Below are positions 1 to 64,000 of a stretch of 64,000 nt of DNA, in pieces. Position 1 is the first letter of the stretch, and each line of letters opens with the position of its first letter. Position numbers and translations under genes: made by a program. Below the pieces are notes generated by a model. It had not been told where the DNA came from. It searched no databases and saw nothing but the letters and a program-made list of their open reading frames with translations. The DNA lies in the NCBI GenBank assembly GCA_016218705.1, contig JACRDC010000044.1, positions 1-64,000 on the forward strand, read 5' to 3'. This DNA is from Desulfarculus sp. (lineage in GTDB: Bacteria; Desulfobacterota; Desulfarculia; Desulfarculales; Desulfarculaceae).

Positions 1-168
1 CAGGCGTATGGAAGTGGAGGCTGGCCAGGTGAGATTAGCGAGCTTTTCAGCTTTGAGCCGAGGCCGGCGCCGGGGGGCCTCCAGATAGTCCAGCGAGGGC
101 TCCACGGAGTCCGGGAAGCTCGCCAGCTCCAGGGCGGCCAGCGGATCATGGGTGGCCAGGTTCAACAA
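1..168 (-). CDS. Hypothetical protein, 3' part missing (runs off window)
   Basis: An open frame of 56 codons runs off the left edge. I place the start at TTG 168 because GAGGTC, a fair ribosome binding site, lies just upstream. The frame is also open further upstream but has no better start. The visible residues (LNLATHDPLAALELASF and on) show no domain I recognise. It would be the fourth leftward gene after ParA, ParB and a 121-aa protein. Confidence is low because only a fragment is visible. Confidence 0.35.
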   Translation of the reverse strand, partial: MLNLATHDPLAALELASFPDSVEPSLDYLEAPRRRPRLKAEKLANLTWPASTSIRL

Positions 169-208
169 GGCCTGACCTCGGCCGAGGCTTCGCGGCTTAG
201 GACGGCCA

Positions 209-574
209 TCAGGCGCAGCCCTTGCCGCCCAAGGCCGCGATGATGGACATACTAAGGAACAGCCTGCCCACCATGGCCAGGCCGTGGGCAGCTAGTGAGC
301 TGATGTTTAAGGGGGAGGCGGGGGCCGGGCTCAATCCCTGGGGGGCAGGGGTAAGAGCCACGGCCCCCGCCTCGGGGGGACTGTAGTCGGTTTGGGGGCC
401 AATAATAGATCGCCAAGTCTCCGGGCGCAAGGGGTCCACGGCGAGTGCGTCTAGGCGTGGCGATTGCTCGCCAGCCTCCACCAGAAACACACGGGGCAAT
501 CCAGGGGCCTCGCTGGCCAACTCAGGCGGAATTGCGGGCCACGCTTGGCCTGTTGGAATCGCGGTTCTGCTCAT
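209..574 (-). CDS. Hypothetical protein downstream of parAB
   Basis: This 121-aa protein lies 72 bp downstream of parB in the same direction, so it is probably in the same operon. It is rich in Pro and Ala. A hydrophobic C-terminal stretch (about residues 92-115, HGLAMVGRLFLSMSIIAALGG) could be a single membrane segment. I recognise no family. Its position suggests a partition or replication accessory, but nothing in the sequence shows this. Confidence 0.5.
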   Translation of the reverse strand: MSRTAIPTGQAWPAIPPELASEAPGLPRVFLVEAGEQSPRLDALAVDPLRPETWRSIIGPQTDYSPPEAGAVALTPAPQGLSPAPASPLNISSLAAHGLAMVGRLFLSMSIIAALGGKGCA

Positions 575-646
575 AACCCTTTGACTCCCGGCTGGGGTGG
601 GTTCATCGGGTATCCACCCGACTCCCCCGCCACGCCTTTCCTAGGC

Positions 647-1807
647 TTATTCGCCAGCATCGCCAGGTTGGCCTTCCGTTCCGGCCGAGGTTGAGGCCTC
701 CTGGCGGGCCAAGGCCAATTGCGCGGCCAACTCGCTGGGGTGCAGGGGTTGGCCATCCTCGTGAAGCTCGCGGCCCAGGACCGCGCGGGCCTGGGTAATG
801 CCCTGCTGGCGAACCAGGTCCAGCAGCTTGGCGCGAAGTTCCGGCGTCCAGCGCTGGCTGTCTTCCAGAATTGTCTCTTGCAGAAAGTCGAGGAATCGCT
901 GGCAGGCCCGGGCCAGGGGCCGCAGGCTGTGGCCGGCCAATACCCGCTGACGGTAGTTGAGGCCGTGCAGGTTCACACCCAAGAGCTCCCCGGCCAGCAT
1001 TTCGGCGCGCCGAAATAGGGCGTCCACCCTGGACACCTCCGAGCCGCCTTCCTCAGACCGGCGGGGCTTGGGGTCGGCCTGGGAGGTCTCCGAAATTTCG
1101 GCGCGCCGAAATTCGGGGCCGGCCTGGGAGGGCTGGCGCTTGGGCCTTTGCGCGCGCACCTTTTCGGCGCTAAGACCGCCGGACGCGGCCTCCTGGGCCA
1201 ACTCCTCGGCCCGGCCGGGCGCCATCTTGGCCAGCTCCACCAACAGCCTTTGAGGGAACCTGCCCGGCGCGGTCCCTGCGGCCTGCTTTACCGGCGCCGG
1301 CAGCTTGGCCAGGCTGAGGATCTCCGAGACGGTGCTGACGGCCTTGCCCGCCAATTGGGCCAGGTCAGCCAAGCTGAAGCCCCGCTCTTGTTGCAGGCGG
1401 TGGTAAGCCTCGGCCTCCTCCAGGGGGGTCAAGTCTTGGCGGTGCAGGTTCTCGATCAAGGCCAGGATAGCGGGATCGCCAGCGGTGACCGTGCAAGGTA
1501 CCCGCGAAAGGCCGGCCATCCGGGCCGCCCGCAAGCGTCGCTCGCCGGCCACCAAGATCACCCGGCCGCCTTCCAGGCGCACCAAGAGCGGCTCCAGCAA
1601 GCCATGCTCACTGATGCTGGCGGCCAGGGCCTCCAGGGCCTGGGGGTCGAATTCGCGGCGGGGCTGGTGGGGGTTGGCCTCGATGCGCGCCGGATCGATC
1701 TCCAGGAAGCGCCCGGCGCCGGGGCCATCCAGAGGCATGGGCGCGCCGCCCGGGCCGGCATCCAGGCCGGTGCCCTTGCTGGCCAGCTTGTCCGCTAGGC
1801 CGGGCAT
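647..1807 (-). CDS. parB: ParB/RepB/Spo0J-family partition protein
   Basis: This 386-aa protein has the N-terminal ParB domain: a first box around residues 36-75 ([17 protein letters not shown], then [14 protein letters not shown]), the CTP/DNA-binding box [15 protein letters not shown] at about 86-100, and [18 protein letters not shown] helix-turn-helix follows at about 145-165 ([20 protein letters not shown]). The C-terminal half is a variable linker and dimerisation region. ParB proteins bind parS sites and act with ParA in segregation. The start overlaps the end of parA by 13 nt, which indicates translational coupling. Two perfect palindromes lie inside the gene and may be its own binding sites. 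The protein is more like plasmid or prophage ParB than the chromosomal form, since no chromosomal neighbours (gidB, soj) are seen. Confidence 0.9.
999..1113. repeat. Two perfect palindromes inside parB, candidate parS sites
   Basis: ATTTCGGCGCGCCGAAAT at 999-1016 is a perfect 18-bp palindrome. The same core recurs at 1094-1113, extended to a perfect 20-bp palindrome. Both fall in the linker-coding part of parB and encode similar residues (FRRAE). ParB-family proteins bind palindromes of this size, so these may be centromere sites; that is inference. They differ from the chromosomal parS consensus TGTTTCACGTGAAACA. Confidence 0.5.
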
Positions 1808-2556
1808 ATCGCCTCCACCTCGGCAGCCAAGGCGCGGAAATCCACGGCGCCCGCGCTACGCGGCGCGTAGAGGGCCACTGGCTTTTGCATGATGGCCGCC
1901 TGGTTGATGGCTTCGCTCTGGCGAATGCGGGTTTGCAGCAGAGCCGAGGCTGACCCGGTCAGTTGCCCATCCAGCCAGGCCGTCACCGCGCGGCGGGGGT
2001 TGTGCTTGTTGATCAACAGGCGATAAGGCTTGAGATGTTCCTGGCCCCTGGCCAGCAAGCGCATTGAACCAAGGACCCGGGCCAGGCCCTCTAGGGCGTA
2101 GCGGCCCGCCTCGATGGGCACTATGAGCAAATCAGCGGCCCGGATGGCACCAAAGGTCAAAGGCCCCAGGCTGGGCCGGCAATCCACAACCGCGTAGTCA
2201 AAATCAAGGTCCTTGAGCGCGGCGCCCAGGGCCTCCAGGCCGTCCAGGCGTTCGCAAAGCCGGGCCTCGGTTGTTTCCAGGGCCATGCCGTCGTCGGCGG
2301 CCAACTCCAGGCCGGGCACCGCCGTGGCCCGGATGGCCTGGCCCAGGGGCGCGCCCTCAAGCAAGGCATCGGACAAGCGATGGGCTCCGCGATGGCTACC
2401 CGGCTCAAGGTCCAGGCCATGAGCCAGGTTGCCCTGGGGGTCCAGGTCAACCAGCAAGACACGCCGGCCCGCCAGGGCCAAACAGGCTGCCAGGTTGAGG
2501 GCCACGGTGGTCTTGCCCACGCCTCCCTTTTGGTTGCCCACCGCGATAACCCGCAT
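1795..2556 (-). CDS. parA: ParA-family partition ATPase
   Basis: This 253-aa protein starts with [18 protein letters not shown], the deviant Walker A motif of ParA/MinD ATPases. [10 protein letters not shown] (switch I/A') and [17 protein letters not shown] (Walker B region) follow. It has no N-terminal HTH, so it is a small type Ib/Soj-like ParA. It forms an operon with the overlapping parB and is preceded, 2 nt apart, by the gene at 2559-2879. The first 14 codons are repeated at 2876-2926. It probably segregates an extrachromosomal or plasmid-prophage form of element A. Confidence 0.94.
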
Positions 2557-2558
2557 GG

Positions 2559-2879
2559 CTACTTGCTCCCCCGTAGGAGATGGTCACCATCATATCGACT
2601 ATCGGATTGGGCGAATGAGGACCCAGGTTGGGGCGAAGCCGCGCATGGCACCACCAGGCCAGGGCAATCGGCGAATGTGGTCCCTGTTTCGGGGTCTGTC
2701 ACGTGAAACCCCTGGCCCAAAGCCTTGCGCAAGTGACCTGCATCCATGGCCACCGTCAGCCCCGCCGCGCGAAGCCTGGCCAAGCCGTCGGAAACTATCA
2801 GGTTGGCTGCCTCGGCTTGGGTGCGCCACAGCAGGCCGCCTGGGTTGTCGGGGTCTGGTGACAGGTACACGGGGTTCAT
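2559..2879 (-). CDS. Hypothetical protein of the MNPVYL type, upstream of parA
   Basis: This 106-aa protein ends 2 nt before parA. Its first 23 residues ([20 protein letters not shown] and on) match the start of the truncated gene at 3240-3533 almost exactly, which supports real coding and marks a duplication. The rest ([21 protein letters not shown], then [14 protein letters not shown]) resembles no family I know. Expression is probably coupled to parA. An imperfect CACGTGAAAC motif lies inside it at about 2698-2709. Confidence 0.6.
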
Positions 2880-2926
2880 GGCCTGCCCACGCCGCCCTTT
2901 TGATTGCCTACCGCGATAACCCGCAT
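2876..2926 (-). pseudogene. Truncated second copy of the parA start
   Basis: This 16-codon frame reads [14 protein letters not shown] then RP and stop. It is the exact N-terminus of parA, cut just after the Walker A glycines. About 46 bp are nearly identical to 2513-2558. Its stop overlaps the start codon of the gene at 2559-2879. It is best read as the scar of a recombination between parA copies. It could alternatively act as a leader peptide. Confidence 0.55.
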
Positions 2927-2942
2927 GGCTACAGGGCTTCCG

Positions 2943-3065
2943 CTAGCATGGCCTGGCCTCAACAATGGCTTCGCGGCGCAGCACGTCAACCAGGCGCGCG
3001 CCAGGGCCATAGGCCGCCAGCCACAAGCGCAACTCCGACAGGCTTCGCCAGCCGCTCCAGTTCAT
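2943..3065 (-). CDS. Conserved microprotein with WSGWR motif, element A copy
   Basis: This 40-aa frame begins MNWSGWRSLSELRLW and continues with YGPGARLVDVLRREA. The 46-aa frame at 22280-22420 in element B begins MTWSGWRTLQELACW and continues with FGPGAKLLDVL. Conservation of this pattern between two elements shows it is a real gene, although it is very short. It lies 36 nt downstream of a repeat site (3102-3131), as its relative lies 38 nt downstream of a related site. The function is unknown; a small DNA-binding or anti-repressor protein is possible but unproven. Confidence 0.6.
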   Translation of the reverse strand: MNWSGWRSLSELRLWLAAYGPGARLVDVLRREAIVEARPC

Positions 3066-3101
3066 GGTTGGAGTCTCCCGGGAGGGGTGAGAGGAGTCAG
3101 A

Positions 3102-3131
3102 CCCCCATCTGACAGCCAACTCATCCAGCCC
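3102..3131 (-). promoter_or_regulatory. S-type leader site 1 (element A, divergent copy)
   Basis: On the + strand this 30-bp stretch starts CCCCCATCTG and ends CCAGCCC, like the sites at 3618 and 17159, but the middle is diverged. It lies upstream of the leftward microprotein gene. It is followed on the + strand by a small inverted repeat, CCCTTTAGGG. Confidence 0.4.
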
Positions 3132-3142
3132 TTTAGGGTTGA

Positions 3143-3352
3143 CGCCATGCGGCCCCGCGTGGGGCCGCGCCTCAGACCAAAGTCAATAAGACCTGGCGCC
3201 AGGCTGACGCGCTGGCCAAGCAAAATGGGTATTCCGGCCTCAGCGGCATGGATGCGTTGGTGCGTTATTTTGCGGACAAGTACCATTGGACACCGGAGGA
3301 GACCCGCCGTTTGACCGTGGAGGACCTGCATGCCTTGCTTGAAGGAGTGTGA
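3143..3352 (+). pseudogene. Gene fragment, C-terminal part only
   Basis: A frame with protein-like composition runs from a stop at 3140 to TGA at 3350. It encodes NKTWRQADALAKQNG, then MDALVRYFADKYHWTPEE and RRLTVEDLHALLEGV. It has no start codon in its first two thirds and overlaps the antisense truncated gene at 3240-3533, so only one of the two can be intact. I read it as the 3' end of a rightward gene brought in by rearrangement. The family is not recognised. Confidence 0.3.
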
Positions 3353-3533
3353 TCTGCTCCTGTCTCAGCCAGATGTTGGCGAGTGCCACGGCCAGCTTGG
3401 GCGTAATGCCATGCAGGTGGCAGAAACGTTGAAACACGTCCCCGATGTCGTCCGGAGTGGCCGCCTCGGCTTGGGTCCGCCAGAGCAGGCCGCCGGGTTG
3501 GTCGGGGTCAGGTGCCAGGTACACGGGGTCCAT
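3240..3533 (-). pseudogene. Truncated MDPVYL-type gene
   Basis: The first 23 residues match the protein at 2559-2879 ([20 protein letters not shown]). The next 45 (DDIGDVFQRFCHLHGITPKL, then ALANIWLRQEQITLLQ) look like real protein. From about position 3353 leftward the frame becomes Pro/Gly/Asn-rich and runs antisense to another fragment, so the true 3' end seems lost at a junction near 3352. Its start lies about 84 nt downstream of the S site at 3618-3647. Confidence 0.5.
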
Positions 3534-3617
3534 GGTCTGCCTATCCTCGGTCCCGAGTTTGATTAAAAAAGAAGCGCATCGGGTTTTGGTCCCGGGCTAG
3601 GGCTTGGGTTTGCCAGA

Positions 3618-3647
3618 CCCCCATCTGGACACCCCCTCGCCCAGCCC
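3618..3647 (-). promoter_or_regulatory. S-type leader site 2 (element A early leader)
   Basis: This 30-bp sequence matches the site before integrase 1 (17159-17188) at 28 of 30 positions. A leftward transcript starting above it would carry the complement of the integrase 1 leader. Both mismatches would be G-U pairs in an RNA duplex. Whether it is transcribed is not known from sequence. Confidence 0.55.
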
Positions 3648-3673
3648 TCTTAAAGGTTCATGCCTGTCGTCGT

Positions 3674-3693
3674 CCCCGGCGGTAAAGCCGGGG
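3674..3693 (-). terminator. Weak hairpin after the CII-like gene
   Basis: CCCCGGC-GGTAAA-GCCGGGG forms a 7-bp GC stem 11 bp beyond the stop of the leftward gene at 3704. There is no T-run, so intrinsic termination is uncertain. Confidence 0.3.
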
Positions 3694-3703
3694 TGTCCCT
3701 CCG

Positions 3704-4195
3704 CTAGTCAAGCCGGCCGCCCCGGGCGCGAGCCGCGTCCAGGAGGGCCAGCACGTCTTGCAGTTCCTTCATGGCCGCTTCCACCAGGGGCCTGATGGTG
3801 GCGTCCTCTTCGGCGCTGATGTTGTCGTCATCGGCGGCCCGGCGCACGGCGTCATGCAGGCGGGCGGCCGCGATTCCCACGTCACCGCATTCGCGCTCCG
3901 GGTCCATGGTGGTGAGACTGGCGGGCACGTCGGGCACCGAACGCCGGCCCGGCCACAACAGGTGGCGCTCCAGCACATGGGACCCCGTGACGAAATGGGC
4001 CGCGCGCAGGGTGTCCAGGGGCAGGCCCTTGGTTTGGCCGGCCACCTGGCTGTAGACCGTCTGGTAGTTGAGCCCGCCCAGCTCCAGGCAGACGCGCTCG
4101 ATGGCGCCGGGCTGGCCAATGAGCACGCGGTGCAGGTCCGGGATGATGGCGCCGGCATTGATGAGGGTGGCGCGGTCGTCGGGGATGCCCTTCAT
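3704..4195 (-). CDS. Phage regulatory CII-like protein (CP76-type)
   Basis: This 163-aa protein (HRVLIGQPGAIERVCLELGG, then LNYQTVYSQVAGQTKGLPLD) resembles the phage regulatory CII/CP76 family found next to Cro-like regulators in prophages. The first 60 residues hold a likely helix-turn-helix. The C-terminal third is acidic and Ala-rich and may mediate oligomerisation. It follows the Cro-like gene at 4283 in the same direction and diverges from the repressor at 4745. By position it belongs to the early region of element A. The family call rests on recognition by eye. Confidence 0.6.
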   Translation of the reverse strand: MKGIPDDRATLINAGAIIPDLHRVLIGQPGAIERVCLELGGLNYQTVYSQVAGQTKGLPLDTLRAAHFVTGSHVLERHLLWPGRRSVPDVPASLTTMDPERECGDVGIAAARLHDAVRRAADDDNISAEEDATIRPLVEAAMKELQDVLALLDAARARGGRLD

Positions 4196-4282
4196 ATCGG
4201 AATCTCCCAGGCAACGGCTAGGATGACCTGGCCGGCGGGCCTGTGGCAGGCTGGGTACATGGGCAGGGCGCGCGGCATATGG

Positions 4283-4621
4283 CTAGAGACTCCCCGCGCC
4301 ATCCGGCGCGCCCACTCGGGGCGCCGCTGCCTCGCCTTCCACCCGCCGGGCCTCCCGTGCCCAGATGTCCGCTTCCTCCACGCCCAGGTAGGTGGCCACG
4401 GCCTGGCGGGCCGGCGCGCTGACGCGCTTGCCGGAGATCACACCCACCAGGTACTCGCGGGGATAGCCCAGGCGGCGGGCCAGGGTGCCCTGGCTTTCGC
4501 GGTCGCCGTGCATCAGGATCAGGGCCGCGCGGACCTTGTGGCCCGGGCTGGCCGGCGAGCTGCGCAGGATTGACCCCAGAACCCGTGAAGGGTTACAGTG
4601 TGTGCCGGTGGTTAAGTCCAT
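4283..4621 (-). CDS. Cro-like helix-turn-helix regulator
   Basis: This 112-aa protein has an HTH core at about residues 29-90 (KVRAALILMHGDRESQGTLA, RRLGYPREYLVGVISGKR, then ATYLGVEEADIW). The pattern, with the trailing LGV...W, is typical of XRE/phage Cro or Ner-like regulators. The ATG at 4621 has GAGGT a few bases upstream. It diverges from the XRE repressor across a region with two palindromic operators, the classic cI/cro layout. It probably represses or competes at those operators. Confidence 0.62.
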   Translation of the reverse strand: MDLTTGTHCNPSRVLGSILRSSPASPGHKVRAALILMHGDRESQGTLARRLGYPREYLVGVISGKRVSAPARQAVATYLGVEEADIWAREARRVEGEAAAPRVGAPDGAGSL

Positions 4622-4689
4622 CGTGACCTCGTCTGCTGGGTGCCGGTTGCTCGGCGCGGCGGTGGCCGCGTGTTACGGTTACAGGAATA

Positions 4690-4736
4690 CTCTTTATTTA
4701 GAGCGGCTGTCAAGCCCCAAACCTCTTTTTTTAGAG
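4690..4736 (+). promoter_or_regulatory. Two palindromic operators between cro-like and repressor genes
   Basis: CTCTTTATTTAGAG at 4690-4703 and CTCTTTTTTTAGAG at 4723-4736 share CTCT-N6-AGAG arms. Their starts are 33 bp apart, about three helical turns, so bound dimers would sit on the same DNA face. They lie in the divergent cro-like/repressor region and are probably bound by one or both products. Their position argues that the repressor starts downstream, at TTG 4745. Confidence 0.6.
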
Positions 4737-4744
4737 AATTATGC

Positions 4745-5263
4745 TTGGACGATCTGAAACAGCAAGTTAGCCGCCGACTTAAGTTGGCGATCTCTAATAA
4801 ATACAAGGGCAAATGGACCGTCTTTGCCCGTGACGCCCGAGTTTCGGACGGTACCGCCAAGCGCTGGCTAGACGGGTTATCCCTACCTGGTAGCGAGCAT
4901 CTGACCTCAATATCCTCCGTATTAGGAGTGTCAACTGACTGGCTGCTCAAAGGGAGCGAGCCCTGCGATTCTTTCTCAGAACCCAGTCTCCAAGCTTCCC
5001 CTCCATCTGCACCTATCCAACCCCTGGCACACCATGAGGCATCTTCTGAGGAACGGGAGCTTGAGCTATTCATCACCGAGATGGAAGCCTGGATGCGGCG
5101 CACAGTGATGCGCCGCCCGGAGGCCTTGGAGCAAATCAGCTCAGGCGTTCGCCGGCTGATCAACGAAGTGGAGGGGGTAAGCGAGCCGACCCCTGTTACG
5201 GAAGAGCAGAACAAGGACTCGCCGCGCAAGGTCGCCTGGGGGCCGAACGGGGAAGGAGGCTAG
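4745..5263 (+). CDS. XRE-family (CI-like) repressor of element A
   Basis: From TTG 4745 this gives 172 aa. The N-terminal HTH domain is clear: LKQQVSRRLKLAISNKYKGK, FARDARVSDGTAKRWLDG, then ISSVLGVSTDWLLKGSE. The tail is a Ser/Pro-rich linker and a helical region (about residues 100-155). It lacks the S24 peptidase domain of lambda CI, so induction would not be by RecA-stimulated self-cleavage. An upstream GTG at 4640 gives a longer frame but would place both operators inside the gene, so I prefer 4745. The PAS protein and the TIR receptor gene follow in the same direction, so the repressor probably controls the defence operon as well as lysogeny. Confidence 0.7.
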   Translation: MDDLKQQVSRRLKLAISNKYKGKWTVFARDARVSDGTAKRWLDGLSLPGSEHLTSISSVLGVSTDWLLKGSEPCDSFSEPSLQASPPSAPIQPLAHHEASSEERELELFITEMEAWMRRTVMRRPEALEQISSGVRRLINEVEGVSEPTPVTEEQNKDSPRKVAWGPNGEGG

Positions 5264-5334
5264 CCAAGCCGCCTCTTGGGGGGGAAAGCGAACCCATAAA
5301 CCTGTGGGCTCGTCGGGAAGGACGGTCCCTGCGG

Positions 5335-5661
5335 TTGCCTGAAAGTATCTGCCCCACTTTCATCCATGATCGCGGCGTGATTCTCTGGGCCAGCCAGAAA
5401 GCGGCCGCGACGCTGGGCTATGCCTGCCTGGCGGGCCGCCATGCGCGGTCCCTGGTGGCCGAACGAGACCACCCCCTGCTGGAACGCGCCTTGCAGGCGC
5501 CCGGCGGCGATTCGTTGCGCTATAGCGTACGCACCGCTGGCGGCGGCTGCCTGGAGGTGGAGAGCCGAGGACGGACGATGGCCTGGAAAGGCCGGCTGGT
5601 GCGGCTGGTGGTGGTGAGCTTTCTGGGGGAAGCCAAGGGGTGTGGGGAAGAGGGGGAGTGA
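5335..5661 (+). CDS. Small PAS-domain protein paired with repressor (element A)
   Basis: From TTG 5335 this is 108 aa with one PAS-like fold: FIHDRGVILWASQKAAATLG, then CLAGRHARSLVAERDHPLLE. It aligns with the element B protein at 20918-21349 (IIHEDGIILWNSEA, then LVGRRLLDLV). Similarity extends upstream of this TTG (RREGRSLRLP against RESRSLRLP), so the real N-terminus may be longer. A run of seven G at 5278-5284 follows a TTG in another frame; one extra G would join them. It lies between the XRE repressor and the TIR receptor and could sense a small molecule or partner that relieves repression. Confidence 0.62.
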   Translation: MPESICPTFIHDRGVILWASQKAAATLGYACLAGRHARSLVAERDHPLLERALQAPGGDSLRYSVRTAGGGCLEVESRGRTMAWKGRLVRLVVVSFLGEAKGCGEEGE

Positions 5662-5684
5662 GGGCGAGGCGGGAGGGGTGAGGC

Positions 5685-8600
5685 ATGGCCGACGAGTTCA
5701 AATACGACGTCTTCATCAGCTACAGCTCCAAGGACAAGAAGGTCGTGCATGAGGTGGCAGAGCGCCTGAGGGCGGATGGCCTGCGCGTGTGGCTGGACGC
5801 CTGGGAGATCAAGGCCGGCGACAGCATCCCGGCCAAGATCGAGGAAGGGCTGGAGCACTCGCGGGTGCTGGTGCTGTGCATGTCGGCGGAGGCCTTTGGC
5901 GCCGACTGGGTGCGGTTGGAGTCGGGCACCTTCCGCTTCCGCGATCCCCTGAATAGGGAGCGCCGCTTCATTCCGCTACGGCTTGACGAGGCGCCCATCA
6001 AGGGCTCTCTGGCGCAGTTTCTCTATATCAGCTGGCTGCCTGGGGATCGCGAGCAGGCATACGGCAAGCTGGTGGAGGCCTGCCGACCGCCGGCCGGGCC
6101 ACAGCCAGGGGAAGCGCTTGACGTCTACCAAGCGGGCGAGGCCCAGGCCGAGCCCTCCCCGCCCGGCAGCGCGGGTCGTGCGAGGAAACTATTAGCGAAA
6201 GGTGGCACAAGGCGCGCTGGCAGCCCCGGCCCCAAAGCGCACCCCGCCTCACCCCCCCTATGCCTTCACACCCTGGCAGGACACTCGAGTTGGGTCAGGG
6301 CCGTATCCTTGACCAGGGATGGCAACCGCGCTGTCTCCGCAAGCAATGACCGAACTCTCAAAGTCTGGGACCTGCAAAAGGCAATATGCCTAACCACCCT
6401 GGAAGGACACTCGGGTGAAGTCTGGGCCGTTTCCTTGACCAGGGATGGCCAGCGGGCGGTCTCGGTCAGCGGTGACAAGACCCTCAGGGTTTGGGACGTG
6501 GAGCGAGGCAAATGCCTTCACACCCTGGAAGGGCACTCGGGTGATGTCAGGGCCGTTTCCTTGACCTTGGATGGCCAGCGGGCGGTCTCGGCAAGCTCTG
6601 ACAAGACCCTCAGGGTTTGGGACGTGGAGCGAGGAAGATGCCTTCACACCCTGGAAGGACACACGCGTTGGGTCTCTGCCGTTTCCTTGACCAGGGATGG
6701 CCAGCGGGCGGTCTCGGTCAGCGGTGACAAGACCCTCAGGGTTTGGGACGTGGAGCAAGGCAAATGCCTTCACACCCTGGAAGGACACTCGGGTGAAGTC
6801 TTAGCCGTTTCCTTGACCTTGGATGGCCAGCGGGCGGTCTCGGCAAGCTTTGACGATACCCTCAGGGTGTGGGACCTGGCGCGAGGCAAATGCCTTCACA
6901 CCCTGGAAGGACACTCGGGTTATGTCAGGGCCGTTTCCTTGACCAGGGATGGCCAGCGGGCGGTCTCGGCAAGCTTTGACCATACCCTCAGGGTTTGGGA
7001 CCTGGAGCGAGGCAAATGCCTTCACACCCTGGAAGGACACTCGGGTGATGTCTATGCCGTTTCCTTGACCCCCGATGGCCAGCGGGCGGTCTCGGCAAGC
7101 CGGGACGGTACCCTCAGGGTTTGGGACCTGGAGCGAGGAAAATGCCTCCACACCCTGGAAGGACACTCAAATTGGGTTAGGGCCGTTTCCTTGACCCCCG
7201 ATGGCCAGCGGGCGGTCTCGGCAAGCTGGGACAATACCCTCAGGGTGTGGGACCTATCAGGAATAGGCAGCGCGGCGGGCGAAGCCGGCGCGCCACCTTC
7301 AACGCCGGCCCAGGAGCAGGTGCAGTACACCAACGCCAAGGTCCTCCTGGTGGGCGAGACCAGCGCGGGTAAGACGGGGCTCTCCATGCGCCTGGCTCGC
7401 AAAAAATGGGAGCCCAGCGACTCCACGGTGGGCGCCTGGGCCACGCAGTGGAAGCTGCCGGTTGCTCCCGGCAACGGCCTGGAGCGCGAGATCTGGCTGT
7501 GGGACTTCGGCGGACAGGCCGACCAGCGCCTGATACACCAGCTCTACATGGACGAGACGGCCCTGGCGGTGCTGGTCTTCGATGGCCAGAAGGATGATAT
7601 CTTCGAAACCCTGGGCATCTGGGACCGCGACCTGCAACGGGCCTCGCACCAGAAGTTCAGCAAGCTGCTGGCGGCCGGGCGCGTGGACGCCGGGGGCCTA
7701 CGCGCCGCCAGCCGGGGGCAGATCGAGGCCTTCGCCCAGGAGCGCGGCTATGCCCGCTTCTTGGAGACCAGCGCCAAGGAGAACATCGGCTGTGATGACC
7801 TGAAACAGGCCATCATCGAGGGCATCCCCTGGGATGAGATTACCAAGCGCTCCTCGCCGCTGTTGTTCAAGCGCCTTAAGGAGGAGATTGTTCGGCTCAA
7901 GGACCAGGGCCGGGTGCTGATGCGCTTCAACGAGCTGCGCGAGACCCTGCAATTGCGCCTGCTGGACGAGGGCCGGCGCTTCAACGACGCCGAGCTCAAG
8001 ACCGTTATCAGCCTGTTGGCCGGCCCGGGCGTGGTGTGGGAGCTGGGCTTTGGCGGTTGGGTGCTCTTGCAGCCGGAGGTGATCAACGCCTATGCCCAGG
8101 CGGTGATCCGCACCATCCGCCAGGACGAGCACGAGCGCGGCTGCCTGCCGGAAGAGCGGGTATTGCGTGGCGAGCTTGATTACCACGCATCCATGGAACG
8201 CCTGCCCGAGGACGATGAGCGTATCGTCCTTCTCGCCATGCACCGAACCTTGGTCGCGCGGGGTTTGTGCCTACGCGAGAACACCAGGCAGGGGGCCATG
8301 CTGGTGTTCCCCAGCTACTACCGGCGCGAACGCCCGGACCTGGGGGATCATCCAGCGGTGCTGGTGAGCTACCGTTTCAGCGGCTTCATGGACGAGATAT
8401 ATGCCACGCTGGTGGTGCGCATGCACTATGCCGGCCCCTTCCAGCAAGACCAGCTTTGGCGCTACGCCGCCGATTTCAAGACCCTCACTGGCAAGCCCAT
8501 GGGAGTCATGCTTTCCCGTAAATTCGAGGGCTCGGGCGAACTGGAGGTGTATTTCGACCCCGCCATCCCGGTGGGCGAGAAGATGATCTTCAGCAAGTAT

Positions 8601-9293
8601 GTCCATGAGCACCTCTTGCGCCATGCCAAGGACGTGGTTCGCCTGCGGCACTATGTGTGCCAACAGTGCGGTACGCCTGTCGGGAACCGCGATGTTGCCA
8701 TGCGCAAGCTGGCCGAGGGCAAGAAGAGCATTATCTGCGCAGACTGCGAGAAGCGCGTGCCGCTGTGGGACGAGATGGAGGAGCTTTTCGCCAGCGAGGA
8801 GACAAGGCGACAGGTGCTCGACCTGGAGAAGCGGTCGCAAGCCGGGCTCGACAGCGAGAGCAAGGAGCGCGTGCTGGTTGGCGAGGTGATCTCCACCGTG
8901 GCCCTGGCCGGGCAGTTATGCCGCGAGTTCAGCGTCAGCGACCATGGAATAGACATGGAGATAGAGTTCAAGACCGACGCTGGCCAGGCCACGGGCCGCA
9001 AGGTGTATTTGCAACTCAAGTCTGGCGATTCCTATGTGCGGGCGCGCAAGAGCGACGGCACCGAGGTCTTTGATATCAAGGATGACCGCCACGCCACCTA
9101 CTGGAGGGAGCAGGCCTTCCCGGTGATGCTGGTCATCCGCAATTCCAAGGGCGAGATACGCTGGATGGAAGTGCGTGACTGGCTGAAGGCCGCCAGCGAC
9201 AACGGCAAGAAGACCGTTAGGCAGATCGTCTTCGAGGGGAAGAGGTTTGACGTGATGGCGGTAAGAAGATGGAGGGACGAGGCGCTGGGGTAG
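5685..9293 (+). CDS. TIR-WD40-GTPase-DUF4365 NLR-like immune receptor
   Basis: This 1202-aa protein has a TIR domain at 1-130 (KYDVFISYSSKDKK start; the WVRLE motif places the likely NADase Glu at 79), a linker to about 190, eight 42-aa WD40 repeats at 193-528 and a Roc/Ras-like GTPase at about 548-730 (P-loop GETSAGKT, G3 motif WDFGGQ). A winged-helix/COR-like region (730-985), a CxxC...CxxC zinc ribbon (about 990-1025) and a C-terminal DUF4365 domain follow. DUF4365 has D1090, E1092, E1094 and Q1110-L-K1112, the pattern of a PD-(D/E)xK nuclease fold. TIR domains in prokaryotic immunity consume NAD; WD40 arrays act as sensors. I infer a sensor-switch-effector defence protein with two potential effectors. 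The gene starts 23 bp after the PAS gene. The architecture is clear, the activity untested. Confidence 0.85.
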   Translation: MADEFKYDVFISYSSKDKKVVHEVAERLRADGLRVWLDAWEIKAGDSIPAKIEEGLEHSRVLVLCMSAEAFGADWVRLESGTFRFRDPLNRERRFIPLRLDEAPIKGSLAQFLYISWLPGDREQAYGKLVEACRPPAGPQPGEALDVYQAGEAQAEPSPPGSAGRARKLLAKGGTRRAGSPGPKAHPASPPLCLHTLAGHSSWVRAVSLTRDGNRAVSASNDRTLKVWDLQKAICLTTLEGHSGEVWAVSLTRDGQRAVSVSGDKTLRVWDVERGKCLHTLEGHSGDVRAVSLTLDGQRAVSASSDKTLRVWDVERGRCLHTLEGHTRWVSAVSLTRDGQRAVSVSGDKTLRVWDVEQGKCLHTLEGHSGEVLAVSLTLDGQRAVSASFDDTLRVWDLARGKCLHTLEGHSGYVRAVSLTRDGQRAVSASFDHTLRVWDLERGKCLHTLEGHSGDVYAVSLTPDGQRAVSASRDGTLRVWDLERGKCLHTLEGHSNWVRAVSLTPDGQRAVSASWDNTLRVWDLSGIGSAAGEAGAPPSTPAQEQVQYTNAKVLLVGETSAGKTGLSMRLARKKWEPSDSTVGAWATQWKLPVAPGNGLEREIWLWDFGGQADQRLIHQLYMDETALAVLVFDGQKDDIFETLGIWDRDLQRASHQKFSKLLAAGRVDAGGLRAASRGQIEAFAQERGYARFLETSAKENIGCDDLKQAIIEGIPWDEITKRSSPLLFKRLKEEIVRLKDQGRVLMRFNELRETLQLRLLDEGRRFNDAELKTVISLLAGPGVVWELGFGGWVLLQPEVINAYAQAVIRTIRQDEHERGCLPEERVLRGELDYHASMERLPEDDERIVLLAMHRTLVARGLCLRENTRQGAMLVFPSYYRRERPDLGDHPAVLVSYRFSGFMDEIYATLVVRMHYAGPFQQDQLWRYAADFKTLTGKPMGVMLSRKFEGSGELEVYFDPAIPVGEKMIFSKYVHEHLLRHAKDVVRLRHYVCQQCGTPVGNRDVAMRKLAEGKKSIICADCEKRVPLWDEMEELFASEETRRQVLDLEKRSQAGLDSESKERVLVGEVISTVALAGQLCREFSVSDHGIDMEIEFKTDAGQATGRKVYLQLKSGDSYVRARKSDGTEVFDIKDDRHATYWREQAFPVMLVIRNSKGEIRWMEVRDWLKAASDNGKKTVRQIVFEGKRFDVMAVRRWRDEALG
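6261..7268 (+). repeat. Eight tandem 126-bp WD40 repeats with hypervariable codons
   Basis: The array encodes eight consecutive 42-aa WD40 units, each starting CLHTLEGH or close to it and ending near LRVWD. Units 2-8 are nearly identical at DNA level (for example ACCCTCAGGGTTTGGGAC recurs). Differences cluster at unit positions 9-11, 13, 19, 29 and 31: after GH the residues are SSW, SGE, SGD, TRW, SGE, SGY, SGD and SNW, and before the conserved Asp N, G, S, G, F, F, R and W. This suggests homogenisation of the backbone with diversification of exposed positions. Confidence 0.9.
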
Positions 9294-9351
9294 GCAATAA
9301 GCTAGTTAACAAACCCACCCTGATTTTAATACCTTATCAAGGTAGAGAAGC

Positions 9352-11955
9352 ATGACTATACTCCAAGAAATATTGAATTGGTCCAAAGGTTTGCCTTCAT
9401 GGGAGAGCGATGCTATAGCGCGCTTGCTGGCAAAGCAAACTCTTTCTCCAGGCGACCTGAAAGATCTGTACGCCTTGCTCAAAACAGCACACGGGATTCC
9501 TGATGCTGAGGGCCGAACGGCCCGACCCCTCGCTGACGATCATATTCCTGCTTTGCGCGAGGAGGCTGTACATGTTGAACTCCTTGCTATTAAGAACATG
9601 AGGAATGTGAATGCTATTGCCGAAAGCAAACGGTTGCCCATAGGAAACACCGGGCTGACAGTCATCTATGGTGATAATGGCTCTGGGAAATCAGGCTATT
9701 CTAGAGTGCTCAAACGCGCGTGCCGTGCACGTGACCAAGGAGAGCCTATTCATCCTAATGCCAATCAATCTATAGACCAAGACGGAATGGCTAAGGCCGT
9801 TTTTGAAATCGCGGTCAATGGCGTAGAAGAGGACGTGCACTGGATAAATGGCAAGACGCCACCGCCCGAACTGTCATCGCTCGCCATCTTTGACTCGCGA
9901 TGCGCGCGCGCATACCTCGACGATGAGGATGACTTCTCTTATATACCTTACGGTCTGGATGTATTGGAGGGATTGGCTAGCGTTTGTATACAGTTGAAGT
10001 CAATGATTGAAATCGAGCGTTCACAGTATAAGGTTGATCCTTTGGCGTTTAAGTCTCTCCACGGAGACACTAAAGTCGGTGAACTAATTGCTAACCTGTC
10101 TCCGGAGACGACAACGGCCCAAATTGAAGCACTGGCGACCATGACCACAGAAGAGCTGGCCCAACATATCGAACTTGGCAATAGTCTGAAGGAGAATAAC
10201 CCTAAGGAAAAGGCCAACCATTTACGCTTACAGGCCCGCCGTATCTCCAACATTGCTCATAACGCCGCTGATAAGGCAGCGCTGATTGACAAAGGTGTCG
10301 TTGAAACCCTTCGTGGGTTGGCCGACAGCTACCAGATAGCGAAAGCAGCGGCTGATCTCTCTGCTAATCAATTTAGGGAAGATGCCAGCATGCTGCCGGG
10401 CACCGGTGGCGAAGCGTGGCGGGCCTTATTCGAAGCCGCCCGTAGGTTCGCACTTCAAGCGCATCCGGATAAGTCGTTTCCCAAATTGGGTGTTGAAGCC
10501 CTCTGTCCTCTATGCCAACAGCCCTTGGCCGAAGGGGCGGATCGCCTGTTACGCTTCGAGGCGTTCATCCAAAACGATGCCCAGAAAAACGCACACGCAT
10601 GCCGGACGGCCTTGGACGCGAAGTACGATCCGTTTGCTGCCCACGTCTTGGCCCTCAATCTAGACGACGTTACTTATGGCGAGATCGAGGCATTGGACCC
10701 TCAACTTGCTATTGATACGCGCGCTTTCGAGCAGGCAATAGCCGCCCGCCATAGCGCCATCAAAACGGCGGTGGAGTCAAATCAGTGGGGCGACGCTGAA
10801 ACTGACTTGATCAATCCGGCGCTCCGCCTACAGACACTAGTTGCCTCGCTTAATGCTCAAGCAGATACCTTGGAGGCAGCCTCAGACGAACAGGCACGCG
10901 CCGCCCTTCAGCGGCAGTTTGACGAGTTGGATGCGCGGGTCAAGTTGAACCAAATTAAGGAAAGCGTCATCACCGCAGTGTCGCGGCTAAGCCATCAAGC
11001 GAAGCTCACTAATTGCCTGGCGGCTGTGAAGACTAATGCCATTTCTCTCAAGTCTGCGGAGTTAGCTGAGAAGGTCGTATCCCAAGAGCTGGCTGCGGCC
11101 CTCAACCGCGAGTTCAAGGCACTGGGTGCAGGTGACCTTAGCGTTTCCTTGCAGAGCCGTTCGGAAAGAGGCAGGGCTTTGCATAAGCTGAGACTAGAGT
11201 TCCCACAACGCCGGAGCCCTGGTGATATTCTCAGCGAAGGTGAACAACGGGCCGTTGCCATCGGGTCCTTCTTGGCCGAAGTTGGCTTGGGCGGCAGTCG
11301 GGGCGGAATCATCTTCGATGACCCCGTGTCTTCACTAGACCATCTTCGACGTGGGCTTGTGGCAAAGCGTTTAGCGGCCGAATCGGCGCATCGCCAAGTC
11401 ATCGTTTTCACACACGACATATATTTCCTCTGCCTTCTAATGGAGCAATCAAAGATTGCCAGCGCACCAATAACAACCCAGAGTCTGGTTAGGTGTGCCG
11501 AGGGGTGCGGTATTCCCGACCCAGAGCTACCCTTTGAGGCGAAAAACGTTACAGGACGGATCGGTGCGCTAAAGGCCCAACAACAGTTCATCGCAAAGCT
11601 TCATAGGGGCCATGAGGAGCAGGAGCATCGCCGACAGACCGTCGATGCCTACTCCCGGTTGCGCATGACCTGGGAAAGAGCCGTTGAAGAGATCCTGCTC
11701 CGGGACGTCATCCAGCGTTTTAGGAAAAGTGTAGAAACTAACCGCTTGGCAGGAGTTATCGTCGAGGACAGCGACTATGCCGCAGTGAATGCGGGGATGA
11801 CGAAGTGCTCTAACTTCGCGCATGATACGGCGCTCATGGGCGGCGTTGCCGTGCCAGAGCCAGATGAGTTACTGGCTGACATAATGGCTTTGGAAGCGTG
11901 GCGATCTCAACTTGAAGCCAGGAGCAAAGAGGCTCTTAAGAGGCGCAAGAAATAG
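9352..11955 (+). CDS. Rad50-like ATPase, RloC/PrrC-type anticodon nuclease candidate
   Basis: This 867-aa protein has Walker A GDNGSGKS at 107-114, a coiled-coil middle with a zinc-hook CPLC at 385-388, the ABC signature LSEGEQRA at about 627, Walker B IIFDDPVSSLDH at about 653 and an H-loop TFTHD-like motif (VFTHD). The C-terminal region has R771-x3-E775 and H824 (NFAHD). R-x3-E plus a downstream His is the catalytic triad of PrrC and RloC tRNA anticodon nucleases, and RloC also has a zinc hook. It lies directly upstream of a type I restriction operon, where such nucleases occur. Base composition is lower in GC than the neighbours, suggesting separate acquisition. A different SMC-like defence ATPase is possible; the nuclease call is inference. 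Confidence 0.68.
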   Translation: MTILQEILNWSKGLPSWESDAIARLLAKQTLSPGDLKDLYALLKTAHGIPDAEGRTARPLADDHIPALREEAVHVELLAIKNMRNVNAIAESKRLPIGNTGLTVIYGDNGSGKSGYSRVLKRACRARDQGEPIHPNANQSIDQDGMAKAVFEIAVNGVEEDVHWINGKTPPPELSSLAIFDSRCARAYLDDEDDFSYIPYGLDVLEGLASVCIQLKSMIEIERSQYKVDPLAFKSLHGDTKVGELIANLSPETTTAQIEALATMTTEELAQHIELGNSLKENNPKEKANHLRLQARRISNIAHNAADKAALIDKGVVETLRGLADSYQIAKAAADLSANQFREDASMLPGTGGEAWRALFEAARRFALQAHPDKSFPKLGVEALCPLCQQPLAEGADRLLRFEAFIQNDAQKNAHACRTALDAKYDPFAAHVLALNLDDVTYGEIEALDPQLAIDTRAFEQAIAARHSAIKTAVESNQWGDAETDLINPALRLQTLVASLNAQADTLEAASDEQARAALQRQFDELDARVKLNQIKESVITAVSRLSHQAKLTNCLAAVKTNAISLKSAELAEKVVSQELAAALNREFKALGAGDLSVSLQSRSERGRALHKLRLEFPQRRSPGDILSEGEQRAVAIGSFLAEVGLGGSRGGIIFDDPVSSLDHLRRGLVAKRLAAESAHRQVIVFTHDIYFLCLLMEQSKIASAPITTQSLVRCAEGCGIPDPELPFEAKNVTGRIGALKAQQQFIAKLHRGHEEQEHRRQTVDAYSRLRMTWERAVEEILLRDVIQRFRKSVETNRLAGVIVEDSDYAAVNAGMTKCSNFAHDTALMGGVAVPEPDELLADIMALEAWRSQLEARSKEALKRRKK

Positions 11956-12017
11956 CTGTATTGCATTAACAAGTTATTAACTGTCTCCACCCAAGATTTT
12001 GAGGTAACTGAACGCCC

Positions 12018-13482
12018 ATGTTTGAACAGGCCTTCAAGAACATCGACGACATCCTTTGGAAAGAGGATGGTTGCGGCACTGAGCTGGACTACACCGAGCA
12101 GACCTCCTGGCTCTTGTTCCTCAAGTACCTGGATGACCTGGAGCAGGACCGGGCCATGGAGGCCCAGTTGGAGGGGCGGCAGTATTCCTTCATCCTCGAC
12201 AAGCCTTTCAGGTGGGAGAACTGGGCCGCGCCCAAGGGTGCCGACGGCCAACTTGACCATAACAAGGCGATGACCGGCGATGACCGGCGATGACCTGATC
12301 GACTTCGTCAGCCTCGATCTTTTCCCCTACCTGCAAAAGTTCAAGCAAAAGGCCAGCGGCCCCAACACCATCGAATACAAGATCGGCGAGATTTTCGGGG
12401 AGATCAAGAACAAGATACAGAGCGGCTACAGTCTGCGCGAGATCATAGACCACGTGGACGAGTTGCAGTTCCGTTCGCAAGCCAACAAGCACGAGCTATC
12501 CCACCTGTACGAAGCCAAGATCAAGAACATGGGCAACGCCGGGCGCAACGGCGGCGAGTACTACACCCCGCGCCCGCTGATCCGCGCCATGGTGCGGGTG
12601 GTCAAGCCCCAGATCGGCGAGCGCATCTATGACGGCGCCTGCGGGTCGGCCGGCTTTCTCTGCGAGTCCTTCGTGTACCTTAAGGAGAAGGGCAAGCTCA
12701 CCACCGCCGACCTGACCAAGCTGCAAACCGGCACCTTCTACGGCAAGGAGAAGAAGTCCCTGGCCTACGTGCTGGCTATCATGAACATGATCCTGCACGG
12801 CATCGACGCGCCCAACATCATGCACACCAACACTCTGACCGAGAACTTGGCCGACATCCAGGAGAAGGACCGCTACGAGGTGATCCTGGCCAACCCGCCC
12901 TTTGGCGGCAAGGAGCGCAAGGAGGTTCAGCAGAACTTCCCCATCCGCACCAGCGAGACCGCCTTTCTTTTCTTGCAGCACTTCATCAAGATGCTAAAGG
13001 CCGGCGGCCGGGCGGGGGTGGTCATCAAGAACACCTTCCTTTCCAACACCGACAACGCCGCCGTGGGCCTGCGCAAGCTGCTGCTGGAGAGCTGCAACCT
13101 GCACACCGTGCTGGACTGCCCTGGCGGCACCTTCCAGGGGGCGGGCGTCAAGACCGTGGTGCTGTTCTTTGAGAAGGGCGCGCCCACACGCCAGGTCTGG
13201 TACTACCAGTTGGACCCTGGCCGCAACCTGGGCAAGACCAACCCCCTTGACGACGATGACTTGGCCGAGTTCGTGGAGCTGCAAAAGAGCAAGGCCGACT
13301 CGCCCAAGAGCTGGACCCTGGACGTGGCCGACCTTGACCAGGCCAACTATGATCTCTCGGTGAAGAATCCCAACAATGGCGGGGAGGTGAAGCACCGCAG
13401 CCCCCAGCAGATTTTGGAAGAGATCGCTGCCTTGGATGCCGAAAGCGCTAAGGTGCTGGAGAAGATCAGGGAGCTGTTGTGA
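12018..13482 (+). pseudogene. hsdM: Type I restriction methyltransferase HsdM, split by a 10-bp repeat
   Basis: The N-terminal part (12018-12293, FKNIDDILWKEDGCGTELDY) and the rest (12280-13482) together form one HsdM of about 490 aa. The second part holds the target-recognition bundle (GNAGRNGGEYYTPRPLIRAM), SAM motif I (YDGACGSAGFL) and the catalytic NPPFGG. Three copies of a 10-bp repeat at 12266-12295 shift the frame; with two copies the reading would run MTGDDLIDF without a break. As read, the first part stops at 12293 while ATG 12280 opens the second, so reinitiation could still give a two-piece enzyme. HsdM methylates adenine in the HsdS target and is needed for restriction. Confidence 0.85.
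12266..12295 (+). repeat. Three perfect copies of GGCGATGACC in hsdM
   Basis: GGCGATGACC is repeated three times without a mismatch. Two copies, or any copy number equal to 2 modulo 3, restore the hsdM frame. Slipped-strand change in such a repeat would switch the gene on or off. Confidence 0.9.
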
Positions 13483-14690
13483 AAGACGAGTGGCAAACCA
13501 AGGCGTTGGGTAACGTTTGCGAATTTGTTCGCGGCCCGTTCGGAGGCAGCCTCAAGAAGTCGGTATTCGTTGAGGATGGCTTTGCGGTTTACGAGCAGCA
13601 ACACGCTATCTACAACCAATTCGAAGCAATTAGATACTTCATTGATGAAACAAAATTCAGAGAGATGCAACGCTTTGAACTCCGCCCAAACGATCTAATT
13701 ATGAGCTGTTCTGGTACGATGGGCAAAGTAGCCATCGTCCCCGGTAAAATTAGGCAGGGGATCATCAATCAAGCATTACTTAAACTGACTCCTTCTGATA
13801 AGATTTCGCCACAGTTTTTGAAATACTGGATGGATAGCACCTCCTTTCAGGACAGTTTGAAGGACCAGTCTGGAGGCGTGGCCATTCAGAATGTGGCCTC
13901 AGTTAGCATCCTTAAAGAAATTAAGATATCGCTTCCTCCTCTCCCTGAACAGCAGCGCATCGTCGGCACCCTCGACGAAGCCTTCGCCGGCATCGCCACC
14001 GCCAAGGCCAACGCCGAAAATAATCTGCAAAATGCGCGGGCGCTACCAGATAACTGCCTGCAATTCATTATAAATAAATACAGGGAAAGCTGGACAGTAA
14101 AGCGTCTTAACCAAATTGCCGATAGCATTTCAACTGGGCCATTTGGAACCATGCTCCATAAATCAGATTACGTTACCGACGGTATCCCATTAGTTAACCC
14201 AATGAATATTGTGGACTCCAGCATTGTCCCTTCTTCAAGAATGATGGTCAGCGAAGAAACTAGAGACAACTTGAGTGCTTACATATTAAAAGCTGGTGAT
14301 GTTGTAATCGGGCGAAGAGGTGAATTGGGACGGTGCGCTTTAGTTACTGACCGTGAAGCGGGTTGGCTTTGTGGTACTGGTTCATTTTTTGTGCGCCTAT
14401 CTGCCGTTATGGATGGTGACTTTTTTGTATCATTGTTCGGATCGGAACAGGTTAAAGCTCGGCTTAATTCTGATGCAGTTGGCGCAACTATGAGCAGCCT
14501 AAATCATGGCATACTTAACAATCTATTACTGCCAGTTCCACCCATCAAGGTCCAAAGACAAATCATAGCAAATATTCATGCCCTTCGTTCAGAAACCCAG
14601 TCCCTCGAATCCCTTTACCAGCAAAAGCTCGCAGCCTTGGACGAACTAAAAAAATCGCTTCTGCACCAGGCCTTCAACGGCCAACTTTAA
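13479..14690 (+). CDS. hsdS: Type I restriction specificity subunit HsdS
   Basis: This 403-aa protein starts at GTG 13479, overlapping the end of hsdM. It has two target-recognition domains (about 1-150 and 205-345), each followed by a conserved spacer helix: LPEQQRIVGTLDEAFAGIAT at about 158 and VQRQIIANIHALRSETQSLE at about 355, ending LKKSLLHQAFNGQL. Each domain reads half of a bipartite DNA target. The recognition domains are AT-richer than hsdM and hsdR, as expected from frequent exchange. The target cannot be predicted by eye. Confidence 0.93.
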   Translation: MKDEWQTKALGNVCEFVRGPFGGSLKKSVFVEDGFAVYEQQHAIYNQFEAIRYFIDETKFREMQRFELRPNDLIMSCSGTMGKVAIVPGKIRQGIINQALLKLTPSDKISPQFLKYWMDSTSFQDSLKDQSGGVAIQNVASVSILKEIKISLPPLPEQQRIVGTLDEAFAGIATAKANAENNLQNARALPDNCLQFIINKYRESWTVKRLNQIADSISTGPFGTMLHKSDYVTDGIPLVNPMNIVDSSIVPSSRMMVSEETRDNLSAYILKAGDVVIGRRGELGRCALVTDREAGWLCGTGSFFVRLSAVMDGDFFVSLFGSEQVKARLNSDAVGATMSSLNHGILNNLLLPVPPIKVQRQIIANIHALRSETQSLESLYQQKLAALDELKKSLLHQAFNGQL

Positions 14691-14699
14691 GGCAGCGCC

Positions 14700-17099
14700 A
14701 TGAACGAAGCCGAAACCAGGGCCGAGCATATTGACCCCGCGCTCAAGGCGGCGGGCTGGGGCGTGGTGGAAGGCAGCCGCATCCGGCGGGAGTATTACCT
14801 GACTCAAGGCCGCCTGGAGGGCGCGGGCCGGCGGGCCAAACCGCTTATTGCTGACTACATCCTGGAGTACCGCAACACTAAGCTGGCGGTGGTGGAGGCC
14901 AAGGCCTGGCACGAGCCCCTGACCCTGGGCGTGGCCCAGGCCAAGGACTACGCCGGCAAGCTGGCCATACGCTTCACCTACGCCACCAACGGCCAAGGCA
15001 TCTACGCTATCGACATGCAGACCGGGCAGGAAGGCGAGGTACCCCACTACCCAACGCCCGGCCAGCTCTGGGATTTGACCTTTGCCACGGCCAACGCCTG
15101 GCGGGACCGCTTCGCGGCCATCCCCTTCGAGGACCGGGGCGGCTTTTTCCAGGGCCGCTACTACCAGGACATCGCCATAGAGCGCGTGCTGGCCGCCCTG
15201 GCCGAGGGCAGGGATCGCATCCTGCTCACCCTGGCCACCGGCACCGGCAAGACCTTCATCGCCTTCCAGATCGCCTGGAAGCTCTTCCACGCCCGCTGGA
15301 ACCTCCGCGACTGGAAGAAAGGCGGCCAACCCAGCAGGCGCCCACGCATCCTGTTCCTGGCCGACCGCAACATCCTGGCTGACCAGGCCTTCAACGCCTT
15401 CTCGGCCTTCCCCGAAGACGCCCTGGTGCGCATCGAGCCGGCTGAGATTCGCCGACGCGGACGCGTGCCCAGGAACGGCAGCCTGTTCTTCACCATCTTC
15501 CAGACCTTCATGAGCGGCCCGCCGGTGAATGGCCAGCCCTCGCCCTACTTCGGCGAGTACCCGCCCGACTTCTTCGACTTCATTGTCATCGACGAGTGCC
15601 ATCGCGGCGGGGCCAACAACGAGAGCAACTGGCGCGCCATCCTGGACTACTTCAGCCCGGCGGTGCAGCTGGGACTTACCGCCACGCCCAAGCGCCGCGA
15701 CAACGTGGACACCTACGCCTACTTCGGCGAGCCGGTCTATGTCTACTCGCTCAAGGAGGGCATCAACGACGGCTTCCTGACGCCGTTTCGCGTCAAGCAG
15801 ATCGCCACCACCCTGGACGAGTACGTCTACACCCCGGATGATACCGTGGTGGAGGGGGAGATCGAGGTGGGTAGGCTTTTCACAGAACAAAATTTCAACC
15901 GGAACATAGAGATCATTGCGCGTGAGAAGAAGCGTGTAGAAATCCTCTTGAAACAGATAGACCAGAGCGAAAAGACCCTGGTCTTCTGCGCCAACCAGGA
16001 TCATGCCTTGCTGGTACGCGACCTGATCAACCAGATGAAAACCAGCAGCGATCCCAACTATTGCCACCGAGTTACCGCCAACGATGGAGCCCTGGGAGAG
16101 CAGCACCTGCGGACCTTCCAGGACAACGAGAAGACCATACCCACCATCCTGACCACTTCGCAGAAACTCTCCACCGGCGTGGACGCCCGCAACATACGCA
16201 ACATCGTGCTCATGCGCCCAATCAACGACATGATCGAGTTCAAGCAGATTATCGGGCGCGGCACCCGCCTCTTTGACGGCAAGGGCTACTTCACTATTTA
16301 CGACTTCGTGAAAGCATATCTCCATTTCAATGATCCTGATTGGGATGGCGAGCCTTTGGAGCCGGAGGCCTGCCCTAGGTGCGGCGTCCGACCATGTATA
16401 TGCGTAGCTTCACCCACAGGTCCTTGCTCAGTTTGCGGCCAAGCACCATGTGTTTGTGAGCGTAAGCCTTGCCCAAAATGCGGACAGCGGCCTTGTGTTT
16501 GCGTAAAGAAGGCAAAAGTCGAGCTTGCTGACGGCAAAGCGCGCAATATCCAGCACATGATGGTCACGACCTTCTGGCACCCCGACGGCACGCCTATGTC
16601 GGCCCAGCAGTTCATGGAGGCTCTCTTCGGCAAGCTGCCAGAGTTCTTCAAGGACGAGGATGAACTTCGCGCTTTGTGGAGCGCTCCTGACACCCGCAAG
16701 CTGCTGCTTGATGGTCTGACTGAGCGTGGCTTCGGTAAAGCTCAGCTGACGGAAATGCAGATGATCATAGAGGCTGAGAAGAGTGACCTTTTTGACGTAT
16801 TGGCCTTTGTGGCTTATGCGCGGCCACCTCTCATGCGTGAAGAGCGCGCGCGTAGGGCCAAGATCATCATCAGCGAACACTTTAATGATAAGCAGCAGAT
16901 ATTCCTTGACTTCGTTCTCTCCCACTATGTCAGCGTCGGCGTCGAAGAACTTGAGCAAATCAAGCTAACGCCCCTGCTGAAGCTGAAGTACCACGACTCA
17001 ATCGCCGACGCCGTGGCCGACCTCGGAAAGCCGGAAGAAATCGGTAGGGTGTTTACCGGGTTCCAGAAATATTTGTACCAGCAGCAGGCCGTGGCATAA
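14700..17099 (+). CDS. hsdR: Type I restriction endonuclease subunit HsdR
   Basis: This 799-aa protein has an N-terminal nuclease domain (ADYILEYRN, then VVEAKAW with the E-x-K of PD-(D/E)xK at about 64-66), Walker A LATGTGKTF at about 178-186, DEAD-type motif VIDECHRGG at about 297, LGLTATPKRRDN and the C-terminal helicase motif QIIGRGTRLF. The length fits the shorter EcoEI-like class. Residues about 557-602 hold three Cys-rich units (CPRCGVRPCIC, CSVCGQAPCVC, CPKCGQRPCVC), probably zinc-binding, between the helicase and the C-terminal HsdM-binding region. HsdR cuts unmodified DNA after ATP-driven translocation. It follows hsdS by 9 bp. Confidence 0.94.
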   Translation: MNEAETRAEHIDPALKAAGWGVVEGSRIRREYYLTQGRLEGAGRRAKPLIADYILEYRNTKLAVVEAKAWHEPLTLGVAQAKDYAGKLAIRFTYATNGQGIYAIDMQTGQEGEVPHYPTPGQLWDLTFATANAWRDRFAAIPFEDRGGFFQGRYYQDIAIERVLAALAEGRDRILLTLATGTGKTFIAFQIAWKLFHARWNLRDWKKGGQPSRRPRILFLADRNILADQAFNAFSAFPEDALVRIEPAEIRRRGRVPRNGSLFFTIFQTFMSGPPVNGQPSPYFGEYPPDFFDFIVIDECHRGGANNESNWRAILDYFSPAVQLGLTATPKRRDNVDTYAYFGEPVYVYSLKEGINDGFLTPFRVKQIATTLDEYVYTPDDTVVEGEIEVGRLFTEQNFNRNIEIIAREKKRVEILLKQIDQSEKTLVFCANQDHALLVRDLINQMKTSSDPNYCHRVTANDGALGEQHLRTFQDNEKTIPTILTTSQKLSTGVDARNIRNIVLMRPINDMIEFKQIIGRGTRLFDGKGYFTIYDFVKAYLHFNDPDWDGEPLEPEACPRCGVRPCICVASPTGPCSVCGQAPCVCERKPCPKCGQRPCVCVKKAKVELADGKARNIQHMMVTTFWHPDGTPMSAQQFMEALFGKLPEFFKDEDELRALWSAPDTRKLLLDGLTERGFGKAQLTEMQMIIEAEKSDLFDVLAFVAYARPPLMREERARRAKIIISEHFNDKQQIFLDFVLSHYVSVGVEELEQIKLTPLLKLKYHDSIADAVADLGKPEEIGRVFTGFQKYLYQQQAVA

Positions 17100-17117
17100 C
17101 CTGCACCTTTTCGGGTA

Positions 17118-17146
17118 TTGACATTAATGGCGCCATACGATAGCTT
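17118..17146 (+). promoter_or_regulatory. Possible promoter of integrase 1
   Basis: TTGACA at 17118-17123 is a perfect -35; 17 bp later TAGCTT is a poor -10. The site lies between hsdR and integrase 1 and would give a leader of about 50 nt containing the S site. Confidence 0.35.
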
Positions 17147-17158
17147 TTTTACACTAGG

Positions 17159-17201
17159 CCCCCATCTGGATGCCCCCTCGCCCAGCCCGGAGTTGCTCCG
17201 G
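17159..17201 (+). promoter_or_regulatory. S site 3 plus start-proximal hairpin in integrase 1 leader
   Basis: Positions 17159-17188 match the site at 3618-3647 (28 of 30). They run directly into CCGGAG-TTG-CTCCGG (17187-17201), a perfect hairpin one base before the TTG start. The GGAG in the left arm is the best ribosome binding site, so folding would hide it. This suggests translational control of the integrase. Confidence 0.55.
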
Positions 17202-17202
17202 T

Positions 17203-18498
17203 TTGGGCGATTTGCTTTCGCCACAACTAGCCGCGCAACTGGCCGCATGGGGCGTTTCCATGCGGGGTAAGATCGTTTCGCGCCAGCGCTGCCCCGCCTG
17301 CGGCCAGGCCGGCCACTTCGATATTAGGGACTTCGGCCGGGGCCGCCGGGCCTTGCTGTGCCAGTGCGGCGGGTTCATCGCCAACCGCCTGGAGGTGGTG
17401 GTCAAATGGCAAGGCGCGGTCTACCGCATTACCCATGACCAGTCTGGCCAGCGCCTGACTGATTATGTCCACGCCGAGCGCGCCCAGGGCCTGATAAACA
17501 ACCAGATCGAGCGCGGTGGGTTCTACCCCACCCTGTGGACCAGCGCCAAACACAACCGGCTGCTATGGGAAAACTACCTGCGGGATTACCTGCGGGCCGA
17601 AGAAGATAGGCTGTTGCCCGGCCGCGCCGCCACCCTGGCCAAGAAGAAAGCCTGGGCGCGGCATCTGGTGTGGTTCAACGGAAGGAACCTCCGCGAGCTA
17701 CGAACCGCCGACCTGGAGCAATACGCCAGCCTGCCCTGCCTGCGTCTGGCCCTGGCGCCCAAGAGCCTGGCCGACGTCATGGTGGAGCTGCGCCACATCC
17801 TGGAGCGCGCCGAGGCCCGGGATGATATCGAGCGCGCGCCCCAGGTGCCCCCGGTGCAGGTGCCCCGCCGGGCCGTAAAGGTCATGACCGCCGACCAGCA
17901 GGTCCGCGTCCTGGAGAGCATCCCCACCCCGCACCGCCCCATTTTCATGTTCCTCATGGAGTACGGCTGCCGGGTCAGCGAGGCCTGCGCGCTGTGTTGG
18001 GACATGGTGGACCGGGAGCGGGAGGTGGTGGTCCTGGCCCGCACTTTCTCTCGCCGCGTTTTGGCGGAGGCCACCAAGACCAGGCGTGATAACACCCTGC
18101 CTATCGTGGGTTGGTTTCAGACCCACCTGGAGGCCATGCCCCCGGGGCTGCATCAGACGCCGGTCTTCCAAAACCCGGAAGCTGACCCTCGCCGCAACCC
18201 CGCCAGGTTCTACTCGCCCGACATCCTGAACAGCATTTGGCGCGATGCCCTAGAAGAGGCCGAACTGGAGCCTATCCCCCTAAAAAACGGCACCAGGCAC
18301 TCTCGCGGCAAGCAACTTCGGGATGCCGGCTGGGACCCCCACCTGATCGCCCGGCTCCTGGGCCACGCCTCCACCCACCACACCATGCGCTACTACGTGG
18401 AAGACGACGCAGAGACCCTGCGGGACAAGTTGACAGCCGGCAAAGTTGTCAACCTGTTGTCAACCCCAAAAACCCCTAAAAACGACTCAGGCGGTTAG
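17203..18498 (+). CDS. int: Tyrosine integrase 1 with N-terminal zinc ribbon (element A)
   Basis: From TTG 17203 this gives 431 aa. The N-terminus has CPACG...CQCG (about residues 27-53), a zinc-ribbon-like module unusual for phage integrases. A SAM-like core-binding domain follows at about 115-215 (FNGRNLRELRTADLEQYAS). The catalytic domain has Arg in YGCRVSEACAL (about 263), RHSRGKQLRDAG (about 367), GHASTHHTMRY (about 388) and the Tyr in MRYYVEDDA (about 396). The start is chosen by comparison with integrase 2, which also begins TTG-GGC-GA. It runs toward the tRNA fragment 33 bp beyond its stop, which is probably its attachment core. It is the sister of integrase 2. Confidence 0.92.
   Translation: MGDLLSPQLAAQLAAWGVSMRGKIVSRQRCPACGQAGHFDIRDFGRGRRALLCQCGGFIANRLEVVVKWQGAVYRITHDQSGQRLTDYVHAERAQGLINNQIERGGFYPTLWTSAKHNRLLWENYLRDYLRAEEDRLLPGRAATLAKKKAWARHLVWFNGRNLRELRTADLEQYASLPCLRLALAPKSLADVMVELRHILERAEARDDIERAPQVPPVQVPRRAVKVMTADQQVRVLESIPTPHRPIFMFLMEYGCRVSEACALCWDMVDREREVVVLARTFSRRVLAEATKTRRDNTLPIVGWFQTHLEAMPPGLHQTPVFQNPEADPRRNPARFYSPDILNSIWRDALEEAELEPIPLKNGTRHSRGKQLRDAGWDPHLIARLLGHASTHHTMRYYVEDDAETLRDKLTAGKVVNLLSTPKTPKNDSGG
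18445..18465 (+). repeat. Paired 10-bp direct repeats, possible integrase arm sites (left)
   Basis: GTTGTCAACC occurs at 18445-18454 and 18456-18465, 11 bp apart, inside the last codons of integrase 1. A pair with the same geometry and a related sequence lies on the other side of the tRNA fragment at 18643-18663. Confidence 0.45.
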
Positions 18499-18520
18499 CC
18501 CTCTTCGAGCTAACCGCCTG
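18488..18520 (+). terminator. Strong hairpin at the end of integrase 1
   Basis: CAGGCGGTTAG and CTAACCGCCTG form a perfect 11-bp stem around an 11-nt loop, overlapping the integrase stop codon. The following ATATCATTCTT is only weakly T-rich. It probably separates integrase 1 transcription from the attachment region. Confidence 0.55.
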
Positions 18521-18530
18521 ATATCATTCT

Positions 18531-18580
18531 TGGTAGGCCGGAAGGGATTTGAACCCTTGACTTCCACCGTGTGAGGATGG
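18531..18580 (-). tRNA. tRNA-Val(CAC) 3' fragment, probable attachment core
   Basis: Read on the minus strand, this is the 3' part of a tRNA: anticodon stem CCATC/GGTGG with loop CTCACAC (anticodon CAC), a T arm AAGGG-TTCAAAT-CCCTT, acceptor strand CCGGCCT, A and CCA. A matching 5' acceptor AGGCCGG is absent upstream and the D arm is not recognisable, so the gene is not functional here. It lies between two convergent integrases, as expected for a displaced tRNA end at an attachment site. The intact gene is not in the window. Confidence 0.75.
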
Positions 18581-18642
18581 CATTCTACATCTCGATCTAA
18601 ACGTTGTCTAATATCAGCTAGTTGCAAGGGCGATTTTTACCA

Positions 18643-18663
18643 ATGTCCACCTGATGTCCACCT
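18643..18663 (+). repeat. Paired 10-bp direct repeats, possible integrase arm sites (right)
   Basis: ATGTCCACCT occurs at 18643-18652 and 18654-18663, 11 bp apart, next to the stop of integrase 2. The shared core with the left pair is TGTC[A/C]ACC, in the same orientation. Arm-type binding by the integrase N-terminus is a plausible role. Confidence 0.45.
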
Positions 18664-19948
18664 AGCCCCCAGACCCGGCCCCCTCAATCTTCCTGGGACT
18701 AAGCGTCCTGACCTTGCTATTAAGCAGCTCACGCACGAGCCCCGTGCCGGCCCTGGCGTACTTGCGTGTATGGGCCAATGAGGTGTGCCCCAGAATTCGG
18801 CTGGCAGCCTCTATGCCCCACTGATGAACATTGATGGCCTGCATTCCCAGGGAGTGCCTGGTGGCGTTCTTCAATGGAATTTGCGGCAAGCCAGCTGCTC
18901 CCACTGCTATGGAAAACAGCTTGCGCAATTGGTCCTCCAGGTAAAACCGCTCGCGATTATGAGCTTCGGGATTGCGAAATACCGGTGTGACCCCCAGGCC
19001 TGGGGTTATCGATTGCAGGTAGGTGGCAAATTCCTCGCAGATGGGCAGGACGTTGGGCCGGGCCTTGGGTCGCTCCAGGAGCTTGCGGCGACTGAAGGTA
19101 CGCGCGAGGTAAAAGATGCCGTTGTCCCGGTCGACCTTGTCCCAGCATAGGGCCGTGGCTTCGTTCACACGGCAGCCGTAGGTAAACATGAATGAAAAGA
19201 TCGACCGGTGCTCCTCGGGGAGCCGCTCCAGGATTCTTTGCTGTTGCTCCTGGTTGTACCAGGCGATTTCTTTTTCAGGCACCCTCACCGCGGGGAACTC
19301 AGGCACCCTGGCGATATCCTGGCGCCGGAGAGCCCGCTTAAGGATAAAGCGCAGCTCTGTGAGGACATCGGACCTGGTCTTGGGCGCCAGGCCCTTTTTC
19401 TTGAGGTGGAGGTCAAAATCTTCTATCTGGCCGGTGCGCAGCTCGCGGATGTTTTGACCGTTAAACCAGCTCAGGTGGCGTCCTATGGAGACCTTCTTGG
19501 CCAGGGAGGCCTCGCGGTCCGGCTGCAGGCGCTCCCTCTCGTGGTCCAGGTAGGCCCTGTAGTAATTTTGCCAGAGGAGGCCGTTAACGTCGGAAGGCGT
19601 CCACAGTTCAGGATAGAAACTGCCCTCCATGATCTCTTCGCTGATCTGGGCCAGCGCCAGACAGGCCTCATCGTAACTGCTGAAGGCCTGCCCTGATTTG
19701 TCATGGGTGACGGTGTGAAGGCGGTTCTGCCACTTAACGCGGATTTCGATGGCAGCGTCAGCCCACCGTCCACACTCGCAGCTTAGGACCTCCACCGGGC
19801 GCTTGCCCTTGAGCCTGATGGTCTTGGGCTCATAGCGTCCCCGCTGCCCGCACTGGGGGCAAACTTGACGACAGCGGATGCTACCACGCATGGGAACCCT
19901 CATGGCGGCCAGCTGCGCTGCGATTTGCGGGGAAAGAGCTTCGCCCAA
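18662..19948 (-). CDS. int: Tyrosine integrase 2 with N-terminal zinc ribbon (element B)
   Basis: This 428-aa protein starts at TTG 19948. It shares the plan of integrase 1: LSPQIAAQLAAMRVPMRG, zinc ribbon CPQCG...CECG at about 24-52, core-binding domain with LSWFNGQNIRELRTGQIEDF, catalytic Arg in YGCRVNEATALCW (about 259), RHSLGMQA (about 365), GHTSLAHTRKY with the Tyr at about 397. It heads element B, reads toward the tRNA fragment and ends 82 bp from it. It probably catalyses integration and excision of the prophage. Element-specific leader site S4 lies just upstream of the start. Confidence 0.93.
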   Translation of the reverse strand: MGEALSPQIAAQLAAMRVPMRGSIRCRQVCPQCGQRGRYEPKTIRLKGKRPVEVLSCECGRWADAAIEIRVKWQNRLHTVTHDKSGQAFSSYDEACLALAQISEEIMEGSFYPELWTPSDVNGLLWQNYYRAYLDHERERLQPDREASLAKKVSIGRHLSWFNGQNIRELRTGQIEDFDLHLKKKGLAPKTRSDVLTELRFILKRALRRQDIARVPEFPAVRVPEKEIAWYNQEQQQRILERLPEEHRSIFSFMFTYGCRVNEATALCWDKVDRDNGIFYLARTFSRRKLLERPKARPNVLPICEEFATYLQSITPGLGVTPVFRNPEAHNRERFYLEDQLRKLFSIAVGAAGLPQIPLKNATRHSLGMQAINVHQWGIEAASRILGHTSLAHTRKYARAGTGLVRELLNSKVRTLSPRKIEGAGSGG

Positions 19949-19963
19949 CCCAAGTAATTCCTG

Positions 19964-19994
19964 GGCTGGGCGTGGAACGGACGATCAAGTGGGG
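19964..19994 (-). promoter_or_regulatory. S site 4 in integrase 2 leader (element B type)
   Basis: This 31-bp sequence is repeated at 22211-22241 with one difference. In the leftward integrase 2 mRNA it would read CCCCAC...GCCCAGCC and end 15 nt before the TTG start. An imperfect inverted repeat, CCCAGG...CTTGGG, follows, as the hairpin does at integrase 1. Confidence 0.55.
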
Positions 19995-20026
19995 TGACGT
20001 GAACATATCGACGGGCCTCCCTTCTG

Positions 20027-20512
20027 TCAAGAGGCCAGGGAAGCGATCATCCCATTACCCGCTGGTATCTCGAAGGGAGGGGCGGGCTTTTGCCGGGGCT
20101 CAATGCCTTGGAAGGATTCTATTACGTGCTCGGTGGGCATCCGCTTCACGGCTGCGTAGATGAGGCGCAAAAGGCGGTCATGAGCCTTGCCGACGGTTTG
20201 GGCGCCGCTCTCCCAGCGGTAGATGGTGGCCCGGTCCACGCCCAGCCAGTGGGCCAGCTCTTGGCCGTTCAGGCGAAGATTTTTGCGCAGAAAGCGAATT
20301 TCGGGACCAGTCAGGAGAGATGGCTTGGCTACCAGCAACTCGCCAATACGCTGATGCAAGGCCGGCAAGGCGGGCAGGCCGACCATGCTCTCGCCGCAAG
20401 CGCAGTGGCAGACCTGGGCGTCAGTCAGGAAGACGTTGTCCAGGCCCGCCCCAGTGTATTGGTAGGTCTCCCGCCTGCAATCCATCAGTTCGCCACAAGT
20501 TGGACAGCGCAT
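20027..20512 (-). CDS. YgiT/MqsA-like zinc-finger HTH antitoxin
   Basis: From ATG 20512 this gives 161 aa. The N-terminal zinc finger has MRCPTCGELMD and CHCACG (two CxxC-type pairs). The C-terminal XRE-type HTH (LRLNGQELAHWLGVDRATIY, RWESGAQTVGK) is typical of MqsA-like antitoxins that neutralise a toxin and repress their own promoter. It lies 11 bp downstream of the DUF4258 toxin gene. The pair sits between integrase 2 and the PAS/XRE genes and probably stabilises element B. Confidence 0.8.
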   Translation of the reverse strand: MRCPTCGELMDCRRETYQYTGAGLDNVFLTDAQVCHCACGESMVGLPALPALHQRIGELLVAKPSLLTGPEIRFLRKNLRLNGQELAHWLGVDRATIYRWESGAQTVGKAHDRLLRLIYAAVKRMPTEHVIESFQGIEPRQKPAPPFEIPAGNGMIASLAS

Positions 20513-20523
20513 GTCAGGACTCC

Positions 20524-20805
20524 TTAGTAGACCGTAATACAAACAAGGCTACGGAGGTCTTCGGGCAGGGCCGCCTGGATGGTCAAGAGATGGCGGCTGG
20601 CGTCGCGCCCCTGCACTGTGACCCGCCACTGGCCCTGTTCCTCTATCAGTACCAGATCGGTTGCCTTGCCATTGCAGAGAGCCGCTTCCAAGTCCATCCA
20701 GTCCACACCGCGCTCGCTCATCCGCAGCTCACAATGCTTGGTGACGAAGACCCACCCGAGCCGGGCCAACTGATTGATTTGCGCGGTGGCCTCGGCCAGG
20801 TTCAT
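20524..20805 (-). CDS. DUF4258-type toxin
   Basis: From ATG 20805 this gives 93 aa (MNLAEATAQINQLAR, then ITKHCELRMSERGVDWMDLE-like sequence and GRDASRHLLTIQAALPE). The small RelE-like fold with HCELRMSERG is the DUF4258 pattern commonly paired with YgiT-type antitoxins. I prefer this start to the upstream ATG 20856 because a promoter with its -10 at 20835-20840 puts the RNA start between them. The toxin target is unknown. Confidence 0.75.
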   Translation of the reverse strand: MNLAEATAQINQLARLGWVFVTKHCELRMSERGVDWMDLEAALCNGKATDLVLIEEQGQWRVTVQGRDASRHLLTIQAALPEDLRSLVCITVY

Positions 20806-20834
20806 TCTGCAGCTCCCGAATGCCCAGTGAATAA

Positions 20835-20863
20835 AATATGATGCATCGTCATGCAATTGTCAA
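20835..20863 (-). promoter_or_regulatory. Promoter of the toxin-antitoxin operon
   Basis: Leftward TTGACA (20858-20863), a 17-bp spacer and CATATT (20835-20840). The flanks hold repeated ATGCA and GATGCA words, probably antitoxin operators. Confidence 0.55.
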
Positions 20864-20917
20864 GCATAATGTGATGCAAGATCATCCTACCATGACGCCA
20901 CAGAACACATACCAAAA

Positions 20918-21349
20918 CTATGCTCCGGGGGTTTTCGCCAGCCGTAGTTTTACAAAACGCATTGAGCGGCCCTTGAACTTGATGTCGGAACCCTGCCCGA
21001 TCACCCATAACTTTTTCTCGCCGGCCGAGCGCACCTGGACATGCCTGGGTACGGAGGTCGTGCTTTCGAGGGCCTCCTGCATAGTCTTACGAGATTCTGA
21101 GGACACCAGATCGAGCAGGCGCCGTCCCACCAACTGGCGGAATCCGCCTTGTTGGCATACCGCCTCGCTATTCCAGAGAATTATCCCGTCCTCGTGAATT
21201 ATCGCGGGCAAGGTATAGGGCAATCGTAAGGACCGGCTTTCCCTTACAGCACACAGGCTGATGAATTCGCCTCCCTCGGCGGGTCTTTCTCCTACTCGCC
21301 TACCGCGGCCGGCCCCGATTTCTTCTCTCTGCGATTCCCGCTGCCCCAT
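20918..21349 (-). CDS. Small PAS-domain protein paired with repressor (element B)
   Basis: This 143-aa frame has a PAS-like core (LPAIIHEDGIILWNSEAV, then FRQLVGRRLLDLVSSESRK) and a C-terminal strand region (KLWVIGQGSDIKFKGRSMR). It is related to the element A protein at 5335-5661 and stands in the same place, directly downstream of an XRE regulator. Its start at 21349 overlaps the end of that gene by 58 nt; an internal start is possible because the first 40 residues are low complexity. A role in modulating the repressor is inference from conserved pairing. Confidence 0.6.
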   Translation of the reverse strand: MGQRESQREEIGAGRGRRVGERPAEGGEFISLCAVRESRSLRLPYTLPAIIHEDGIILWNSEAVCQQGGFRQLVGRRLLDLVSSESRKTMQEALESTTSVPRHVQVRSAGEKKLWVIGQGSDIKFKGRSMRFVKLRLAKTPGA

Positions 21350-21747
21350 ACAGCGCGATGGTTGCTCTCGATGGAATCCTTCATGACCTGCGCCAGCGGG
21401 CCATCGCTTCGGAGCACAAACAGGGCCTTGTCCAGCAGCGCTCGCTCTGATTTGCTTGCGCCCGGGCCGGCCCGTGAAGGTTTGGCCCCGCCAGCTTCTC
21501 CGGCGGTCTCGCCTGTCAGGACGTAATTAAAATCTTCCCTACGCATATGGGTAGCAATGGAACTCAGAGTCTGGAGGCTAGGCCCGGCCTTGCCGGGTCT
21601 CGTGGGGTCCCTGCCCATCATGGTGCGGTAGGTCATGAGGGCCAGGCCCAGGGATTGAGCGAACTTGGGGTCCTTGAGCCCGGACCTGGCCTGCAACTCC
21701 TGCATCCTGGCCCGAAATTTTTCCAGTTCATCGGGTATGTTAGCCAT
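21292..21747 (-). CDS. XRE-like repressor of element B
   Basis: This 151-aa protein has an N-terminal HTH region (FRARMQELQARSGLKDPKFA, then QSLGLALMTYRTMMGRD, SLQTLSSIATHMRREDF), followed by a Gly/Ala linker and a helical C-terminus (KSERALLDKALFVLRSDGPL). There is no peptidase domain. It diverges from the early operon at 21828 across a 80-bp region with a strong promoter, so it is probably the lysogeny repressor. It overlaps the PAS gene. Confidence 0.65.
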   Translation of the reverse strand: MANIPDELEKFRARMQELQARSGLKDPKFAQSLGLALMTYRTMMGRDPTRPGKAGPSLQTLSSIATHMRREDFNYVLTGETAGEAGGAKPSRAGPGASKSERALLDKALFVLRSDGPLAQVMKDSIESNHRAVWGSGNRREKKSGPAAVGE

Positions 21748-21773
21748 GGCTTTGCACCAGCGTATTTTTTAGG

Positions 21774-21801
21774 TTGACATACCTACGCATTTGCATATAC
21801 A
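21774..21801 (+). promoter_or_regulatory. Early promoter of element B
   Basis: TTGACA (21774-21779), a 16-bp spacer and TATACA (21796-21801). It drives the gene at 21828, whose ribosome binding site GAGGAGG is strong, and faces the repressor gene. Confidence 0.65.
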
Positions 21802-21827
21802 CAGGCCCAACACTTGAGGAGGTTCAG

Positions 21828-22004
21828 ATGTCCGAAACCATTAAGCCCTTCAACCTCAATCTGAGCCAGGCCGAGCGCCTGGAGCTGGAGACCTACCGCA
21901 AGCGCCTTGGGTTTCGCTTCCTGAGCGACCTGATCCGCACCAAAATGCTGGAGCTGGCCCGCCAGCCGGACAACCTCCCGCCGCTACCGGGACAAGAGGC
22001 CTGA
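21828..22004 (+). CDS. Small ribbon-helix-helix-like early regulator
   Basis: From ATG 21828 this gives 58 aa (MSETIKPFNLNLSQAERLEL, then RKRLGFRFLSDLIRTKMLEL). A short strand followed by two helices fits a ribbon-helix-helix DNA-binding protein. The start is set by GAGGAGG just upstream; the frame also opens at 21774 but without a signal. It is the first gene of the rightward early operon, the position of Cro in other phages. Confidence 0.6.
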   Translation: MSETIKPFNLNLSQAERLELETYRKRLGFRFLSDLIRTKMLELARQPDNLPPLPGQEA

Positions 22005-22210
22005 GCCATGCCCAGTAAGGGCGGTCCGATTCAGCGACCATGAGAACCTACAGCCCTGGGTGGGCCAGCATCCATCTTACGCAGTAGCATATATTATCCG
22101 CCCACATCGAGGCAACAAGTTTTTGGATTTTGGCCACAGCCACCGGGCGTGCCCGCGGCAGCTCCCAGGCCCCACGCTTGAACGGAAAGCAGAACTAAAA
22201 CCTCAAACAT

Positions 22211-22241
22211 GGCTGGGCGTGGAACGGACGATCAGGTGGGG
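22211..22241 (+). promoter_or_regulatory. S site 5 in early leader (element B type)
   Basis: This site matches 19964-19994 at 30 of 31 positions on the + strand. In a rightward early transcript it would be complementary to the integrase 2 leader, with the single difference giving a G-U pair. It lies 38 bp before the microprotein at 22280. Confidence 0.55.
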
Positions 22242-22279
22242 ACCAGACGCCGTCCACCCTTGCCAGGGAGGCAGATCAC

Positions 22280-22420
22280 ATGACTTGGTCCGGCTGGCGC
22301 ACATTGCAGGAGTTGGCCTGCTGGCGGGATATGTTTGGGCCTGGCGCCAAGCTGTTGGACGTGCTCCAATCCCAGTTCCTGCCTGGCTCTTTGCGCAGGG
22401 AGGCGGTTGGCGATGCCTGA
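22280..22420 (+). CDS. Conserved microprotein with WSGWR motif, element B copy
   Basis: This 46-aa frame begins MTWSGWRTLQELACWRDM and contains FGPGAKLLDVLQSQF. It is related to the frame at 2943-3065. GGGAGG lies upstream, and the stop overlaps the ATG of the next gene (22413), typical of a coupled phage operon. The function is unknown. Confidence 0.6.
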   Translation: MTWSGWRTLQELACWRDMFGPGAKLLDVLQSQFLPGSLRREAVGDA

Positions 22421-22592
22421 GCGCTTTGTCTGTGCCGATTGCCGCACCCCAGTGGCGGGCTACGACCAGACCCCGCCGCCCAGCTGGCTGGTCTCGGCCG
22501 AGGACCCCGAACAAGTGCTCTGCCCGGAATGCCAAGAGGCCCGGGGTTGGCGGGCTATAGGCCGGCCAAGCGAGAGAGGCCGGCCATGTTGA
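22413..22592 (+). CDS. Small zinc-finger protein
   Basis: This 59-aa frame begins MPERFVCADCRTPVAGYD and has LCPECQEARGW, giving two CxxC pairs about 31 residues apart, a likely zinc ribbon. It overlaps the microprotein upstream and the next gene downstream (ATG inside TGTTGA). Nucleic-acid binding is likely; the role is unknown. Confidence 0.55.
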   Translation: MPERFVCADCRTPVAGYDQTPPPSWLVSAEDPEQVLCPECQEARGWRAIGRPSERGRPC

Positions 22593-23026
22593 GTCAGACA
22601 ACCTTGCAAGTGCCCGCGCCCTGGGGCGTGGGGATCATGCTGGGGCTCAAGCGGGATTGGGTATGTTCCGGGTCAGTGGGCTTGGCGCCGCGGCCCGGCA
22701 CCGTCCTGGAGGTTCGGCAGGCACGCGGCGGGGAGCGGTACCTGGGCGTCTGGCGCCAACTGGATAGCTTGGCCCGACGCCAGGGCTGGGCTTCCCTGGC
22801 CATGACGGCGCCCATGTGCGCCTTTCTGCCAGGTCTGGCCGGTTGGGTGGACCTGGTGGACGTTGTTCCCCATCACCACGACCAAGCCCTGAGCATCTGG
22901 TTTCTGGCCAGACCGCGGCCGGCCTGGCTGCAACCCCTGCCCCCCCAGGCCCCGGAGCAGCCAGGCGGGAGCATGCCCTTGCATGCCCCCGCCTGGCCCG
23001 CCGGGGCTTCCCTGGAGGCCCGATGA
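22586..23026 (+). CDS. Hypothetical early protein
   Basis: From ATG 22586 this gives 146 aa (MLSQTTLQVPAPWGVGIM, then RQLDSLARRQGWASLAMTAP and VDLVDVVPHHHDQALSIWFL). The C-terminal third is Pro-rich. No family is recognised. The start overlaps the preceding stop by 7 nt and its own stop overlaps the next ATG. Confidence 0.55.
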   Translation: MLSQTTLQVPAPWGVGIMLGLKRDWVCSGSVGLAPRPGTVLEVRQARGGERYLGVWRQLDSLARRQGWASLAMTAPMCAFLPGLAGWVDLVDVVPHHHDQALSIWFLARPRPAWLQPLPPQAPEQPGGSMPLHAPAWPAGASLEAR

Positions 23027-23271
23027 CCGGACGGCATCAGACACAGCTAAGGCAGGCCGTGGCGCAATGGCTGATAGCCCTCTTTGGGCTGCCCGCCTTG
23101 CTGCTGGTGATGGAGGGTGGGGCATGGGCTGGCTGGGGCGCGCTGCTGGGCCTGGCCTCCCAGCCCTTCTGGGTCTGGGCCACCTGGCGCCAGCGGCAAT
23201 GGGGCATGTTGGTCTTGAGCTTGGCCTACTGCCTGATCTGGGGCCGGGGCGCCTGGCTTAGTTGGAGCTGA
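23023..23271 (+). CDS. Small two-helix membrane protein
   Basis: From ATG 23023 this gives 82 aa with two hydrophobic segments at about residues 15-50 (WLIALFGLPALLLVMEGGAW) and 58-80 (GMLVLSLAYCLIWGRGAWL). The start lies in ATGA, coupled to the preceding gene. It could be a superinfection-exclusion or lysis-inhibition type protein, but only the membrane topology can be seen. Confidence 0.5.
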   Translation: MTGRHQTQLRQAVAQWLIALFGLPALLLVMEGGAWAGWGALLGLASQPFWVWATWRQRQWGMLVLSLAYCLIWGRGAWLSWS

Positions 23272-23274
23272 GCC

Positions 23275-23472
23275 GTGCCTGGCTTCCCTATTCATGACCA
23301 GGTCCAAGCCCCCACGGCATGCCAGGATAGCTGGGCATCATCCCGACCTCAGGACGATTTAATGGGCGAGAGCCTCCAACCAAGGGCAAGCGTTGATCGT
23401 CCAACCTGGCTTGAATACGGTGCCGCAATCCTCCTGTTTCTAACTACCAAGCGCCTTGGCTCAGCATCCTGA
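23275..23472 (+). CDS. Possible small protein between early genes
   Basis: This 65-aa frame starts at GTG 23275 just after the previous stop and overlaps the next gene by 17 nt. It ends with WLEYGAAILLFLTTKRLG, one hydrophobic stretch. Coding is suggested only by the operon-like spacing. Confidence 0.3.
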   Translation: MPGFPIHDQVQAPTACQDSWASSRPQDDLMGESLQPRASVDRPTWLEYGAAILLFLTTKRLGSAS

Positions 23473-24352
23473 ACAGACCAGCCTGGACCTGCCGTCCTGG
23501 CTCCTGAGCCCGGAGCACGCGGCCCGCATGGGCGGCGCGCTGTGGGTGTTCCTGTGGCTGTGGCAGGAGGGTCAGCCTGGCGAGAGCCCCTACGTACGCC
23601 AGGTGCGCGGCGGTGGAAGTTTCCGGTCCGAGGAGATTGGCCAGGCCCTGGGGCTGAATGAACGCACGGTGCGACGCCACCTGATTACCCTGAGCGCGGC
23701 CGGCTACCTGACCACCTGGCGCGAGCCTCACGGGTTCAGCGCCGTGGTCAGCATCTGGGAATCGGAAAAGGCCCCGCAAGGCGAGAGACCGGACAATTCT
23801 GTCCGGTCTGAAATTACAGCCGAGAGACCGGACAAGGTTGTCCGATCACTCGGCCCTGACCGGACAACCTTGTCCGATCACCAACTCAGACCGGACAGGG
23901 TTGTCCGGTCTGAGAACCCCCCTGCACCCCCCTTAAGGGTACTTGAAGAGTCTTCTCTTGATTCTTCTTCGTCCGGAGGTTTTCTTGAAGTACCAACAAC
24001 AGCCAAGAGAGCACAAGTCGTGCCACTTCGCGGGGGCCTGGAGGCTGCCGCGCCAAGGCCTGTTGCTGTTGCTGCTGGCCCGAGCCCAGGCAGGTTGCGG
24101 CAGGAACAGGCCATTGCCCACCTGATCGGCCGCATCGAAGCCTGGGAACGCCCGGAGCTGACCCGTACTCTCCTGGACAACCTGTGCCAGGTGTCCCTTT
24201 CCCAACTGCCCCTGGTGTTCGAGCAGGTCTGGCGCTTTCACCGCACCCGACGCAAGGACCTGGACAACCCCGCCGGCTGGTGGGCAGCCATGCTGGCCAG
24301 GGCTGTGCAGGAATGCCGAAGAAACATGAAAGGGGCGCATGACTACGGCTAG
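23456..24352 (+). CDS. Lambda-O-like replication initiator with internal origin
   Basis: This 298-aa protein has an N-terminal winged HTH (WVFLWLWQEGQPGE, EEIGQALGLNERTVRRHLIT, LSAAGYLTTWREPHG; about 28-95). A middle linker (110-170) contains repeated RPD-VVRS words encoded by four iterons, and an alpha-helical C-terminal domain follows (about 215-295, LDNPAGWWAAMLARAVQECR). Lambda O has the same plan: an origin-binding domain, the origin DNA inside the gene, and a C-terminal helicase-loader contact region. It probably binds the iterons and starts prophage replication. The TTG start at 23456 is coupled to the preceding frame and is not certain. Confidence 0.7.
   Translation: MAQHPEQTSLDLPSWLLSPEHAARMGGALWVFLWLWQEGQPGESPYVRQVRGGGSFRSEEIGQALGLNERTVRRHLITLSAAGYLTTWREPHGFSAVVSIWESEKAPQGERPDNSVRSEITAERPDKVVRSLGPDRTTLSDHQLRPDRVVRSENPPAPPLRVLEESSLDSSSSGGFLEVPTTAKRAQVVPLRGGLEAAAPRPVAVAAGPSPGRLRQEQAIAHLIGRIEAWERPELTRTLLDNLCQVSLSQLPLVFEQVWRFHRTRRKDLDNPAGWWAAMLARAVQECRRNMKGAHDYG
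23787..23910 (+). other. Four 22-bp palindromic iterons, probable prophage replication origin
   Basis: Four copies of GACCGGACA-N4-TGTCCG[G/A]TC lie at 23787-23808, 23826-23847, 23858-23879 and 23889-23910. Arms are perfect in the first and last. An AT-richer stretch follows (about 23930-23995). This is the layout of lambda ori inside the O gene. Confidence 0.75.
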
Positions 24353-24452
24353 CGTCTTGCTCAAAGGCCCTCATGAAGCCAGTTACCTTGCGGGAAAACG
24401 AAGCCACCCGGAAGCCGAGGAGACGACAAGACATGATCGACAGCCAACGTGA
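24339..24452 (+). CDS. Possible 37-aa protein after the replication gene
   Basis: The frame starts at ATG 24339 overlapping the end of the replication gene and its TGA overlaps the GTG of the next frame. It reads MTTASVLLKGPHEASYLAGK and so on. Only the overlap pattern supports it. Confidence 0.25.
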   Translation: MTTASVLLKGPHEASYLAGKRSHPEAEETTRHDRQPT

Positions 24453-24688
24453 ACCCAGAACCAGAGCCCTTGCGTCCCGCGGTGCCGCCCACGCGCCACG
24501 GCCGGGCCGCCGCGGCGTTGGATCAAGCGGCCTCGGCCCCCGCTGGTGGAGAGCTAGTTGGTGCCGGCCGGGCGGCGGGGCCGGCGGGTCCTTCCGCGGG
24601 GGGGAGCCCTTGCGGTCAAGGAAGGCCCCGGCGCTTAGCCACCCTTAAGCAAAAAATTGGGTTGGGAAAATGGAACTTACGGAAATAA
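24449..24688 (+). CDS. Possible Ala/Gly/Pro-rich small protein
   Basis: This 79-aa frame from GTG 24449 is low complexity (PAPAGGELVGAGRAAGPAG-like), ending LATLKQKIGLGKWNLRK inside the next gene. It may be translated by coupling or be an unused GC-rich frame. Confidence 0.25.
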   Translation: MNPEPEPLRPAVPPTRHGRAAAALDQAASAPAGGELVGAGRAAGPAGPSAGGSPCGQGRPRRLATLKQKIGLGKWNLRK

Positions 24689-25122
24689 GGACAGATTCTG
24701 ACAGACCCCACGCCAAGGGCAGAAGCCGGCCGGTGTTGCCTGGCCAGGTGTTGCAAGCCTTTGGACCTGATTTTCTGGACCCCCGCCTATGCCGGGACTG
24801 GCTTTTGGAGCGTCTGCACCCCCAAGGGCCAGCTTGCCCCTGGTGCGGCATGGCCCTTACTTCGCCCCGCAGCCGGGCAACCTTTCGCCATCTGGGGCGG
24901 GTGCAGTGCACCATCTGCGGGCGCTTCTTCACTGGCCTCAGCGGCACGGTGTTGAACAAGACCGGCCTAGAGCCGGCCGGCTATGTGCTGCTATGCCTGC
25001 TGCTGGCCTTGGGCCTGGGTGACCAGACCATAGCCGGCAAGCTGAACGTCAACCGCGAGACCGTGCGCCGCTGGCGCCTGCGCTTCCAGGCCCTGGAGCG
25101 CGTCTGGAGCGAGCAACCGTGA
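24670..25122 (+). CDS. Zinc-ribbon HTH protein
   Basis: This 150-aa protein has CPWCGMAL and CTICGRFF (about residues 56-86), a zinc ribbon, then a helix-turn-helix at about 115-140 (GLGDQTIAGKLNVNRETVRR). The combination resembles the N-terminus of IS1595/ISXO2-type transposases, but no catalytic domain follows, so it is more likely a phage transcription regulator. Its stop overlaps the start of the ParB-PAPS fusion, so the two are co-translated. Confidence 0.65.
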   Translation: MELTEIRTDSDRPHAKGRSRPVLPGQVLQAFGPDFLDPRLCRDWLLERLHPQGPACPWCGMALTSPRSRATFRHLGRVQCTICGRFFTGLSGTVLNKTGLEPAGYVLLCLLLALGLGDQTIAGKLNVNRETVRRWRLRFQALERVWSEQP

Positions 25123-26351
25123 ACGAGATGATCATCGAGCAAGTGGCCATCAAGGTCCTTACGCCATATGGGCAGAACCCGCGCAAGTATGGCCCGGCCG
25201 AGGTGGAGAAGTTCGCGGCGGCCATCCGGGAGTTTGGCTTCCGGGTGCCGGTGCTGGCCCTGCGGGATGGCCGGCTCATAGACGGGCACTTCCGCCTGGC
25301 CGCGGCCCGGGCCGCGGGCCTTGACGAGGTGCCGGCCTTGTACGTGGACGGCTGGCCGGAGGAGAAGGTCAGGGCCTTCCGCCTGGCGGTAAACCGCATG
25401 GCCGAGTTGGCCAGCTGGGACGAGGACAAGCTGGCGAGCGAGCTACGGGAGCTGACCGCCCAGGATTTCGACTTGGGGCTAATCGGCTTCGACACCAGCG
25501 AGCTGGAGCGCCTGCTGGCCCAGGGTGCCAGCGAGAATGCGGGCGCCGATGACGCCCCCAAGGTCAACAAGGACCTGACGGGCATGGATGACCTGGCGCC
25601 GGACCCGGAGGAGATGGCCATCCTGGCCGGCCGGCGGGTGCTGGTGGAGTTTTCCGGCGGCAAGGACTCCACGGCCGCGGCCCTGTGGGTGCGGCGCTTC
25701 CTGCCGGACAACCCGGTGGAGCTGTGCTTCGTGGACATGGGCGCGGACTTCATCGGCTTCCACGGCCACCTGGCGACCGTGGCCGAGGACCTGGGCGCGC
25801 CGCTCAAGACCCTGCGCTCGCGAGAGCACATGTTCGAGGTGTTCCTGGCAAAGGCCAAGCTGCCGCACTTCGGCCACCCCTATTGCCACGAGGTCTTGCA
25901 CAAGACCCTGGACGCGTACATGAAAGAGCATGCCCCGGAGTCGGTGGTCATTGTGCGCGGCGGGCGTCTCCAGGAGCGGGGTAAGAAGGGCAAGACCCGG
26001 CCCAGCCGCTTCATGGCCGTGGACCGGCTCAAGGGCTATGCCTTCTTTCAGCCCCTGTACTTCGCCACCAAGGACGCGGCCGACGACATACTCAGGGCCA
26101 ACGCTGTGCCGATCTGGCCTGGCTACGCTCGGGGCCTGCAACGGACCGCCTGCCGGATATGTCCTGGTCAGAAGCCCAAGGCCTATGCGGCCATGCGGCA
26201 GAACTTCCCGGAGGTTTTCGACGAGCTGCTGTGGCTGGAGGCCAAGCTGGGCACCGGCTACTGGCAGGACAAAACCCAGGACAAGAGCGCCTCTATCGAG
26301 CACATGGCCGACCGCGGCCAGAAGGCCTTCGAGGAGGGCCTGGCCCTATGA
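25119..26351 (+). CDS. ParB domain fused to PAPS-reductase-like PP-loop enzyme
   Basis: This 410-aa protein joins an N-terminal ParB/sulfiredoxin-type domain (about 8-130: YGQNPRKYGPAEVEKFAAAI, RLIDGHFRLAAARAAG, then RLAVNRMAE) to a C-terminal PP-loop ATPase of the PAPS-reductase family (about 165-400). That part has EFSGGKDSTAAALW (P-loop, SGGKDS at about 178), GRLQERGKKGKTRP and the Cys motif TACRICPGQ (about 344). In IbrA/IbrB of E. coli prophages the two domains are separate neighbouring proteins; DndC of the phosphorothioate system also has such a PP-loop. The substrate is not known. Adenylation-driven sulfur or nucleotide chemistry directed to DNA is a reasonable guess. GTG start, overlapping the zinc-ribbon gene. 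Confidence 0.85.
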   Translation: MNEMIIEQVAIKVLTPYGQNPRKYGPAEVEKFAAAIREFGFRVPVLALRDGRLIDGHFRLAAARAAGLDEVPALYVDGWPEEKVRAFRLAVNRMAELASWDEDKLASELRELTAQDFDLGLIGFDTSELERLLAQGASENAGADDAPKVNKDLTGMDDLAPDPEEMAILAGRRVLVEFSGGKDSTAAALWVRRFLPDNPVELCFVDMGADFIGFHGHLATVAEDLGAPLKTLRSREHMFEVFLAKAKLPHFGHPYCHEVLHKTLDAYMKEHAPESVVIVRGGRLQERGKKGKTRPSRFMAVDRLKGYAFFQPLYFATKDAADDILRANAVPIWPGYARGLQRTACRICPGQKPKAYAAMRQNFPEVFDELLWLEAKLGTGYWQDKTQDKSASIEHMADRGQKAFEEGLAL

Positions 26352-26353
26352 GG

Positions 26354-26719
26354 CTAAACGGGAATCACCTGGACGCCGTTCTCCTCCAGGAGCCTGGCTG
26401 TCACCCCATAGGCTTTGCCGCAGGAGGGGCTGGAGCGCAGCAAGTAGGCCTGAGTGATGCCGTTGCGCCGGCAGATGTCCAGGGCCTGGCGGGCGCCGTC
26501 TTCGTATTGCGGGGTGAAGTCGAAGCCGGTCTGCCGGCCCAGGACCTGGCCCCCGCGCACCAGGCAGCCCTCCCGGGGCGTGGGCAAGCCGCCCAGCTGC
26601 TCCGGGCAAATGGCGATGAAGTCATGCTCCAAGCCGACCTTCTGCAGGAAGCTGCGCAGATAGCCGTTGTTCTTGTAGCGGCAGGGTATGCCGGCGCAAC
26701 ACTTGCTGACCAGGATCAA
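26354..26719 (-). CDS. DUF523 protein, TudS-like
   Basis: This 121-aa protein matches DUF523: SKCCAGIPCRYKNNGY at the N-terminus, CPEQLGGLPTPRE at about 38 and SSPSCGKAYG at about 97. Cysteines in these three motifs bind a [4Fe-4S] cluster in the thiouracil desulfurase TudS. It starts at TTG 26719 and is convergent with the ParB-PAPS gene, 2 bp between stops. It may desulfurate thiolated bases or act in thio-modification balance; that link is inference. Confidence 0.8.
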   Translation of the reverse strand: MILVSKCCAGIPCRYKNNGYLRSFLQKVGLEHDFIAICPEQLGGLPTPREGCLVRGGQVLGRQTGFDFTPQYEDGARQALDICRRNGITQAYLLRSSPSCGKAYGVTARLLEENGVQVIPV

Positions 26720-26788
26720 ATGGATGCTCCTTTGCTGGTGGACCAGTTTGAGGCTGATTTATCACGCGCCCTTTGTCGGCGCCACCTT

Positions 26789-27658
26789 TCAGGAGACAGC
26801 GCGCAGAACTTCCTGGGCTCCCTGGGCCTCCACCATGGCGGCCTTGATCTTGTGCAGGTGTTTGATGATCAGGTCCAGTCGCTCGATGTTCAGCGAGAGG
26901 TTGGAGGCCAGGACGGTCTTGAGCAAGGACAGGTCCTCGTTGTTCAAGCTGCTTTCCACCAGCTTGAGGATGGCCCCCACCAGGCGGTCATACTTGCTGA
27001 GCACGGCTTTCTCTTGCTCGCTGGGCTCGGCATGGAACATCACCCCTTGCTGCTGCCGTGCCAAGAGCGAGCCGGCCAGGGAGCGCAGCTTGGCCGGGTC
27101 CTGGGCCTTGCCGGCCTTGATCAGGTCGAAGAGGCGTTGCTGGTTCTCGGGCTCCAGGCGGCTCATCTCTATGGCCTGGGCATGGCTGATGAGGTTGCAG
27201 CGCAGGGCCTCCTGGTACTCGGGCAGAAGGTTCAAGAGCACGGTGCGGAAGTAGACCCGGGCGTGACTCTTGAAACCCAGCTTCTTGGCCAGCTCGGCCA
27301 TGGACAGGCCGCGGTCCAGGAGGACCTGCATGTGCCGGGCCTCCTCCAGGGGCGTCAGGTCCTCGCGCTGGATGTTCTCGATCAAGGACATCTCGGCGAT
27401 CTTCTGATCACTGGTGACCATGACCCGCACGGGCACGGGTTGGCCTTGGTAGCGCTTGGTCAGGCGGCAGGCGCGCCAGCGGCGCTCGCCCATGATGATC
27501 TGCCACTTGCGGCCCCGGCGGGCAACCACGATGGGCTCCAGCAGGCCGTGCTCCTCGATGCTGGCGGCCAGTTCCTCCAGCTTGTCCTTGCGGAAGAGCT
27601 TGCGCGGCTGGTTGGGGTTGGGTTCGATCTCGTCCAGAGGCAGTCGGTCCAGGGCCAT
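26789..27658 (-). CDS. ParB-family protein of element B
   Basis: This 289-aa protein has the ParB boxes: IEPNPNQPRKLFRKDKLEEL, SIEEHGLLEPIVV, IIMGERRWRACRL (about 51-63) and [19 protein letters not shown], followed by an HTH (LSMAELAKKLGFKSHARVYF). The C-terminal third is helical and Leu-rich. No ParA lies nearby, so it may act as a phage regulator or a CTP-dependent clamp rather than a full partition system. It is preceded by the gene at 27719 in the same direction. Confidence 0.88.
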   Translation of the reverse strand: MALDRLPLDEIEPNPNQPRKLFRKDKLEELAASIEEHGLLEPIVVARRGRKWQIIMGERRWRACRLTKRYQGQPVPVRVMVTSDQKIAEMSLIENIQREDLTPLEEARHMQVLLDRGLSMAELAKKLGFKSHARVYFRTVLLNLLPEYQEALRCNLISHAQAIEMSRLEPENQQRLFDLIKAGKAQDPAKLRSLAGSLLARQQQGVMFHAEPSEQEKAVLSKYDRLVGAILKLVESSLNNEDLSLLKTVLASNLSLNIERLDLIIKHLHKIKAAMVEAQGAQEVLRAVS

Positions 27659-27718
27659 GGCGATTATCCTTTCCCGCCCGGCCCCCGCGCGGGGGGCCAG
27701 GCAGCATGCGGTGATTGG

Positions 27719-28438
27719 TTAGTTGAGGCTCAAGAGGCGCAGGCGGGGCCGTTCGGCCGGGCAGGCCTCTGCGGCAGCCTGCACCTCGGGGACCTTGGCC
27801 ACCTCCCGGATCACGAAGCGCTGACCCCGGTTCTCCTCGTGGGGCCAGCGCACGTTGGCTTGGAACACCCCGCCGAAGACCCGGCCATCCTCCAGCTGGA
27901 TGTTCAGCGAGGCCCCACCGTAGCGGCTGGCCGGCATGTGACTGCCCACCCAGCCCTCGCCATCGTGATTGGCCATGTCGCCGGTGTAGTAGACCTTGGA
28001 ACCGATGGGCAAGAGGCCAGTCTGGTTCTCTTGGGTGCCCAGCTGGGCGGCCGGCGTAGGCACCGGCTTCTGGTACTTGCCGCTGATCGGCCCGCCGCAC
28101 TTGTGGCAGGTCCAGACCGTCTGGCCATCCACCCAGCGCTTGGTGCCGGTGGTGTGGCCGCAGGCCGGGCAGGGCTCGCGGTGGCACAAGGTCCACTCGG
28201 CCAAGGCCCGGTTTATGGCCTGGGTGATGTTGTCGTAGTAGCTGCCAGCGAAGTAGTCGGTGTAAGGGTCGTCACGCTCATCCTCGCGCCGCGCCCGGAT
28301 GCAGATCGCCTTGCCGTCCTGGTCGTAGAATTGGATCACCACCTCGTTGAACACGCAGGTGTGCAGCCCGCTGCCCTCGCTGTTCTCCACCTCGGCATAC
28401 TTGGACAGCCTCTTGATCACGTAGCTCGTCTTGGCCAT
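27719..28438 (-). CDS. Hypothetical protein with central zinc ribbon
   Basis: From ATG 28438 (GGGGAG upstream) this gives 239 aa. The N-terminal part has VVIQFYDQDGKAICIRARRE; a zinc ribbon lies at about 95-130 (CHREPCPACGHTTGTKRW, then TCHKCGGPISG); the C-terminal part has GSKVYYTGDMANHDGEGW and VFQANVRWPHEENRGQRF. I recognise no family. It heads the leftward three-gene group (this gene, parB, DUF523) in the middle of element B. Confidence 0.6.
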   Translation of the reverse strand: MAKTSYVIKRLSKYAEVENSEGSGLHTCVFNEVVIQFYDQDGKAICIRARREDERDDPYTDYFAGSYYDNITQAINRALAEWTLCHREPCPACGHTTGTKRWVDGQTVWTCHKCGGPISGKYQKPVPTPAAQLGTQENQTGLLPIGSKVYYTGDMANHDGEGWVGSHMPASRYGGASLNIQLEDGRVFGGVFQANVRWPHEENRGQRFVIREVAKVPEVQAAAEACPAERPRLRLLSLN

Positions 28439-28477
28439 TTCGACTCCCCTTGGTTTTGTGTCAACGCTGTAACTATT

Positions 28478-28506
28478 AGATATCACGCGCAATTACAGGC
28501 CGTCAA
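28478..28506 (-). promoter_or_regulatory. Promoter of the leftward zinc-ribbon/parB group
   Basis: Leftward TTGACG (28501-28506), a 17-bp spacer and ATATCT (28478-28483). The RNA would start about 30 nt before the ATG at 28438. The region also separates it from the rightward terminase genes. Confidence 0.5.
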
Positions 28507-28596
28507 CAGCAAAAGGCGTGGAATGCTAAATATATCAACTAGTTGTGTGGTTATGTTGCTGGGCAACTGTCGGTATTGGCTTGCCGGCGGGGCGCC

Positions 28597-29334
28597 ATGC
28601 TGGGTTTGAACGACATTCAGGGCAAGGCTGGCGAGGCCCTGCGGCTGGCCGCGGCCAAGGCCATGGAGGCCATGCTTAAGGCGCCCACCAGCGCCAACAT
28701 CGCCTCCTACGACAAGGCCCGCAAGGCCCTGGAGGCCTACGAGCAGGAGCAGGCCCAAGGCAAGGCTGGCGACGGCAGCGGGGAGCCAGCGCCGGAGCGC
28801 GTCTTCAAGAATCCTCGCCAGGTGGCGGTCTTCCTGGCCGGCCAGGGGTGGAAGGTCTCCGAGAACACGGTCTACAACCATCGCACCAGGGGCCTGTTGC
28901 GCTCAGATGCCGAGGGTCAGTTCACGGAAAGTGCTGTCATGCGCTATGCCAATGATCACCTCAAGCGCAAAGATGGCGCCGGGTCCGAGAAGCTGGAGGC
29001 CCTGCAGGAGCGCAAGGTCCTGGCCGAGATCGAGCGGGCCGAGGCCCAGGCTTCCAAGATGCGCCTGCAGCAGGAAATCCTGGAGGGCAAGTACATCCCC
29101 TTGGAGCAGTACCAGCGCGACCTGGCCACCCGGGCGCGCCTGTTGAAGGCCGACATGCTGGGTTGGGTGCGCCTGGCCATGGAGGAGATCATCTTCATGG
29201 TTGGTGGTGATCAGGCCAAGGCCCCGGAGGTCCTGGCCCTGGCTGAGCGCCAGGTGGAGGACTGGCTGCACCGCTACGCCAGCCAAGGTGAAATCAGGCT
29301 GGCCGCGCCTCAGGTTTCGGAGGCTCAAGCATGA
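28597..29334 (+). CDS. Terminase small subunit (Nu1-like)
   Basis: From ATG 28597 this gives 245 aa. A DNA-binding region at about 60-115 (PRQVAVFLAGQGWKVSENTV, NHRTRGLLRSDAEG, VMRYANDHLKRK) fits Nu1-type winged HTH; a long charged helix follows (LEALQERKVLAEIERAEAQA). It lies directly before the GpA-type large subunit, overlapping it by 4 nt. It should recognise the packaging site and load the large subunit on DNA. Confidence 0.8.
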   Translation: MLGLNDIQGKAGEALRLAAAKAMEAMLKAPTSANIASYDKARKALEAYEQEQAQGKAGDGSGEPAPERVFKNPRQVAVFLAGQGWKVSENTVYNHRTRGLLRSDAEGQFTESAVMRYANDHLKRKDGAGSEKLEALQERKVLAEIERAEAQASKMRLQQEILEGKYIPLEQYQRDLATRARLLKADMLGWVRLAMEEIIFMVGGDQAKAPEVLALAERQVEDWLHRYASQGEIRLAAPQVSEAQA

Positions 29335-31205
29335 TGAGAGCTGTTGAGCAGGCGCAGGCCGAGCTGTTCCCCAGTGTGGCCCTGACCGCTGGCGAGATAG
29401 AGGCCTGGCGCCGTAAGGAGCCATTGACCGTCTCCCAGTGGGCGGAGCGCTTCCGAGTAGCCACCGATGGCCCCTGGAAGGGACCCTGGCGCAACGAGCA
29501 CACGCCTTACCTCATCGAGCCCATGAACACCTGGGGTCTGCCCCATGTGCGCGAGGTCTGGGTCATCGGTCCCTTGCAGGGTGGCAAGACCCAGATCGCC
29601 TACAACTGCTGGGGCTACGGCCAGCACTACGACCAGGCCTGGTCGCTGTTTGTCATGGCCGACGAAAAAAGCGCGGCGAGGGTCAGCAAGGAACGCCTGC
29701 AGCCGATCATTAAGACTTCGCCGGCCCTCAGCCAGCTGCTGACCGGCTCGCCCCTGGACCTGGGCAATTACGAGCTGCGCATGCAGGCCTCCATGACCTA
29801 CATGGGCTGGCCGCGCTCCGAGGCCTCCCTGGCTACCTTCCCCATACCCCAGGTCTTCCTGGATGAGGTGGACCTGTGGCCGGTGCCGCGCAAGGACACC
29901 ATGGACGCCGTGGACCTGGCCAAGGCCCGCACCACCACCTTCCCGCACACCTCCAAGGTCCTGGGCGTAACCACCTGCACCGTGGAGGACGCCCTGGGCT
30001 GGGAGAACCTGTGCAAGTGCCAGGAGGTGCGCGTCTACATGGCCAGATGCCCGCTGTGCGGCGAGCTACAAATCATGCGCCGTGAGCAGCTCAGGTGGGA
30101 TGGGGGCCTGGCTGGCCAGCCCGACCGGGTGGAGGCCGAGAATTTATCGTGGTACGAGTGCGAGCATTGCCAGGCGTCCTGGGGCGAGGTGGAGCGGCGC
30201 CGGGCCGTGCAAGCCGGCGCCTACGCCCCGCACCGCTGGGACTCCAAGGCCCAGTGGTGGGAGCCTTGCCCGGTCGTGCAGCGGCCCGTCAAGGTGGGCT
30301 TCCATTTCTCGTCCTTCCACAGCCCCTTTGTTACCCTGGGCAAGGTGGCGGCCCAGGCCATGCGCGCCCAGGCCGACCCCAAGGCGGAGGTGACGCTTTT
30401 CAACAAGATGTTGGCCCTGCCTTACCGGAGTGAGCAGGCTACGCGCTCAGAAGATTTGGTGCTGGCCTTGTGCGACAACCGCCCACCTGGCCTGGTGCCG
30501 GGCCAGGCCGTGGCTCTGACCGCCTGCGTGGACGTGCAGCGCTCTGGCTTCTACTTCACCATTCGGGCCTGGGCTCCAGGTCCGGAGCGGGAATCCTGGC
30601 TGGTACGCGCTGGCTTCGTGGATTCCTGGGCCGGCTTGGAGAAAGCGCTCTTTCAGGACGAGTACCTGGACCCCGAGGGCCAGGCCTGCGTGGTCGTCTT
30701 CGGCCTGGTGGACTCCGGCGATGGTGAGATGACCCGGGAGGTCTACGACTGGTGCCAGGTGCATCCGCCGCTAAGGCCTAGCAAGGGATATGAGCAGCTC
30801 AAGGCCCAGCCCTATCGCCAAAGCAAGATCGACACCCACCCAAGCCTGGTGCTCTTCGGGGTCAGCACCAACTACTACAAATCCGACCTGCTGGATGGCA
30901 AGCTGCGCATCAACCCTGGTGACGCCGGGGCCTGGCACTTGCACGCCAACCAGCCTGATGGCCGGCAACAGGACGACAAGGCTACAGGCCTCTTGAACGA
31001 CTACGCCCGCCAACTCTGCGCCGAGACCCGCAACGAGCGCGGATTGTGGCAGAACCCGCGCAAGCGGGCCAACCACTACCTGGATTGCGAGGTCCTGCAG
31101 CTGGTCTGCGCCGATTACCTGGGCATCAGATACATGGCCCGGGAAGCGACGCCGGAACAAGACCGAAATAGCCAACCCTTGACGAGGAGCCGTAGCCGAT
31201 GGTAA
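29331..31205 (+). CDS. Terminase large subunit, GpA family
   Basis: This 624-aa protein matches lambda GpA-type terminases: EWAERFRVATDGPWKG-like start, ATPase P-loop region VIGPLQGGKTQIAYNCWG (about 81-98), VFLDEVDLWP as Walker B (about 175), and a nuclease domain in the second half (VALTACVDVQRSGFYFTIRA, VFGLVDSGDGEMTREVYDW). A zinc-binding CPLCGELQ...CEHC lies at about 240-280. It translocates DNA into proheads and cuts at cos. Confidence 0.93.
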   Translation: MMRAVEQAQAELFPSVALTAGEIEAWRRKEPLTVSQWAERFRVATDGPWKGPWRNEHTPYLIEPMNTWGLPHVREVWVIGPLQGGKTQIAYNCWGYGQHYDQAWSLFVMADEKSAARVSKERLQPIIKTSPALSQLLTGSPLDLGNYELRMQASMTYMGWPRSEASLATFPIPQVFLDEVDLWPVPRKDTMDAVDLAKARTTTFPHTSKVLGVTTCTVEDALGWENLCKCQEVRVYMARCPLCGELQIMRREQLRWDGGLAGQPDRVEAENLSWYECEHCQASWGEVERRRAVQAGAYAPHRWDSKAQWWEPCPVVQRPVKVGFHFSSFHSPFVTLGKVAAQAMRAQADPKAEVTLFNKMLALPYRSEQATRSEDLVLALCDNRPPGLVPGQAVALTACVDVQRSGFYFTIRAWAPGPERESWLVRAGFVDSWAGLEKALFQDEYLDPEGQACVVVFGLVDSGDGEMTREVYDWCQVHPPLRPSKGYEQLKAQPYRQSKIDTHPSLVLFGVSTNYYKSDLLDGKLRINPGDAGAWHLHANQPDGRQQDDKATGLLNDYARQLCAETRNERGLWQNPRKRANHYLDCEVLQLVCADYLGIRYMAREATPEQDRNSQPLTRSRSRW

Positions 31206-31441
31206 AAGCCACTTTTCTTAAGGGAATGAAGGATATAACTGCGTACGTGGGGTTCTCGGAGGCCACCATCTTAAAGCACAAGCGCAACTATCCGGGCATG
31301 CCCATTAGATTAGAATGTGGCCGCTGGATAGGCGACCCTGAGGCCCTGGAGCAGTTTTATAAGGATTTGGCGGCTGGCCGAACCGACGGTTGGCTGGAGG
31401 TCCAGGCAGGTTTCTCTAAAGAGGCGCCAACGGGGTCGTGA
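31199..31441 (+). CDS. Small HTH protein after terminase
   Basis: This 80-aa frame (FLKGMKDITAYVGFSEATIL, KHKRNYPGMPIRLECGRWIG, PEALEQFYKDLA) has the form of a MerR/excisionase-type winged HTH. It overlaps the end of the terminase gene by 7 nt. It may regulate the inserted toxin-antitoxin pair or late genes; nothing in the sequence decides this. Confidence 0.55.
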   Translation: MVKATFLKGMKDITAYVGFSEATILKHKRNYPGMPIRLECGRWIGDPEALEQFYKDLAAGRTDGWLEVQAGFSKEAPTGS

Positions 31442-31526
31442 GCCAGTATGGGGGAGGATTTTTTGTTGCGATACGGCTTGACACCTAACCCGCCTAAACG
31501 TACAGTTGGGGCAGGAGGTGAGAGTC

Positions 31527-31775
31527 ATGCCCAGCCTATCGACCATGCAGGCCCGCGACCGTCTTTCCGAGTTGGTCAACCAAGTGGCCTATGGCAAGGA
31601 GCGGGTTACCATCACCCGCCGGGGGAAGCCCCTGGCGGTTCTGGTGCCCATGGAAGACGCTGAACTCATCCGCGCCATAGAGGACAAGATCGACCTGGAT
31701 GAAGCCCGCAAGGCCTTAGCCGAGCCCGGTAAGAATATCACCTTGGAGCAACTCAAGGAAGAGTTGGGGTTTTAG
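31527..31775 (+). CDS. Phd/YefM-family antitoxin
   Basis: From ATG 31527 (GGAGGTGAG upstream) this gives 82 aa: STMQARDRLSELVNQVAYGK, VTITRRGKPLAVLVPMEDAE, the Phd/YefM DNA-binding domain, then a toxin-binding tail (LDEARKALAEPGKNITLEQL). It precedes the RelE toxin by 6 nt and probably autoregulates the pair. Confidence 0.88.
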   Translation: MPSLSTMQARDRLSELVNQVAYGKERVTITRRGKPLAVLVPMEDAELIRAIEDKIDLDEARKALAEPGKNITLEQLKEELGF

Positions 31776-31781
31776 TTCAGG

Positions 31782-32054
31782 GTGTCCTATCGGGTGGAAA
31801 TCAGGCCAGCGGCCCGCAGGCAGATCAAGAAGCTGCCCAGGGAGGTGCAGGCCAAGGTGTTGTCCCGTCTGACCTCCCTGGCTGAAGACCCCAGGCCGGC
31901 GGGGGCCGAGGCCCTACAGGGTAACCAAGAACTATATCGGCTGAGAGTCGGGCAATACCGCGTCCTGTACGAAATTCATGACGGGGTTCTGGTGGTGGTG
32001 GTCGTGCGAGTGGGCCACCGCAAGGAGGTTTACCAGAACCTCTCACGTGCCTAG
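31782..32054 (+). CDS. RelE/ParE-family toxin
   Basis: This 90-aa protein from GTG 31782 has YRVEIRPAARRQIKKLPREV, LYRLRVGQYRVLYEIHDG and VVVVRVGHRKEVYQNL, the RelE pattern with basic residues for ribosome-dependent mRNA cleavage. Together with the Phd gene it sits between terminase and the gpW-like gene, adjacent genes in lambda, so it is a late-region insertion (moron). Confidence 0.9.
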   Translation: MSYRVEIRPAARRQIKKLPREVQAKVLSRLTSLAEDPRPAGAEALQGNQELYRLRVGQYRVLYEIHDGVLVVVVVRVGHRKEVYQNLSRA

Positions 32055-32230
32055 GTTGTCTGCCAATCGTTTAGTGATCGTCCCTTGACCCCAGGCAACA
32101 GTAAGGCAAGGCGGAATCCCTCCCGGGCCGTCAAGCCCAACATTGCTCCTTTTTCCCCCAACAATCATCTTCTTTGCCCTGTTCTTCCGTAAAATCCCGC
32201 AAATTTCAAAATAGCTATTTCTAGGGCCGT

Positions 32231-32252
32231 AGCCTCCTGATCATAGGAGGCT
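32231..32252 (+). promoter_or_regulatory. Hairpin hiding the ribosome binding site of the gpW-like gene
   Basis: AGCCTCCT-GATCAT-AGGAGGCT is a perfect 8-bp stem. The right arm is the Shine-Dalgarno AGGAGG, 3 nt before the ATG at 32255. Folding would block initiation. The 170 bp upstream show no gene. Confidence 0.65.
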
Positions 32253-32254
32253 GC

Positions 32255-32497
32255 ATGACCACTGGCGCATTCACAACCTGGTCTGACCTGGCCCGCACCA
32301 TGCAGGACGACCTGGCGTCGGGCAACTGGCGCACGGTTCATTCCTACAGCGTGGGCGGCCCCGCCCCCTGCACCCTGCAATACCGCTCCCTGCCTGAATT
32401 CATGGCCCTCTTGGCCATGGTGGAGGCCCGCGCGGCCCAGGAATCCGCCCCTGACTTCAACGGCCAGCTGATGGTGGTCACGCGGGGCGGGTTCTGA
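32255..32497 (+). CDS. gpW-position head-tail connector protein
   Basis: This 80-aa protein (TWSDLARTMQDDLASGNWRT, LQYRSLPEFMALLAMVEARA) has the size and place of lambda gpW, between terminase and portal, and a similar content of two helices around a hairpin. It ends in TGATGG, overlapping the portal start. gpW closes the portal after packaging. Family assignment relies mainly on position. Confidence 0.6.
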   Translation: MTTGAFTTWSDLARTMQDDLASGNWRTVHSYSVGGPAPCTLQYRSLPEFMALLAMVEARAAQESAPDFNGQLMVVTRGGF

Positions 32498-34047
32498 TGG
32501 CCCGCCTGGCGAGCATGTTTGGGCGTGCCCTGGTCAACCGCCTGGGCAATTCCCTTGACCACGCCATAGGCGTGTTCAGCCCGGGCCGGGAAGCCATGCG
32601 CCAACAGGCGCGCGCCCAGGCCGCGGCCTTCCGCCAGTACGCGGCAGCCAAAAACAATCTCCAGACCGGCGCCTGGGGCAGCCACGACCAAAACGTCAAC
32701 AAGATCATCGGCGATTCCTCGGCTCGCCTGCGAGCGCGGGTGCGACAGCTGGTGCGCGATTTCCCCTTCTTCGCCCGGGTGGTGGAGGCGGCGGTCAACA
32801 TCTCCATCAGCACCGGTATTCAGCTCCAGTACCTCATGACCAAGGCTGACGGCAAGACCATCCACGATCGGCTCAACCGCCAAGTGGAGGAGGCCTGGGC
32901 CGAATTCTGCGAGTGCCTGGACGCCGGGGGCCGCCTGGACATGGTGGAGCTGCAACGCCTGGCCCGGCGCCAGGAGATCGAGGTGGGCGAGTCCTTCTGC
33001 CTGACCCCCTATGATCCCTCGGACCCGGTGGCGCCGATCAAGGTTCAGCTCTACGAGCCCGATTGGTTCAGCATCTTCGGCGCCCAAGCCCAGGCTGGCA
33101 ACGAACTGATCCAGGGCGTGGAGATAGATAAGAAGTCCGGCCGGGTCATCGCCTTCCACCTGGAAGACCCCGACCACTGGGGCCAGCCCCAGCGGGTGGA
33201 GAAGGACTTCGCCATCCACACCTTCCAGACGCTCAGGCCCGGCCAAGTGCGCGGGGTGAGCCCCCTGGTTTCGGCGATCCTCTCGGCCCACGACATCGGG
33301 GAGTTCATCGGGGCGGAGGTGGACGGGGCCAAGAAGGCGGCCGCCTACCTGGCCACGGCCAAGAGCCCCAATCCCGCCCAGTTCGCCATGCAGCGGGGCA
33401 AGCTGGACCAGCAGAGCGGCGTGCGGGTACGCGAGATCGGTAACGGCATCATCGAGGTGCTGCACAGCAACGAGGACTTCAAGCTCATAGACCACAACCG
33501 CCCGGGCGCCCAGTTCGAGCCCACGGTGAACTTCATCACCCGCATGATCGCGGTGACCGCCGGCCTGACCTACGAGATGGTGTCCGGCGATTACCGGGGC
33601 ATCAACTTCTCCAACCTCAAGGGCATCCGCGGTGACTTGCTGCACATGACCCGGCCAGGGCAGCGGCGTTTCGCCCGGCAATTCTGCCAGGTGATCTTCA
33701 CCCGCTGGCTGGACGCCATGAACGCTATCGGCGCCTTGAGCCTGCCCAACTACTGGAGCCAACGCGGTCGCTACCTGCGCGCCGCCCGCTGGCTCTATCC
33801 GGGCATCGAGGGCGTGGACATCCTGCGGGAGGCCCGGGGGGCCTTGAGCCTGCTGGCCGGCGGCCTGGAGGCGCCCCAGGAGTATCTGGCCCGGCGAGGC
33901 CTGGACCCGCGAGACACCTTGCGGGCCATTGCCGAGTTCAGGCGTCTGGCCAAGGAGGAGGGCGTGGATATCGACTGGGGCGTGAAGCCCGTGAAGACCA
34001 ACCCCGCGGCCCTCGGCGCCGGCGAGGATGCCAATGCCCAGGCCTAG
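32497..34047 (+). CDS. Portal protein, lambda family
   Basis: This 516-aa protein matches lambda-type portals: DFPFFARVVEAAVNISISTG, FQTLRPGQVRGVSPLVSAIL and AGLTYEMVSGDYRGINFSNL at about 355-375. It forms the ring at the unique capsid vertex for DNA entry. It overlaps the protease-capsid gene by 20 nt. Confidence 0.93.
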   Translation: MARLASMFGRALVNRLGNSLDHAIGVFSPGREAMRQQARAQAAAFRQYAAAKNNLQTGAWGSHDQNVNKIIGDSSARLRARVRQLVRDFPFFARVVEAAVNISISTGIQLQYLMTKADGKTIHDRLNRQVEEAWAEFCECLDAGGRLDMVELQRLARRQEIEVGESFCLTPYDPSDPVAPIKVQLYEPDWFSIFGAQAQAGNELIQGVEIDKKSGRVIAFHLEDPDHWGQPQRVEKDFAIHTFQTLRPGQVRGVSPLVSAILSAHDIGEFIGAEVDGAKKAAAYLATAKSPNPAQFAMQRGKLDQQSGVRVREIGNGIIEVLHSNEDFKLIDHNRPGAQFEPTVNFITRMIAVTAGLTYEMVSGDYRGINFSNLKGIRGDLLHMTRPGQRRFARQFCQVIFTRWLDAMNAIGALSLPNYWSQRGRYLRAARWLYPGIEGVDILREARGALSLLAGGLEAPQEYLARRGLDPRDTLRAIAEFRRLAKEEGVDIDWGVKPVKTNPAALGAGEDANAQA

Positions 34048-36166
34048 CAATACGCATAGCCCTTGGCAGGCCCGGGGCCAGGAAGCCGGCGAATTGCAGA
34101 CCCGCAACGCGCGCCTGCTGCTGGGCCGGGGCGGTCCCCAGACCCTGGACGAGGGCCAGCGCTCGGTGGAGGTGGTGGCGGCCACGGAGCAGGCGGTAGC
34201 GGTCTTTGATCCCCAGCGCTGGGAAGTGGTGGACGAGGTGCTGCTCATGTCGGGGCTTGAGCCCCTGCCGGAGCAGGTGCCGCTTTTGGATTCCCATTTT
34301 CGTGGCTCCACCTCGGCCATCCTGGGCAGCGCCCGGGGTTTTCGGGTGCAGGGCAGCGAGCTGCTGGCCAGCGCGGTGCTGGCCAAGACGCCTAGCGGCG
34401 AGCAGGCCCTGGCCCTGGTACGCGGCAATCACCTGACCGACGTCTCGGTAGGCTACCAGGTGGACAGCTCGCAGTGGGTGGAGCCGGGCCGGACGGTGAG
34501 CATCGAGGGCCGGCAGTTCAGCGGGCCGCTGAAGGTGGTGACCAACTGGCGGCTGAAGGAACTTTCCCTCTGCCCCATCGGGGCGGATGAGGCGGCCAAG
34601 ATCAGGGCCGCCGTAACTCAACGTACAAGCAAGGAGAGGACCATGGACCCCGAACTGAGGGCCTACCTTGAGAAGCTCGGCCTGGCCCAGGATGCCAGCG
34701 AGGAAGAGGCAATAGCCTTCTGGGCCGAGACCAAGCAGCGGGCCACGGCTGCTGATAGCCAACGCGGCCACCACCGAGAGATCGATCCGCCGGTCGAGGG
34801 CCAGGGAGGTGAAGCTCCCCAGGTGCCCGCGGACCCTGCCAAGGACGGCCAGGAGAAGAGCCAGCGCGCCAAGCCTGACGAGCTGCTGGCGCGCGCTCAG
34901 GCAGAACGTGAGCGGGCGGCCGAGATCGTGGGCATGTGCCGCACCCACGGCATCGCTGACCAGGAGATGCTGGGCATGCTCACCTCGGGACGCAGCGCTG
35001 CCGACTGTGGCCGCAAGGTCCTGGAGTTGTTGGCCCAGCGTAGCGGCATCGCCGGGGGCGGCGGCTACCGTCCCCCGGCCCGGGTCATGCAGGACGAGCG
35101 GGACAAGTTCCGGGCCGCCAGCCTGGACAGCCTGCTGATTCGGGGCGGCATCACGGTGGCCAAACCGGCGCCGGGGCATGACGAGCTTATGGGCTTTTCG
35201 CTCAAGGAGCTGGCCCGGGAGTGCCTGGGGCGGGCCGGGCAGCGCACCGGCGGCGACGTACGCGACATGGTGGGCCGGGCCATGACCACCAGCGACCTGC
35301 CCAACATCTTCATGGACGTGGCCAACAAAAGCGTGATGTTCGGTTGGGAGACGGCGCCGGAGACCTGGCCCCAGTGGTGCGCCACCGGCCAGGTCAGCGA
35401 CTTCAAACCGGCCCATGAGGTGCGCCTGGGCGAGTTCGATGACCTGGACCAGATGACCGATGAGGAGCCGGAGTACAAGTACGGCTCCCTCAAGGACGCC
35501 CAGGAGCAGTACCAGATCGCCACCTACGGCAAGGCCTTCCGAATCAGCCGGCGGGCGGTGATTGACGATGACCTGGGTATGCTGACCAGCGTGCCACAGG
35601 CCATGGGTGAGGCGGCCAGCCGCACCGTGGCTGACGTGGCCTGGGCGGCGCTGACGGCCAACGGCATCATGGGCGACGGCAAAGCGATTTTCCATGCCGA
35701 TCACGCCAACACCATAGACATACAGGCCTTCGACGTGGATGGCGTGGGCCAGGCGGTGATGAAGATGACCGCCCAGATGGACATGCGCAAGAAGCGGCGC
35801 ATCCGGGTAGTGCCCACCTTCTTCCTGTCGCCCACCGGTCTGTTCGTGACGGCGGAGAAGTTCTTCGGCTCCGACGTTATCGGCACAGCGGCCGAGCCCA
35901 ACATCAAGAACCCCTTCACCGGCACCTTCGGCCAGGACCGGCGCATCTATGAGCCTCGCCTGGACGATATGGGGCAAAACATCTTCTACCTGGCGGGACC
36001 CAAGGGCCGCACGGTGAAGGTCTTCTTCCTGAACGGGGTGCAGGCGCCTTTCATGGACTGGGAGAACGACTGGAACACCGACGGCCGCAAGGGCAAGGTG
36101 CGCATCGACGTGGGCTCCAAGGCCATGGATTGGCGCGGCCTGATCCGGGCCACCATCACCGGATAA
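34028..36166 (+). CDS. Prohead protease/major capsid fusion with nested capsid start
   Basis: This 712-aa protein begins with a prohead protease domain (about 20-195: LLDSHFRGSTSAILGSARGF and HLTDVSVGYQVDS hold the likely catalytic His and Ser). A charged scaffold-like region follows (205-330), then a HK97-fold capsid protein (about 340-712: YKYGSLKDAQEQYQIATYGK, SRRAVIDDDLGMLTSVP, ADHANTIDIQAFDVDG). Such fusions are known in several siphophages. ATG 34643 (codon 206) has AGGAGAGG 5 nt upstream, so a scaffold-capsid product without protease is likely made too. Maturation would need cleavage between parts. Confidence 0.9.
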   Translation: MPMPRPSNTHSPWQARGQEAGELQTRNARLLLGRGGPQTLDEGQRSVEVVAATEQAVAVFDPQRWEVVDEVLLMSGLEPLPEQVPLLDSHFRGSTSAILGSARGFRVQGSELLASAVLAKTPSGEQALALVRGNHLTDVSVGYQVDSSQWVEPGRTVSIEGRQFSGPLKVVTNWRLKELSLCPIGADEAAKIRAAVTQRTSKERTMDPELRAYLEKLGLAQDASEEEAIAFWAETKQRATAADSQRGHHREIDPPVEGQGGEAPQVPADPAKDGQEKSQRAKPDELLARAQAERERAAEIVGMCRTHGIADQEMLGMLTSGRSAADCGRKVLELLAQRSGIAGGGGYRPPARVMQDERDKFRAASLDSLLIRGGITVAKPAPGHDELMGFSLKELARECLGRAGQRTGGDVRDMVGRAMTTSDLPNIFMDVANKSVMFGWETAPETWPQWCATGQVSDFKPAHEVRLGEFDDLDQMTDEEPEYKYGSLKDAQEQYQIATYGKAFRISRRAVIDDDLGMLTSVPQAMGEAASRTVADVAWAALTANGIMGDGKAIFHADHANTIDIQAFDVDGVGQAVMKMTAQMDMRKKRRIRVVPTFFLSPTGLFVTAEKFFGSDVIGTAAEPNIKNPFTGTFGQDRRIYEPRLDDMGQNIFYLAGPKGRTVKVFFLNGVQAPFMDWENDWNTDGRKGKVRIDVGSKAMDWRGLIRATITG

Positions 36167-36191
36167 GCAAACCACAGCAAGGGAGGCTCCC

Positions 36192-36521
36192 ATGGCTAGC
36201 AACTATATAGAGGAAGGCAAGCGCAACGCCATCACGCCGGCTGCCGAGCTGACCAGCGGTCAGCTGGTCATGGTGGGTGACCTGGCCTGTGTGGCCTTGA
36301 AGAACATCGCAGCCGGGGCCAGCGGACCCGTGGCCGTGGAGGGTGTGTTTGAGCTGGCGGGCAAGGACAACACTTTGGCCATCAACCAGGGGCAGAAGGT
36401 TTACCGGGAGGCGGCCAGCGGCAAGCTGACCAACGTGGCCACGGGCAACGCATACGTGGGCATCGCCTGGGCCACGGCGGCTCTCGCCGCCACCGCGGTC
36501 AGGGTCAAGCTGAACGCCTAA
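36192..36521 (+). CDS. DUF2190 capsid cement protein
   Basis: This 109-aa protein (NAITPAAELTSGQLVMVGDL, VAVEGVFELAGKDNTLAINQ, GNAYVGIAWATAA) fits DUF2190, small decoration proteins that follow capsid genes and stabilise the head. GGGAGG lies upstream of the ATG. Confidence 0.85.
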   Translation: MASNYIEEGKRNAITPAAELTSGQLVMVGDLACVALKNIAAGASGPVAVEGVFELAGKDNTLAINQGQKVYREAASGKLTNVATGNAYVGIAWATAALAATAVRVKLNA

Positions 36522-36529
36522 GAGCCAAC

Positions 36530-37180
36530 ATGACCGACCGCACCATCAGCCTTAATGCTTACCTGGACGACTCCCAGCGGGCTGAGCTGGATCGCGCCGT
36601 GGCCACGGTGCGCAACGGTCAGGCCGTGGCCACCAGCCGCGCCGTGAACAAGGTCCTGCCGGGAATGCGGCAGGAGATGATCACGGCTGTGCGCCAGATC
36701 GTGCCGCTAAAGGCCAGCGTGGTGCGCGCGGCCACAGGTTACTTCCGGGCCACGGTGGCCCGGCCCAGCGGCAAGGTCTGGACCCAGGGGCGGCCCATCG
36801 CCCTGTCCTATTTTTCGCCGCAACCGCGCACGGCATTTCCCTACACCAGGCGGGGACGCTCGCAGCGGCCCTCGGTGGGGGTGTCGGTAATCCTGGACCT
36901 GCGCCGGGGTGCGGTGGTGGTCCCAGGCTCCTTCATCGTGGAACGCGCCACGGCCTGGTCCAGGTCCCAGGGCACTGGCAACGCCTATGAGGTAGTGAGG
37001 CGCCTGGGCAAAGCCAGATTTCCCATCCGCATTCTGCAAGGACCGGCCCCAGGAGACCTCCTGGAGCAGGACCGCGTGGCCGTGGCCCGCCTGGAGGCCG
37101 AGGCCCAGCGGCGCCTGGCCGAGCGCCTGGAGCATGAGACCTGGTTTTTGTATAGCCAGGCCTTTGGAGGCGGCAAGTGA
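36530..37180 (+). CDS. Minor tail/head completion protein, GpZ-like
   Basis: This 216-aa protein (VNKVLPGMRQEMITAVRQIV, GYFRATVARPSGKVWTQG, ILQGPAPGDLLEQDRV) resembles prophage minor tail protein Z (neck/tail completion). Basic N-terminal and helical C-terminal segments fit. It overlaps the next gene by 4 nt. Confidence 0.75.
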   Translation: MTDRTISLNAYLDDSQRAELDRAVATVRNGQAVATSRAVNKVLPGMRQEMITAVRQIVPLKASVVRAATGYFRATVARPSGKVWTQGRPIALSYFSPQPRTAFPYTRRGRSQRPSVGVSVILDLRRGAVVVPGSFIVERATAWSRSQGTGNAYEVVRRLGKARFPIRILQGPAPGDLLEQDRVAVARLEAEAQRRLAERLEHETWFLYSQAFGGGK

Positions 37181-37512
37181 GCTTGGACCCCACGGCAGAC
37201 CTGGGGGTTTTCCTGAATCCCGAGGAATTCGCCACGGAAGTGCGCCTGTGGCCTGGCAGCGGCCAGGAGCGGGTGATCAACGCCAGATACGGCGAGGAGC
37301 CCCATGACCTGCGGCTGTCGGGTGCCCTGGTGGGCTCGCTCCAGATATCGCTGCTGTGCCGGGCGGCCGACCTGGCCGGGGTGGCCAAGGGCACGCCTCT
37401 GAGCATTCCAGCCAACTCTCGCCTGGGGGTGCCCGGCGGTAACTACGCAGCCCTGGCACAGCGCCCGGCTGGGCCGGGCATGGCGCTCCTGATTTTGCAG
37501 GTGCGGCCATGA
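37177..37512 (+). CDS. Head-tail joining protein (FII-like position)
   Basis: This 111-aa protein (ADLGVFLNPEEFATEVRLWP, RVINARYGEEPHDLRLSGAL) resembles the short head-tail attachment family and lies between the GpZ-like and tail terminator genes. The GVFLNPEEFA motif is typical. It should form the neck ring. Confidence 0.7.
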   Translation: MSLDPTADLGVFLNPEEFATEVRLWPGSGQERVINARYGEEPHDLRLSGALVGSLQISLLCRAADLAGVAKGTPLSIPANSRLGVPGGNYAALAQRPAGPGMALLILQVRP

Positions 37513-37943
37513 GCCATCCCCGCTGGGAGATCATCGACAACCTGGTGGCGCGCCTCAAGGCCGCCGACACAGCGGCGGGCCAGCAGGTGCTGACCGATCC
37601 GGCGGCCATGTTGCGCCTCATGGACGAGGACCTGCCGGCCATCCTGGTGCGGCCGGACAGCGAGGAGCCTGACGAGCTGGTGGAGACCGGCCAGCCCCGG
37701 AGGTACTGGCGCTCGCTGGTGCTGGTGGTGGAGGCGGCGGCAATGCCCACCCACGATAAGGCTTTGGACCTTCTCATAAGGGAGCTGGACCTGGCCATTG
37801 AACAGGTGGTGCAGGCCGACGAATCCCAGGGAGGTCTGGCTCTGGAGACCATCCTGGCCCAGACCAAGTTTGCTTTTGAAGCCGAGGGCGGGACGCCAGT
37901 GGGCGTAGTCAGCCAAAGCTACCTGGTGCGCTACCAATTCTAG
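37509..37943 (+). CDS. Tail terminator protein (GpU-like)
   Basis: This 144-aa protein (IIDNLVARLKAADTAAGQQV, LPAILVRPDSEEPDE, WRSLVLVVEAAAMPTHDKAL, LVRYQF at the end) has the fold signature of siphophage tail terminators. It should cap the tail tube and join it to the neck. Coupled by a 4-nt overlap to the gene before. Confidence 0.72.
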   Translation: MSHPRWEIIDNLVARLKAADTAAGQQVLTDPAAMLRLMDEDLPAILVRPDSEEPDELVETGQPRRYWRSLVLVVEAAAMPTHDKALDLLIRELDLAIEQVVQADESQGGLALETILAQTKFAFEAEGGTPVGVVSQSYLVRYQF

Positions 37944-37951
37944 GAGGCAGC

Positions 37952-38167
37952 ATGGCCCTGTTTCGCAACAAATCCGCCGCACCGCAAACAGTGGCCGGCG
38001 CGGGTCTGGCCGACCCCGGCGGGCTCCTGGATGTGCCGGAAAACCTGGCCCGCGGCCTCTCCGGCCCTGACTGGGAGCTGCTGCCGGCGGAAGCATCTGC
38101 TGAAACAACTGCCGCCGAGCCGTTTATTTTCGCCGGTTCCGGCGAGCACGTGGAGGACCAGCCGTGA
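37952..38167 (+). CDS. Small hypothetical tail-region protein
   Basis: This 71-aa protein (MALFRNKSAAPQTVAGAGLA and an acidic C-terminus) has GGAGG upstream and overlaps the tail tube gene by 4 nt. No family is recognised; many siphophages have a short protein here. Confidence 0.55.
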   Translation: MALFRNKSAAPQTVAGAGLADPGGLLDVPENLARGLSGPDWELLPAEASAETTAAEPFIFAGSGEHVEDQP

Positions 38168-39324
38168 TTGACGTTGGCAAGCTGACCCTGGAACGCGAAC
38201 TGACCGGCTTCCTGGCCTTGGAGACCACCTACGGCCAATTACCCCAGTTCACCAGCAGCCATGGCATCGGGCTCCTAGGCCTGCCCAAGGCCACCCAGGC
38301 CGAGAGCTTCACTGACCTGGAGGAGGTGCGCAACGCGGCCTCCCGTCCGGGCCGGGTGCGCGACCTGACCCCGGCCGGCAGCGTCTCCTTCAGCCTTTAT
38401 GCCCGCCCCTCCGGAGCCGCCGGCACCCCGCCCACGGCCGCGGCGGCTTTGAAGGCGGCCACCGGTGTGGAGACCATCAACGCGGGTGCCAGCGTGGTCT
38501 ACTCGCCGGCCATCCAACTGCCCAGCCTGTCCCTGGGCTTCCGAGTGGGAGCTACCCTGACCCGCTTCGTGGTGGGCCTGGTGGTGGAGGAGTTCAAGAC
38601 CTCCGGCGGCCCCAAGGGCGCCATCAAACATGACCTCACCGGCAAGTGCATGGCCATCATGCAGGCGGGCAGGGCATCCACAATGGCTGGTTCCACCAGC
38701 ACGGTCATCAAGCTGGAGGCCGGCGGGGCCAAGCTTTTTGACAAGGGCGCACTGGTGCAGGTGGACGCTGACAACAACACCGGCCAGGGCTACACGGTTA
38801 GCGACTTCGACGAGGCCGCGGATACCATCACCGTCACGCCGGCCTTGGCCTCGGCTCCGGCCGCGGGGTTAAGCGTGCAAGGCTATCTGCCCACCCACAG
38901 CCTGGCCGGCAACGTGCTGGAGGGGCGGCTGTGCGGAGTGAGCATCGGCGGCCTGGACCTGCCGGTGACCGAGTGGGAGGTCAGCATCAAGCGCACCATC
39001 AAGATGCTGGACGACCTGACCCAGCCCGGCGGTGACTATGCCGTGCAGGGCTTCGCGCCCATGGAGCGCCAGGTAACGGTTTCCTGCAAGACCATTTTTC
39101 AAGGTCCGCATCTGGCCTACTTCCGCCAGGCCCGCAACCAAACCCAGGCGGCCTTGCTGCTGGGTGGTGGGTCCATCGCCGGCCGCAAACTCAACATCAG
39201 CCTGCCTCGTTGCGAGGTAAACACGCCAGAGATTTCCGGCAAAGGGGTATTCGAGTTGCCCCTGGCCTTCGAGGCCATGCCCTCGGCCGCTGGCGAGGAC
39301 GAGATCACCTACACCTTTTTATAG
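38164..39324 (+). CDS. Major tail tube protein
   Basis: This 386-aa protein begins with GKLTLERELTGFLALETTYG and has FSLYARPSGAAGTPP and beta-rich sequence throughout, ending FELPLAFEAMPSAAGEDEIT. Position between the tail terminator and the tail chaperones identifies the tube. It is longer than simple tube proteins, with an insertion at about 180-245 (VQVDADNNTGQGYTVSDFDE) that may project from the tail. Confidence 0.75.
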   Translation: MIDVGKLTLERELTGFLALETTYGQLPQFTSSHGIGLLGLPKATQAESFTDLEEVRNAASRPGRVRDLTPAGSVSFSLYARPSGAAGTPPTAAAALKAATGVETINAGASVVYSPAIQLPSLSLGFRVGATLTRFVVGLVVEEFKTSGGPKGAIKHDLTGKCMAIMQAGRASTMAGSTSTVIKLEAGGAKLFDKGALVQVDADNNTGQGYTVSDFDEAADTITVTPALASAPAAGLSVQGYLPTHSLAGNVLEGRLCGVSIGGLDLPVTEWEVSIKRTIKMLDDLTQPGGDYAVQGFAPMERQVTVSCKTIFQGPHLAYFRQARNQTQAALLLGGGSIAGRKLNISLPRCEVNTPEISGKGVFELPLAFEAMPSAAGEDEITYTFL

Positions 39325-39377
39325 AACGGCCAAAACCAGCCTTCTAAGCCTTCAACCTTTATCCATGTGGAGCAACC

Positions 39378-39893
39378 ATGTCCCTGAGTGAGCTTATCGC
39401 ACAACGCCAGGTGGCCGCGGACGAACGCCTGACCGTGGAGCTGGAATTCCTGCCGGGCTTCCTAGTGACCATAGCCCACATGACCCGCCAGGCCTACGAA
39501 TCCATGAGTCTCAAAGCCGAGGATGTGTACTGGGAGAAGCACCAGAAGAAATATCGGGTCAGCGAGCAGAAGGCGGCCGTGCTGCTGGCCGAGCACGTGG
39601 TCACCTGGCGCGGGCTCACCATGCGCCTGCTGAGCCGCATGCTATGGCTGAAAATCTCCGATCTTACCGAGGCCCAAAAGGACGAAGAGATTATCCACTC
39701 CCCCGAGGAAGTGCAGGCCCTGTTGCTAAGCCACAAGGGCTTCTCAACCTTCGTGGTGGCCGCGGCCATGAACGTGGACAACTTCTCCGAGGCCCTGGAG
39801 GGCGCGGAAAAAAACTTGCCCAGTGGGTCCGCTTCTGGACCCAGCCAGGACGAATCGAGTGCCGGCGCTGCCGCCAGCTTAACGCTGAGCTAG
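39378..39893 (+). CDS. Tail assembly chaperone G
   Basis: This 171-aa protein (LTVELEFLPGFLVTIAHMTR, LAEHVVTWRGLTMRLLSRML, GFSTFVVAAAMNVDNFSEAL) precedes the tape measure gene as lambda G does. It should coat the tape measure protein during tail assembly. After residue 145 the zero-frame tail is a Ser/Ala-rich end with a stop at 39893; a minority of ribosomes should shift at 39809-39815. Confidence 0.85.
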   Translation: MSLSELIAQRQVAADERLTVELEFLPGFLVTIAHMTRQAYESMSLKAEDVYWEKHQKKYRVSEQKAAVLLAEHVVTWRGLTMRLLSRMLWLKISDLTEAQKDEEIIHSPEEVQALLLSHKGFSTFVVAAAMNVDNFSEALEGAEKNLPSGSASGPSQDESSAGAAASLTLS

Positions 39894-40147
39894 GTCAAGA
39901 GCCGGACTGCACCAGCCAATGCGATCACCCCGAACCACTGTGGCCATGCAATCGCCTGGCCATGCAGGTCTACCCCCAGGTCTGCGACCAGGTGCGGCCG
40001 GTGTTGGCCGGCTGGCCCGCCCTGGATATGCCTGCGGTGTGCGCGGTGGTGGAGCGGCTGGGCTGCCAGCCTCCGGACTGGTCAAAGCTGCTCCGGCAGC
40101 TGAGGTGCATCCACGCCATCATCGGCGAGATGCGCTCTGATGGCTAG
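39378..40147 (+). CDS. Tail assembly chaperone GT, made by -1 frameshift
   Basis: The heptamer A-AAA-AAC at 39809-39815 is in the right frame for -1 slippage (GAA-AAA-AAC codons). The shifted frame continues KLAQWVRFWTQPGRIECRRC, then QEPDCTSQCDHPEPLWPCNR and LLRQLRCIHAIIGEMRSDG to 40147, overlapping the tape measure start. The product has about 256 aa. The T part is Cys-rich, as often seen in these extensions. The shift joins codons ending at 39815 to the frame starting at 39815. Confidence 0.85.
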
Positions 40148-43100
40148 CCGCATTGAAATAGAGCTGGGAGCCCGTGATTCCAGCGGGCCGGTGCTGAACC
40201 AGTTTGGCGCCAATGTCCGGCGTACCTTTGACCAGGCCGGCCAGGACGCGGCCCGGGCCAGCCAGAGCACCAGCCTCCTGGATCGCAGCCTGGGCGGCCT
40301 GGCCGAGACGGTGCGCGCCGTGGGCCTGGCCTTCGGGGCCTACGAGCTGGGCCGCTACGTCAAGGACGCGGCCCTCCTGGCCGCGCGCTACGAGACCCTG
40401 GGCGTCACGTTGAAGCAGCTGGGCTCCAACGTGGGTTATTCCCAGGGCTACCTGGACTTGCAAGAACAGACCTTGCGCAAGGCCGGCATCTCGGCTTTGG
40501 GCGCCCGTGAGTCTCTGGCGCGTATGATCCAGGCCAACCTGGACCTGGGCAAGAGCGCCCAACTGGCCCGGGTGGCCCAGGACGCCGCGGCCATCTCCGG
40601 CCTGAACTCCTCCGAAGCCTACAAGACCCTGGTCTACGGCATCCAGTCGGCCCAGGTGGAGATGCTGCGCACCGTCGGCATCAACGTGAGCTTTGAACAA
40701 AGCTACGCCGCGGTGGCAGCCCAGACCGGACGAGCGGCCGAGAGCCTGACCGAGGTCGAGAAGGCCCAGATACGCCTCAATGCCGTGCTGGCGGCTGGCA
40801 AGTCCATCGCCGGCTCCTATGAAGCGGCCATGACCACGGCCGGCAAGCAAATCCTGAGCTTCCAGCGCTATGCCGAGGACCTGCAAGTGGAGCTGGGCAA
40901 GGCCTTCGGGCCGGCCTTGACCAGTATCGTCAGCCAGGCCGTGGAGAGCATTGGCTCGCTCAGCAAGTCGGTTACCGAGTCGGCCTCGTCCGGGGCCTTG
41001 AAGTCCATGGGCGACAGCCTGCAATGGGTGGCCGAGCATGGCACCCTGGTGGTCGCCTCCATGACAGCAGTGGGCGCGGTGATGGCCGCGGTCAAGGCCG
41101 AGGCCTGGCTCCTGGACGGCGGCCTGGGCCGCCTGGTCAGCTCCTTGGAAGCCACCAGCAAGGCCGCCGGCTTCACCCTGCGCAACGCCTTTGCGGCCCA
41201 CCCCTTGGTCACCGCCGCGGCCGGCGTGGCCTTGCTGGCCACCGGGCTTACCTTCCTGGCCGACCGCCTGGGCTGGACCGATGAGGCCATGCGCCGCCAG
41301 GCCGAGACGGCCAACCGCGCCAGCCGGGAATTTGCCACGCTCAATGACACCGTCAATGGCGTGAGCGGGCCGCTGCAACAGTACCAAGAGTCATTGGCCA
41401 GGGCCAACGGCGACCAGCAGAAGCAACTGGAGGCCTTGCAGGCCTTGAGGTCTGTGTTTCCCGAGTTGACCGGTGACTACCATTCCCTGGCCGAGGGCCT
41501 GGCCAACGTCAACCTCAACCTGGAGAAGTTCCTGGCCCTCAAGCGGGCCGAGCTGGAGCTTCTCAAGGACAAGGCCGAGGCCGAGCAATCCAAACGCCTG
41601 GCCAACCTGGTCAGGCAATACCAGGAGGCCGCCCAGGTCCTGGCCAACTCCCGGCGCAGCATGACCGCGGCCTTCCAGCGCAACCAGGCCGCGGCCAATG
41701 ACGGTGTATGGGAAGAAGACAAGAAGCTGGCCGAGTCCATGCGCGAGCTGTACGTGGAGGCCTCCCGGCTGGCCTACGTGAAGGGCATCTCGCCAGAGCT
41801 GCGGGACAGTGCCGAAGACCTCAAGGGCAAGGTTCTGGGGTTATTGAAGGAGCTGCCGGGCTTCGAGGCGGCCTTGAAAAAGCTGGGCCTGGCCGGCCAG
41901 CAGATCGTGGCGCCTATGCCGCCACAGCCTTTGTTCCCGCAGCTCAGCCTGGGCGACAAGAAGGCGGTGGAGGAGATCGACAAGCTGCGCAACGAGGCCA
42001 AGAAGGCCTTGCTGCACCCCACCCAGGCCCGCCTGTTCGACATCAACCAGGAGGTGATCAACCGCACTGCTGAACTGTGGACCAGCAATCCCAGCGCGGA
42101 AGTGGCCCGGGCCGGCACGGCCCAGATTGAGGCCTGGGGCAATGCCCAGCGGGCGGCCCTGGCCCCTGAGATTGCCAAAACCAAGGCTGATTGGGTGCGT
42201 GGGCTCTACGAGATCGGCGGCGCCAGCCGTGAGCAGCTCCTGGCCAACCTGCAGGCGGAGGCCGGGGTTTATGTCGCTGGCGGCGAGCGCACCCGCTCCC
42301 AGTATTTGCAGACCCAGAAGGCCATCACCGACATAACCCTGCAAGGTTACCGCGACCGCGAGAGCATCACCGAGGCATCATTCAACCTGGGCCGCCAGGG
42401 CCAGTCAGCCTTGGTGGCAGCCTATCAGGCTGAGCTGGCCATCCTGCCGGCCCTGAAGATGAGTACCGAAGACCGGGCCAAGCGCGAGCTTGAGCTGGCC
42501 GCCAAGATCAGGGACGTAAAGGAGCAAAGCTTCACCCGCGAGCTGGACCTGGAGAAGCAGCGGGTCTCCTGGATGGCCGAGGGCACGGCCAAGACCAAGG
42601 CCCAGTTGGATATCCAGGAGGCGGAGGAGCGGCACCACCTGCAGGTGCTGTTTGCGGCCAACAAGGACCTGCAAGACAGGAAAAAGGCGCTCCTGGACGA
42701 CTACGACAAGTACGCCCAGCGCCGGCGCGAGGAGGCTGAATCAAAGGAGCGCCAGCAGGCCCTCAACGTCCAGTTGCAGACGGCCAAAATCGCCGGCAAC
42801 ACCCGCCTGGCCAAGGAGCTGGAGCTTAGGCTCTACGTCGAGTCGCTCAAGACCTCGGGCATTGACCAGATTTATCACGAGCAGCTCATCGCCAACAAAA
42901 GGGTGGAGCTGTACCGCACCAGCTTTGAACAGACTTTATTGAGCTGGCGTGATTTCGGCGAGGGCTGGGACAAGATATTCGAGAACACCCTCTCGGGCAT
43001 CCAATCCAACCTGGTCAGCGCGTTCCAATCCGCCTTCGCCGACGTGAGCAAGGCCTGGGAAAGCCTCTGGGAGGCTGGCAAGAACATCGCCTTGCAGGCC

Positions 43101-44861
43101 CTGGGGGCCATTGCTACGCGCCTGGTCACCTATGGCCTGGCCCACCTGCTTCTGAGCTTCAGCCCTGCTCTGGGCGGCGCCTTGGGCAACATGGCTGGCG
43201 CCAATGCGGCCAACGGGAACGATGGAGCCGGCGGCCTGCTTGGCATGGCCTCCAAGGCCAAGGGTGCCTACGACCTCTATGGCTGGCTCAGCGGTGGTCC
43301 CGGGTTCAGCACCTTCGGCATGCCGGGCGGGTTTGGCTCCAGCCTGTTCAATTGGACAGGGGGGACAGGCGACTGGGCTTCCGCCTTCATGACCCCCGAG
43401 ATATCCGGCCTGAGCACCCTGGGATATGGCGTGGCCGGGGTGGGCGGTGCCCTCAGTGGCTGGCAGCTGGCCAGGCTGCTCTACGGGGGCAAAGGCAACA
43501 GCGGCATTGGTGGCGCGGTGGGTGGCGCCGCCGGTGGCATCGGTGGCGGTTACCTGGCCAGCTTGATCGGGGGTGCCGCCGGAGGCCCTATCGGCCTGGC
43601 TATCGGAGCCCTGGCCGGAGGGCTCCTGGGTGGAGCTGGTGGTGGATTCCTGGGCTCGCTTTTTGGAGGCGAAGACGATAGCCCGGCCTGGGCCAAGCCG
43701 GGCAACCCCCAGGCCCATTGGGACGAACTCAACCGCCGCCTGGATGACTACGGCAAGCGCCTGAAGAGCGCCAAGCTTTCCCAGGAAGATTTCTGCGCCT
43801 CGCTGGGTGAACTGGCCCCCTTGGCCGCCGGCGCCGGCCAGTACCTGGGCGGTTACGGCCAGATTATCGGCGGCACCCTCACAGCCTTGCAGGGGCTGAC
43901 CCAGGGCACCCAGGAGTATGTCGACAAGCTCAACACTGAGCTGAACCCCGCCTGGATCATCAGTACCGGCCTGGCCCAAAACCTGGCCGCGGGCATGGAC
44001 AAGCTGGAAGCCCACAAGAAGGCGCTGTCCGACTCCATCGACGCCCTGGCCGCCAGCTCCGGGTCTTCTCCCGAACAGCAGAGCCAGCTGGTGGACCTGA
44101 TCATCCAGCAGTCCGGCAACGTGGCCGATCTCACCGCCAAGTACGAGCGCTACAACGAGATCAAACAGCAGCTCATGAACGCCAACAACCTGGAGCGCGG
44201 CCAGGTGGAGGCCCTGGGGGCCGAACTGCGCGCCTTGCACGACGAGTTGGGCATAGCATCCAACCCCATGGACAACCTGACCAAGGTCACCTCCAGTCTC
44301 GATCAGACCATGCAGGGCCTGGAGAGGACCATGCGGGCCATCTTCAATCTGCCCAGCGATAAAGAGTTCAACATCACCACCAACTACCGCACCAATGGCA
44401 GTCCGGCCGCCACGGCCCACACCGGCTCCCTGGTCAGCGCGGTTTTGGCCAACAACCTCATCACCCGCCACGGCGGCGGGCCAGCCCCGCTCTATGCCCA
44501 TGACGGCTACCCCGGCTGGGACCCGCCCAAGCCTGGTGAGGTGGATATCCGGGCCTTGATGGGCGAGTGGATCATTCAGCCCTCGGCCGTGGACTACTAC
44601 GGCAATGACTTCATGGCCGCCCTCAATGACCGGCGCATACCGGTCAGGCCGGCTGCGGCGCCAGCGGTCGGGGCCTCGATCATGGCCCAGGCGGGACCAA
44701 GCCTGGTGATCCAGCAACTGGTTATCCAGGTCTCCGGTGATAGCCCGGATGTCGAAAACCAGGGGCGCCAGGCGGCTCAGGGCTTCCGTGACGAGCTGGC
44801 CGCCATGCACGAACGCGGCGAGATGCCCGGCGTGGCCCACAGCATGGCGGTGAGCCGATGA
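40140..44861 (+). CDS. Tape measure protein
   Basis: This 1573-aa protein is largely helical. It starts SRIEIELGARDSSGPVLNQF, has a conserved tape measure segment (LNSSEAYKTLVYGIQSAQVE, about 155-175), long coiled-coil regions (about 420-950), a membrane-active segment near 965-1010 and a Gly-rich stretch at about 1120-1180 (GIGGGYLASLIGGAAGGP). It sets tail length; by the rough 1.5 A per residue rule the tail would be about 230 nm. No peptidoglycan hydrolase motif is evident. Confidence 0.92.
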   Translation: MASRIEIELGARDSSGPVLNQFGANVRRTFDQAGQDAARASQSTSLLDRSLGGLAETVRAVGLAFGAYELGRYVKDAALLAARYETLGVTLKQLGSNVGYSQGYLDLQEQTLRKAGISALGARESLARMIQANLDLGKSAQLARVAQDAAAISGLNSSEAYKTLVYGIQSAQVEMLRTVGINVSFEQSYAAVAAQTGRAAESLTEVEKAQIRLNAVLAAGKSIAGSYEAAMTTAGKQILSFQRYAEDLQVELGKAFGPALTSIVSQAVESIGSLSKSVTESASSGALKSMGDSLQWVAEHGTLVVASMTAVGAVMAAVKAEAWLLDGGLGRLVSSLEATSKAAGFTLRNAFAAHPLVTAAAGVALLATGLTFLADRLGWTDEAMRRQAETANRASREFATLNDTVNGVSGPLQQYQESLARANGDQQKQLEALQALRSVFPELTGDYHSLAEGLANVNLNLEKFLALKRAELELLKDKAEAEQSKRLANLVRQYQEAAQVLANSRRSMTAAFQRNQAAANDGVWEEDKKLAESMRELYVEASRLAYVKGISPELRDSAEDLKGKVLGLLKELPGFEAALKKLGLAGQQIVAPMPPQPLFPQLSLGDKKAVEEIDKLRNEAKKALLHPTQARLFDINQEVINRTAELWTSNPSAEVARAGTAQIEAWGNAQRAALAPEIAKTKADWVRGLYEIGGASREQLLANLQAEAGVYVAGGERTRSQYLQTQKAITDITLQGYRDRESITEASFNLGRQGQSALVAAYQAELAILPALKMSTEDRAKRELELAAKIRDVKEQSFTRELDLEKQRVSWMAEGTAKTKAQLDIQEAEERHHLQVLFAANKDLQDRKKALLDDYDKYAQRRREEAESKERQQALNVQLQTAKIAGNTRLAKELELRLYVESLKTSGIDQIYHEQLIANKRVELYRTSFEQTLLSWRDFGEGWDKIFENTLSGIQSNLVSAFQSAFADVSKAWESLWEAGKNIALQALGAIATRLVTYGLAHLLLSFSPALGGALGNMAGANAANGNDGAGGLLGMASKAKGAYDLYGWLSGGPGFSTFGMPGGFGSSLFNWTGGTGDWASAFMTPEISGLSTLGYGVAGVGGALSGWQLARLLYGGKGNSGIGGAVGGAAGGIGGGYLASLIGGAAGGPIGLAIGALAGGLLGGAGGGFLGSLFGGEDDSPAWAKPGNPQAHWDELNRRLDDYGKRLKSAKLSQEDFCASLGELAPLAAGAGQYLGGYGQIIGGTLTALQGLTQGTQEYVDKLNTELNPAWIISTGLAQNLAAGMDKLEAHKKALSDSIDALAASSGSSPEQQSQLVDLIIQQSGNVADLTAKYERYNEIKQQLMNANNLERGQVEALGAELRALHDELGIASNPMDNLTKVTSSLDQTMQGLERTMRAIFNLPSDKEFNITTNYRTNGSPAATAHTGSLVSAVLANNLITRHGGGPAPLYAHDGYPGWDPPKPGEVDIRALMGEWIIQPSAVDYYGNDFMAALNDRRIPVRPAAAPAVGASIMAQAGPSLVIQQLVIQVSGDSPDVENQGRQAAQGFRDELAAMHERGEMPGVAHSMAVSR

Positions 44862-46390
44862 GCATAAGCCAGGCCTTTCTGGACTGGGCCAACCGGGCCG
44901 ATCAGGCCCGGGCCGTGGCCGTGGAGTGCGCGCTCACCCGGCGTAGCGACGGCCAGCCGCTTACCCTTTATCTCACAGATAGCGCGCCCCGCCAGGGCAC
45001 CTGGGACGGCGCCCACAACTGGGAACGCTGCATCAGCAAGGCCCCCAACCTCACCCACCAGGCCCAACAGGCCTTCAACGGCAGGTCCCTGGCGGCTTTC
45101 GGGGACCTGGAGCTGGCCATGGATAGCCGCTCCAAGCTGGGTTCCAGCGGCCAGCTGACCTGGGGCCAGGTGATGGCCGACTACCGCTGGTCCGGCGGGG
45201 CCATCACCATGCGCGTGGGCGGGCCGGACCTGGCCTGGGCTGACTGGGCCGTGGCCCTCCAGGGCAGCCTGGGCCGGGTGTCCTTTGACCGCATCAGCGC
45301 CAAGGTGCCGGTCCTGGGCAAGGCCGCTAGCCTGCAAAACATCAAGATACCGCCGGACACCTACGCCGAAGCCGCGGGGGTGCCTTCCAGCACCGTGGGC
45401 AAGGTCAAGCCCCTGTGCATGGGGCCAGCCAGGAACATCACCCCGGTGCTGATTAGCGAGAGCCCCTACACCTACCAGGTGCACGCCTATGGGGCCATTC
45501 AGGCCTTCAGCGAGGTACGGGTGGCCGATGTGGCCGTGAGCCCGGCCAGCCTTGATTTGGCCAATGGCAAGTTCAGCCTGACCAGCAAGCCCAGCGGCGG
45601 CGTGACCTGCGATGCGCAGGGCTGGGTGCGCGGGGGCACCTACTTGCAGAGCGCGCCCCAGATGATCGAGGCCTTGCTCAGGCAGTTCGGCGGGGCCACG
45701 GATGCTGACTTGGACGCGGTCGCCTTTGCCGCGGCTCGCGCTGCCGTGCCGGCGCCCCTGGCAGTGTACCTCACCAGTTCCGGGGATATTCGCTCCGACC
45801 TGGACAACCTCTGCCTGGGCCTGCCCCTTATCTGGCTGGATGACTCCCAGGGCCTTTATACCTTGCGGCAGTTCGCCGCGCCTGCCGGCACACCGCTTCT
45901 GGATGTCTACGACGGCACCGCTGGCAACCCACCCTATGGCGCCGCGGTTTGTTGGAATCTCAAGGTGGAGCCGGCCCCGCGCTGGTGGTCCAAGTGCACG
46001 GTCTATGGCGACCGCAACTTCACCCGTAACAGCAACCCGGCCGCCACTCTCACGGCTGACCGCCAGGCCTGGCTCAAGGAGGAGTACCGCTCCCGGGTGG
46101 CTACGGGCAGCGCCCCGGCCAGCAATTCCCAGGTAACCGAAGGCGAGTACAAGACTGGCCTGGTCAACCTGGCCGATTGCCTGGCCCAGGCCCAGCGGGA
46201 AATTGGCCTCAATGGCATGGAGCGCAACCTGGTTTCCTTCGACTGCCTATATGCCGCCCTGGCCTTGAATTTGGGTGACGTGGTGCGGGTGGTCTCCTCC
46301 ACCGGCAACATGAAGTCCGGCTGGCTGGGCGTGGTGGTGGAGCGCAAGCTGGACCTGCCCGGCCGCGCCACCGTGAAGTTGTGGGGCTAA
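44858..46390 (+). CDS. Tail tip/baseplate hub-like protein
   Basis: This 510-aa protein follows the tape measure gene with a 4-nt overlap. It has PRQGTWDGAHNWERCISKAP, VLGKAASLQNIKIPPDTYAE and WWSKCTVYGDRNFTRNSNPA. No named domain is seen; the size and place fit the hub or distal tail protein. It may bind the tape measure end and the fibre proteins. Confidence 0.6.
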   Translation: MSISQAFLDWANRADQARAVAVECALTRRSDGQPLTLYLTDSAPRQGTWDGAHNWERCISKAPNLTHQAQQAFNGRSLAAFGDLELAMDSRSKLGSSGQLTWGQVMADYRWSGGAITMRVGGPDLAWADWAVALQGSLGRVSFDRISAKVPVLGKAASLQNIKIPPDTYAEAAGVPSSTVGKVKPLCMGPARNITPVLISESPYTYQVHAYGAIQAFSEVRVADVAVSPASLDLANGKFSLTSKPSGGVTCDAQGWVRGGTYLQSAPQMIEALLRQFGGATDADLDAVAFAAARAAVPAPLAVYLTSSGDIRSDLDNLCLGLPLIWLDDSQGLYTLRQFAAPAGTPLLDVYDGTAGNPPYGAAVCWNLKVEPAPRWWSKCTVYGDRNFTRNSNPAATLTADRQAWLKEEYRSRVATGSAPASNSQVTEGEYKTGLVNLADCLAQAQREIGLNGMERNLVSFDCLYAALALNLGDVVRVVSSTGNMKSGWLGVVVERKLDLPGRATVKLWG

Positions 46391-46392
46391 AC

Positions 46393-47226
46393 ATGGCCGC
46401 CCGCTGTCGCATACTCTGGCGCAACCTGGCCGACGAGGCCAGCCTGAGCGCCCCGGCCGCGGCCAACGGCTTCCCGCCCGTGATGCTTCAGGATTTTGAC
46501 CCGAGCAAGATTTGCAAGAGCGCCGCTGGCGATCTGGCTGTCAAAGGCTCCTGGCTCAAACCCCAGACCTGCTCTGCCCTGGCCCTGTTGCGCCACAACC
46601 TGACCGCTGGCGCCAACATCACACTGACTACCGACAGCGGCCAGCAGGTGACCGGCAAGCCCTGGCTGCCAGTCTATCCCTTTGGCCGTGGGCCTTTCGG
46701 CCGCGGGCCTATCGGCGGCTACCTGGCCGCCAGCGAGCGGCGCGAGATGATGCCCATGCCCTTCTGCATCATCTACTTCAGCGCGCCCCTGCGCTTCAGC
46801 TCCTGGACCCTGACCCTACATGACCCCAACAACCCCGACGGCCACGTGGAGGCCGGCCGCCTCTTTCTGGGTCCGCACCTGGAGACCGCCATCAACCATC
46901 GCTGGCCCTATGGCTTCGGCTTTGCCGACCAGTCGCAGATGGTCAAACTGCCCACCGGTGCCAAGCGCTTTCAGCCCGGCGAGCGCCTGGCCCGCCTGGA
47001 GCTGGAGTTCAGCAACATGGAGGCCGCGCCCAGCTTCAGCGACTTCCTGCGCTTCCTCTACGTGGTGGGCCAGTCGGTGCCCTTCATCATCGACGTGGAG
47101 CCGGAAGGCCCCAGCAGCCGTCGCTTCTGGCTGCGGCGCTACGTGCGCTGCCTTACCGAAAACCTGCCCCAATTGGGCATGCTGCACCGCGGCCAGTTCA
47201 AGCTCAGCCTGGAAGAGGCTCGTTAG
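46393..47226 (+). CDS. Tail protein, distal-tail-like
   Basis: From ATG 46393 this gives 277 aa (ARCRILWRNLADEASLSAPA, then FCIIYFSAPLRFSSWTLTLH, GRLFLGPHLETAINHRWPYG, RLELEFSNMEAAPSFSDFLR). It is beta-rich and compact. The frame opens at GTG 46381 but that would overlap the previous stop, so the ATG is preferred. Its place suggests a tail-tip component. Confidence 0.6.
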   Translation: MAARCRILWRNLADEASLSAPAAANGFPPVMLQDFDPSKICKSAAGDLAVKGSWLKPQTCSALALLRHNLTAGANITLTTDSGQQVTGKPWLPVYPFGRGPFGRGPIGGYLAASERREMMPMPFCIIYFSAPLRFSSWTLTLHDPNNPDGHVEAGRLFLGPHLETAINHRWPYGFGFADQSQMVKLPTGAKRFQPGERLARLELEFSNMEAAPSFSDFLRFLYVVGQSVPFIIDVEPEGPSSRRFWLRRYVRCLTENLPQLGMLHRGQFKLSLEEAR

Positions 47227-47235
47227 GAGGCAATT

Positions 47236-48192
47236 GTGGCCAGCTCAGCGGAGATCAGGGTGCGCATTCCTCAGCCGGACAAGGAAGACTGGGGTGATGA
47301 TGCCGTGTTCGTGTTTGACGGCCTGGTGGACCTGTACGAGGACCTGGAGGGCGGCAAGGCCGACGCCAATCACACCCACGGCACGGGCGGCGTGGTCTTC
47401 ACCATTTGCACCTCCACCACCAGGCCCAACCCGCCTGCCCTGGGCATGTTTATCAGCGAGACGGACACTGGCTTGACGCGTCGGTGCATCAGCACTGGTC
47501 CGGTGACCTGGTCCTCGCCACTAGCCATGCGGGCTGATGCTCTTTACCAGCGCAGGCGGGTGCCCCTGTGGCTGGGCGATGGTCAGGCCTCGGCCGAGAT
47601 GATCTCCGGCAGCGACAACCCCACCGGCATGAACGTCCTCAAGTACCCGGCCGCCGGTGAGGCCTGGGACCGCTTTGTGCATGACGTGGTGGTGGCCGGG
47701 GCAGACCATAGAGTCTTTATCCAGCACCTGATGACCACGGCTCAGGCCGCCACCTGCAACCTGGGGGTTGGCTACCGGGTAGTGCCGGCCAGCGGTGCTA
47801 TCGCTAGCCTGCCCCTGAATCGGTGGGTGAAGTCCACGGCCTATTCCCTGGGCGACAAGGCCATGAACAGCGTGCCCAATGGCAAGTACCTGGAATGCAC
47901 CACCGCCGGCACCAGCCATGCCTCGACAGAGCCTGTCTGCCCGGCCGTGGGCTCTACCGTGACCGACAATGCCGCGGTCTGGACGGCACGGGATGGCGGG
48001 CTCAAGCCCTTGGGGGTTGGCGCCACGGCCGTACCGGCCACGGCCTACAGCGGGGCTGAGCTGGCCTACACCATCCCCGGGGCCGAGTGCCTGGCTGGTG
48101 GCAAGATCGTCTTTGCCCTGTTCCGCAAGATCGATAGCCACGGTGGCCACCTCTACGTCCTGGATGCCGAAGTCCAGGCGGTGGAGGTCTGA
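47236..48192 (+). CDS. Putative tail fibre protein
   Basis: This 318-aa protein from GTG 47236 (GGAGG upstream) starts SAEIRVRIPQPDKEDWGDDA and has ADANHTHGTGGVVFTICTST, the A-x-x-HxH element common in tail fibres. The second half is Ala/Thr-rich and beta-type. It may bind host receptors. Confidence 0.6.
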   Translation: MASSAEIRVRIPQPDKEDWGDDAVFVFDGLVDLYEDLEGGKADANHTHGTGGVVFTICTSTTRPNPPALGMFISETDTGLTRRCISTGPVTWSSPLAMRADALYQRRRVPLWLGDGQASAEMISGSDNPTGMNVLKYPAAGEAWDRFVHDVVVAGADHRVFIQHLMTTAQAATCNLGVGYRVVPASGAIASLPLNRWVKSTAYSLGDKAMNSVPNGKYLECTTAGTSHASTEPVCPAVGSTVTDNAAVWTARDGGLKPLGVGATAVPATAYSGAELAYTIPGAECLAGGKIVFALFRKIDSHGGHLYVLDAEVQAVEV

Positions 48193-48194
48193 TC

Positions 48195-48728
48195 ATGGCC
48201 GAGCATGCCGGGAGCCCGCTGGTGGCCAAGCGCTTCTTTGTGGACTTCACCTTTGACATCACCTCGGCCGACTACTGGGCCACCTATACTCGGGACGCCA
48301 CCCTGGCCGCCGTGCCCTTGGACCGCGCCTTGGTCAGGAGGGTGGGCTACCTGGCCGGGCGCTCGGACGGCGGCGGCAGCGGTGTTTACTGGACCATCAG
48401 CGATGGCGGGTTGTGGTTTACCAGCCCCACCAACCTGCGTTTGGTGTACGTGGGCCAGTACCACACCTCACCGCTCAGCGGCCAAATCTTCCGCGCCGAA
48501 GTGATCATCCTGAACAGTAAACCAAAGAGCCTGCAAAACATCGCGGGCAACGCCGCCGCCACCCAGACCATCGCTCCCGTGGATACCAACAAGGCCGTGA
48601 TCATGGACGGCATGTTTCACATGAACAACAGCTATGCCGACCTGTACCCCAACTTCGCCTCATCCTCGCAAATCGCCTGGTCAGCTTCGCTCACCGCCAA
48701 TGACCGCTATCAGGTGGTGGAGTTTTAG
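48195..48728 (+). CDS. Hypothetical tail-region protein
   Basis: This 177-aa protein (KRFFVDFTFDITSADYWATY, VYWTISDGGLWFTSPTNLRL, QTIAPVDTNKAVIMDGMFHM) is beta-rich. It lies 2 bp after the fibre gene and may be a fibre tip or accessory. No family is recognised. Confidence 0.55.
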   Translation: MAEHAGSPLVAKRFFVDFTFDITSADYWATYTRDATLAAVPLDRALVRRVGYLAGRSDGGGSGVYWTISDGGLWFTSPTNLRLVYVGQYHTSPLSGQIFRAEVIILNSKPKSLQNIAGNAAATQTIAPVDTNKAVIMDGMFHMNNSYADLYPNFASSSQIAWSASLTANDRYQVVEF

Positions 48729-48737
48729 GAGGTCCCC

Positions 48738-49358
48738 ATGGTCTACGTGTTTGATCAAAATGGTGCCTGCCTGGAGCGCAACCTGGTCAGCCCGCCTCCT
48801 CCCCTGGCCGCCTTCCAGGCCAACCATGGCCCTGGCGTGATTCTGCTTGAGTTAGGCAGCGACCCGCATTCTGGCGTGCCCCTGGACAACCTGCGCGGCC
48901 TCATCGAGGAGGGCTCGGTCACGGGCATCGAAGCTGATCCCTCCTGGACCCCGCCCGTCTCGCCAGATCCGCCCACGGCGGCACCTGATTTGCTGGCTGA
49001 GCTGGCCGCCAAGGTCGACCGCTTGCCCATCAGCATCCACAGCACCCGGGCCGAGGACCAGAAGGAGTTCCTCAAGGCCTTTGCCATTCCCTGGGTTAAG
49101 GCTCACCCCGATTCACCCGCCGTGGAGGCCAGCCTGGCCATCATGGCCGCCCTGCGGGCCGAGTTCCCTTCAGACCCCATTGTGGTCCTGGTCCACGACA
49201 AGGACCTTATGAGCGGACGAGAGGACGGGCTCTTGATGAGCTATGCCGACTCGGCCCACACCGCCGGCCTGACTCCCGACAAGTCTTGGCAGGCCTTGCG
49301 GGCCTTGATCGTGGCCGCCCCGGAGCAGCAGCTCCGGGAAGCCCTGCGGCGGCTGTAG
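48738..49358 (+). CDS. Hypothetical tail-region protein, possible fibre chaperone
   Basis: This 206-aa protein starts VYVFDQNGACLERNLVSPPP, has a Pro-rich linker (about 70-95) and a helical C-terminal domain (ILVLVHDKDL-like segment, then SWQALRALIVAAPEQQLREA). Its position after the fibre genes fits a chaperone, but this is only inference. Confidence 0.5.
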   Translation: MVYVFDQNGACLERNLVSPPPPLAAFQANHGPGVILLELGSDPHSGVPLDNLRGLIEEGSVTGIEADPSWTPPVSPDPPTAAPDLLAELAAKVDRLPISIHSTRAEDQKEFLKAFAIPWVKAHPDSPAVEASLAIMAALRAEFPSDPIVVLVHDKDLMSGREDGLLMSYADSAHTAGLTPDKSWQALRALIVAAPEQQLREALRRL

Positions 49359-49361
49359 GTC

Positions 49362-49721
49362 ATGGAACAGCTATTTACCCAATACCCGGCGCTACCCATG
49401 GTCATGCTCCTGGGCGCCTATGAGCTGGCCAAGTTTCTGGGCAAGCAGGGCTGGGCTTGGCTCACCGGAGTGGCCTCCAGGAGCGTCACCAAGGATGCCT
49501 GTCTGGACTGCAAGAATCAGATCAAGGCTGACCTGCAGGTGGGCGACGACCTGTTTCTGCTGCTCCTGGAAGGCCAGGCCCTACAGACCCAAGCCATCCT
49601 GCAAATGTGCAACCCGGCCGAGGAGAGCTGCCAGGAGATCATACGTGGCCTCAAGGCCCACAACCTCAAGCTGGTGACCCACCGCGAAAGGAGACACAGT
49701 CATGCCCAGTCCCTCCAATGA
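49362..49721 (+). CDS. Small protein before endolysin, possible holin-like
   Basis: This 119-aa protein has one hydrophobic N-terminal segment (PALPMVMLLGAYELAKFLGK) and CLDCKNQIKADLQVGDDLFL, LQMCNPAEESCQEIIRG. It overlaps the endolysin gene by 20 nt. A single-membrane-segment holin or antiholin is possible; the Cys-rich soluble part is unusual for one. Confidence 0.45.
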   Translation: MEQLFTQYPALPMVMLLGAYELAKFLGKQGWAWLTGVASRSVTKDACLDCKNQIKADLQVGDDLFLLLLEGQALQTQAILQMCNPAEESCQEIIRGLKAHNLKLVTHRERRHSHAQSLQ

Positions 49722-50214
49722 TCCTCGCCAGGCCGTGGTGGCCAAGGTCAAGGCCTTCTGGCCCCTGATCGTGGCGGCTGCCCACAACCACGCCATTGAT
49801 CCGGCCATCCTGGCTGGCCTGGTCTGCCAGGAGAGCGCTGGCGATCCGAAGGCCAAGCGCCATGAGCCCAGATACCGCTGGCTCTTTGGCGATGACCCGG
49901 GAGAGCAACCCCGCCTGCCCGCGGGCGAGACCCTGGCCCAGGACCTGGACGAGCAGCATTGGTCCTATGGCCTGTGCCAGATCATGGGCGCCGTGGCTCG
50001 CGAGCACGGCTACAGCGGGCACCTGGAAGACCTGGCCGACCCCGCCATCAATCTGGACCTGGGCGCCAGGCACCTGCGGGCCAAAATCCGGCAGGCCTAT
50101 GGTGACCTGCGAGCGGGCCTGCTTCTTTACAACGGCGGCGGCAACAAGACCTATCCCGAGCGCGTGCTGGCCTGGGCCAAGAACTTCGAACCCCAACCGG
50201 CTTCGGCCGATTGA
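49702..50214 (+). CDS. Lytic transglycosylase endolysin
   Basis: This 170-aa protein matches SLT-type lytic transglycosylases: ILAGLVCQESAGDPKAKR with the catalytic Glu at about residue 46, YGLCQIMGAVAREHGY, INLDLGARHLRAKIRQAY and LLLYNGGGNKTYPERVL. It has no signal peptide, so release needs a holin. It cleaves glycan strands at lysis. Confidence 0.88.
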   Translation: MPSPSNDPRQAVVAKVKAFWPLIVAAAHNHAIDPAILAGLVCQESAGDPKAKRHEPRYRWLFGDDPGEQPRLPAGETLAQDLDEQHWSYGLCQIMGAVAREHGYSGHLEDLADPAINLDLGARHLRAKIRQAYGDLRAGLLLYNGGGNKTYPERVLAWAKNFEPQPASAD

Positions 50215-50250
50215 CTGACCAAACCATGTGCAACGAAAGAGAGGAACACC

Positions 50251-50478
50251 ATGGACCTGGCAATGAAGATCGCCCTGCCTCTGATCATGAAGATGGTGCC
50301 CCAATTGATTTCTTTGGTCACGCCCGCCTTGCGGGGTGTGATCTGGAACGGGGTGCAGACCTTCAAAGCGAAAGCCTACGAAACCCCCAACCCGGCGGAC
50401 AACATCCTGGCCGATGCCCTGGAGGGCCTGGTGGTCGGTCTGGGTTTGGTTCCGCCGGACTCCCAGCCCGCCTCGTAG
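50251..50478 (+). CDS. Small hypothetical protein in lysis region
   Basis: This 75-aa protein (MKIALPLIMKMVPQLISLVT, then NPADNILADALEGLVVGLGL) is amphipathic with two short hydrophobic stretches. GAGAGGA lies upstream. It could take part in lysis; no family is recognised. Confidence 0.5.
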   Translation: MDLAMKIALPLIMKMVPQLISLVTPALRGVIWNGVQTFKAKAYETPNPADNILADALEGLVVGLGLVPPDSQPAS

Positions 50479-50483
50479 GCATC

Positions 50484-50609
50484 GTGAAGGTGGCGGGGGC
50501 CGTGGGTCTGGCCCTGGTGACCCACGCCCCCCTGAAGGATCAAGGTTCCATGCTGCCCGACCAGGACGGCGCCGGGCCGTTGGGAGGTGATGACGATGGG
50601 ATTACTTAA
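50484..50609 (+). CDS. Possible 41-aa lysis-region microprotein
   Basis: The frame from GTG 50484 reads VKVAGAVGLALVTHAPLKDQ and then an acidic tail, overlapping the next gene. Only position and overlap support it. Confidence 0.28.
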   Translation: MKVAGAVGLALVTHAPLKDQGSMLPDQDGAGPLGGDDDGIT

Positions 50610-51024
50610 GAGGTTATCCGCCCTGGCGGCGCTGCTAGCGGTGCTGGCGGGCCTGGGCGGGTGCGCGGCCTATTACAAGGCCGTGGAAGAGAGCAACAAG
50701 GCCTGGGCCTTCAACCCCCGGGTGGCCAGGATCAAGCTGACGCCCGTGGACCCCAGCAAGCCGGCTCAGATAATCAACGGCACCCTCGAAGCTGAGATAC
50801 CTCTGGATTCCTGGCAGCGGCCCATGGAGCCTGACTCCCCTGGTAAACAGGTGGGCCAGGTGTTGGAGAAGGCCACGCCCCTGGGCACGGCCGTGGCCGT
50901 GGGGGATGCCATCAAGTCCGTTGCGGGCAAGGGCAGCAGCACAAGCACCAAGGACAGCCACGATGTTAACAACAGCAACAATCAAGACCGGCATGACAGC
51001 GTAAGCGGCAGCGGGGCTCCCTGA
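50596..51024 (+). CDS. Small lipoprotein, possible spanin
   Basis: From ATG 50596 (GGGAGGTGAT upstream) this gives 142 aa with a lipobox (LAALLAVLAGLGGCAAYY, Cys at about residue 24). The body has KAWAFNPRVARIKLTPVDP and a hydrophilic Ser/Asn/Asp-rich tail. It is the last gene before the terminator of element B. A spanin outer-membrane subunit or a lysogenic conversion lipoprotein are both possible. Confidence 0.55.
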   Translation: MGLLKRLSALAALLAVLAGLGGCAAYYKAVEESNKAWAFNPRVARIKLTPVDPSKPAQIINGTLEAEIPLDSWQRPMEPDSPGKQVGQVLEKATPLGTAVAVGDAIKSVAGKGSSTSTKDSHDVNNSNNQDRHDSVSGSGAP

Positions 51025-51052
51025 AAGTCAAGGCGTATGGCTTGAAATACAT

Positions 51053-51078
51053 GGCCCTCCCCGGTGGCGGGGAGGGCC
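51053..51078 (+). terminator. Terminator at the end of element B late operon
   Basis: GGCCCTCCCC-GGTGGC-GGGGAGGGCC is a perfect 10-bp stem followed by AAAA on the + strand, so it lacks a T-run in the late-gene direction but still marks the boundary between the prophage and the leftward genes. Confidence 0.5.
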
Positions 51079-51133
51079 AAAACGCTGCCCTAAAGTGAAT
51101 TTTGAGTAACGGGTAATTTATCAGCCGAGTGGG

Positions 51134-52135
51134 CTACATGATGATGCCTTTCAGAAGGACATCGTAGACTTTTCCATTGGACTCGATACCCAGCCTTTCC
51201 TCAAAGGGGCCTGCGGGCAGATTTTCAGTCCGTGGACTTACGACCAACTTAAGCTTCTGCTCGGGCTCCGACCAACGCTCCTCCAACTTGAAATGGTCAT
51301 GATTGTACAGTATGTTGCCGACAATCAGCTTATCCGCGCAGGTATTTTGAACTAGGATAGTACGGCCCACCTTGCCCTGCAAGTTCATTTTTACCTCGCC
51401 GAAATGTATCTCTTGGGGCTGGATTGTGAAAGGGCCACGTATATTAGCAGTTACGTGGATACTCACCATGGGCGAATCGGGAATCAGGAGGTTGATTGGT
51501 CCGGTAAAATTCTTGGGCTCCTTGACGCGGGAGCGCAACGTCAGGTCGTAGGAGCGGCCATCAGGCCGTGGGGCAGCCACCACGTCCAAGTACTCCATCA
51601 AGGAGTTCTCTATCGCGACGATCACCAGGGGACCACCCTCAGCATCGCTCACATTGAAGGAGATGCTGGGATTCTGGTCCAGGCAGCCCTCAAGTTTCAG
51701 ATTGCGCCCCTTGTCCACCTTGACCTGGCTTACGGATTCGCCAGTCATTATTAGTGTGATGGAGGGATTGGTAGGGTCGTTGGTCTTGACCGTTGCGGTT
51801 TTGCGGTAGGAGCCCGCGATGCCGCTGGTATGCAATTCCAAGTTGATAACTCCCTTGCCGCCGGGTTTGGTCACCTTGTCGAACTGGGCCAGAGTGCAGC
51901 CACAGGAGGTGGTGACGCTTTCAACAACCAGGTCCGCTTGGCCCTGGTTAATGAAGGCGAACTGGGCGGTGAGAGTCTGTCCTTCCTTGACGGTAGGGAC
52001 GATATCCTCTGTTCTTTCTAACGCGATCTTGGGGGTTGCTGGTTCGACATTGGATGTCTCGGCGAAAGCGACAGAAGCCCAAAAAGCGCACGCCTGCACC
52101 GCGATCAACAAAATTAGACGAAACAGCCTTGGCAT
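51134..52135 (-). CDS. Secreted DUF1573 protein
   Basis: This 333-aa protein has a signal peptide (LFRLILLIAVQACAFWASVA, cleavage near FAE) and a DUF1573 Ig-like domain at about 40-130 with VVESVTTSCGCTLAQFD, followed by two more beta-sandwich regions. The SCGC motif is the family hallmark. It is exported to the periplasm or outside. It follows the small gene at 52142 by 6 bp. Confidence 0.82.
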   Translation of the reverse strand: MPRLFRLILLIAVQACAFWASVAFAETSNVEPATPKIALERTEDIVPTVKEGQTLTAQFAFINQGQADLVVESVTTSCGCTLAQFDKVTKPGGKGVINLELHTSGIAGSYRKTATVKTNDPTNPSITLIMTGESVSQVKVDKGRNLKLEGCLDQNPSISFNVSDAEGGPLVIVAIENSLMEYLDVVAAPRPDGRSYDLTLRSRVKEPKNFTGPINLLIPDSPMVSIHVTANIRGPFTIQPQEIHFGEVKMNLQGKVGRTILVQNTCADKLIVGNILYNHDHFKLEERWSEPEQKLKLVVSPRTENLPAGPFEERLGIESNGKVYDVLLKGIIM

Positions 52136-52141
52136 ATAATT

Positions 52142-52333
52142 TTAGCCTTTATTATGCGACTGACGCCGCGTTTCTTCCCAGTGAGAGCCTTCCGGTGCCG
52201 CTTGGTGCATTGCCTGAGCCCGATCAACGATATTCTCAGGAATCATCCCCCAGCATTCCGGCCTTCCCCAGGACTCCACAACCTTGTACGGTTTCTTTGG
52301 CTTGGCGGCATAAGCGGGAGCACGAAGCGCCAT
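52142..52333 (-). CDS. Possible small protein upstream of DUF1573 gene
   Basis: This 63-aa frame begins MALRAPAYAAKPKKPYKVVE and contains WGRPECWGMIPENIVDRAQA. It ends 6 bp before the DUF1573 start, which looks operonic. The true start may differ; an exported small protein with a damaged signal is possible. No family is recognised. Confidence 0.35.
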   Translation of the reverse strand: MALRAPAYAAKPKKPYKVVESWGRPECWGMIPENIVDRAQAMHQAAPEGSHWEETRRQSHNKG

Positions 52334-52356
52334 CCGTCTTGAGGCGTTTCAATGCC

Positions 52357-52818
52357 CTACAACCACCTACGGACTCTCGCTTGGTAGGAAACGTACTCTG
52401 CGCCAAAAAGAGAAGACAGTGCACGCTCCTCGGGAGCGATTTGAAATCGGTTTAGGTAGACCACAAAGCCCGGGATGAGCACGAAAGCGAGGGCATTCAG
52501 GAGAAAGGACGCCCACCCCAAAAGCGCGAACACCATGCCCAGATACATCGGGTTCCGCGTGAAACGATACACGCCAGATACGACAAGGGATGAGGTGGAA
52601 CCGGGCTTCGTTGGATTGACTGTCGTGCGTGCGCGGCGAAAAGAGATCCCGCCCGCAACGACTATGCCTAGGCCGACAGCTACCAGAATAGCGCCCGCAG
52701 AAGCGCGTGCGGTCACGGACAGGTGGAAGGAGGGAACGGCCAACGAAGCGCCCCACATGCCGAGAGCGGCGATGAGCGTGACTACGACCGGAGGTATTTT
52801 CAACTCAAGGGCATTCAC
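52357..52818 (-). CDS. Isoprenylcysteine/phospholipid methyltransferase-like membrane protein
   Basis: This 153-aa protein has four to five membrane segments (VVVTLIAALGMWGASLAVPS, AGAILVAVGLGIVVAGG) and the family motif GVYRFTRNPMYLGMVFALLG at about 84-103, with PEERALSSLFGAEYVSYQAR near the end. This is the ICMT/PEMT-like pattern with SAM bound near the C-terminus. The substrate is unknown. Confidence 0.85.
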   Translation of the reverse strand: MNALELKIPPVVVTLIAALGMWGASLAVPSFHLSVTARASAGAILVAVGLGIVVAGGISFRRARTTVNPTKPGSTSSLVVSGVYRFTRNPMYLGMVFALLGWASFLLNALAFVLIPGFVVYLNRFQIAPEERALSSLFGAEYVSYQARVRRWL

Positions 52819-52933
52819 GACACACTCCTATAGCATAACGAGAATTGGTCCAGATTGTGTGACCGTTACCGAAAGTGGTCACGGGCCGGGGGGTACCGCC
52901 CCGCAATAAACGTTAGCCAAGGGAGTCCCCATG

Positions 52934-53752
52934 CTATTTGGTAAAAGGGTGCTCAAAAGATAGATAGAACAACACCCCGAAGTCTTCGCGAGAAGCGTCG
53001 AAACCTATAGGAAAAGCGATCCCCGGCACCACTTGCAGGCCCGATTCAAAGTCAATGGCGAACCGAACGCCAGGACTCAGCAGGAAGGTGTTATCGCGCC
53101 CCGTCTTGTTGGCGGCGGTCACGTTGTCGTTGCCGTACCAGACGCCCTCCAGCATCAAATCTAGCCCCGGCACCAGGCCATAGATCAGACTGGCGCCCGC
53201 GTTGTAGGCCACGGTGTCCGCCCGCGCCCCGCCAGATTCTCTACTGTCGGGCACGTAAGTAATCCCAAGATTGAGATGGCTGACCAGTCTGTCAGACAAG
53301 GTCAGGCTCACCGGCAAACTAAACTGATAGCCCCAGGCGTCGCTGCCAAGACCGCGCCGGTAATCCCCGGACGGGGCCAGGAGAGACAGGCGAGGGGCTA
53401 CCGCCACCTCGTCGCGCATCACCAATTGATAGCGATAGTTCAGGGCCACGTCGCCCAAACCGGTGTTGCCCGAATCATCCGACTTGTGCACCACGGGAAT
53501 GGTATAGGAAAACTGGTGCGCTTGACTGAAGACAGGCCATTCCTGGGTGAAGTTGTACTGCCAGTTCCTGGACTTGCGCATGTACTGGAAGACGTTGATA
53601 TGCTGCACCACGCCTTCCTCCTGGTTGTAGGCCTCCTCCAGCAGGAAGGAGTTGTCCTGTATCCTTTCGCCCGCGGCGGCCAAGCCGGTCAACAGGATCA
53701 GCAGGCACGCTGCCATTGGCATTACTTTCATGGCTGGTTTGCAGGAAGCCAT
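52934..53752 (-). CDS. Outer-membrane beta-barrel transporter-like protein
   Basis: From ATG 53752 (GGAGAT upstream) this gives 272 aa with a signal peptide (KVMPMAACLLILLTGLAAAG). The rest is an alternating beta-barrel pattern: YTIPVVHKSDDSGNTGLGDV, LSLLAPSGDYRRGLGSDAWG, NLGITYVPDSRESG, VVPGIAFPIGFDASR and a final strand LFYLSFEHPF. It resembles the MetA-pathway-of-phenol-degradation/transporter porin group. The substrate is unknown. Confidence 0.72.
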   Translation of the reverse strand: MASCKPAMKVMPMAACLLILLTGLAAAGERIQDNSFLLEEAYNQEEGVVQHINVFQYMRKSRNWQYNFTQEWPVFSQAHQFSYTIPVVHKSDDSGNTGLGDVALNYRYQLVMRDEVAVAPRLSLLAPSGDYRRGLGSDAWGYQFSLPVSLTLSDRLVSHLNLGITYVPDSRESGGARADTVAYNAGASLIYGLVPGLDLMLEGVWYGNDNVTAANKTGRDNTFLLSPGVRFAIDFESGLQVVPGIAFPIGFDASREDFGVLFYLSFEHPFTK

Positions 53753-54064
53753 ATCAGATCTCCATTTCCGTTTGTTGGCGCCGCAAAAACCCGATTGGTT
53801 GTTGTTGAGTCTCAGTTTCAACAAATAATACCATATTAACTTGCTTCGTCAAGGCCACATGCCAGGCCACATGACGGTTCAAGGAAGAATTGGCAGCATC
53901 AAGGAATCAGCCTGGAGGGCGGCTGACGATGGAGCTGGCTCGCTGGCGAGCAGAGGAGGCTGAGACTCCAAATACAAGGAGGAAAGCCTGGCGCACCCAT
54001 GCAGAGGGTGCGCCAGGCTTCGCTTGCGGTAGGGCTTAGGGGCGCGTCAAATCAACCCGCCATA
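53753..54064. other. Non-coding stretch between secreted-protein genes
   Basis: About 310 bp without a supported gene. It holds a terminator hairpin (53984-54020), a short duplication of CAGGCCACATG near 53855-53870, and an AT-rich segment at 53820-53845 that may carry the promoter of the barrel gene. Confidence 0.5.
53984..54020 (-). terminator. Terminator of the EF-hand protein gene
   Basis: A 15-bp near-perfect stem: AAGCCTGGCGCACCC and GGGTGCGCCAGGCTT around ATGCAGA. Read leftward it is followed by TCCTCCTTG, a weak T-rich tail. It lies 45 bp after the gene at 54065. Confidence 0.65.
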
Positions 54065-54643
54065 TCAATCATGGTTCGAGTTGCCTTTGAACCCATCATC
54101 ATCGTACCCGTGCCCATAGTTTCCGTTGCCGGGGTTGGCGCCCGCGTTTGGCGCCCAAACCTGGAAGCCATCATGGATTCCATCCCTGTTCTGATCCATC
54201 CAGGCCCCCAACTGGTTGGCGCCAGCGGTATTCCACGCGGTTTGGAATTCGAACATGTCGTGCAGGCCGTCCTTGTTGTTGTCAACCCATCCACCCAGGT
54301 GCCCATCGGTGAACACTTGCCACTGGGCTTGGTCCAGGGCTCCCTTGGGCAGGGCGTATCCCTGACCAGGCATGGCCTGCCATTGACTGGGGTCGTTGAA
54401 CCAGCTCGGGAGGGAGGCGTTGGTGCTGGCGCCCTTCCACCATTGAATGGCGTTCTGGTCCATCTGGTATTGGGCGCCCGCGCCCACGTTGGGGTCGCTG
54501 TGCGTGTCCAGCGGTGAAAAGTGCTCCCATTTCTGCGGATTGGCCGCATGAGGCCCGGCCTGGGCGGGGAGTGCCCCCAAGGCCACAATACCTGCCGTTA
54601 GCAGGATGGCGAGAGTGGAGACGGCGCGTTTTACCTTCATCAT
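54065..54643 (-). CDS. Secreted protein with EF-hand/dockerin-like calcium loops
   Basis: This 192-aa protein has a signal peptide (VSTLAILLTAGIVALGALPA, cut near QAG). It has two calcium-loop motifs, DNNKDGLHDMFE (about 129-140) and DQNRDGIHDGFQ (about 155-166), of the DxNxDGxxD type. The tail is Gly/Asn/Asp-rich. It follows the lipoprotein gene by 15 bp in the same direction. A calcium-dependent surface or matrix protein is possible. Confidence 0.65.
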   Translation of the reverse strand: MMKVKRAVSTLAILLTAGIVALGALPAQAGPHAANPQKWEHFSPLDTHSDPNVGAGAQYQMDQNAIQWWKGASTNASLPSWFNDPSQWQAMPGQGYALPKGALDQAQWQVFTDGHLGGWVDNNKDGLHDMFEFQTAWNTAGANQLGAWMDQNRDGIHDGFQVWAPNAGANPGNGNYGHGYDDDGFKGNSNHD

Positions 54644-54658
54644 GACGTTCCTTTCGAG

Positions 54659-55156
54659 TTAGCTGTTGCGCGACGCTTGGGTAAGCGCCCGGTTGTTGCC
54701 GCAGTCGAAAACATTGGACCAGGTGAATGGGCTCTCCTCGTGGAAGGCGAGCCGCACCTGGAGGCCGTCACCGGCCTTCACTGGGAACTCGAACTTGAAC
54801 CCGGCCAAGGGAGCCAGGCTGCGCGTTTGGTTCTTGGCGGTGAACACGCTGAAGCGCACCATGTTGCTCGCCTTGGCGATCACGGCGCCCTTGGCGTCAT
54901 ACACTGCCACGTCAACGTGTCCCGGGTTTGCGGTGGCGGTTCCCAGCACCTTGCGCTTGACCGCGCCGGTTATCACCAACTCTTCGTTGGATTGGATGAC
55001 CTTGGTGTCAGTGAACGGTGACGGTTGCCCCGATTCACTTATGGCGGCTTGCCCGCTGGCCCGGAGGTCCGCCCCCGTGGTGGCGCAACCGGTGGACAAG
55101 AGCGCGCCGGCCGCCACCAGGGTCGCCAAGGCTATGCCAAAACTCTTTTGCAGCAT
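54659..55156 (-). CDS. Lipoprotein, copy 1
   Basis: From ATG 55156 this gives 165 aa with a lipobox (LATLVAAGALLSTGCATTGA, Cys at about 23). The mature part has TDTKVIQSNEELVITGAVKR, VAVYDAKGAVIAKASNMVRF and FEFPVKAGDGLQVRLAFHEE. It is nearly identical to the gene at 62892-63464 and, as there, lies downstream of the Cys-rich protein. It ends RALTQASRNS, probably the original C-terminus. Function unknown; an envelope role linked to metal stress is plausible from context. Confidence 0.75.
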   Translation of the reverse strand: MLQKSFGIALATLVAAGALLSTGCATTGADLRASGQAAISESGQPSPFTDTKVIQSNEELVITGAVKRKVLGTATANPGHVDVAVYDAKGAVIAKASNMVRFSVFTAKNQTRSLAPLAGFKFEFPVKAGDGLQVRLAFHEESPFTWSNVFDCGNNRALTQASRNS

Positions 55157-55730
55157 GGTCTTTCTCCATTCCCCAAGATTGAAACTGCTCAGTTGACTAT
55201 TCAAAATGGTATTTGCGGGGTCCTGCCGGGCGGACGGCATGATGCGGCCGCCCGGCCTCAACTGGGACAGGGGGGAGAAGCCTAGGCTAAAATTACAACG
55301 GAACTGAGGAGTTGGCGTGTGGGCGTAGGCGTGATTGGGTCCGAGCCCATGGTCCGCAGGACGTACCGGGAGTGTGCGGCGTCGTGGATGGCCGGTAATA
55401 ACGGGTTGGCCAAGGAGTGCGGAGCTTGCTCGGAGGGCCGGGAAGAGACCGCAGCCCCCAGTTGCACCAGGGTGTCCACGCAGGAACAGCAGGAGGCATG
55501 CTCAAAGGCCTGCTCGCCGTCTGCGGGGTGATTGGAAAGGCCATCAGGGGTCCTGGCGCAACACCTTGCACCAGCGACTTCCAGGGACATGCCCTTATCA
55601 GGGGAAACGCAAAGCACTACCGCGCCCGCTCCCTGGGCGACCAGGAGGACAAGGGCGATGGCTATGAAATATGTCGCCTTGCCGTGACGCATCGGAGAAT
55701 CGCCGATATCCCCTTTCGGTTACCTCGCCT
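54695..55730 (-). repeat. Duplicated Cys-rich/lipoprotein gene block, copy 1
   Basis: The block holds the lipoprotein gene, its leader and the Cys-rich gene. Most of it recurs at about 62995-64000 in the same orientation; the spacer between genes is also conserved (AATGGTATTTGCGGGGTCCT in both). The two copies flank the metal-efflux operon. Confidence 0.85.
55282..55692 (-). CDS. Exported Cys-rich protein linked to metal efflux, copy 1
   Basis: This 136-aa protein has an N-terminal signal segment (YFIAIALVLLVAQGAGAVVL) and VVLCVSPDKGMSLEVAGARC, with Cys residues at CC, ASCCSCVD. Proteins with an N-terminal VVLC...G...E motif and scattered Cys commonly stand next to RND metal-efflux genes; the family role is not settled. 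It has a perfect promoter at 55777. Copy 2 lies at 63596-64000. Confidence 0.7.
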   Translation of the reverse strand: MRHGKATYFIAIALVLLVAQGAGAVVLCVSPDKGMSLEVAGARCCARTPDGLSNHPADGEQAFEHASCCSCVDTLVQLGAAVSSRPSEQAPHSLANPLLPAIHDAAHSRYVLRTMGSDPITPTPTRQLLSSVVILA

Positions 55731-55764
55731 GTGCCCTTGACCTAAAGCCAGTAGGACATTCCCA

Positions 55765-56151
55765 CTAATTTAGTATATTATAAGCGAAGATTCGTGCACT
55801 GTCAAGCCAACAGCCAACAGCCAGGCCCTGCCGAATCCAAAGAGACTGGCGTGGAGGCCACATTCCTAACGGTCTGCCCGCCCGCAGACCATTGGCCACC
55901 GCCAACAGCACGGAGGCTTCGTGGGCCGGCGCCGCCACAGTAGTGGTTATGGGGCCCAAGACCGCCGCCGGTATGAGCACGGCCAGCACGATCTGTGAAA
56001 ACACGACGTTTTGCCGGCTGACCCTCCCCGCCTTGCGCCCTATGCGCACGGCGTAGACCAGCTTGGAGAGGTCGTCGGCCATCACCGCCAGATCCGCCGC
56101 TTCCAAGGCGGCGTCCGAGCCGGCCACGCCCATGGCCACCCTGGCGCTTGA
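55765..56151 (-). pseudogene. C-terminal remnant of a heavy-metal P-type ATPase
   Basis: The residues VAMGVAGSDAALEAADLAVM, ADDLSKLVYAVRIGRKAGRV, SRQNVVFSQIVLAVLIPAAV and VLLAVANGLRAGR match the end of the ATP-binding domain and last two membrane helices of ZntA/CadA-type pumps. Everything upstream is lost (TAA at 56152-56154), including the phosphorylation site. After LRAGR the reading runs through unrelated DNA that carries the next promoter. It is a non-functional scar. Confidence 0.85.
55777..55805 (-). promoter_or_regulatory. Consensus sigma-70 promoter before Cys-rich gene copy 1
   Basis: Leftward TTGACA (55800-55805), exactly 17 bp, TATAAT (55777-55782): a perfect consensus. An AT-rich partly symmetric stretch (TAGTATATTATA) lies at the -10 and could bind a repressor. 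The RNA would start about 75 nt before the ATG at 55692. Confidence 0.8.
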
Positions 56152-56275
56152 TTAAGGCCGAGCTTTCGGCACCCCGGCTCAATTGGAGATATCCCGCATG
56201 ATCAACAAACAAGGCTTCTTTATGCATATCCTTGCCATGGGCAAACCGCCCCGTTTGCTGTTGGATTTGATGGCG

Positions 56276-56617
56276 TTAAATTGCGTTTTCACCTCTTTCG
56301 TTTGTCCGAATCTTCACGACATCATCGATTGTGGATACGAATATCTTCCCATCGCCGGTATTGCCGGTGTGCGCATATTTTTGGATAACGTTGACGACTT
56401 CATCAGCCATTGCGTCATCCACCACGACTTCCAGCTTGATGCGCGGAATGAATTCCACCATTTCATATAAAACCTTGTCTTTTGCGTTCTTTGCCCTGCC
56501 CTTGCCAAAGCCCTTTATTTCAGACACAGTCACGCCTGGCAGGCCGGCAATGGCCCGCAGCGCCTCGGTAATGGCCAGCAGTTTTGCCCGTCGGACAATC
56601 GCCTTTATCTCTTTCAT
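56276..56617 (-). CDS. P-II-like protein of metal-efflux operon
   Basis: This 113-aa protein is a P-II family member: MKEIKAIVRRAKLLAITEAL, VTVSEIKGFGKGRAKN at about 30-45, and KLEVVVDDAMADEVVNVIQK, GDGKIFVSTIDDVVKIRTNE. The T-loop lacks the Tyr-51 uridylylation context of GlnB/GlnK. P-II proteins of a separate group (called PII-NG) are known next to RND cation-efflux genes. It follows the RND pump gene by 30 bp. A signalling or metal-linked regulatory role is likely. Confidence 0.85.
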   Translation of the reverse strand: MKEIKAIVRRAKLLAITEALRAIAGLPGVTVSEIKGFGKGRAKNAKDKVLYEMVEFIPRIKLEVVVDDAMADEVVNVIQKYAHTGNTGDGKIFVSTIDDVVKIRTNERGENAI

Positions 56618-56647
56618 GGCTTTTACCTTTTTTGCGGAATTAAGAGC

Positions 56648-59600
56648 CTACATCTCCTCTTCGTCTTCTCGCTTCTCAAACCAGCTGTATACCGAAGGAA
56701 TGATCAACAGCGTCAGCATGGTGGAAGTCACCAGACCGCCCACAACAACCGTGGCCAGCGGCTTCTGGATTTCCGAACCGGTGCCGGTGGCCAGCAGCAT
56801 CGGGATGAGGCTAAAGATGGCAATGGATGCGGTCATCAGAACCGGGCGCAGACGGTCGGCAGCCCCTTTCCTGATTGCCCCGTCCAACTCGAGCCCATCT
56901 TCGCGCAGTTGTGATATACGCGACACCAGCACCAGGCCGTTCAGCACCGCCACCCCGAAAAGGACCACGAAGCCGACCGAAGCCGGCACCGACAGGTACT
57001 GACCGGAGATGAACAGTGAGAAGATGCCACCGATGAGGGCGAATGGCAGGTTGGAGATGACCAGCAACGCCAGCCGGATCGAACGGAAGGTTACGTACAG
57101 CAGCAAGAGAATAATGCCGACAGCGACCGGGCCGATGATCATCAACCGCTGCATGGCCCGCTGCTGGTTCTCGAACTGGCCTCCCCAGGTGAGGTAATAG
57201 CCGGGGGGAAGCTTGACCTGTTCCTTGATTTTCTGCTTGGCCTCGGCAACGAAACTGCCTATGTCCCGGCCGGTGATGTTCATCTCGATGGCGATCCGCC
57301 GGACGCCGTCCTGACGGCTGATCTGCACCGGCCCTTCGATCATCTTCACCTCGGCCAACTGCTCCAGCGGCACGTTGACCCCGGTCTTGGTGGTGATCAG
57401 CAGGTTCTTGATGGCTTCGAGTGAGTTGCGCTTCTCCTCCGGCAGCCGGACGGTAATGGGGAAACTGCGGTTCTCTTCGAAAAGTTGCGATGCCGCCTTG
57501 CCGCCCACGGCGATTTCAATCACCTTTTGCACGTCACTGATGTTGAGGCCATAGCGGGCTATCTTCGACCGGTCGATATTGACGGTCAAGTACGGTTGGC
57601 CGGAAATTTTCTCGGCGTTGAGGTCCGCCCCCCCCTTGATGGTCGACAACACCCTGGTAATCTCCTGGGATTTCTCTCTGAGGACATTGATGTCCTCCCC
57701 GAACAGCTTGAGAATCAACTGCGCCCGAGTGCCGGCCACCAGCTCGTCGATGCGGCACTGGATCGGCTGGCTGAACCCGACCGTAATTCCGGCAATGGAT
57801 TCAAGCGCCTTGCGCATCTGATTGGTGACCTCCTCCTTGCTGATGTCCCGCGTCCATTCACCCTTAGTCTTGAATATCCCCACGTAGCCGGTCTTGTCGG
57901 ACCCCCTCGTATCCAGGGCCACCCCGGTCTGGCCGGTGCGTGCCACGACAGTATCCAGTTCGGGAAATTCCTTGAGCTTCGCTGCCACTCTCTGGTTGAC
58001 TTCCAGCGCTTTTCCCAGAGAGACACCGGGGAGCATGGAAACGTCCATGTCAAATGATCCCTCGTCCATGATCGGGATGAATTCCGTACCCAGCCTGGTC
58101 ATCATGAAGACGGAGGCGATCAGCAAGGCCAAGGCCGTCCCCAGCACTACCCTTTTCTTGCTCATGGCATAGTTGAGCATTGGCTGGTAGAGCCGGTGCG
58201 CCTGCTTCATGAAAAAGCTTTCCTTTTCCGGGTGCGGTTTAAGGATGATGTTGCAGAGCACCGGGATGATGAAGATGGAAAGGAGCAGTGAAGCCAGGAG
58301 CGCAATGGTAACGGTGATGGCCAGTGGACCGAACATCTTTCCCTCGATCCCTTCCAAGGCCAGGATAGGGATGAAGGTGATGGCGATAATCAGCTCGCCG
58401 AAGATGCTCGGCTTGCGCACCTCCATGACCGCCTTGAGCACGGTCATTGGCTTGGGGTTCCTTTCACCCTCGTGGCTCAAGTGGCGCTGGACGTTCTCCA
58501 CCTGGATGATGGTGGTGTCGATGATCATGCCGATGGAGATGGCCAGACCGCCGAGGGACATGAGGTTGGCGGTTATGCCGGTCAGTTTCATGATAATGAA
58601 GGTGGCCAGGAGCGACAGCGGCAGGGCGACGAGAACGACGATGCTTCCCCGGATGCTGTTCAGGAGCAGGTAGAGGATGACGAGGACCAGGACCGATCCT
58701 TCGATCAGCGCCTTGTTGACGGTGCCGACGCTGGCTTTGACGATGTCGCTTCGGTCATAGTACGAAACTATCCTGATCCCTTCCGGCAGGACATTGTTTT
58801 CGTTGATCTCCTCTACCTTGGCCGCCACCTGGCGGACCACGTCGCGGCTGTTCTCGCCCCTCAGCATCATGACGATGCCGCCGACGCATTCGTCCTTGCC
58901 ATTTTTCATGGCGGCACCCATCCGGACAGCCTCCCCGACCTTGACTTGAGCCACGTCGCGGACATAGGTGGGGGTGCCGCCCGCCGACTTCAGGACGATG
59001 TTGCCGATGTCGGTTACATCCTTGATCAAGCCGACGCCGCGGACGATGTACTGGTTGGCGCCCCGCTCCAGAAGGTTGCCGCCGACGTTTTCGTTGTTGT
59101 GGCCGATGGCGTTGTACACGTCGTCCACAGTGAGCCCGTATTTCACCAGCTTTTCCGGCGAGACCAGCACCTGATATTCCTTGAAATACCCGCCAAAGGA
59201 GTTGATCTCGTTGACACCGGCGACGCTCTTCAATTGCGGGGTGACTATCCATTCTTGGATGGTACGCAGGTTGGTCAGGTAAGCGCGCTTGTCCTCCGGG
59301 TCGTCCGGCATCTTACCTTCCAGGGTGTACTGATATATCTCTCCCATGGCGGTGCCGATGGGTCCCATGGCGACCTCGACCCCTTTCGGCACCTTCTCCT
59401 TTGCCTCGGCAAGCCGCTCGAACACCAGCTGCCGGGCGAAGTAAATGTTCACATTGTCTTTGAAGACGATGGTGACGATGGAGAGGCCGAACTTGGTGAC
59501 CGAGCGCATCTGCTCGATATCCGGAAGGCCGCGCATGGCCATCTCTATCGGATAGGTGACATTGCGCTCGATCTCGATGGCCGACAGGCCGTTGGCGCGG

Positions 59601-59752
59601 CTGACCACCTCCACCTGGATGTTGGTCACATCCGGGAAGGCGTCAATCGGAAGCTTTACATAGGAATAGAGGCCGAAGGTGACGATCAGGAGCGCCAGGA
59701 AGATGACCATCCCCTTTTGGCGCAAGGTATAGGCAATCAGTTTTTCCAGCAT
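56648..59752 (-). CDS. Heavy-metal efflux RND pump (CusA/CzcA family)
   Basis: This 1034-aa protein has the RND plan: 12 membrane segments with two large periplasmic loops, start LIAYTLRQKGMVIFLALLIV, VKLPIDAFPDVTNIQVEVVS, and in TM4 LAISIGMIIDTTIIQVENVQ (about 395-415), which holds the HME-type Asp. The TM4 motif differs from classic CzcA DFGxxVDGAVV and from CusA, so metal specificity stays open. The inner-membrane pump drives metal export by proton flow, with the membrane fusion and outer membrane genes upstream in the same operon. Confidence 0.93.
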   Translation of the reverse strand: MLEKLIAYTLRQKGMVIFLALLIVTFGLYSYVKLPIDAFPDVTNIQVEVVSRANGLSAIEIERNVTYPIEMAMRGLPDIEQMRSVTKFGLSIVTIVFKDNVNIYFARQLVFERLAEAKEKVPKGVEVAMGPIGTAMGEIYQYTLEGKMPDDPEDKRAYLTNLRTIQEWIVTPQLKSVAGVNEINSFGGYFKEYQVLVSPEKLVKYGLTVDDVYNAIGHNNENVGGNLLERGANQYIVRGVGLIKDVTDIGNIVLKSAGGTPTYVRDVAQVKVGEAVRMGAAMKNGKDECVGGIVMMLRGENSRDVVRQVAAKVEEINENNVLPEGIRIVSYYDRSDIVKASVGTVNKALIEGSVLVLVILYLLLNSIRGSIVVLVALPLSLLATFIIMKLTGITANLMSLGGLAISIGMIIDTTIIQVENVQRHLSHEGERNPKPMTVLKAVMEVRKPSIFGELIIAITFIPILALEGIEGKMFGPLAITVTIALLASLLLSIFIIPVLCNIILKPHPEKESFFMKQAHRLYQPMLNYAMSKKRVVLGTALALLIASVFMMTRLGTEFIPIMDEGSFDMDVSMLPGVSLGKALEVNQRVAAKLKEFPELDTVVARTGQTGVALDTRGSDKTGYVGIFKTKGEWTRDISKEEVTNQMRKALESIAGITVGFSQPIQCRIDELVAGTRAQLILKLFGEDINVLREKSQEITRVLSTIKGGADLNAEKISGQPYLTVNIDRSKIARYGLNISDVQKVIEIAVGGKAASQLFEENRSFPITVRLPEEKRNSLEAIKNLLITTKTGVNVPLEQLAEVKMIEGPVQISRQDGVRRIAIEMNITGRDIGSFVAEAKQKIKEQVKLPPGYYLTWGGQFENQQRAMQRLMIIGPVAVGIILLLLYVTFRSIRLALLVISNLPFALIGGIFSLFISGQYLSVPASVGFVVLFGVAVLNGLVLVSRISQLREDGLELDGAIRKGAADRLRPVLMTASIAIFSLIPMLLATGTGSEIQKPLATVVVGGLVTSTMLTLLIIPSVYSWFEKREDEEEM

Positions 59753-59787
59753 CGGGGCCTCGTTTCCGCTACATATGGCTTGTAGTT

Positions 59788-61032
59788 TTAATGCTCATCC
59801 TTCATTTCACTCTTCTTGATTTCCGACTTGAGAATGAAGGAGCCCTCAATGGCGTACTGCTCACCCTCCGTCAGTCCGGAGACGATCTGGGCCATGCCAC
59901 CGGCTGTCCGACCGGTCCGCACTGGGCGGGCGGCAAATTCGCCCTCCTTTTCAGCCACAAAAATCACCGTCTTCCCATCCAGATATTGCAGAGCATCTTC
60001 CGGTACCGCCAGAACCGGCGTGGCATCGGCATCCAGGGCCAGTTCAATGGTTGCGAACATCTCCGGCTTGAGTTTCCGTTCCGAGTTTGGCACCTCGATT
60101 CGCGCCTTCACCGTGCGGGTGTTCTGGCCCACCAAGTCGGCGATATAGGTGATCCGCCCCTTCAGTTTTAGTTCGGGGAAGGCGCCCACGGTTACGGAGG
60201 CCTCCTGGCCGCGGTGAATTCTGGCCAAGTCCTTTTCATTGATGTCCACCAACACCCAGACTGTGGACAGATCGGCGATGGTGTAGAGGCTTTTGGAGGG
60301 GTCGGCCAGCTCGCCAACAATGGCGTGCTTTTCGGTAATGATGCCCCCAATGGGGGCGCGGACCGGCAGAAGCGGTTTCCTATGATTTCCGGTCCTCAGG
60401 TCTGCCAGATTGGCTCCGAAGAGCGAAAGACGCTCCTCGCCTGTATGCAGCTCGGTCTGGGCGGTCTTTAGCTCGGCTTCGGCCTGAAGAATGTCCTTTC
60501 TGGGGGCAATCTTCTTTTCCACCAAGGCCTTGATCCGATCCATGTTTGACTGGGCCAAGGCGAGCTTGGTTCTTGACTGGTGATAACGGTTCACCGCTTC
60601 CCCAAGCTCGACGCTGTCCAGGGTGACAAGTGTTTGCCCGGCGGCGACGTCATCCCCCAGAGAGGACTTGACGCTGACAATCTTGCCGCTTATGAGGGGG
60701 GACACATGGGCGATCTTGTCGGCGTTGGCTTCCACCTTGCCGGTGGCGCTGATGACGCCGGCGATCCGCTGCATCTTTGCCGGGCCTACCACCACGCCGT
60801 TCTGCTTCTGAAGCTCGGCGGTCATTTTGACCTTCCACTCTTCGCCATGCTCGTCTTGACCGCCTTGCCCTCCCTTATGTTCGTCATGGGCGACGGCCTT
60901 CTCCTCTTTATGGCCGGTCTCCTTACGTTCGGACTGTTCAGTGCCGACCTTGGTGAGGATTGCGCGGTAGTAAAGTCCACCGCCAACGGCCACGGCTAGA
61001 ATAAGTCCGATAATTAATGCCTTTTTATTCAC
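59788..61032 (-). CDS. RND membrane fusion protein (CusB/CzcB-like)
   Basis: This 414-aa protein has an N-terminal anchor (LIIGLILAVAVGGGLYYRAI), a His-rich segment at about 38-65 (HKEEKAVAHDEHKGG), the lipoyl half-motif LISGKIVSVKSSLGDDVAAG, a helical hairpin (about 150-215) and beta-barrel domains (VLVDINEKDLARIHRGQEAS). The His-rich stretch may bind metal before transfer to the pump. Start overlaps the end of the TolC-like gene. Confidence 0.92.
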   Translation of the reverse strand: MNKKALIIGLILAVAVGGGLYYRAILTKVGTEQSERKETGHKEEKAVAHDEHKGGQGGQDEHGEEWKVKMTAELQKQNGVVVGPAKMQRIAGVISATGKVEANADKIAHVSPLISGKIVSVKSSLGDDVAAGQTLVTLDSVELGEAVNRYHQSRTKLALAQSNMDRIKALVEKKIAPRKDILQAEAELKTAQTELHTGEERLSLFGANLADLRTGNHRKPLLPVRAPIGGIITEKHAIVGELADPSKSLYTIADLSTVWVLVDINEKDLARIHRGQEASVTVGAFPELKLKGRITYIADLVGQNTRTVKARIEVPNSERKLKPEMFATIELALDADATPVLAVPEDALQYLDGKTVIFVAEKEGEFAARPVRTGRTAGGMAQIVSGLTEGEQYAIEGSFILKSEIKKSEMKDEH

Positions 61033-62348
61033 TTGCCACCTCCGGTAGGTTCTGATGCGGCAGATGATTCGAGCTTCACCAGGGCTGTTTGCCGGCCATG
61101 GAGCGCGGTAAGGTAGCCATCGTTAACCTCGAAAAATTTTTTCTGTTCCTGGATGACGGCCAATATGCCGACCTCGCCCAGGCGATAGGCCTCCTGGGTC
61201 AGGTTCAGGTTTTCCTCGAGTTGGGGGATGATGTCATCCTTGAATAGGGAAAGCACCGTCGTGGCGTTCTGGAACGTGGCGTATGCGGTTTCGACTTCAC
61301 GCTCCACTGCTCTGGTGGCAGCAGCAAGGCGACTTTCACTGCTGTTCTTTTTCGCCGTGGCTTCTTGAATGCCGGCCTGATTCCGGTCAAAGAAGGGAAT
61401 GGGGATCGACAGCCTCACACCTAGGGTATAGTCGGTGTCCTTTCCTTCCAGCCCGCCGATCTCCATGGATGACGTGTCACGCCTGAACACCAAGCCTGCC
61501 GTCAGGTTGGGTATTTTTTCGGCCCGTGCGAGAGCGATATCGGCTTCTCCCCGGCTTTTCTCGGCTTCAAGGGCCTTGACGTCAGGCCGGTTGGCTACGG
61601 CAAGCTGTTTCAGGTCGCTGAGCGATTTGGCTATGGCGAGGTCCGCTTCCAGTTTACCCACGATTTCGGGCCGGCTGCCCAGGGAGAGGCCCATTATTGT
61701 CCAGAGTTTCGACTGATTTTGGAACATGGTTTTCGCCAGTTCAATCCGGGAGCTTTCACTGCGCGCCAATTCGACCTTGACCAAATTCATCTCCAGTTCC
61801 GGAATATCTCCGGCAGCTAGCCGCTCCTTTGTCACCTCGAGCAATTGCCGGTTGAGCGCAATGGAGCGGTCAGCCAGGAGCACGCGCTCTTTTGCCAGCA
61901 GAACATCATAGACGGCTGTTTTTACCTCGTCACGGAGCAGGCGCTCCTTGTCCGCCAGTTGCCAGCGGTAGATATCAAGCTCTCGCTCGGCGACGGACAG
62001 CCGCTTGTCGCGCTTGCCCGCCAGCAATAACTCCTGTGACAGGCCAAGAGCCAAATTGTTTGCATTTCTGCTGCCGGTCAAGGCACCGGTAGCGCCTTCA
62101 AAATCTATAGTCGGGTTCGGCAGGAGACCCGCTTTGACTTTGCCGGCGTCACGGATGCCTTTTTCCTCACGAAACGATTTGAGTTCACCGTTGTTCTGTA
62201 GCGAAAGTTCTATTGCCTGGGGCAATGACAGTGTCGGGTCGTCGGCCCGCGCCGGGGTGAACAATAATACAGCGACAATTACTGGCACTAGGAGCAGCGC
62301 TCCCCGTGTAACTAGAGTTGTGCCCAAAGGAATAACCTCCTTGTTCAT
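61029..62348 (-). CDS. RND outer-membrane factor (CusC/CzcC-like)
   Basis: From ATG 62348 this gives 439 aa with a signal peptide (ALLLVPVIVAVLLFTPARAD) and two TolC repeats: LSLPQAIELSLQNNGELKSF, LSQELLLAGKRDKRLSVAER and, in the second, YTLGVRLSIPIPFFDRNQAG and QEAYRLGEVGILAVIQEQKK. It forms the exit channel. An upstream ATG at 62414 is in frame but has no signal-peptide support. First gene of the efflux operon. Confidence 0.92.
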   Translation of the reverse strand: MNKEVIPLGTTLVTRGALLLVPVIVAVLLFTPARADDPTLSLPQAIELSLQNNGELKSFREEKGIRDAGKVKAGLLPNPTIDFEGATGALTGSRNANNLALGLSQELLLAGKRDKRLSVAERELDIYRWQLADKERLLRDEVKTAVYDVLLAKERVLLADRSIALNRQLLEVTKERLAAGDIPELEMNLVKVELARSESSRIELAKTMFQNQSKLWTIMGLSLGSRPEIVGKLEADLAIAKSLSDLKQLAVANRPDVKALEAEKSRGEADIALARAEKIPNLTAGLVFRRDTSSMEIGGLEGKDTDYTLGVRLSIPIPFFDRNQAGIQEATAKKNSSESRLAAATRAVEREVETAYATFQNATTVLSLFKDDIIPQLEENLNLTQEAYRLGEVGILAVIQEQKKFFEVNDGYLTALHGRQTALVKLESSAASEPTGGGK

Positions 62349-62779
62349 TTGTGCTGATGGGGTGTGCAGGTTGAGGTGGCCCCCATCAGTTGGACAACTC
62401 CTGAAGCAACACAAACTAGAGCCTCTCGTTCCTCATCCGATATTTGTAGTATGCCCCATGGTCGAGTGAGACCGGCAGAGCTTGTTGTCTGGAGGCTTGC
62501 TTCAGGAGGCTTGGCCATGGCACTAGGCTCCAGGGCTTGGAGCCTAGTCCCGGCTTTGCAGACATGCCAGCACAGGTGCTCTGAGTCCCAACGCTCCCAT
62601 GCGCAAAGGGCCAGACCCAGCCCTAATTGGTGGTCAGATTCTTGCCGCGTCATACGTTCCCCACATGGCGAAAAGGTGGCCTGGCAGGCTTGGAGTGGGG
62701 AGCGAGAGAGGGACAGGACCTCACAGGCCCTCTTGCCACACGTGGCTCGCCGGTAACCTGAGAGACAGGCCGGCTCACT
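62349..62779. other. Non-coding stretch upstream of the efflux operon
   Basis: About 430 bp with no supported gene. Frames on both strands show no family resemblance. It lies between the efflux operon and an insertion-sequence remnant and must hold the operon promoter; I see no clear -35/-10 pair. Confidence 0.5.
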
Positions 62780-62965
62780 TGCGCGACCTTCCCCTTGCCG
62801 AAAGGACTCTGCCCCTCCGCCCGCATCCGCAAAAGCTCGTTCTCCAAGCTCAGCTCGCCGATCCGCTTTAGTGCCTGGTCCACTTTTTTAACTACAGCGG
62901 ATCGCCCTCGCGCTCCTTCAGGGCCGCCTCCCTCCCCGCCAGCTCCTTGCTCCGCCCTTGCTCCA
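62780..62965 (-). pseudogene. IS3-type transposase OrfA remnant
   Basis: The leftward frames encode SKELAGREAALKEREGDPL, then (after a frame break) KKVDQALKRIGELSLENELL and RMRAEG. This is the C-terminal end of IS3-family OrfA proteins (leucine-rich helix, IGEL-ENELLR). No OrfB or inverted repeats are seen. Its first part has become the C-terminus of lipoprotein copy 2. Confidence 0.65.
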
Positions 62966-63464
62966 GCGATATATCTCGCCGCCCAGTTCCTTGGATAACA
63001 TTGTCGCCGCAGTCGAAATCGTTGGACCAAGTGAACGGGCTCTCTTTGTGGAAGGAGAGCCGCACATGGGCGCCTTCGGCGGCCCTCACCGGGAACTCGA
63101 ACCTGAAGCTGGCCAACGGTGCCATAGTGCGCACCTGGTTCTTGGCGGTGAAGACACTGAAGCGCACCATTTTGCTGGCCTTGGCCAGTACCGCTCTCTT
63201 GGCGTCGTAGACGACCACGTCAATGTGTCCTGGATTGGCGGTGGCGTTCCCCAGAACCTTGCGCTTGACCGCGCCGGTTATCACCAGGCCTTCGTCGGCT
63301 TGGATGACCTTGGTATCGGTGAATGGAGTCGGTTGCCCCGCTTCATTTACGGTGGCTTGCCCGCTGGCCCGGAGGTCCGCCCCCGTGGTGGCGCAACCGG
63401 CGGACAAGAGCGCGCCGGCCGCCACCAGGGTCGCCAAGGCTATGCCAAAACTCTTTTGCAGCAT
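62892..63464 (-). CDS. Lipoprotein, copy 2, with IS-derived C-terminus
   Basis: From ATG 63464 this gives 190 aa. Up to NDFDCGDN it matches copy 1 (54659-55156): LATLVAAGALLSAGCATTGA lipobox, TDTKVIQADEGLVITGAVKR, FEFPVRAAEGAHVRLSFHKE. After that it reads ISLEQGRSKELAGREAALKE, sequence from an IS3 OrfA remnant. The original end was therefore replaced by insertion. Function unknown, as for copy 1. Confidence 0.7.
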   Translation of the reverse strand: MLQKSFGIALATLVAAGALLSAGCATTGADLRASGQATVNEAGQPTPFTDTKVIQADEGLVITGAVKRKVLGNATANPGHIDVVVYDAKRAVLAKASKMVRFSVFTAKNQVRTMAPLASFRFEFPVRAAEGAHVRLSFHKESPFTWSNDFDCGDNVIQGTGRRDISLEQGRSKELAGREAALKEREGDPL

Positions 63465-64000
63465 GGTCTTTCTCCATATCCCCAAGATCGGAACTGCTAG
63501 GTTGACTATTCAAAATGGTATTTGCGGGGTCCTGCCGGGCGGACGGCAAAATCCGACCGCCCGGCTTCACCGGAAACTGAGGGGAGAGGAGGGGGCTAGG
63601 CTAAAATGACAATGGTACGAAGGCTTTGGCTTATAGGCGTAGCAGGAATGGGGTCCGACACCATGGTCCGCATGGCGGAGGCGGATTGCGCGGCGTCGCT
63701 GGTTGCCGGCAATAACAGGCTGGGCAAAGTCAGAGGGGCCTGCGCGGAGGGCTTGGGAGAAACCGCGGCCCCCAGTTGCACCAGCGTGTCTACACAGGGA
63801 CAGCAGGAGGCATGCTCAAAAGCCTGATTGCCGTCCATGGCGTGGTTGGGAACGCCCTTAGGGGAATGGGTACAACACCTTGCACCTGCGACTTCCAGGG
63901 ACACGCCCTGGTTAGGGGAAACGCAAAGTACCAGCGCACCCGCTCCCTGGGCCAATAGGAGTACAAGGGCGATGGCTATGAAATATGTCGCTTTCCCTGG
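62995..64000 (-). repeat. Duplicated Cys-rich/lipoprotein gene block, copy 2
   Basis: Second copy of the block at 54695-55730, same orientation, cut by the window end. The leaders, gene order and spacer are conserved; coding positions differ at scattered sites, so the duplication is not very recent. Confidence 0.85.
63596..64000 (-). CDS. Exported Cys-rich protein linked to metal efflux, copy 2 (start beyond window)
   Basis: The frame continues to the window edge (GKATYFIAIALVLLLAQGAG, then ALVLCVSPNQGVSLEVAGAR and ASCCPCVDTLVQLGAAVS), matching copy 1 from its fourth or fifth residue. Only the first few codons are missing. It is the probable first gene of the metal-efflux cluster at 56.3-63.5 kb. 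Confidence 0.7.
   Translation of the reverse strand, partial: PGKATYFIAIALVLLLAQGAGALVLCVSPNQGVSLEVAGARCCTHSPKGVPNHAMDGNQAFEHASCCPCVDTLVQLGAAVSPKPSAQAPLTLPSLLLPATSDAAQSASAMRTMVSDPIPATPISQSLRTIVILA

Follow-up and report, generated by a model that had tools for sequence, protein, structure and literature searches.

Two mobile elements that meet in a Desulfarculus sp. contig each carry a gene for a small stand-alone PAS protein directly behind a gene in the repressor position. The window analyzed is the whole stretch of 64,000 nucleotides from that contig. Because the PAS gene is common to both elements and the repressor gene is not, comparison of the two suggests that the PAS protein is a swappable sensor of prophage switches. 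Under the reading that we favor, to which we give a probability of about 0.5, the separately encoded PAS partner is made in step with a repressor that has no peptidase domain and supplies its signal input.

PAS proteins and their partner genes

The two open reading frames described in the earlier note (5335-5661 on the plus strand and 20918-21349 on the minus strand) are present, each directly after an upstream open reading frame on the same strand. Their products, PAS1 and PAS2, align over their full length with a local score of 200, whereas none of 500 shuffles exceeded 62, and the alignment confirms that the motifs RSLRLP and IH[DE]xG[VI]ILW are common to both, as had been noticed before. 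A profile of this PAS family matched the PAS domains of large sensor proteins in other genomes of the phylum (E 1e-6 to 1e-8), and these matches were restricted to the core, positions 40-130. Searched singly against Pfam, PAS1 and PAS2 stayed below threshold for both PAS_9 (16.8 bits, cut-off 27) and PAS (13.6, cut-off 22.6); despite this, the profile matches of about 1e-8 uphold their earlier designation as PAS proteins. A low-confidence structure model (pLDDT 50.7) has strands and helices in the order E-E-H-H-E-E-E, and a Foldseek search with this model ranked the PAS domains of FixL and DosP first (E 1.5e-4, TM about 0.3). PAS1 and PAS2 are true homologues and, by profile, PAS proteins.

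Cofactor signatures were sought in an alignment of three PAS copies, the third being from a second Desulfarculus genome. Read by eye, this alignment does not contain the LOV cysteine motif, and no histidine at the haem-ligand position of FixL (F-alpha) is common to the three copies. The sole histidine found in all three sits in the first strand (IH), and the three copies have no flavin or haem signature in common. Pfam searches of PAS1 and PAS2 gave no helix-turn-helix (HTH) domain and no protease match, and neither protein contains HEXXH. Nor did Pfam and PHROG searches reveal a LuxR HTH or an AHL-binding domain in them.

The partner of PAS1, XRE1, matches the phage repressor families phrog_8 (8e-8) and phrog_3037 (6e-6) and has weak similarity to the P22 c2 and 434 repressors; its Pfam score for HTH_3 is under the cut-off. 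These matches indicate that XRE1 has a predicted HTH_XRE DNA-binding domain. XRE2, the partner of PAS2, gave one marginal HTH-type match only (phrog_147, E=0.029), its low-confidence model is all-helical with no structural match, and its profile retrieved XRE2 alone from 345 genomes. By position, size, and gene order it is probably an HTH repressor. The CI-like character that the earlier note gave to both partners is thus borne out for XRE1 and weakly supported for XRE2, and its description of the two as twins has to be given up, as alignment detected no homology between them (137 of 500 shuffles reached at least the same score). The absence of a peptidase domain was correctly seen: Pfam found none, including the S24 autoproteolytic type, in either partner.

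Two 14-bp copies of CTCTTTNTTTAGAG, 33 bp apart, lie between the divergent Cro-like gene and XRE1 (Table 1). With up to one mismatch, this pattern occurs at just these two places in the 4.2-Mb genome, which fits a role of the copies as putative operators of XRE1. The first element therefore has what is expected around a repressor gene, a divergent early/Cro gene together with symmetrical operator-like repeats. The same search in the second element gave imperfect repeats only, which are absent from the copy in the second Desulfarculus genome, and no clear operator. In both elements, the repressor-position and PAS genes face the integrase gene and point away from the divergent early genes.

Table 1 Features of the two elements (E1, E2) in the window
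Feature	Position	Strand	Remarks
Possible CII-like regulator, E1	3704..4195	-	phrog_101, E=0.0074
Divergent Cro-like HTH protein, E1	4283..4621	-	phrog_1468, 1e-4; HTH_31 below cut-off
Operator-like palindrome CTCTTTATTTAGAG, copy 1	4690..4703	+	Pattern search
Operator-like palindrome CTCTTTTTTTAGAG, copy 2	4723..4736	+	Pattern search
XRE1, CI-like HTH protein, about 172 aa	4745..5263	+	Putative start TTG 4745 or a codon 5' of it
Overlap of XRE1 3' end and PAS block	5239..5263	+	Opens with GGGGCC, closes at XRE1 stop TAG
PAS1 coding block by homology	5239..5661	+	N-terminal block 5239-5334 and PAS core 5335-5661; -1 frame relative to XRE1
TIR-WD40-GTPase-like protein (cargo)	5685..9293	+	Starts 24 bp after PAS1, same strand
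E1 tyrosine integrase	17170..18498	+	Domain and PHROG matches, pairwise comparison with E2 integrase
E2 tyrosine integrase	18662..19948	-	47% identical to E1 integrase
PAS2 ORF	20918..21349	-	From ATG 21349; homology with PAS1 from 21316; -1 frame relative to XRE2
Island across XRE2/PAS2 junction, 215 nt	21215..21429	-	97% identical to the other Desulfarculus copy
XRE2, repressor-position helix-rich protein, 151 aa	21292..21747	-	HTH probable
Divergent small RHH-like gene upstream of XRE2	21774..22004	+	By eye; no Pfam or PHROG match

Layout of the elements and distribution of the pair

Element 1 (E1) extends from window position 1, where the contig end cuts it, to its integrase gene. Its visible part is made up of repressor, Cro/CII-like, ParAB, restriction, and integrase genes. 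The minus strand encodes ParA/ParB and the possible CII- and Cro-like regulators, and the plus strand encodes, in order, XRE1, PAS1, the TIR-WD40-GTPase-like protein, an AAA_13 protein, a type I restriction system, and the integrase. Element 2 (E2) runs rightwards from its own integrase gene and is a tailed-phage prophage by its terminase, neck, and tail genes. The two integrase genes are convergent at the border between the elements (17170-19948) and each product has an N-terminal zinc-ribbon-like part. A shared attachment site is possible from this arrangement; the window contains no tRNA gene.

The 1202-aa TIR-WD40-GTPase-like protein carries eight WD40 repeats and a Ras-like GTPase stretch (VGETSAGKTGL) besides its TIR domain, with one more domain at the C-terminus, and looks like a defense protein. 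Beyond it (9352-17099), the AAA_13 protein, of a PrrC/RloC-like family, adjoins a complete type I restriction set of hsdM, hsdS, and hsdR. In E2, the region 3' of PAS2 (20027-20856) encodes a DUF4258 protein and an MqsA-like HTH protein, a toxin-antitoxin-like arrangement, and further into the prophage a single protein (25119-26351) joins a ParB-like N-terminal domain to a PAPS-reductase-like domain, with a copy at 594-1952 of locus L024 in the second Desulfarculus genome. Outside the prophage, two small protein genes (MLQKSFGIALATLVAAGALLS...; 54659-55261 and 62892-63485), very similar and a local duplication, flank an efflux-pump-like cluster (56648-62414).

The search for further adjacent XRE-PAS pairs that the earlier note proposed gave one, in the Desulfarculus metagenome-assembled genome (MAG) contig JACQYR010000266.1 (L015/L024), and none in phages, plasmids, or viral contigs. 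This copy is orthologous to that of E2 (XRE 91%, PAS 80% identity), yet its integrase differs (26% identity over part), as does the flank. An excisionase-like gene and then the integrase gene follow the pair on its 3' side, and the DUF4258/MqsA-like pair is missing from the matching place. Three copies are thus known, two of them orthologous, all from one genus, two genomes, and two independent assemblies. In each, the PAS gene lies directly behind and overlaps a repressor-position gene.

Four more genomes of the genus, the remainder of the class (63 genomes searched), some 400 further genomes of the phylum, phages, and plasmids yielded no member of the PAS family. Genome contigs were searched by pattern only, so distant relatives there may escape. 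Protein patterns gave no PAS relatives in viral contigs, where a degenerate IHD/E-x-G-V/I-I-x-W pattern had four matches, all in frames of 20-25 codons, and a tblastn search of phages with generic PAS sequences gave nothing. Within the Desulfarculus genome itself, none of the other places among 18 with HTH_3 adjoins a short PAS frame of the PAS_9 list, which argues that the XRE-PAS pairing is not background. Only the PAS gene is common to all three copies: two of them also have the same type of XRE, and a different two have integrases of one family. A PAS gene that stays constant while XRE type and integrase vary is the pattern that an exchangeable module would give.

Overlap and translation of the PAS gene

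In all three copies, the PAS frame overlaps the 3' end of the partner gene on the same strand in the -1 frame. Sequencing error that split one gene was ruled out, since three copies from two assemblies have this same frame relation. Homology at the DNA level between E1 and E2 opens with GGGGCC (5239 and 21316), eight codons before the partner stop, and the TAG stops of the two partner genes align.

The start of PAS1 at 5335, as given in the earlier note, is doubtful. That TTG encodes the second L of RSLRLP, so a start there would truncate a conserved N-terminal block that begins about 96 nt upstream (5239), within XRE1. This block, up to RSLRLP, is 61% identical between E1 and E2 (20/33), compared with 31% (28/89) in the PAS core. 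Differences at codon positions 1 and 2 number 20 of 68 in the block versus 92 of 176 in the core (p=0.0016), and of the 34 codons compared in the block, 18 differ at position 3 and 8 at position 2 (p=0.024). Being spared at positions 1 and 2 and changed most at position 3, the block behaves as translated protein, and its greater conservation than the core at positions 1 and 2 is the expectation for a contact surface. From the last upstream stop (about 5068) to TTG 5335, the PAS1 frame contains no ATG, GTG, or TTG. In E2 and its orthologue, an ATG (21349) precedes the homology block; its Shine-Dalgarno (SD) sequence is poor (-3.3 kcal/mol).

Between E2 and its orthologue, the changes within the overlap fall mostly at XRE third positions and alter the PAS frame, which indicates that the PAS frame is weakly constrained there. 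The island across the junction has 6 differences, compared with 62/295 in the remaining PAS gene and 35/318 in the 5' part of XRE; its flanks are 79-89% identical, and the identity of the island extends to third codon positions. This may reflect either constraint or recent exchange. The PAS frame could be translated by coupling from ATG 21349 (E2), from an Ile codon or the late TTG, or after a -1 slip at GGGG.

A ribosomal -1 slip near the shared GGGGCC would yield an XRE-PAS fusion, that is, a one-component sensor-repressor, beside a short repressor ending at the TAG. The run G GGG CCG at the start of the XRE1 overlap is a possible site, and GGGG would allow perfect P-site re-pairing at the homology boundary in all three copies, each with the -1 relation. 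The missing ATG, GTG, or TTG upstream of the conserved block of PAS1 also speaks for a slip, as does conservation of the E1/E2 overlap in the PAS frame and not in the XRE frame, and FseA is a precedent for frameshift-fused regulators of mobile elements. However, the shared site does not contain the classical X XXY YYZ heptamer, the RNA folds are no more stable than shuffles, E2 and its orthologue have the in-frame ATG, and GGGG is frequent in G+C-rich DNA. Moreover, the three copies inherit their frame relation from one ancestor and so are not independent evidence. We consider such a fusion unlikely. Its extension is a shade more doubtful: the slip would yield the fusion in fixed proportion, giving sensing and non-sensing forms of the repressor, and the PAS end with the junction would be a cassette moving between unrelated repressors.

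The PAS protein could instead be a separate product that starts late or at a non-AUG codon and acts independently of the DNA-binding protein encoded upstream (AUC 21262 or AUA 5296; TTG 21223 or 5335). A strong SD-like GAGGGAGG stands 6 nt before AUC 21262 (-12.2 kcal/mol), another SD sequence precedes TTG 5335 (-10.7 kcal/mol), and the TTG falls in the same alignment column in E1 and E2. Against this, the translated-type pattern (18 vs 8 of 34, p=0.024) is that of the block upstream of these starts, and the persistent pairing of the genes opposes independence. We regard this explanation as improbable.

Proposed signal input and comparison with known switches

The preferred reading, that of a separate PAS partner acting as signal input, can be set out in steps. 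The lysogeny-side operon of each element would open with a DNA-binding repressor that has no peptidase or dimerization domain. The small PAS protein would come next, its frame overlapping the end of the repressor gene, and this overlap would couple its translation to that of the repressor. It would then bind the helical tail of the repressor through its basic conserved N-terminal block, and its core, on ligand binding or contact with a redox partner, would strengthen or relieve repression. The PAS protein would thereby stand in for the C-terminal domain of CI, as a separate part that can be exchanged. We infer the contact between PAS and XRE proteins, the ligand, and the effect on the switch. 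The reading is consistent with a PAS module that is constant while the repressor differs (E1 and E2), and with a pair that is constant while the integrase differs (E2 and L024). Counting against it are the small number of copies, an HTH in XRE2 that neither sequence nor model confirms, PAS proteins that carry no cofactor signature, the weak constraint on the PAS frame in the overlap of E2 and its orthologue, and the position of the E1 pair at the head of a defense/restriction operon, 24 bp before TIR and restriction cargo, which the pair might regulate. The proposal of the earlier note that the PAS protein gives a missing signal input thus agrees with the pairing pattern, while the occurrence in one genus only and the less than firm status of XRE2 as a repressor weaken it.

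The pair might control cargo and not lysogeny, like the repressor modules of CBASS islands; the cargo would be the TIR-WD40 and type I restriction genes of E1 and the toxin-antitoxin-like DUF4258/HTH pair of E2. In favor, only 24 bp separate the end of PAS1 from the TIR gene, which shares its strand, and the CapH/CapP repressor-protease pair governs CBASS. This explanation is nevertheless quite improbable, since the other Desulfarculus copy has no such cargo, its pair being followed by the excisionase-like gene and integrase, and since the divergent Cro- and CII-like genes match a lysogeny switch. Least probable is that the PAS gene is a passenger or decaying gene with no part in the switch, as its narrow distribution, the lack of a canonical start in PAS1, and a fast-diverging core (31% identity between E1 and E2, 80% between E2 and its orthologue) might suggest: all three copies, which come from two independent assemblies, are intact, and differences between E2 and its orthologue outside the overlap lie mostly at third codon positions, which means that the PAS frame is under purifying selection.

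The earlier statement that no switch of this kind had been described is too strong, as phage and integrative and conjugative element (ICE) switches with a separately encoded signal partner, and VqmA, are on record. The Aeromonas linear-plasmid phages Apop and ARM81ld carry xre-luxR operons (Silpe et al. 2023, PMC10432266), in which a phage XRE protein is likewise accompanied by a ligand-binding partner that adds a signal to the lysis decision; there, however, the partner is an AHL-binding LuxR transcription factor, and the pair activates a smORF antirepressor in addition to an autoproteolytic cI. VqmA of phage VP882 is a phage-encoded PAS quorum sensor that ties the host signal DPO to lysis or lysogeny (PMC8284805, PMC12802170), but its PAS domain and LuxR-type HTH are in one chain, and it acts via the antirepressor Qtip. 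ImmR/ImmA of ICEBs1 and TnSmu1 (PMC10233336) is a two-gene system in which a CI-like repressor without a proteolytic domain of its own shares an operon with its derepressing part, in that case a HEXXH metalloprotease and not a PAS protein. In Mesorhizobium ICEs, FseA (Msi172-Msi171) is a frameshift fusion of adjacent regulator ORFs (PMC5882170); it resembles the XRE-PAS pair as neighboring ORFs of a mobile-element regulator, and differs in its protein families and in that fusion is reported for FseA and merely possible for XRE-PAS. Small stand-alone proteins with a PAS fold are also encoded by uncultured Caudovirales (BFVD, e.g., A0A6J5RGP7 and A0A6J5NY05), with weak fold similarity only.

Switches with a separate signal partner and a phage PAS sensor are therefore already known, and what appears new here is the combination of an XRE protein with a stand-alone PAS protein, a prophage pair for which no description was found in the literature searched. 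As the pair was found in two genomes of a single genus, the reach of the finding is limited. If the reading is true, a stand-alone PAS protein would let the prophage switch of these strict anaerobes respond to a small molecule or to the redox state, independently of RecA, and this sensor would be swapped between repressors as a cassette. It would also answer how peptidase-less CI repressors without a known protease or antirepressor get their induction signal.
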